A DNA stretch of 31,325 bases from Saccoglossus kowalevskii (taxonomy: Eukaryota; Hemichordata; Enteropneusta; Harrimaniidae), in assembly GCF_000003605.2 (NCBI RefSeq), contig NW_003155754.1:3588-34912 (forward strand). Reading direction: 5' to 3'. The notes under the pieces are model-generated. The model was not told the origin of the DNA and did not search any database. It saw only the letters and a program-made list of their open reading frames with translations. Below, one piece after another: positions 1 to 31,325 of this stretch. Made by a program: the position numbers and the translations under genes. Every line of letters starts with the position of its first letter. Within the stretch, counting starts at the first letter, position 1.

Positions 1-280
1 AGATACTATAGATTATGATTGTCAACAAGGTTTGTATTTTAAATCACTGGTTTCTATGGTGATTTATGTAACTATAATTGTCATTGTAAAAACAATGCAT
101 CATGTGATAAGAACACTAGTGTTTGTCCAAATGAAAATTGTGCAACAGAATGAATTCATCTAGATACTGTAGATTCTGAATGTCAACGTATTTCAAATGT
201 ATGTATTTCAAATCACTGGTTTCCATGGTGAGTTGTGTAACTATAACTATCATTGTAACAATACAGCATGTGTGCGGCTC
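1..280 (+). pseudogene. Two decayed EGF-like repeat units in tandem
   Basis: Frame 49-153 reads a Cys-rich EGF/laminin-EGF-like segment. It starts GFYGDLCNYNCHCKNNASCD, then continues with Cys codons at 124 and 139 before a TGA at 151-153. The CxxxCxCxxxxxC spacing is that of MEGF/Tie-type EGF repeats. A second, related copy follows: the DNA at about 1-110 and about 171-280 aligns as a tandem duplication of roughly 170 bp. In copy 2 (218-286) one Cys codon has become Tyr (NYNYHC) and the frame ends in TAA at 284-286. The text between the copies (DTVDSECQ, near 162-185) is in frame with copy 1 across the stop. With stops and frameshifts these look like dead exons. They may be relics of an EGF array of this receptor family or the end of an upstream paralogue. 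Confidence 0.6.
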
Positions 281-281
281 A

Positions 282-289
282 TATAAATA
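282..289 (+). promoter_or_regulatory. TATA-box-like sequence TATAAATA
   Basis: A TATAAATA octamer lies about 1.1 kb upstream of the first recognised receptor exon, inside the end of the decayed second EGF unit. It could be a core promoter for the receptor, but no convincing initiator or signal-peptide exon was found between 300 and 1399. In such AT-rich DNA a chance match is quite likely. Confidence 0.2.
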
Positions 290-300
290 GACCGTATAGT

Positions 301-1399
301 GGCGGGTAGGTTATACCAATAAGTGATGAATACTTAGTTGAAACTAGCTATACGGTTTGACTTGTCACTGAGAACTGAGAATTTATTCACAAATAAAACT
401 TGTTTATATAACGTATCGGTAAATATTAGTAAATTATTAGTAAATGGCCAGCTGTAAGGATTACAGTGTGTGGCCGGCTGTAAGGATTTAAATTATCTGA
501 GCTGGGATTATTTTTAATTCTGACGTGAACATCGATAAACTAAGCCATGCTAGATAAACAATGTAAAATGAAAGAATGAATTCCTGACAGCATGCGGTTA
601 GAACACGGGTATTTTTTAAAATGAAGATGAATTATATCGATTGTGCTTATGTGGCTATATTTGACTAGTGTCTACTCCAGTCATGTGATATATATCAGAA
701 CATTGGGCTGTACATGTTATAGTGTATATAGTCATAGAAGTTAACTTTATTCCACATTGTAGGCGCATCGTCATATACACAGGACACAGGGCATTTATTT
801 AATGTATATTGTCACAGGGTCACGCTAAATGTTAATCTGAAATAATAATTAATTACTGTAACACAAGGATAAATTAAACTGATCGGCACTAGTGTTTGAT
901 ATAATTATATACATATATAATTAAAAACAATGCACACTGGTCCATAGTGTATTAGGTACACACAATATATGTTTGTACGGTTTTCTCCAGCCTCTGCAAC
1001 GATTCAGCACTAAACGCAAACCTTTCCACATAATTACCCAATTGGTAAGAGGAATGGGGGTAACGAAATTACGTACTGTAGATATCACAGCAAAGTCGCT
1101 AACGATCCTGCGGCAAAAAGAAATAAAAATATTCTCTACTCGTCACGTGTATCTGAGACATGCATTGACTTAGATGTTCCCAGTGCTTGTCATGTCTGTA
1201 AGATATAATCCTGTGTGCATATCGTAATTATATTTCCTGTGTGTACATGTATATGCTTGGTTGTTTGATACGCTTTTTGCGAATACTGTGTTTGTACGGC
1301 ACACATTACTTCATAAGTCAAACTCTACAAAGCAAATATTTGATAATATAGCAATAATATGATTTCTAATCTTGAGTTGTTTTTTTCTATTATTTTAAG
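301..1399. other. Stretch without a recognised gene, upstream of the receptor
   Basis: AT-rich sequence with no convincing exon. The open frame at 973-1173 has no signal peptide, no recognisable domain and no splice context that fits the phase-1 exon starting at 1400. A first exon with the signal peptide must lie here unrecognised or outside the window. Confidence 0.5.
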
Positions 1400-1684
1400 A
1401 TGGTCGCCCTAAATATAAAAGCTTCTTTTATCACAAAGTCAACTCTGGAGCAGACACTTATATCATCTGTGGAATCATTGGGAATCCCGTAGTAGCAGAT
1501 AATGAAATGAAATTATGGAAATCGGGTACAACTGACTTCCTGTCTCCTACTACCTACGATGATAGTGAAAGATATACTGCTATTGGAAATTTTACTGGCG
1601 TTGTTGTTCAAAATGGTGATGCATTTTTCTGTGGTGCACCAGATATTGGATATACCGGATTCTCAGTTGTTTTACAACTATATG
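1400..1684 (+). CDS. Receptor exon: Ig-like domain
   Basis: A symmetrical phase 1-1 exon of 95 codons, typical of a shuffled extracellular module. It contains Cys in YIICG and the partner Cys in FFCGAP, with a Trp (KLWKSG) between them, as expected for an Ig-like beta-sandwich. It ends with GYTGFSVVLQLYG. One N-glycosylation sequon (NFT) is visible. The acceptor is TTTTAAG before 1400 and the donor is GTAAGT after 1684. The similarity to Ig domains of Tie-like invertebrate receptors is by pattern only. Confidence 0.7.
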
Positions 1685-4600
1685 GTAAGTTTAGATTTAT
1701 TATATCTCTTAAATATACATAATGAGGTAGTCACTATAATATGATAGTTTAATCATTTTACAATGCAACATTAGTGATGTTTTTCTGTTATATATTATGT
1801 TAATGATCTGTAAAAATTATATACAACGTCTGTATATGTGATCGTCATGCTAGCACCAAACACCAATGAAGAATATGTGCGAAGCATACATATGATATGA
1901 TTTTGTCAAGCATTCACATTTATTTTTCCCTAATATTTTAACTGGGGAAAATACAGCATCACAAGTATTATAGAGTAAATTGGAAAATATTATAATCACA
2001 TGAACATGCCAAGGTTTTGTGTTTTGTTTCTGAAAATCAATTATATATTATTTATTTGATTTCATTATGAATTTATTTGAGAATTTGGTTTGAAGAATAT
2101 ATATTTTTGTGTTGATGATTCAGGTCATGTTTGTCGACCAAAAACTGTATTAAATGAATCACTTCAACCTGAAGGTAATTTACACATCAACCACGCCTAT
2201 TACTTTATCAGATCGACCAAGATTTCAGACTGGTAACAAGCCTCAAGTATCAGATATTCAATCTGACCAGCTTACTGTGACCTGGAACAAATGGACTACT
2301 GATGATATTGGAGATGGTCCAGTTGAATCTTATAAAGTATACTACAGAGAGAGTGGTGAGAGTGACTGGATATCAGGTAAAGTTATACCAGTCAGTGATA
2401 CAAGTCAGATGAGTTATACATCAACCATCACAGGATTACAATGGTCTACTGCATATGAAATTACAGTGACTGTTAAAAGACCAGGCCCACTTGGTGAAGG
2501 AAGTAAAGACACAGCTATAACAGAAACTACATTGTGTGAAAGTATGTGTAATTTTACTCATAATTTAATTTTATGCTAGCTCAGTTTGTGTCATTCTTGT
2601 TGAAACTCATTTTAAACTTATTGAATGTCCATACCGTTATTCACACAAGTTCTGATTTATCAAAATGTATTAAAATTGAATGTGAAGATGAAACGACTTG
2701 CAGCACTGGCAGTTGTAATCTCATGGTGTGTTTGTGAAGTATATATTGTTTGGGCAGTGTAATTTTAGGTTATAACCGGCATGATCATGGTCGGACCTCA
2801 CAAATAGCACATTTAGAGATAATAACCACATTTGAGACTATCCTCTCCCACTAATAAATATGCTAATATAAATTTAAATGACGTATGCAAATACTGTGAA
2901 AAATATTGCATAATCAATTTGCTATAACTTGTGATGTCATAGCGACATGATTATAATAGACATTATTTTACAGTTGTCACCTTAACGCAATTAGTTACAG
3001 CGTGCCGTAATTTGCGATATTTTACGGGGTATTTTCATCATACCATATTAGGAAATGCGAATTCCACATATGGATATGATTAAGCGTTCTCTAAATACAA
3101 ACTTGGCTGCCACCAGGATTTGATAGAACTCCACACAAAGAAGTTCGCTGTTTCTGTTCTAAACTTTTTGGATTTCGGCATTCCCGTGATTTATCCTTGG
3201 AAGGAAAAGGTGTATAATAATAAGGTTATTTCGAGGAAATCTCAAAGTTTGCACTCAGATGGTAGGCTATCACATCGAGCACTGCTGCGCGTCGGTCGCT
3301 ACTGTCTTCTTGCATACTTTGAGTTGTCCTCGTAATAACCTCATAGTATCTATGGCTATCCTTTTATTGATCGATTGCACTCTGTGTATTATAATTTGAT
3401 GTATTTTACATGTCAGTTTAATTGTATTACAGTCCCACACAAACCAGTAATTATGAGTGTTTCATCACCTGAGTTGAAACAACTCGAAGTTCATGTGCAG
3501 GTAACCACCCATTGAACTACTTTATATCACATTACGCTATCGTAAGATTTAGAAATTTACATTATTGTTTTTTTTTTTTTGGCCTACGTATTTATGCGAA
3601 TTTGATTTTAGAAATATGTGCAAATTTGGTTAGTAACAGTCAAGAACATGTGGTTTCCTCTAATTAACATTTCATAAATGTATATTGCGATTTACATGCA
3701 ACTTGTCACAACATATAACTTGTTGCATACACATGATCCAATTATGGCAATTATGTAATGATTAATGATAGTGTTGACAGCTTCAAATGCGTCTTTGTTT
3801 CAATGTGGCAGATTCCTGGTCGTAGTGATATAAAGTGTAAAAAGTATGGTGTGGATGGTTACATTGATTACATAGAAGTGAAGTATAGAAAGACAGGTGC
3901 AGAGGGTGAATATGAGTCAAAAATTGAAGTTTACCACGAGAGTGTGAGTGGTCCAGAAGTAATCACTATTAATGATGTCTCATTATTACCGTACACCGAA
4001 TATGAAGTCATTGCCTCACTTAGAAATGCTGATTCTACAAGTCCACAGAGTAATTCAGTGACTGTTATATCACATGAGGATGGTAAGTTGAATTATCACT
4101 CACAACTAGAATACATGTAGGTACAGAATATCAGTACAGTACCAGAATGTAATTATTGATGAAGACAATAAATAGAATACCATTTTATATTATACGTCTG
4201 GCAGTGAAACAATAAAATTCATCCATGAACGCTACATGTTTCAATGCGCTATCTATATTTCATATACACTTGTATTAAAATCTCTGTATCAAAATCAGAT
4301 AAAATAATTCAACACCGGTAATCAGTGGCGTCTGGTTGTGTTTCTTTCATACTCAAATCCTACAATGGTCAAGCTTGGTATTTTATGTGTTGACCATGGC
4401 TGACCATGGCTACAGTTTATGATGAATACAGTAATGAATTGAATACTAAGACAATAGATACAAGTATGTTATGTATCTTAACTATTTACATTACATAGTA
4501 AATGTGTGTTTATTTGTTGCAAATATTATATACAAATCAATATCATATGTTATAGTTCCCCATGAACCTGCCAGCATTGATGTACAAAGCACGACTGAAA

Positions 4601-7600
4601 ACAACATCAGATTCACATGGACAGATCCTACCATATTGAGTGGTAATATTTTACAATATAGAGTAAGTAATTAATGTCCATTTGTCCACACGTTTTTATA
4701 GATTTACCTAATTACTGCAAATGCTTGATTCTTGTCAGCTACACCAAGAGTCATTTATCATTCAGCAGGATGAAGCCCAATAATTGGTTTTATACATGTA
4801 TTTATACTGCTATATGTTTCTGCAGAGAGACTGGGAGATTCAAATCATTACTACTCAAATTTGAGATGACAAAACAATAACTCGAACTGTAAACTATAAA
4901 AGTTTAATTGTCACCCTTGTGTAACATTTATTAAGCTTGGATTTATGTTAGTTACAATTAATAACTCTTGAACAATTTAATTTTATATTTTTATTTTTGT
5001 ATTGACATTATATTTTAGCTCCACTGTCAACTGAGTAATTATCCGTCGATCTCATCCATGTCAATTGTTTCCTTTTTCTTATTCTTCTTGAAACTGCAAG
5101 TCTGATTGCTTTGATATTATACATATATTCATGTATTCATCTCGTGATAATATCTTCAGTTCTTTAATTAAAACATGTGTTGTTAACAGCGGAGCTATCT
5201 CAGCCGATAGACTGCTTGTTTTTAATATTTATTTAATTAATGTTATAATAGATAACATATAAATCAGCTGACTGTGTATCCAACTACCGTGGTAGAATCT
5301 AAGGATATACTCGTTGACGGCAGCATTCATACACACACTTTAGAAGAATTACCACCAGGAACACAGTTTGAAATATCACTTGTGCAAGTACATCAAAGGG
5401 ATTTGGTAAACCTAAATCCATTATCTCTGGAACTAAACATTGGTAAGTTTATATTACGTTATATGATCATAATAATGAGAATGACAACTGAAAACACATG
5501 AACTAAATTATTTTATTCACAAAATACATGCATGATGGTTCCGATGAAAGTATCAGGCAAATACTATTTCTGCTCATCATAGAATATCAACCTCAGCAGT
5601 GCAGTTATTATTTTATTACCAGAGTGAAATATTGCAAATTATTCATGCAAACTAAATAGAATAATGGTCGCAGATATGAGGTATAACTGATAGGAGTCGT
5701 TTTATGATTTATATAATTTGACAAGTCAGATTACCAGTAATTAAACTATATGTAAGTCTGTAACATTCAAACAAGAATACATGAATTGGCCATGATCATG
5801 TTGCAATCTCTGTTAGAATCACTAATTATCAAGTCAGTTGGAAATAACTGTAAATGTAGGATAATATTATGAATACAATAATGACATTCATAATAATTTC
5901 AGGTATCGATGTTTCTGATATTCTGGAGGAGCCTCATATGACAAAAACCACTGCTACTATTTATTTGAGAAAACCGAAGTCAAACACAGACCTAAAGACT
6001 GATACACCACTTGTGTAAGTTACATACATATTTTAATATGATTGACGCATCATTGCGATTACATATAGCACTTCAAGAGGAAGATAAGATGTTATACATG
6101 AACATTAGACAAATGAAAATAGGCATCTTTCGCGATCAGTGATATTCGTCAAACATTTGTTTACATTTATTCACATTTCTATATACATTTTGCGATTTCA
6201 GTTATACAGTCAGTTATATTGTCACAACATTTACCAATTCACGCATATTTGCAAACCACCCTAAATCACTGTTTACCATGCCCGTAAGAGAGAAGGTATA
6301 ATGATTAGTGTGTCTGTATACTGTCATCTTCTTAGTCGTCTTTAACAATTTCCTGGGTCAGGGATAAATGGATTTTTTGTATAATCTTGCTATTGTTGCA
6401 TCAGTTAAATACATGTTCTGCTTATATGTAATAATGTGTTGCGACTTGTATACACTTATATTTTACGAGTTTTATATCATTCTTATTCATTTTTTCTGAA
6501 ACCATTAATCACAGTTTACACATACTGTGACATTGATTTTTGTATATTCTGCACTATTAATTTTTGGGCTTATTGTTTTCCCTATATTTTGGGCAATAAT
6601 TATTTTTGTTATACATTGTCTATTCCCTTATTTTGCTCATGGTAAAAACACAACTTATTCATAGATGTTTTTTTTTATTTAAAATATCTGTACCTTATGC
6701 TATATATTTCGATGCATTATATCAGTACAAAAATCCTCTGCAAATTCTCGTTTCTTATGCGGATGCCATTGCTAACTATTTTTGTGCTCTGTGTTTTTGC
6801 ATTGATGGGATTTGTTTGCAGGAATTCAACGTATCGTATCAAGTTTGAATGAGACTAACAACAAATCAGTCAGCAATGGCCGCTACTAAATAAAAGTTAA
6901 ATCTTGAGGCCAAACTTGTTATCAAGTAGTAATGCAGTTATAGGTAAATACGGACATTTAAGCTGGAGATTTGATTGAGCGGCATTTTCGGGATAGTAAG
7001 AATTGGAAGAACAAGCACGACAGATTACTTAGGACCTATAGTGGGTGGCATTACTGTTGTGTTGCGCAGTGTAGTGTAGTAGAAAATTGTCAAAACAAGA
7101 ACTACTCCAAAAATGTGCTAACTTGGAGCATTTGCATAATGTTCTCAAAGTACAATATAGAAATGTGATTGGTTTAAATCAAAGTGGAAGATTCCATTTC
7201 CATATTAACGAGTAATTAGTATTTTTATGGGATCAAAAGTTATAAAAAGAAGCGGCAAGACCAACACCTAACTTGTAACATTAAATCAATAAACAAGATG
7301 CAATGTGACACACTGTTATACAACATAGGTAAACAGTAGAAATCTGAACCATACATGTAAATTGTCACAGTGCGAGACATTATTGCTATATTATATGTAT
7401 ATGAGCAAGTTAATCGATTTTTTTATTTGTTAAGGGAATAACACGTTAGGTGGATCCTTGCTTTCTTATATCATTCTACTATTAAGCCTCATTGACTGAA
7501 TGCCAACACGAGGACTTATATATTGAATCTTATCCGCGTTACACCATTTTATTCGACATTTTATGGAATTCCACTTTTAACATGTTATCAGCTATTTTTC

Positions 7601-10600
7601 AAGCATTCAGATTTTATTCAACATCAACATTTTTTTAACATCACACATAATGAATACTGATGCACCATTGATTCAAAATGACCGACTGGTGGTCGTGTTT
7701 ATTTTCATGTAACATTAACCAGTTTCCAGATATACCTGGGCCGATTTGGTTTAAAGTAGTTACAACGACAAGACATAATGATATATAGAGTACATGTGCA
7801 TTTTGAGTTGTTGATCATTTCAAATGACGTTTAGCCAACTAGAGGACATTTCCTAACATTTATCAGACACAACTGGTCAGAAACAAAGTTGGTATTGTCT
7901 TCTCTCATGTTTTGGATAAAAATAGCGAATTGGTTGTTTTAGTTTCCCCGTGCTTCCTACATTTGTATTTACCATTTATCAGACAAAACTGGTCATATGC
8001 AAAGTTCGTATTGTCTTCTCTCATGTTTTGAATCAGAATCGCGAACAGGTTGTTTTAGTTCCCTTGTGCTCTGTACCTCTGTCACAGTTACATTTCCGTC
8101 CATTTTGTTTAAGTTTGGTATAGAGCCGAAATTTAAATTGTGTTAATATTTATATTTAGTTGTGGGGTTAAATTAAAGTTATCTAATGACCGCCAGCCAT
8201 TTTTTGTCAAAAATCTCAAATCACGAAATATTTACATATTATCAACCATTTTTCAATAATGCCTTTGTGAATCTCATTGAAACTAAGTTTGTACTTTCCC
8301 AAATTTTCGTTTGTTACAAAGTATTAATATAAGCACATACAATTTTAGACTATGTCCTTGAAATTAACTTATTTATATAATGACACTTTATATTTGGAGT
8401 ACATAAATTTTGACTCAAAATCGTTACCATAGTGTTAATTGCCTTGAGCATAATTCTTTTTTTAATTTCGTAATTTTTCAGGAGGTATATTGTTGTTGTT
8501 GAAGAGAAAAGGCAAAAGAGAAAGCGGGATTTAGAAGAGAATCAGTATATCACAGCATCGTTTCCACTGAATGAAATCCCTGATCAACTTATACTGGGTG
8601 ATGGTATGGAATATAATGGTTATGACAATAAACCATTAACACCTGAACAACAATATGTCATATATGATGGGTTTGCAGTGTATACTACAGGGGTAAGATA
8701 GTTAGTATATTGTTGCGTCATTTCCATTACATAAAATCCCGGGTAACCTTTAATAGGGGAAGGTTTAGAGAGCAATGGTTATATTAACTCATGAATAACA
8801 TTTCCTCTGACATACAAAACAGCTACTCGTAATTCATCAACGAATTACCCAAAATCAAATCAGTTTTGTTATCACGCAATATGTGCTGTTTGCATTTTAG
8901 TGTTTCTTGTGATTATGTAAATATACCAACTAATCTTCCGCTGTTCATAAATAATATACATATTTGTTGTATTTTCGCTATTTATGCTGGGGTTCGATCA
9001 TTCATCTCCCAGTCACATTTCTATTTATTTGCGATACAGGTAGAAGAGTTGATGCTGCATGATAGTCAGCTGACTTCGTTTACAGGTATATTTCATTGCT
9101 CAGAAAAAGTATGTAATGCGAGCTGACATAACTGGAGGTGATATCGATTCTATTTTAGTAAATGTTGTTGGTAGATGACTGTATTACGTTACTAACAATG
9201 CAGGTCAGATTGCGACATCCTGAATTATATTTAATGTATTCACAATTTACTTTTTGTAGCTGCTGGGAACATGCATAGAATTACAGATGAAGATAATAAA
9301 TTACCCATGTTAATTGGAAGTTTTGCTGTTGGTGTCGCTGTTGGTGTAGTTGTGACAATTGTCATTGTGGTATTGTTATTATATGTAATACGTCGTTCGA
9401 AATCCCATAATAAATACAAAGAAAGGTAATCAAATTTCACTTCATTCAACTATATACATGTGATCATTCATTAAACAAAAACTTGATTGTGACACAACAA
9501 GATGAACAAAATAGGTAATACTTATTACGATGGATTTTCTGTACTATAGTATATTAATATAATATATATATGCTTGTTTTGTTTGTATGCTGTTTAGAGA
9601 CGAGAGTCGCGATGACAGTGCTCATGCTAGGAACGAGTCAAACGAAATGAGAGGTACAATATTTTTTTCATCACATGCAAACAATGATCTTATATTAAAC
9701 TAATAAAAGGACGAATAAATTGATGTGCAACATTTGGTTGGTGTAATGTAATTACAGATTACGGGGAGATCCAAAAAAAAGAGAATGACCACTATCAAGA
9801 CCTAGGAGACGTCCAAGAAAACAATTACGAAGAGTTGAAAATGAATGAGTACCGGTAAGTACACTGAAATCTATGGTTTGCAATAAATTTGTCACATTAA
9901 TACATTGCAGTTCGGTGCAGATCACATCCTCAGTAAACTGATGTAGATTCCATCCTCATTCAGAAATAAATTGTAATCATACTATAAGTGATTATGTGAA
10001 AAAATATACCAAGGTTGAAATAACAACATATGAGATGATGTAAACAATATACGAGACAACTGACAAGTAAAGTTCATTGTCAAATGAGAATAGCCCTTGT
10101 GGTATTCCAAATTGCGTCATGTATAAAATATTTTATATCATTTAATTTCTGATATCTCTATTATTTTTTATAGCAATGTCGCAAAATATTCAACGCAAAC
10201 ACGAAAACAAAACACTAAGCCGATTGAAATCAGAGGTAAAAAAATAAATCATTATTATACATAAATTACAATGACTCAATTATATGCGAATTGAATTTTC
10301 ATACAATAAATGTCAATTTATGTATTTAATATTTTTGCTAGTAGTTGAATATTTTAATATGCTTATTTGCATCGCAGTAAACAAGAGACCAATTACTTAA
10401 TACTGAACAGTATGTATGCATAATTTGAATACTAAAATACAATTTAATATAATTATATATATATGGGCAATATTGTGCATATCAATGTAATTCGCACCTC
10501 AAATCAATATTCCTACCACAGTTATCTTTTTTGAATTTACACTGTTTCAACTTAATTCGGTGTCTGTGACTATATAATATTAGTTTGTATATAAACATGA

Positions 10601-10737
10601 TGAAGTTCACGAACGCCCAGGTGACACAAAATATGTATATACACTTCCTTACAGAACCAACGAAAGGTCCACAGGGGCAATACCAAGACCTTCAGAGTGT
10701 ACAAGAATCTCAGTATCAGTCGCTTGGCAAAATTTGA
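1400..10737 (+). CDS. Ig/FN3 receptor with ITAM-type cytoplasmic tail (5' incomplete)
   Basis: Multi-exon type I membrane receptor. Inferred exons: 1400-1684, 2124-2174, 2212-2541, 3433-3500, 3812-4082, 4556-4662, 5268-5442, 5903-6014, 8482-8692, 9040-9085, 9260-9425, 9598-9653, 9758-9854, 10174-10235 and 10655-10737 (stop TGA 10735-10737). All junctions are GT-AG and every phase matches. Domains in order: Ig-like, short Cys linker, FN3 x4, transmembrane helix, and a tail of about 105 residues with six YxxL/I motifs. There is no kinase or phosphatase domain. Phosphorylated paired YxxL motifs in known receptors recruit tandem-SH2 Syk/ZAP-70 kinases, so a signalling receptor is inferred. No exon with a signal peptide was found, so the N-terminus is missing. 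The ligand is unknown. It is related by architecture to Tie-like and type IIB RPTP-like ectodomains but is not one of those enzymes. Confidence 0.85.
2124..2174 (+). CDS. Receptor micro-exon: Cys-containing linker
   Basis: A 51-nt phase 1-1 exon inferred from the acceptor TTCAG at 2119-2123 and the donor GTAATT at 2175. It reads HVCRPKTVLNESLQPE, with one Cys and one N-glycosylation sequon (NES). It is followed by only 37 nt before the next acceptor, so the intron would be unusually short. The phase fits on both sides. Alternatively the exon could be skipped, because it is symmetrical. Confidence 0.45.
2212..2541 (+). CDS. Receptor exon: FN3 domain 1
   Basis: Encodes about 110 residues with FN3 hallmarks: LTVTW in strand B, SYKVYYRESGESDW in strands C-C', and LQWSTAYEITVTVKR (Leu-x-x-x-Thr-x-Tyr-x-h-x-V) in strands E-F. 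The domain is held in one exon with a phase-1 donor GTATGT after 2541. FN3 domains in such receptors form the rod-like ectodomain. Confidence 0.85.
3223..3341. repeat. Inverted repeat (hairpin) in receptor intron
   Basis: Arms 3223-3248 and 3316-3341 are reverse complements with three mismatches in 26. They enclose a 67-base loop that is more GC-rich than its surroundings. It may be the core of a small foldback element. No coding role is seen in the open frame that overlaps it. Confidence 0.6.
3433..4082 (+). CDS. Receptor exons: FN3 domain 2 (two exons)
   Basis: Exon 3433-3500 reads PHKPVIMSVSSPELKQLEVHVQ in two parts of one frame: strand A ending SVSSPELK, then QLEVHVQ. It joins in phase 0 to exon 3812-4082 (IPGRSDIKCKK...). 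Strand C is IDYIEVKYRKTG and the Tyr corner region is LLPYTEYEVIASLRN. The expected strand-B Trp is absent. The donor GTAAGT follows 4082. The intron splitting the domain, after strand B, is a common FN3 intron position. Confidence 0.8.
4556..5442 (+). CDS. Receptor exons: FN3 domain 3 (two exons)
   Basis: Exon 4556-4662 reads VPHEPASIDVQST, then NNIRFTWTDP (strand B with Trp) and ends NILQYR. It joins in phase 0 to exon 5268-5442, which starts LTVYPTT and contains LEELPPGTQFEISLVQV (FN3 E-F region). I chose the acceptor AAATCAG at 5267, because the nearer ATAATAG at 5251 would put a stop in frame. The split position equals that of FN3 domain 2. Confidence 0.75.
5903..8692 (+). CDS. Receptor exons: membrane-proximal FN3 with furin-like site
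   Basis: Exon 5903-6014 (GIDVSDILEEPHMTKTTATI...) joins in phase 2 to exon 8482-8692 across the largest intron of the gene, about 2.47 kb. The joined strand C reads RRYIVVVEEKRQKRKRDLEE. The second exon continues QYITASFP, ILGDGMEYNGYDNKPLTPEQ and YVIYDGFAVYT. From memory of the family, the pattern IVVEE-basic cluster ... AAEFP ... GDNxxYNGYxNxPLxPxxxYxIY is that of the last FN3 of type IIB receptor tyrosine phosphatases, where furin cleaves at the basic cluster. Cleavage here is inferred from RQKRKR. Confidence 0.75.
7857..8088. repeat. 116-bp tandem duplication in the largest receptor intron
   Basis: The sequence from 7857 (CATTTATCAGACACAACTGG) recurs from 7973 (CATTTATCAGACAAAACTGG). Similarity continues through TATTGTCTTCTCTCATGTTT and GGTTGTTTTAGTT, giving a period of 116 bases. 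The two copies have diverged modestly. No other function is visible in the intron 6015-8481. Confidence 0.75.
9040..9425 (+). CDS. Receptor exons: juxtamembrane and transmembrane helix
   Basis: The 46-nt exon 9040-9085 (VEELMLHDSQLTSFT) leads in phase 1 into exon 9260-9425. That exon carries a hydrophobic run from about MLIGSFAVGV to VIVVLLLYVI, roughly 25 residues, followed by the basic stop-transfer RRSKSHNKYKER. The orientation is therefore type I with the C-terminus in the cytoplasm. The helix has no acidic or basic residue, so it need not pair with a charged adaptor. The signalling motifs are in the same chain. Confidence 0.85.
9598..9854 (+). CDS. Receptor exons: cytoplasmic tail with overlapping ITAM motifs
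   Basis: Exon 9598-9653 is a charged spacer (DESRDDSAHARNESNEMR). Exon 9758-9854 encodes YGEI, then seven residues (QKKENDH), then YQDL, then seven residues (GDVQENN), then YEEL. YxxL/I-x6-8-YxxL/I is the ITAM consensus, so the exon holds two overlapping ITAMs sharing the middle tyrosine. A further YRNV follows, formed across the next splice (Y at 9850-9852). Acidic residues at +1 or +2 resemble substrates of Src-family kinases. Function is inferred from the motif only. Confidence 0.8.
10174..10737 (+). CDS. Receptor exons: tail end with second ITAM, and stop codon
   Basis: Exon 10174-10235 is a basic linker (NVAKYSTQTRKQNTKPIEIR). Final exon 10655-10737 encodes YQDLQSVQESQYQSL, that is YxxL-x7-YxxL, an ITAM ending five residues before the C-terminus (GKI, TGA). 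It matches the exon at 9758-9854 in the form YQDLxxVQExxYxxL, which suggests an internal exon duplication. No AATAAA polyadenylation signal stands out within about 300 bases downstream of the stop. Confidence 0.8.
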
Positions 10738-12187
10738 ATCATGAAACAAGCATGTTAGCTATAATATGAAACAGAATGAACATGTACATTATATATCGTA
10801 CTAACAAGTTACTCCCAACGACGTGTCATCATCATATATAACATTATGTGTTAGGATTACATATTATCAAATATGTAATTCTAAAAAAATATGTGTAAAG
10901 TAGGATTTTTTGATTACCAGCTTCGTTTCTCTACAGAATACTTGATAATCATTAAGCAAGATACAATATAATTTGTATTAAATTGGTGTATGCCTAGACA
11001 TATCTACCCAGGACTGGTATTAAATTATGAAAACCCAAAATAAGTCTGAACGCGCATTGAAATTCTAAGCGTCTGTATTGATATGTACTGAATCGGCCGC
11101 GGTGTATGTAAACACTCCTAATTAATAATTTGAAACACAAAATATCATTGTATTATACAATGTAAAAAAGCATTTATTTCAAACAATCAACTTTATCAAA
11201 AATGCGCATTGAATGACGTAAAAATAAATGTATTAACAATTTATTGTTGCGATAATCTCTGTTTAACATTGTTAGGGGTATGCATAGAAAAATTGATATT
11301 ATTTGAAATCCTTTTAGCGTGACAATACAAATGGCTTGATCACATGTGAATGCATATGATGATAATTTTAAAACCAAATAAAGATGAACAATAATTATAA
11401 TCGATAATTCACGCCGAAAAAAATCTACTGGTATTATATTTTGTTTGCTCGCACCCATTGTTAATTTTGTAGTTGCATTTGGTAGTTTGTGTCTGTATTT
11501 TCTTTTTTCAATATTTCTATCAGTTATTATAAAATCGTTTAATAGCACGATGTATCTTATTATATATACCCAAAACCCAAAAAAATGACTCGATATTATC
11601 CGGCTGTGTGTCAATGCTATGAATTTGAAAAGTTTCCATTTATGATGGTACATTCTGGTCAAGTTCGAAGGTGGATTCAATTTACCCTAAGGCTGTGTTA
11701 ATACATTATTCGCTGCGTGGAAGTTACTATGATTTTTCCTAAGCCCCTTAAGTGGGAAAATATATAAAGAAATATGAATATCAAGTTGGAAGCCACTCTC
11801 TTGGAATCTAAATCAATGAATATGTTTAATTGCCTGATGGCATTGTCAGGATGATGCGGATAAAAACATTAATAGACAGACGATCATCAACTGACTCCAC
11901 TGATGAAAGTGTCAGTAACCGGTGTTATATTATACTAATATCACCAAGAACACATCAAAACCAGAATACGTGATATAATACCGTAGTCCTGTAGTTTGTT
12001 TTCAATTTGGCACCAGACAATATCACTGACAAAGCAATCACAGAAGTAATGCTTTACTTCGAGAAGTAAGTTTAAGTAAGTATAATTGTAGATGATGCTG
12101 TGATTGGTGGATTTTCATTATTTTATTGTCTATATTATTTGTTTCATACAGGCCCAATAACTCTTCCCACTGATATTAGTCGTGTGC
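10738..12187. other. Stretch without a recognised gene
   Basis: Intergenic AT-rich DNA downstream of the receptor. A 168-codon open frame on the minus strand (11174-11680) has a Leu/Ile/Lys-heavy composition typical of translated AT-rich DNA and shows no domain. Confidence 0.5.
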
Positions 12188-12190
12188 AGA

Positions 12191-12337
12191 ATGTGGTCAA
12201 CTTGGCAGTCTGCTTGTGAATTTCTATGTAAAGACACTTCTAGTAATCGCACTTTTCGTAGTTGCCGGCATGGGAGTCGTCGCGATCCAAGAAGCACATT
12301 ACATTTGTACATTGTTTTTAATAATATGTGTAAATAA
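12191..12337 (+). pseudogene. Thrombospondin type-1-like fragment
   Basis: One frame reads WSTWQSACEFLCKDT, then SSNRTFRSCRHGSRRDP and later a Cys before TAA at 12335-12337. The pattern W-S-x-W-x3-C-x3-C-x6-R-T-x-R-x-C fits the N-terminal half of a thrombospondin type-1 repeat (WSxWSxC...C...RxRxC). Four Cys are present instead of six. Possible acceptors are GTGCAG at 12189 and ATTAG at 12179. No matching neighbouring exons or donor were found, so this is an isolated exon, a decayed one, or a chance match. Confidence 0.35.
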
Positions 12338-14568
12338 ATTCGTTAAAGGTAGCGAGGCTATTATTTGTGTTGACAATTACGATTTTCACTTCATTCATTA
12401 ATTGATGAAATGCACTATAAACTTTCTTATGATAAAGTCAACATAACATAGAATTCCATGTAAGTTAGTTAAAATGTAGATTTTCTGAAAAAAAAGCAAG
12501 GCAGCCTCCGTAGTGTTTGCCAAAATCAACAACACAGGTTTAATCTGTGTGTCTATAAGTTTTAAAGATTAACTCAAGACAATGCAATTTGTATTCGCCA
12601 TCATTTGCTATGTTGATATTTGTATCCATTTTATTCCATGTGAGTGCAAGCAATTAATAGGAAATGGGGTTCTTCCATATTGAGACAGCGTTCAGTCAAA
12701 AAATACTAGTTCGAAAATATTATCTTCATGATTAATTTTTCCCGCTGCCTATTACAGCATGAAAGGTTCTACATACTAGAAGTTCTAATCACACACACAC
12801 ACACGGCTGTAGATATTGAAAAGTCCCGAGAAATATGAATGTTATTGTTCTCAATCTGATATTAGACTACTATCTATAGTCATAGACATGTTAGTACGTC
12901 CATGCTATAGTAGTCTGATTCCTGAACAATTGATGTAATTTTTCAAAACTAATCGTTCTGTGAGCATCTATTGTACACATGATTGCGCTTGATCGAGCCT
13001 TGGCTTTACGTTGCCGACTGCTTGATTGTTTCCCGGCCTTAACTGAATTATTGCTGTCCGTCTGCATTTTTGGGTCTTACACTCTTTCGCCATCTCATGT
13101 AATCCATACAGTTGGTAAGTCCATGTTATCAGTAGCTATCTGACACACAATGAGTATTTACAAACACGTGAGTGGTTGGTCTCCGCACCTGTTTGTTTCG
13201 CAGATAGGCATCTGCATATGAATGTGCCAGACACAAGGTCACACAACCACTAAAAAAATCATTGATTTTGGTGTTCTCATCTGCCAATTTTATCGAATTA
13301 TAGCTCTCCCATTCCTTATTTTGTTTTTGGTTTCCATTACCCTTATACATTTGGATGCCTCTACACATGTTAAAACAGATCTTGATGTGAAAACAAATTG
13401 TTTGTGTCGATAAGCAAGCTTGAAATATTTTCTGTGACTTCATCGACGTTTTCTAGGGGTTTATGATTTTCAAAATAAGACGTCTTTAACAAAAAAATAA
13501 CGTATACTTATTGTCGTCGGATTAACACCAAATTTTCGCAGCTTTAAGACGACAATGAGAGAAACTTGGATGTATCCAGATAAACTATTTTGTTGATTAT
13601 TTACCAACGTGTTGTGGTTTTGAGTTGGGGCAATGCAACTAAAACTGAAATTAAAATTCAGCACACTACTTTTTTTAAACGCGTTTCTTGAATAAAACTG
13701 ACCAGACACATTCAATTTACTAGACAATTGAACAACTAGGAAAAGTGAAAAAAAAAACTTCTTATCACCAAGCATAAATGCAGAAAAAGTATTGTTTTAC
13801 CTCTGATTGAGTAACGCGTCGTAAAATGAAGATACGGGCATGAAAAACTCACTTTTGAAAAGCTTGAAGTCTGGCGATTCAAAAAATATAATGTTTTAGG
13901 CATTTGAGACCACCCACATTTTCAACAATTTATGTCTTTTGATGATTCATTGGAACGACGTTCAAAGAATTCTACCATCTAATAAGGTGGTTAGCCAAGC
14001 TGATTTTTTAAACGAGTTAATTACTAATTATATATGGTTGGGTGACTATCTCTACTCTAATGTTTTAACTCGACACTCGTTGAAAAATTGTACTAAAAAA
14101 ATAGTACTAAAGTGACATTATTTTGTTGTCCGTAGTACGTGTTTTCATCGTCTTGACTCTTTACTAACCATATACCCACGTTGGTGTGTAGTGGGAACCG
14201 CGTTTAGCGTTTATTGAATAATATTAGTGCCCGTCAATCTAAATGTTACATGAATTGTATAACTGGTTTGTTAAAATATTGATTATTATTGGGTGTCTTT
14301 GGTTAGAATTTGACCCGAATCTCATGAAATTTGTTGTCAGAAATGGGATAGTATAGGACTGAAAAAAACGAACGCTGTTTATTACTATATATGCAACTAC
14401 TTTGAGTTAAAATATAATGTGCATTTTGAAACGAGTTCACATAGGCCGCCGCCGATATTTAGACTAAATTAAACTTTATTTTAGCACTAAATTAGAAAGA
14501 AGAAGTATATAACCCACAACTCTCCAGTCAAACAGATCTATGCTGACGTGTCATGTCCAAACGTTATA
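12338..14568. other. Stretch without a recognised gene
   Basis: No supported gene was seen. There is a short (CA)n run near 12790-12804 and a small imperfect inverted repeat around 12853-12921 (AGACTACTAT against ATAGTAGTCT). The open frames on both strands at 13129-13775 are AT-rich and show no domain. Confidence 0.5.
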
Positions 14569-15226
14569 GCCCCGTCACACCATAACGTTTTGGTCAGCGT
14601 TCTCTGAATGTTCCAATCGTCCAATTTACGAGCGTTTTGGAACGAGGTAGACACATACAGCGTTCGATTAACGAGTGCCCCTAACATATGACTAGCGTGT
14701 TCCTAACGCACGAGGAGCGTGTAATGAGCGACCAAGTAAGATACCCCTGGAAATCATTGACGTGTGCTAACGTGTCACTAGCGCGCAACGAACGACTTTT
14801 AAACGTTAAGTGAGCGTGTTGAGCGTGTATCTAACGTTAGGTCGTTAATTTGACGTTAGTCGCACGCTTTATGTGCGCTAGGGTTACGTTCAGCGATCGT
14901 TGGCAGGTCGCTAGTGAGTTGTTCACTACAAAGAGAGCGATTGGTAACAACTAAGTAACGCTAGAGCAACGACTGACTGACGATTGTCGAACGTTAGCAA
15001 AACGATCGAAGAACATTATTTAACGTTTAACACCGTTTAAAAATAAACGTTGAAGAACGCTGGTCTCAAATGAGAACTTTTGTGCATGTTTAAAACTTTT
15101 TTTTGGATCAGCGTTCTCCGCCGATATCCGACGTTCACTAGCGTTCTCCCAGCGACTTTGGGCGACTACCAACGTTTCCTCAAACGCCAGAGAACGCTAG
15201 CCAGAACGTCATGGTGTGACTGCGCC
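14569..15226. mobile_element. CpG-rich non-autonomous DNA element with inverted ends
   Basis: The left end from 14575 (GTCACACCATAACGTTTTGG, then AGCGTTCTCTG) is nearly the reverse complement of the right end around 15183-15221 (CAGAGAACGCTAG ... AACGTCATGGTGTGAC). This gives terminal inverted repeats of about 35 bases and an element of about 660 bp. The interior is packed with ACGTT, AACG and AGCG hexamer variants, unlike the CpG-poor surroundings. No open frame for a transposase is seen, so it behaves like a MITE-type passenger. A clear target-site duplication was not resolved (left flank TATA, right flank TTTA). The superfamily cannot be named. Confidence 0.7.
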
Positions 15227-15577
15227 TTTAGTGGTATAATAGTATCACTTGTATGCCATTTCCCATTTGCCTAGTAATTTAGTATAGTTAATCGCACGAG
15301 TTAAAGGCCACAGTTTTTTGTTGCATTAACGGCTTACACAACGCATCCCCATGCATAAAACGATTAAATTGCAAGAGATTTTTAGTGACTGTTTCGGTTG
15401 TGCGTGAGATTGTGCCACTTCAAATTTGCATGAGAATGCTCTTTGAGATTCAAATTAGTAAAACTCATCTGCGTTCATCGAATACGATTGGATGTTAAGT
15501 TATATGACCAATAAGCCTTATTTGCTGAATGGTCTTTTCAAATAAACTCCACTCATTGGTCAATATTTTGAACACAT
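15227..15577. other. Spacer between the two mobile elements
   Basis: No gene or clear repeat is seen. This may include the 5' untranslated part of the Crypton-like element that follows. Confidence 0.4.
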
Positions 15578-17152
15578 TTGAATTTTCTACGTGTCAAAGC
15601 ATGGTCTTGTAATTTTGAATGCAGGCAGCGCTCAGTGATGGTCGAATGCAGTGACATTGAGAGATTTTGCTCTCAATACGACGGAAAAGAAGATTTTAAG
15701 TTAACAAAACAACAAGAACGTCAACGTTTCGGTTTACCTGTAGACAATGAACAGATGGCTGCCATTCAGAATTCGCGAGTGCCCAAAAATACGCGTAGAT
15801 GTACTAACTGGGGAGTGTCTGTGTGGGATGAATAGGGCCGAGCCAGAAATGAACGAGTCGAGAAGCACGGGGTAAGCAGTAGTGACGTGTTCACATTTGT
15901 TCCCAGATTATGCAGCGAACTTGGTGTACGTGAACTTTCATTTTGGTTGTGTCGCTTTGTTGTCGAGGCTCGTCGACATAACGGAACAGAATACCCATCT
16001 AATAGCCTGCGTGTGCTTTGTAGCGCAATTCGGAGATAATTACGTGACGAATGCAAACGATTTGACTTGTGCTTTATGGATACACATGCTCGGGAATTTA
16101 TGGAATTCTGGACGGTGTATTGAAGAGTATAGACAGACGGGGAATAGGTGTTATTAAACGTCAAGCTGAACCATACACAGATGATGATGAAAACAAATTG
16201 TGGGATAAGGTTTTTTTCCATAGAGTCTGCGACAAATTTGAGTTATGCGGTCTACTTTTATGTGTGTAAAGTGTTCGCTCTCCGAGCAGTCGATGAACAT
16301 AGTAACCTTACAGCCGAACTTGAATTTAATGGTAGACCGTGTAAAAATAATCGAGGACTGTATTACTCGCGGAAAATCCCGTATAAAAATGTGCGCCAAT
16401 ACGGTGATCCTTCCAACACACGTTGTGTTGCTCAGCTATTGAAACGTTATTTGCAATGTATTCCACCGAAAGGTTCCTTCTACCGACGTCCACTGACGTC
16501 CAGCGGAGGGCTCAAATTTTCTAAACAGAAGATTGGAGTAAATACTTTACGACAATATCAAAACAGAATGTGTGATCTGGCTGGAATAGATGGGTATCAT
16601 GATACTGGACACTCGGGTATAGCAAGTTTGTCTCAAGTGATTCTTGGGTGGGTGGGATCTTTGGATGGGTTCAAATGTGTTTGAATTTCGCCGATTGAAA
16701 ATAAACATTGTACATTGTGAAAACGTATTTCAAAAGCGATTCAAATAAATGTCGGTATATTTACTTCTCAAATCATTCTTTTCATACTTTTAGGTTACTG
16801 CGGCGACTTCTTGTAAGAAAAAGGCTTTGATGAGCAACTAATAAAAGAACGCACTGGTCACAGATTGGATGATGGGTGGAACATATAAACGAACAAGTAA
16901 CTCTCTTCAGAAAATCGTATCTGATGCTCTCCAACCTCCACTACCGAAAGCAAGTACTTCAGCCATCGTAATTGACGATTCAGATTCCGTACACAAGCCT
17001 AAGGTTGAAAGATATGAACAGCCACCGCCTGAACCAGCGACTGCAACATCACATGCAGAATTCAGAGAAATGTGTCGTTCAAATGATTGTTGTTCTAAAC
17101 AAATTAAAATTAAGATCCAGGACGGAAACAAATGTATCAATATTGAATTGTA
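15578..17152 (+). mobile_element. Decayed Crypton-type tyrosine recombinase
   Basis: Three frames carry consecutive parts of one protein of the Crypton/DUF3504 class (relatives: KIAA1958, ZMYM2, QRICH1). Part 1 (15578-16108) has NSRVPKNTRRCTNWGVSVWD and ELSFWLCRFVVEARRHNGTE, with stops at 15833 and about 16040. Part 2 (about 16105-16215) has GVLKSIDRRGIGVIKRQAEP and DDDENKLWDKVF. Part 3 (about 16220-16680) has VFALRAVDEHSNL, CVAQLLKRYLQCIPPKGSFY and RMCDLAGIDGYHDTGHSG. After an interruption come GFDEQLIKERTGHR (about 16828-16869) and, in another frame, TYKRTSNSLQKIVSDALQPP. The Arg, His-x-x-Arg and Tyr positions of a tyrosine recombinase are all visible but in different frames, so the element is dead. 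Confidence 0.8.
16625..16793 (+). other. Intron-like interruption in the Crypton relic
   Basis: Family alignment from memory expects HSG-K-VTAATS to be contiguous. Here TGHSG (about 16608-16622) is separated from VTAATS (from 16794) by about 170 bases that begin GTATAG and end CTTTTAG. The ends look like a GT-AG intron, but direct splicing does not restore the frame. It may be a decayed intron or a small insertion. Confidence 0.4.
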
Positions 17153-17255
17153 GTCTTGTGGTACTTTTTTCCATAGAAAGTATAATTAAATTAGTGCGAT
17201 TTGCACCCTCCTTGTGATTTGTGTGATTAAATGTATATACTTTGTTTAATTTGTA

Positions 17256-17375
17256 ATGCAAATTGTAAACGGTTACACTTCTATTGATATGTTAATTGTA
17301 AACGCTACACTTTTGATACAAAGTGTAGCATTTACACTTTGCATATGAATAAGTGTGACCGTTTACACTTTGCAT
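17256..17375. repeat. 120-bp imperfect palindrome built from four related motifs
   Basis: The left arm from 17256 (ATGCAAATTGTAAACGGT...) is the reverse complement, with a few mismatches, of the right arm ending at 17375 (...ACCGTTTACACTTTGCAT). The centre is at about 17316. Each arm itself repeats a motif of about 20 bp, TGCAAAGTGTAAACGNTNACAC, so four copies are present. A partial fifth lies at about 17390-17410. It starts about 100 bases after the last readable Crypton codon, so it could be part of that element's 3' end, or an independent foldback insertion. Confidence 0.75.
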
Positions 17376-17509
17376 ATTTGCGAATGCGTCGCTTTTTACA
17401 ATTTGCATATAAATTCACCCTGCTTGTTGGCGAGAACAATGATGCACGTGACCAAACGTGATATAATTGTTACTAAATGATTCTGTTATGCCACTAATTT
17501 TATTGTGTA

Positions 17510-17812
17510 TGCAGGGTGGGTTTGGATAACTAGAAATAAGCACGAAGTCATAAAATGAAGTTATGCAACTTATTGTACAAATTAAGTATGGGCCATCTTG
17601 ATTATTTCAATGTTTATCCGTTAAAGAAGATCTACAATTATCCTTTTTTTTGTACATGTGTTTTTAGTTGCTTCCTCGATGATGTATTTACAAAACAACG
17701 AATCCAATCAATTGTCTATGATTGTCTTTTTTTATGTTACTGAATTGTATTTTCTACTAAGATCCCACTCTGGGATACGGTTTCAATAAAGATTATTACT
17801 ATTATTACATAC
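17510..17812 (+). mobile_element. Probable truncated non-LTR retrotransposon 3' end
   Basis: The segment ends GATCCCACTCTGGGATACGG, then TTTCAATAAAG and a short (ATT)n tail (GATTATTACTATTATTACAT). A polyadenylation-like hexamer followed by a trinucleotide tail is characteristic of LINE (CR1/L2/Jockey-like) 3' ends in invertebrates. No reverse-transcriptase sequence is present, so it would be heavily 5' truncated. The left boundary is a guess. Confidence 0.4.
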
Positions 17813-18424
17813 GTATTTATAATAATGACCTCAATGTGTTTTGATATAGACATAAACGAAAACCTGGAATCACGCAATATGGTTTATAGATAATATCTAG
17901 CGCAATACAGAGTATATCATGTACACAAACGACCACCGTGGTCCCGTAACGGTTGAAAGCACGAGATCAACGTTGTTAGTTTCTTACCTCCCAAATAGTG
18001 TTCCATTGAGTTCACTATATCACTAATTAATGGTACCATGATGTAATCGCTAGCATTCAAAAGTATGAGAACAAAGTGAACTATTTTAAGACTACTCCAA
18101 TGATTCAATGTGGTCCTTAAAATCTTTTCAATCAAGGGATACCATGTAACAGATAAATGGGTTTAATGAGAGTTTGCCTATTTTGATATTTAGTTCAGTT
18201 CATGGCTGATTATGTATCACTGGTTACAATAGTTGGCAATGTCAGTACAACATGCCAATGACTATTATGATTGACCCATTCGTGAAGGTATATTTTTAAT
18301 AACCATTGTTGACCGTGTAAGGGTTAGTCCAACAAACTATCAACACCAAGGTAATTGTTCCATAATACAGAACAGAAATAATCCTCTTTCTAAAGACACA
18401 TATTTGACTTTGAAAAAAAATGAA
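17813..18424. other. Stretch without a supported gene; one weak minus-strand exon candidate
   Basis: On the minus strand, 18120 down to about 17990 reads a hydrophobic segment (KIVHFVLILLNASDYIMVPL) followed by SDIVNSMEHYLGG and a good donor (GGGAG then GTAAGAAACT). It could be an isolated transmembrane-type exon, but no partner exon or family was recognised. Nothing else is seen. Confidence 0.25.
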
Positions 18425-19055
18425 AACAATACAATAAAAACACTGAAACTGATTAACTTTACTGAACTTATACGATACTTCAATTAAACTACATTAAAAC
18501 ATTGAAGCTGTCAACCAATACTTCACTTATAGAATACTGCAAGTAAAAATGTTAAATCTGACTAAACCTAAACTTATACAATATTATGATGAAATAATAC
18601 AAAAAGCTATAGTAAAACATTCAGCTGACTAGCTGCACTGAATTCGTACAATACTACAGTAAAAGCATAATATTACAGCGGAGTTATAAGAACACTGAAT
18701 CTCATTAACTGAAATGGATTCATGCGGTATTACAATGAAAATATAGTCAATTATTGAATCTGACTACCTCTACTGACTTATACAATACTGCAATGAAGCT
18801 GCAGTAAAAACTTTGAATGTGTTTATTTGTACTGAATCATTTATTACTTCAATGAGACTACAGTAAAAACACTGAATCTACCTATCTGTACTGACTTATA
18901 CAATACTGCAATGTCACTGCAGTAAAAACTCTGAATGTGATTATTTGTACTGAATTATTTATTACTTCAATGAGACTACAGTAAAAACACTGAATCCACT
19001 TATCTGTACTGACTTGTGCAATACTACATTGACGTGGCAGTAAAAATACATCTGT
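18425..19055. repeat. Minisatellite, about 59-bp unit with 118-bp higher-order period
   Basis: About ten diverged copies of a unit resembling CTGACTTATACAATACTGCA, then ATGAGACTACAGTAAAAACA and CTGAATCT follow one another. In the last part the units alternate in type. For example, TTATTACTTCAATGAGACTA starts at 18841 and again at 18959, exactly 118 bases (two units) apart. The left copies are more diverged, which suggests recent expansion at the right end. Confidence 0.85.
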
Positions 19056-20190
19056 CTGCCCGACCACCAATCTGACTGTATGTCCGAAGTCATACTTCAG
19101 AACCCTCTGGACCTCTTTGCATAGTACTTTAGCAGTTATTTGATCCAGAATGGCTCACTGACAGTTTGTTCTTTATCTGGTCGTCTGGTGGTCGTATTAT
19201 GTTTTTAGCATTCAACTATATTTCATCGACTTTTCCATTCATATTTGGTAAATACGTGCAAATAAATCAAAGACTGCCGACTGGCAGCAATATTTTTTTG
19301 TAAATGTCTTTTCTCGGACATGCTTTCTCAGTTTTGTTTTAAATTTAGCACATAAATTATACATGCTAAGATGCATGATCATTCATTTCATGAACGAATT
19401 TAAAATGAGAGATTTGACGCGTTTGACATGTTAAGATAAATTTCCATGACAATTAGTTTCACAATCAGTTCAAAGATGGCTGATTTGCAGTCATCCATTT
19501 TCTGGTCATACTACAACTACCAGTTACAGCTGAGCGAAACAACTACTCTGCATAGTCACCAATAATGGTTACAGTGAGTATGAAGTAATAATTTTATGAT
19601 TGTTCCCCCTATAAGCACTATGTTATGTTTGACATACATTTTTTGGGGATGGGAGAAAAGAATACTTCATGATAAAATTTAAATTAAGTAATTAGCAAAT
19701 ATGGATGCAGAGATCGCCACATCTATCCTGATTATTTAAAAATTAATGTGTGTGCAAATAATATTCCCAGCCACTGCATAGCCATGGGACATATAAGCTA
19801 TTCTAGACAAAACATAACAGCATTGACCATATGAATGAAACAGATACCTGAGAACCATGATAGTTTCATTAGTTTATGTAAACTGTGACCCCGGACTGTG
19901 ACATTCGCCGAGGGGTCTTTCGGCCACATCGTTTCGTAAATAATGTAGTTCTCCTCACTACAATAATCAGAACAAATTCACCCGTGTACTCGCGCTCTGT
20001 AGACATACTCCAATTTCGTCTTTCGTATTTGCTTGAAAAAATCAACCCGGGTTAAGCTTAGTTCATCAATACAACGACAATGTCATCAGACGATAATGTC
20101 CTTACAAATTGTCTTATCTCAACAGTGAAATCCGCTGTTATTGGCAATGTGCCATTTTATTTGATGCTTGTTACCTCACAATTTCTCTTT
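19056..20190. other. Stretch without a recognised gene
   Basis: No supported gene, RNA gene or repeat is seen on either strand before the assembly gap. Confidence 0.45.
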
Positions 20191-20240
20191 NNNNNNNNNN
20201 NNNNNNNNNNNNNNNNNNNNNNNNNNNNNNNNNNNNNNNN
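20191..20240. other. Assembly gap of 50 N
   Basis: Fifty consecutive undetermined bases, a scaffold gap of conventional length. The true distance is unknown, and order and orientation across it depend on the assembly. Confidence 1.
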
Positions 20241-20480
20241 AGATTAGAAGGCAATGCCTGAGACGAAGTACTCATAAATACTTTCTTACGCGTGGAACTA
20301 TTTATTTGTTTTATAATTATGACAATAAACATATACTGTTGAAAATGTTATTTAGTTTAGAGCTCCGTGGAGTTGTCTTTATCGTCATATTTTAACATAA
20401 GTATTCAATCTGGAACGAGCTCGTTACTTCGCTCTTACGCGTAGGGATATGCAAATGTGACCTTTATGCAGTCTTAGTCT

Positions 20481-20488
20481 TATAAAAA
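20481..20488 (+). promoter_or_regulatory. TATA-box-like sequence upstream of the Tudor-like frame
   Basis: TATAAAAA lies 89 bases upstream of the ATG at 20570, a spacing compatible with a core promoter plus a short 5' leader. The support is sequence match and position only. Confidence 0.3.
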
Positions 20489-20569
20489 CAACTGGTGTCA
20501 AGTTGAATTTTCAGTTACGCTTTATAGAAGCGTACATGATTTGTTAATTTTTTCCGTTATTGTATCAGT

Positions 20570-20765
20570 ATGGCCACTTTCACATATGAACGCGGAGACA
20601 TCATCGAGGCAGTTGATGGAGCGAATAGATGGGCAGTCGCCAAAGTACGACAAATCCACAGACAGTAACACGGAAGTGACTTTTCTAGTGTGGGCGAAAC
20701 GTTATGATGTGTCTTTCCTGCCTGATATGGTGCGCCAGAAAACTCCTGTAACTGAGAGAAAGTAA
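20570..20765 (+). pseudogene. Tudor/chromo-barrel-like domain fragment, frameshifted
   Basis: From ATG 20570 (A at -3, G at +4) one frame reads MATFTYERGDIIEAVDGANR, WAVAKVRQIHRQ and stops at 20666-20668. The frame shifted by one base (to 20765) reads NTEVTFLVWAKRYDVSFLPD, MVRQKTPVTERK, stop. Joined conceptually, the pattern GDxIEAxDxxNxW-x-AKVxxI ... VxFxxWxxRYD is that of Tudor-knot/chromo-barrel/MBT-type small beta-barrels that bind methylated lysine. A one-base indel near 20650-20668 separates the halves. It is either a pseudogene or an assembly or sequencing error in a small gene or first exon. Confidence 0.45.
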
Positions 20766-22770
20766 AATACTTGTACTCTTTTCCATTTATATTGTTTTAA
20801 GACATATTTTAAATGATCACGAAAAATGTGCATGATTTCTGTACGATCGTGATATAGTAACACAAACGCGCACTCCACGTGATTTTCTAAACTGACAGTT
20901 CAATCGATGTCTAAAAGTAGTTCCAGTCAGTGCACATTTGTTTACACATTGTTATGTGGCATAAGATAACAATCTGTATAACTAATTAAATAAGACTAAT
21001 GTCCTGATCATAAACTGATAACCAAGATAGGAAGTGGGGTACATTTTTTAATGGGTTTTTCCCGTAATTTCATTCATCTGTGAAGCATTTGTAATTAAAA
21101 CATGCAATATTTGTTATTCGCTTTCGTTTTATTCAAGTTCAATAATATTGTGACTTACTGTACGCTGTTAGACTGTCAACAGTTCTCGGGTCTAATAAAG
21201 CGTCACTTTCGTTTTAACGAAATTCCGAAGACATTTCAAGCGAGGGCCGTAAGGCCAGAGAGACTGTTATAGCATATAACGCCCTCATGCGGTATTACGA
21301 GGAAATTGCCCGGAAACGTTCCTGCTAAGACTTGTGATTTCTGCTACTGTTTTCTACCATGCAGACCAGACGACAGTGGAGTTTTGTGGTCAAAGTTTAT
21401 ACTTCCTGTTTATTAGTTTGAAAGTGACTCTGTATTAGGCCCGAAAACTGCCGACAATCTATACGTTGTTTCAAAATACAGATTCTGAAGTGCGACGACG
21501 GCAATAGTGCAAAACCACCATAATGTATTCTTTTGTTTCATTTTTTGTTTCTATTCAGCCAATTTGAGCATTTCCCGCTTATTTCTTGGATTGCCAAGAT
21601 CGTATGAATGTATATTAAGGGCACATTGCAGCTGGTTCTGTGCCATTATTATAATTTGTGTTGTATCGCGTTGTAAGTCTCCGGATTGCCAGCGGGCTTT
21701 CTGTTAGTAATACAATCCTGAGTATTTTACAAGTCGTTGTCCTATGGTGATTGGTGCTGATTGTGTAATAGATAATTTTGCATAATAATTTTGGCTATTT
21801 TCCATAATTGCAACGTATCATCTCCATTATTATATCCATGGTACCTTGGTGCTCAATAAAGGAATACATTATTCCAAACAATCAGCTGCAATTACGTCAT
21901 ACATTTTACTGGTATTGAGAATGCGTTACTATTATTTTATATAACATGTTTTTCTCTCGCTTTAAAATTCAGAAAAGTGTTGCTGTTTCACCGATTTCAT
22001 ATATTTTGAAACCACGTGACTAAAGCGCTATTTACTATCTATGTGTGTAATATTATGACCAAAAATTGTTGTATTTTGTTCTAAAACTCGGAAAGATTAA
22101 CTTATTAAATATCTTCTTTAAAGAAACCCGGCCGGGGGAAAATTCGTCCTGGCGTGTAGCTAGATGAATTGGTGCTGCGTACGAGCGTCGTTTTTTTGTC
22201 GTGCACACAGATGTTTAAGTTGATTTAACATTTACCTAACCAATGTACTGTATCAGTTATATCATGCCCAGACTATTATAGAAGAACACAATCAATATTT
22301 ATTTGGTCTATATATGGAAGAAAAAAAACACTCGATTGTACAAGTTAAAATAACATTATTAGTAGATAAATTATATTCATGAACATTAGAATTAGTCCTT
22401 TCTCTTTATCACTTACTTGTTCTTGGAATTGCGAATAATGTATAATATATTCCATTAAATATGCAAATACATGTTATTATGAATGTTATGTTGTATTAGA
22501 CGTATTAATCGTACTATGTTTGGGTCATTGTGTATATATGACATATTACGCTCTCTACTTTATCACATAAAAACCCAGAATATTTATCGCTTCAAATTAG
22601 AAAAATTATGCTAAATTCTTCTGTTTATAAACCAACAAAACAATGTTAAGCTCATTTGGAAACATTATATCAGTTTTATGAAGATGTAAGTAATAAATTT
22701 TGGTTACATGTTTTTTACTTTTATTCATAGAAAATATTCTAAACACTGAAACTGTGTATAATGGTTTAGT
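20766..22770. other. Stretch without a recognised gene
   Basis: No supported gene. A slightly more GC- and CpG-rich patch lies at about 21170-21330. It has no recognised RNA or protein feature. Confidence 0.45.
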
Positions 22771-23228
22771 CTAAAAAAAATAGTCGTCTTCCTTTGATGT
22801 TTGGTCGACTATATAGTCTTGCACATATCTAATAGTATGGTCACATTCGCCTGTAAGTCATTAAAATTATTGTTTTAAATACCGAACAATAATTGTGTTT
22901 TATATCAATTGAACTGAAGTTGCTGATCAATCAACAAGATATATTGTATAAAAAAAATAACACATACGTTTGAGCATACTCTTTACATTTTCCGCCAAGT
23001 TTCTGAGTCCTATTGAATCAAGCACTCTGAGAATGGCACCAGTTGAAGCGTCTCGTCCTTGTACCTCCTGCCATCTACGCAGCATGTGGTACTTTCTGTC
23101 CCAAATACTTTTTTTATTTGCAGAAATGTTGTCAATATCAGCGTCTGTCAAGCCAAGCCTGAGTCCGAAATGCTGCCAAGTGTCAACTGGTAAATTAGTT
23201 GCAATATGTAGTATAACATCCTGTCTAA
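22771..23228 (-). CDS. PIDD-like exons: death domain and C-terminus
   Basis: Exon 23228-22968 encodes a complete death domain: VILHIATNLPVDTWQHFGLR, LGLTDADIDNI, WDRKYHMLRRWQEVQGRDAS, LRVLDSIGLRNLAENV. The conserved Trp after helix 1, the 'W...M L..W' helix 4 and the 'L...L...GL..LAE.V' helices are all present. It joins in phase 1 (donor GTATGT, acceptor TTACAG) to the last exon 22850-22771 (ECDHTIRYVQDYIVDQTSKE, DDYFF, TAG). Death domains mediate homotypic assembly with adaptors such as RAIDD or RIPK1 in vertebrates. The partner here is unknown. Confidence 0.85.
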
Positions 23229-23501
23229 CTGTAATAATTAATAAAGCCTGCAGTTAATACATTATTACATATTGTGCTTGAAATATATTATCAGGATTCT
23301 GATAAATGTCAACACAACTTTACGAAGGTCTGCTACTACATATAAACATAGGAGATTCACTCGACATGTATACCTTCATATGAAATGTAAGCTGCGTTAA
23401 CACATGACTGCCGTGACATTGATCCTTCTCTTGGCACACTTTTTCGGAACTGGTTTAAAATAAATCAGCATTGGGAAAAGACCAAATGTCAATAATAATA
23501 C

Positions 23502-23569
<68 letters not shown>

Positions 23570-26500
23570 TGGCATTTTGGAATAAAATATTCTTGGTAAT
23601 AACAGCACAAAGACAATTATTATTATATATGATTATCGGTTGTCTACCTTTGGTAGAGTGAATCTAATTTCCCACAGCTGTCGACCGGCAACTTCCTTGA
23701 ACCTTGATCCCCCTGTCTTTGGCTTGACACACGAGTTAAATGACATGCGACCAACAGCTTCAGGACCTCGTGGTCTATTTGTCATACGAAACTGGTCTAT
23801 TATATGATTTTTTGCGTTTGAGCGAAAATACATCATGCGTCGATCATTTCCATCCTCCCATTCTATAGAGTCACTTTTCACAATAAGAAAAATCTTATCG
23901 CCGTCTTGTATCTCTATATCTCTACTGTATGCGAGTTGACCTTTGGCCTCGCTGAATGAGGCACCGGATATAGAATCCTTATTTAATAAAATAAAATAGA
24001 TAGTGGTCATGTCAAAAAGTGGCTTTAGAGCCACTGGGAGCGGGACAACCATGTTTTTCCTTTGTTCTTTTCTCTCCAATCATGTGTACACAGATCAAAG
24101 TACTGTAGTTACAAATTTCAGGAATGGTGGATGAGATGATGGGAGAGAATAACACATAATTGGAGAAGCAAAAACAAGTCAAGGATCTTTAACATTCTAA
24201 GTACTTCAGTTTCCACTTTAAGTTGTTTGTACTAGAAAGGGTGAGAAATGAGCATATGTCTTAACTATTATTTATTTAGTGTTGTTCTTGATGGGACCTG
24301 TTGTATCCCCTTGAAGTATATTAAAACCTAACCCCATAAATTGTTTTAATTACCTTGTTTTTTAATTCATCTAGTCGTTTTTTCAATAGTCCCGAATCAA
24401 CACAGTCAATACAAAGACTACATGGATCTTCTACATTTGGTAGTAGCACAAAATTTACCATTTTAACCCTATTAATCAATCTCTTGCTGATCATCTGCAT
24501 AGCTTGTTTCGATAGTCGTGGTTTACATCGTATAGACGCGTGCCTTTAACAAATGAAGACAACAATATCATAATTAGTGTATATTGGTAGACGTCAGGCA
24601 GTACTAGAATCAGGTAACTACTTTCCAAATGTTGACTCAATATTGACCCATACTTTTGAGACAGCGGCAACAGTGAAAACTAGGATTCGAACTATTCATC
24701 GTCGGAATGCTTTGAATCAAAGAAATCTAAATGTTGTGTTATACGAGGTTTCTGGGTTCACTCTTTCTGGAGCGTGTTCAATAGTCATAATAGTTAAAAA
24801 CGACAATAATTGTCGGGTTATCTCTTAGACAAACACTGCACAACCGTATTTCCTATATTTAAGCCTTCAGATGATGTATAGGCTGTTATAGTAGCAAGCT
24901 TAGTAACTTTCAGGCTGTTTCCCTGGTGCTAGCTTAATAAATTTATGCATTTATGTATTTACCCACCGTGAAAAATGACTAAGATCAATACATATATTCT
25001 CCTTCACACTCTTCGACCAATTAGTCACATTTTTCCAGTGGTTGTCATTGTTGTCTGTTAGTACTGTGAGACTTACATCATTCATTTTTATACAAGGCGG
25101 AGCCATCGGCATGTTCAGACGAACTGGTTTCTTAAACGGTTTATTGGAGTCATCGGAAACAGAGACAATTTCTTCAATTGATATTGGTGTGTTAAACTCA
25201 TCGATCACTTGGCTAACCAGACTCTCCTCAACGCGAACAACCTAGAAGACGTTGAATTTATCTTAATAACCTGTCAGCAAACTATTCTTTCTGTGCTATT
25301 TTAAATTATACTAGTAATTAAGTGAAACGCATAATATAACGAATACCGCAACACATAGAAGTATGCGCCAAATTACTGTACAATTACAGATAACTCACCT
25401 GTAGCTCTAAGTGTCTAGTACATTCTGTACTAGCTGCAGGTATATCAATGTATATATTGTCGTCAACTGAAGAGGTACACACTTTGGCTAATTCAGTAAT
25501 GGTAAAATGATCTACAACGGGTCTTGAAATTGCAGCATAGTATTGGAACTTCTCAATATACGCTTTGTATTTCTGCGCAACCTTCAAGTGAATTAATACA
25601 GTTACATATATTTGTATTCGAATGTAATTATTCAGACATTATTACAACCTCTACATTCGTTGATGTGTTGTATTATTTACTTTTAACCATTCCAAATAAT
25701 ATTGACTCAACTTACCTTAACCGTTCCCAGTATTTCCCAGTCACTAAAACCATTTGGGCTGCATTTTATAACGGCCTCTCGGTACTTTGATTGATCACGC
25801 AAGTTGTACGTTAATACTAGTGGCACAGTAAGGCACAAGTCAGCTGGAGTTAATTTTATAACTTCACTTAGCAACTGTTCATAGTTGCCAAGGCTAACCG
25901 AATACTCCGTTATATCGACTGGAGATCCAATGATAACTCCAATTCCAGTGAAAAGTTCGAAGGCAAAGGAATTTCGTGTGTGGGCTAGTGAGAAAAAGAT
26001 ATATGCATTACTTTTGAAGAATAATGGGATGATTATTTTTGTTAATGTATATAAAATTGTACAAATAAACATTAACAATAAATACAATGTATTTTATTTT
26101 ATTAAACGATAAGATACTGCAAATAAAGTGCAAGAAACCTTAAATTGGTTCAACGGAGTGACTATTTTCTGGTTAATGTCCTCTTCTCGGGCCTGTGTAA
26201 CATCTTCATGTCCTGTTCAAAGAGTGAATACGTAATTGTGAACCAATAATTCGTTTAGTTATGACACGATATACTATATCCTGTCCTTGATTATAGTTAT
26301 GCCATTGTTTTGATCAATATCTATTTCATGAAAACAATACAATTCATATAAAGTCAGTAAACAGTTTACATTGCTCTAATGCAATTCAAATGTGGCGTTG
26401 TAATAAATATTAATGTGCTTACCTGTCGTGGAATAATTTTCTATCTCGTTTGCTTAATTTTAATGACATATAATCCTCATTAAAAGTGAAAACTATTATA

Positions 26501-27579
26501 TACATATTTATATTACCCAAAATAACTAATGCAAATACATGTCTCATTATTGTTTTTATGGCCGCAAGTTCGGAACCATATCGAATTCGTAAGTAAGCTG
26601 TTGAACGTTTATCATAATATCAGAATATCAAACTAAACATAATTGCTAAAATCCATTATATTTCATTGTTTGTAAATTGTGTCAATGTCCTGTAAAATAA
26701 TCTACTAATCAATATTCTTAAAAAACACCAAACTATTTTGCGAATAAACAGAAGAAATCATAAAAAAGCCCCACATATCGCCACTCACTGCTGTGTAGTG
26801 TTTACAAGTACCAAAGTTCAATATCTCACCCTATAAATAACAGGTGAATGTGCCCATATGGCCATGCCAGAAATGCAGAAATCACGTTGATTCTGTATCA
26901 CTCAATATAACTCATACATGGTATGTCCGTCAATCTTCTTAACTATTTTTTAGCGGTATACATTCATTTGGGTGTAGTAACCAAATATGTGTTCGTGTGT
27001 GTGTGCGCGCGCGTGCATGTGTGCGTCCTAGTAAAATAGCTAGAACTTGGAACTCATGTTCCTTATGTAAGCCACAAAACACTAGAAATTGTGGGCACAA
27101 AGTTCAAAGTCACAGTGTGTGTTTATGTATGCATACTATGGTATAAAATAATATCGTTGAAATAGCCAGTGCCAATGAACTAATTGGCACAAATATTTCT
27201 GTGCGATTCACAACTCCTTACTACATTGTGAAGTCAATAGTCAAATTATAGCTGGATAGCTAGACCCTCCAAATTTAGCACACATGTTCCCCATGTCACA
27301 GTATATATGTTTATGTATTTACATTTTAATGCTTAAACTTAAGTGCTCGGAGTGTTGATCTAAATAATAAAAAATATAACGCAAGTTGGTATCTCCTCAG
27401 ATTTGTTTTATCTAATTACATGTTGTCTTGCGTGTGTTGGTAGGATGAACAATGCATTCTTTCTCACCCTCTGAATTAGACTCGTCCACTTCAGTCTGTG
27501 CATCATTCAATATAACATGATCGTAATTAAAAACACGCTTGCCTTTGATAATCAATTTTCTGACACTTTCCTCTTTAAT
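22771..27579 (-). CDS. PIDD-like ZU5-UPA-death domain protein (5' incomplete)
   Basis: Minus-strand gene with exons 27579-27468, 26212-26139, 25984-25716, 25572-25399, 25241-24967, 24543-24354, 24073-23648, 23449-23374, 23228-22968 and 22850-22771 (stop TAG 22773-22771). Every junction is GT-AG, and phases match except between exons 2 and 3. The product has an acidic linker, ZU5 module 1, ZU5 module 2 ending in HFS, a helical linker, a UPA domain, and a death domain with a short tail. This order, the SRPV segment and the HFS motif match PIDD, which autoproteolyses at HF/S and nucleates death-domain complexes (caspase-2 PIDDosome, NF-kB) in vertebrates. Ankyrins share ZU5-ZU5-UPA-DD but lack this HFS site. 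No leucine-rich repeats or start codon are visible. I give no gene symbol because orthology is untested. Confidence 0.8.
23374..23449 (-). CDS. PIDD-like micro-exon: linker before the death domain
   Basis: A 76-nt exon reading FRKSVPREGSMSRQSC, then VNAAYISYE. It enters in phase 0 and leaves in phase 1, exactly what is needed to connect the UPA exon (ends phase 0) with the death-domain exon (starts phase 1). Acceptor AACCAG, donor GTATAC. The phase fit is the main support. Confidence 0.55.
23490..23569. repeat. (AAT)n microsatellite in a PIDD-like intron
   Basis: About 80 bases of mostly perfect AAT repeat with two early interruptions (ACT). It lies in the intron between the UPA and linker exons. 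Confidence 0.95.
23648..24073 (-). CDS. PIDD-like exon: UPA domain
   Basis: 142 codons, phase 0-0. Key parts are MVVPLPVALKPLFDMTTIY, KGQLAYSRDIEIQDGDKIFL, NHIIDQFRMTNRPRGPEAVG, and the close RFKEVAGRQLWEIRFTLPK. The last resembles the PIDD UPA ending (ALWMATLPIKLP). UPA packs against ZU5 and precedes the death domain in PIDD, UNC5 and ankyrins. The acceptor at 24074 (TTGGAG) has a poor pyrimidine tract, so the start could differ by a few codons. The donor is GTAGAC. Confidence 0.65.
24354..24543 (-). CDS. PIDD-like exon: helical linker between ZU5 and UPA
   Basis: Reads HASIRCKPRLSKQAMQMISK, then RLINRVKMVNFVLLPNVEDP and SLCIDCVDSGLLKKRLDEL. It corresponds in position and pattern to the PIDD segment after HFS (basic helix, then 'VNLIAL', then Cys-containing loop, then 'LRRLLERY'). 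The phase-2 acceptor after AAAG and the phase-0 donor GTAATT both fit. The plus-strand open frame at 24577-24828 is noncoding shadow and intron. Confidence 0.65.
24967..25241 (-). CDS. PIDD-like exon: ZU5 module 2 with HFS autoproteolysis motif
   Basis: Starts VVRVEESLVSQVIDEF and continues FKKPVRLNMPMAPPCIK (ZU5 'PV.L..P'). Then come LTVLTDNNDNHWKNVTNW and ICIDLSHFSR. The HFS triplet (codons at about 24976-24968) sits at the end of the module, exactly where PIDD carries its second cleavage site. The donor at 24966 (GTGGGT) leaves phase 2, which the next exon completes. Confidence 0.75.
25399..25572 (-). CDS. PIDD-like exon: end of ZU5 module 1 (altered cleavage site) and start of module 2
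   Basis: A phase 0-0 exon of 58 codons: KYKAYIEKFQYYAAISRPVV, then DHFTITELAKVCTSSVDDN and TECTRHLELQ. From memory, vertebrate PIDD has HFSWFLVVSRPV at this point, with Ser as the first autoproteolysis nucleophile. Here the aligned triplet is KFQ, so this cleavage is predicted to be lost. HFT occurs ten residues later but is not at the aligned position. The donor is GTGAGT. Confidence 0.7.
25716..25984 (-). CDS. PIDD-like exon: ZU5 module 1
   Basis: Reads AHTRNSFAFELFTGIGVIIG and SPVDITEYSVSLGNYEQLLS, then EVIKLTPADLCLTVPLVLTY. The order Gly-rich start, 'Y..LLSEVIKLTP', 'PLVL' is the ZU5 pattern (LLSPVxExxPxGxxFxxPVxL). It ends SDWEILGTVK with a good GTAAGT donor in phase 0. The acceptor CTCACTAG precedes 25984. 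Confidence 0.65.
26139..27579 (-). CDS. PIDD-like gene, first two visible exons: acidic linker
   Basis: Exon 27579-27468 reads IKEESVRKLIIKGKRVFNYD, then HVILNDAQTEVDESNSE, and ends in phase 1 at a GTGAGA donor. Exon 26212-26139 continues in phase 1 (GHEDVTQAREEDINQ, KIVTPLNQFK). The phase match and open frames support them. The donor after 26139 (GTTTCT) is weak, and its phase does not fit the acceptor at 25985, so this boundary may be wrong or a small exon may be missing. No domain is recognised. Confidence 0.5.
26995..27026. repeat. Alternating GT/GC tract
   Basis: GTGTGTGTGTGCGCGCGCGT followed by GCATGTGTGCG, a purine-pyrimidine alternating tract able to adopt Z-DNA. It lies in the intron between the first two visible PIDD-like exons. 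Downstream, segments at about 27043-27140 and about 27250-27330 resemble each other (CATGTTCC-ATGT ... CACAGT ... TGTTTATGTAT), suggesting an old duplication. Confidence 0.8.
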
Positions 27580-29806
27580 CTAGTTATATATTTTACAATC
27601 ATATAGAGTGTGTGCTCGATATACAATAAATGTGTGAAATCTAATCAATGCATACATGGTGATTGCTGGCTGTGATTACAGAATACAGATATATCAAATC
27701 GTTTGCCATGGTCATCTTTACTGTTTTTGCAACGTTTTCCCCGAGTGGAATAGGACAATTTCCAGAAAGGCAGCGACAAACATTATGATTTTGTTTTCTT
27801 TACGCTGTGACACTCTAAGCTTGTCCCACAAAAGATTATCTTCAGTTGCTGAGAACTCGCATTTAATTCCTTCAGCAACATACCCAATCTGACTTTAACT
27901 ATGTTCGAATAACTGCCACTGGTGTCGCGGATACCGTAATCAGCACACTATCTTCCCACGTCCCTTCTCTCTCTCTTCGACAATCCTGCCTTACCCGAAA
28001 ACAGTCCGCATATTCACTTATCACTAATGAGCGCAATGAATTCTTTCATCGGTCCAGGAATATTGGCATGACTTTTCAGTGTAGTTTACACAGCCGACCA
28101 AGAGAATTGAAGTAGTGAAATCGCGTTGTTTTGACAAGGTAATCAGTGTGCCACGCATAAGGAATGCACGATAAAATTAACAGGATAGCTTACCTGTATA
28201 CTGGAATATTACCCGACTCCGCTGTCTATGTCTGAAAATGTATGCGGAAATGTGTTTTGTCATCACGCACACGTAATATCGATTGCATGATTTATATCAA
28301 TCCACTTTGACCTCGGGTGACTTAAATGTCTGTGATGTGTCGTATAAACTTATTAAACGATATGGGTTATCGTTTGATAGATAATATTTACCTCTCCCGA
28401 GTGTATGTATCTCATATACTGATAGGTCAAACCAGCACGCCCAACAATAACATGACCCTTGCTTGTTCAACACTATAGTACTCCATCGCAGTTTAATTTA
28501 TTTTCTTTTAAGTATTTTAGTTATTCAGTTATGCATACTTTAGCACACAATAGCAATAACAAAAGTTGTTGCTCAATAAGTTTATGACAGATTGTACGAA
28601 TTTAATTGTTCAAAGTATTTTTGTCCATTGGAGAACTGTGAAATAACACATAGAATGACATTTCCATGGTAATTTCCGTATACCACAATGACAACACATG
28701 TCAGAAAATATTACACAAATAACATTAATGTATTTAAAATACTGAAATAATGAAACTCAATAATCACTTTGTAAAGCAGTTAGATAATGGTTCCATGATA
28801 CGTACACAGCGCTTTTAAATTATATTCTTTTTGGCCATAAAATTCACAGTGCCGAATGACAGCGACGATTTACATACTGTTTCACTTTGTTTTATCGGAC
28901 AACAATTTGCCCTAAATCTGACACAACATGCTCAACTGCACTTACAACTGTTTTCATGGTCCGCGGCATAAAACCTACAAGTAGTCATTTGGCTTGTTTC
29001 CGTGACCTACGGCCAGACAGTTTAAATATTTATCGTCGCGATTACGATCTTCAGGTTATTGAGTGACAAATCGTACATAGCATAAGTGTATTTACATGGT
29101 GTTTTACGATCACTACTCCAGTCACGATCATTAGAGGCAAACACGACTGTACTCTGAGTTTTGTTCTGAATATTTATCATCCAGTCTGTCCACACTTTGC
29201 CTGACACAACCATGCAAGTCATGCCTCCCCTCCCCGCGTTTTAGTCAACCGTAGAGGACGTATGCAATTGCCGCGTCGACCTTGTCTAAATGAAACTGTC
29301 ATGCGACTATTTAGTTCACTATTATGTATAGTGTGTTCTCATTATATGATGTATATGTTGCTTCAACTTCATCCCTCGATGAATGAAAATTTCATGTTCT
29401 GTTTTAAAATTGCGGTTGATGAGGTGAACATTCAAGATCGTTTTAGTTAAACTTCGAAACCTACGATCAGCATTCAAGCTGAATAAACCTAGAATTTCTC
29501 GACAGTTTCCCAGGTGATCAATTTCAATATTGAATTCAGTTTACCAATTCAGACCTCCCCCATTTTACTTAATTTTGTTCGACCTCATATGATACGTTGC
29601 AATGACATTTCGAATATGGAGTCATGAAAGGAATATGTAATATTGCTTGATGGAAATATATATAACTACATCATATGGATAATACGAATAAATCAACAAT
29701 AATTTTCTTGGCATGCATGTTACACTTTTTGTTCGAATTTAGCCGGTTTAGCTAGTTGAAATGTTCGTTTAATTTTGTTAAAAAATTTACAATTTCACTC
29801 TCATGA
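27580..29806. other. Interval between the two head-to-head PIDD-like copies
   Basis: No supported exon was found. The missing 5' exons of the minus-strand gene, and those of the decayed plus-strand copy, would be expected here. A minus-strand open frame at 29022-29222 and a plus-strand one at 29262-29450 show no recognised domain or matching splice phase. Any shared promoter would also fall in this interval, but none can be pointed to. Confidence 0.45.
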
Positions 29807-30938
29807 CACTTTACTCTTGAGCTACCTCTGAAATTCAATGATGACGTCATCATATCTGGCGCTTTGGTCGATAGTTGTGATTACTTGATACACCTCGAAA
29901 CCTATGAAGTATTGGTCGGTGACGTCATATTCGTGTCGGAAGTCGCCATAGATTTTTAAGATCCTATATTGTTTGACACAGACTTTGTTTAAGGAATATA
30001 CAAATATGCAATTCAATATCGTAGTTTATTTGCAGAGTAAACTTCCTAAGATTGAACCCATATTATGACTACATAATGGTACAAGAACAAATACGATCCC
30101 AATGTCACTAAATCTGTACATTTTATCGTTAGGAGATCGACAACTAGTTAATTTTCAGTAATTTACAACTAGAAACATCATAGTATTGATTGATTATAAT
30201 GTTTCAAGATTTTCTTGAAAATCTAGTTACCCTTTTCTATCTGTTTATAAACAGATTTTCTGTATTTACTTATACACAGTTAGTCCTGGTACTTAAGCAG
30301 ACAGTCAGTTATAACACCCTGGATAGCCACACTTCCTTAACTTTAACTTCCTTAATTGTGTATTTCTACATCGGTGCAGACCACAAGGCATTCGTCTATG
30401 AATTGCATTATTTTGGGGCTGTGTCAAGACCTGTAATAGAACACTACACTGCAACAAAATCGGCTCAAGTATATAATTCATCTGTCAGTTCCAATATCAA
30501 AATATCCCCGCTCTGAGTACTGATTGCACCAGGCAGTTAACGATACAGGCGAGTGTGTCTAATTTGTCTATAAACTGCAGTTTTGCAACCAATTTGGTTC
30601 AATCTCTGGCCAAAGATACCACAATCCACTTCCCCGCCCGAGCTGTGTTCTCTAATATAAACATTAATTTGGCAGGTATTACCTACCGATTCGTCACTGG
30701 TGGATCGTATCGTCAGTAAAGACATTGCCTCAATTTCAGTTGCAAGCATTATCAGTGTTACAGATGACAAAAAGAAGAATTACGACAAACCAGTATCCCT
30801 GACCATGCCATTGACGCAAAGGTTTGACCGCATTCACTGATACTGGCCGACAATGATGTTGATGAGTGGCATGACGTCACGGATATGGTTAACTATAAAA
30901 TACGAAGAGACAATGTTATGATATACGTGAAGCATTTT
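29807..30938 (+). pseudogene. Decayed paralogue of the PIDD-like gene (ZU5 exons)
   Basis: Three fossil exons follow the order of the minus-strand gene. Fossil 1 (29807 to about 30030) has VD-x3-Y-x3-L-x2-YE-x-L-x3-VI, as in ZU5 module 1, with stops at 29957 and about 29993. Fossil 2 (about 30379-30548) reads HKAFVYELHYFGAVSRPVIE, then stop at 30514, then in another frame STDCTRQLTIQ against STECTRHLELQ in the intact gene. Fossil 3 (about 30687-30938) reads SISVASIISVTDDKKKNYDK, PVSLTMP, stop, then in a shifted frame WHDVTDM ... MIYVKHFSK. The former donors are damaged: CAG-GC instead of CAG-GT after fossil 2, and no GT after HFSK. It is dead as it stands. Confidence 0.75.
29842..29849. promoter_or_regulatory. 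CRE palindrome TGACGTCA (one of three)
   Basis: Exact TGACGTCA octamers, the CREB/ATF site consensus, occur at 29842-29849, 29920-29927 and 30872-30879. All three lie inside the decayed PIDD-like exons, where Asp-Val codons (GAC GTC) explain them easily, so regulatory use is only possible. Confidence 0.25.
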
Positions 30939-31325
30939 TCAAAGCAAAAAACGCAACTAAATGTTTTTGAAGCGTTAACTTGCGTTGCATAATATGCATC
31001 CATCACGACTCAGACTTGTATATTGCCAGTAGAATAATGGGTCAATATAGAATATTATGATTAATACACGAAGACTTGTTATCTTTCAAGTGTTGAAGCC
31101 CTGGCCCATTTATACCATGGTGTATTTATTCTAGTCTTGGGGTATATGGGTACGCGCTGTCAAACTCAGTCTCCTCTTTTACTTAATTTAGCCCGGTCGT
31201 CTAGATGTGTGTTGCTTATTTTCAGTAAAGAATTTAGAAGGTAAATTAAAGAATTTAGAAGGTAGAGGTAATCTCTGAGCAAAATTTACCAGACATCGTG
31301 CCCAAAACACCACTGAAATTCAAGT
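30939..31325. other. End of window without a recognised gene
   Basis: A direct repeat TAAAGAATTTAGAAGGTA occurs at 31226-31243 and 31247-31264. No helical-linker, UPA or death-domain fossil of the paralogue is recognised before the window ends. Confidence 0.5.

Follow-up and report, generated by a model that had tools for sequence, protein, structure and literature searches.

R2B (type IIB) receptor phosphatases are built of a MAM domain, an Ig domain, four FN3 domains, a transmembrane (TM) segment and tandem phosphatase domains, according to the part of the literature available to us (PMC10815196). ITAM signalling outside the vertebrates has, to judge from the accessible portions of four reports, been described for few receptors, and these have other ectodomains (PMC4503800, PMC11999971, PMC6851185, PMC12065747). 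Drosophila Draper carries an ITAM that signals by way of Src42A and Shark, a homologue of Syk (PMC4503800); the oyster CgIgIT2 is an IgSF receptor with an ITAM (PMC11999971); and in the Ig/FN3 receptor Dscam the motifs (a predicted ITAM in shrimp, ITIM/ITAM in Daphnia) lie in skippable exons of the tail (PMC6851185). The FcoR proteins of Botryllus have tails with YxxI/L/V, hemITAM and ITIM motifs that can be swapped by splicing, and the same source names candidates in Hydractinia as well (PMC12065747). Syk and related kinases have been reported in sponges and hydra (PMC9486129). A mussel paper that contains the term "ITAM" uses it for sample names only.

We analysed a window of 31,325 nucleotides from the hemichordate Saccoglossus kowalevskii (contig NW_003155754.1), in which an FN3 receptor with an ITAM tail of its own had been predicted and put forward as a candidate for an undescribed phosphotyrosine signalling system. 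This last proposal fails, because single-chain ITAM receptors of invertebrates (Draper, CgIgIT2, Dscam and Botryllus FcoR) have, by the partial accounts above, already been published. What looks unusual is the joining of an R2B-type ectodomain to an ITAM tail, and we recognised no description of an R2B ectodomain with a duplicated ITAM tail in the open-access literature. Such a combination would show a phosphate-removing receptor design rewired to recruit kinases, and the early history of ITAM signalling would then include a cell-contact receptor as well.

Structure of the gene and its predicted product

The gene lies on the + strand and runs from position 1400 to a TGA stop codon at 10735–10737. 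Exons were called as sequences between AG and GT, with the splice sites picked by eye and partly for an open frame. The resulting 15 exons, one of them doubtful, have AG/GT borders and form a single open frame; the spliced model encodes a protein of 705 residues and lacks its 5' end. The exons are as follows.

1400..1684, + strand: Ig-like exon, with two cysteines at an Ig-like spacing as judged by eye; the earliest exon found
2124..2174, + strand: linker, possibly a cassette exon; doubtful, as only 37 nt would be left for the following intron
2212..2541, + strand: FN3 domain 1 exon; best Pfam fn3 stretch, and aligned with PTPRM FN3
3433..3500, + strand: FN3 domain 2, first part, exon; AG/GT model, position from the PTPRM alignment
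3812..4082, + strand: FN3 domain 2, second part, exon; AG/GT model, position from the PTPRM alignment
4556..4662, + strand: FN3 domain 3, first part, exon; AG/GT model and PDB sequence alignment
5268..5442, + strand: FN3 domain 3, second part, exon; frame-corrected acceptor and PDB sequence alignment
5903..6014, + strand: membrane-proximal FN3-type domain, first part, exon; gene model and Pfam scan
8482..8692, + strand: membrane-proximal R2B-type FN3 exon, holding RQKRKRD; Fn3_PTPRU (2.8e-9), and PTPRM and PTPRD alignments
9040..9085, + strand: exon at the end of the ectodomain; gene model
9260..9425, + strand: transmembrane exon (hydropathy 3.27 over 19 residues, the maximum of the protein), then RRSKSHNKYK
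9598..9653, + strand: tail exon, first part of module 1; gene model and module alignment
9758..9854, + strand: tail exon with YGEI-x7-YQDL-x7-YEEL (9760, 9793, 9826); motif scan, gene model and module alignment
10174..10235, + strand: tail exon, first part of module 2; gene model and module alignment
10655..10737, + strand: last coding exon with YQDL-x7-YQSL (10681, 10714) and the stop codon TGA; motif scan, gene model and module alignment

In the product, an Ig-like exon is followed by four FN3-type domains, a TM exon and a tail made up of four exons. Phase-1 introns delimit the units of the ectodomain (the phases were computed, and the domain borders are our own reading), with one exon each for the Ig-like unit and FN3-1, two each for FN3-2 and FN3-3, and three for the membrane-proximal domain. 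The acceptor of the second half of FN3-3 was shifted for frame, since position 5252 breaks the frame and 5268 restores it; the frame still holds when the doubtful exon at 2124–2174 is omitted. The TM and tail exons of the original prediction (9260–9425, 9598–9653, 9758–9854, 10174–10235 and 10655–10737) are present, with AG acceptors, GT donors and phases that agree as far as the TGA, and the four tail exons are 56, 97, 62 and 83 nt long. In positions 1–1399 no exon for a signal peptide could be recognised that had a convincing phase-1 donor, and therefore the gene starts either outside the window or in an overlooked exon. Rfam at gathering score and a tRNA scan gave no match in the window.

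The ectodomain and the search for catalytic domains

The ectodomain had been likened to those of Tie and of type IIB receptor phosphatases, and of these two likenesses the second stands and the first is not supported. The best match among PDB sequences is PTPRM (2v5y, E 8.4e-14), in an alignment that spans FN3-1 to FN3-4, and Pfam Fn3_PTPRU is above its cut-off in the whole protein (2.3e-7) and in the membrane-proximal piece (2.8e-9). No Tie sequence is found among the 34 distinct PDB sequences matched at E≤0.01, or among the four matched by the Ig-like exon at E≤10. Pfam fn3 is above its cut-off in the whole protein as well (7.5e-19), with its best stretch in exon 2212–2541. Two other families were considered and set aside: Pur_ac_phosph_N is just over its cut-off (30.8 vs 30), but fn3 is better on that stretch, which we read as the same FN3 domain, and PTP_tm of PTPRJ (0.011 in the membrane-proximal piece) is under its cut-off.

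The profile search recovers the FN3 part of the ectodomain (fn3 and Fn3_PTPRU) and gives no meaningful match for the Ig-like exon, which has no Pfam match at E≤1 and nothing meaningful among PDB sequences at E≤10. A single-sequence fold of this exon alone has a mean pLDDT of 36.9 and is too poor for use, and the Ig assignment of 1400–1684 rests on a cysteine pattern judged by eye. The protein has the R2B arrangement of an Ig domain and four FN3 domains with a membrane-proximal one of the R2B type, the FN3 domains by search and the Ig domain by eye only. As regards the N-terminal MAM domain, no exon was recognised in the window before position 1400, and neither of the two + strand ORFs there that reach 60 amino acids has a Pfam match. 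The sequence RQKRKRD in the membrane-proximal domain is presumably a furin-like site, as it fits the furin rule, and cleavage of a receptor phosphatase by furin has reportedly been the subject of a study cited in PMC11298714. Relatives of a 231-residue piece of the ectodomain were sought in two collections of bacterial, archaeal and viral sequences, and none was confirmed among 57 (genome_contigs) and 11 (viral_contigs) pattern matches, an absence which, given the contents of these collections, says little about animals.

The original prediction that the receptor has no catalytic domain agrees with our searches. The Pfam scan finds no phosphatase or kinase domain in the gene's protein, whose frame stops at 10737. 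Downstream, 22 + strand ORFs of at least 60 amino acids start in 10738–22900; 20 of them were scanned, likewise with no match to a phosphatase or kinase, and exons of fewer than 60 amino acids escape such a scan. The two ORFs left out (20062–20247 and 20165–20395) contain an N run. Neither the tandem intracellular phosphatase domains by which an R2B phosphatase is recognised nor the tyrosine kinase domain of Tie is found in the protein and the 20 ORFs scanned.

The cytoplasmic tail and its duplicated module

The 110-residue tail contains five YxxL/I motifs that form three pairs, YGEI-YQDL (from 9760), YQDL-YEEL (from 9793) and YQDL-YQSL (from 10681), and every spacer is 7 residues long. The latter two pairs had been predicted to follow the TM exon, and they do; the prediction was a slight understatement, in that it missed YGEI-x7-YQDL. 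When an ITAM is defined as two YxxL/I motifs with 6–8 residues between them in a cytoplasmic tail, three such pairs lie after the TM exon, and a single open spliced frame places them, as had been proposed, in one chain with the FN3 ectodomain and the TM segment.

How readily such pairs arise by chance depends upon where they are sought. In 200,000 shuffles of the tail's own 110 residues (spacers of 6–8 allowed), 0.66% of the shuffled tails contained one pair or more, 0.0085% contained two or more, and no shuffle produced three. In 400 dinucleotide shuffles of the whole window, read in six frames, spacer-7 pairs number 2.7 on average and 8 at most (7 are observed), and the triple, observed once, occurs in 6 of the 400. 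With six frames to search, chance commonly supplies a spacer-7 pair in a window of this kind; the motif alone means little, and the evidence is the density of motifs in a spliced tail behind a TM segment. The frame of the spliced tail has the best codon score of the six frames when the bias is trained on the ectodomain and TM exons, and this score was matched by none of 5,000 equal-length intronic stretches, a control that is partly circular as its background is drawn from the same introns. The tail matches nothing among PDB sequences (E≤10) or in Pfam (E≤1), and FAM176, Protocadherin, SIT and other Pfam matches in the TM/tail region are under their cut-offs and were dismissed.

The first two tail exons (9598–9653 and 9758–9854) align with the last two (10174–10235 and 10655–10737), and the intron phases of the two pairs are identical (2, then 1). 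The score of this alignment was equalled in none of 20,000 shuffles, and in 18 of 20,000 when the Y and L residues of the motifs were held fixed. Nine residues of the 15-residue module core are identical and six differ; of the identical residues, four have the same codon in both copies, and both Y, both L and one V, five in all, are encoded synonymously. The tyrosine pair is conserved between these two internal copies, a comparison made within this gene, and the non-exonic DNA of the two module stretches has at best weak similarity (best blastn E 0.013). Because Y and L have been retained through synonymous codons while similarity of the non-exonic DNA is so weak, the sequence indicates that a two-exon module was duplicated in tandem long ago and that its motif has probably been under selection. 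Skipping of 9598–9854 or of 9758–10235 would leave the frame intact and one ITAM pair in the tail, and skipping of exon 9598–9653, 9758–9854 or 10174–10235 singly shifts the frame. Because leaving out a two-exon module does not disturb the frame, the ITAM count could be controlled by splicing.

Probable function and comparison with known receptors

The gene structure, the number and spacing of the motifs, the duplication of the module and the likeness of the ectodomain are shown by this analysis. The best explanation of them, which we hold to be moderately probable, is a type I membrane receptor whose ectodomain is like that of an R2B phosphatase, whose tail consists of two ITAM modules and which gives an activating, kinase-recruiting signal. 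The ligand mode, phosphorylation, kinase docking, output and splicing control that we infer for this protein would be the following. The receptor would be clustered by ligand contact, which may be homophilic as it is in the R2B phosphatases, and its paired tyrosines would be phosphorylated by a Src-family kinase. A Syk- or Shark-family kinase with tandem SH2 domains would dock on a tyrosine pair 11 residues apart and give rise to an activating signal. This is the ITAM docking logic of CD3 zeta. It has been shown for Draper in flies (PMC4503800). A more far-reaching proposal, which we offer tentatively and with distinctly less confidence, is that the gene belongs to the lineage of R2B adhesion phosphatases and has exchanged its phosphatase for a multi-ITAM tail; a contact-sensing ectodomain would then recruit a kinase, and the number of ITAMs would be set by skipping of a symmetric two-exon cassette. 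If this is true, the receptor could, at cell contacts, counteract the genuine R2B phosphatases that the animal has.

YxxL sequences are also used in endocytosis and by other SH2 proteins, and the main rivals to kinase docking are inhibitory docking of single SH2 proteins and endocytic sorting. If the tyrosine motifs acted singly, docking SH2 adaptors or phosphatases in an ITIM-like or SHP2-type manner, the receptor would be inhibitory or a scaffold. YxxL/I is the core of ITIM and ITAM alike, and Botryllus FcoRs are described as bearing ITIM, hemITAM and lone core motifs in the accessible part of that report (PMC12065747), but single docking has no need of the exact 11-residue repeat found in both modules, and of the five motifs only the last, YQSL, fits the ITIM rule I/S/V/L-x-Y-x-x-V/L as given in the extract at hand (PMC6851185), the residues at Y-2 here being R, D, N, G and S. 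We regard this alternative as rather unlikely. Still less credence is due to the idea that the motifs are YxxPhi sorting signals which bind clathrin adaptors in a receptor mainly of the adhesion or scavenger type: the YxxPhi pattern is fitted by YQDL, YEEL and YQSL, but pairing at a fixed spacing is presumably unnecessary for sorting, and the duplicated modules have retained theirs.

Finally, we consider it very improbable that a receptor phosphatase has decayed or been truncated here and that the tail is incidental. The R2B-type ectodomain and the absence of a phosphatase domain from what was scanned are what such a relic would present, but the 15-exon model has no stop or frame break, the coding bias reaches into the tail, and the diverged copies of the module retain Y and L through synonymous changes.

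The activating receptor that we favour would resemble CD3 zeta in having multiple ITAMs per tail, although CD3 zeta has a very short ectodomain and acts in a complex. With the R2B phosphatases it shares the putative furin-like site in the membrane-proximal domain, and it differs from them in its ITAM tail and in the lack of a phosphatase in the downstream DNA scanned; no MAM domain was seen, and one may lie upstream. The order of an Ig-like exon and then four FN3-type domains, the membrane-proximal one being of the special type, is like that of PTPRM, PTPRK, PTPRT and PTPRU as outlined in the available portion of PMC10815196. Like Draper it has an ITAM within a single-chain receptor, but Draper is described in the part of the report at hand as having a CED-1 family ectodomain and an NPXY motif in its tail (PMC4503800). 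The oyster CgIgIT2 likewise has its own ITAM in a single chain, but with five Ig domains, and the accessible section of its description does not mention FN3 (PMC11999971). Botryllus FcoR is similarly an invertebrate receptor with a YxxI/L/V-type tail, but it has Ig and sushi ectodomains and belongs to a multigene family, according to the extract available (PMC12065747). Arthropod Dscam is, like this protein, an Ig/FN3 receptor with a predicted ITAM and skippable tail exons, but it has ten Ig and six FN3 domains, and the ITAM consensus used in the accessible part of that work is YXXL only (PMC6851185).

Possible alternative splicing of the receptor tail

Within the region 9598-10235 of the tail of the ITAM receptor, the exon pairs at 9598-9854 or 9758-10235 are each removable without loss of frame. 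Alternative splicing could thus yield tails in which the number of ITAM pairs (two YxxL/I motifs separated by 7 residues) is reduced.

Repeats and possible transposon remnants

14569-15225, foldback-like element with inverted arms
15572-17153, + strand, broken ORFs with QRICH1 and sub-threshold DUF3504 matches
18755-19046, tandem array, units of 59/118 nt

The foldback-like element, perhaps a MITE, has arms of 38 nt that are 84% complementary and separated by 581 nt. The broken ORFs match QRICH1 at 15836-16036 (1.7e-7, only slightly over the cut-off) and, below threshold, DUF3504 at 16148-16684 (3.9e-6); they may be a decayed Crypton-type element. The large intron of the receptor gene holds a 116-nt repeat (1.8 copies, 7857-8070), and the window also contains an AAT run (23491-23569) and an assembly gap (N run, 20191-20240).

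The neighbouring gene

22927-26093, - strand, exons with a Death domain match

This gene carries a Pfam Death domain match (PF00531, 1.8e-13) together with sub-threshold UPA_2 (0.069) and ZU5 (0.2) matches, a combination like that of the ZU5-UPA-Death proteins.
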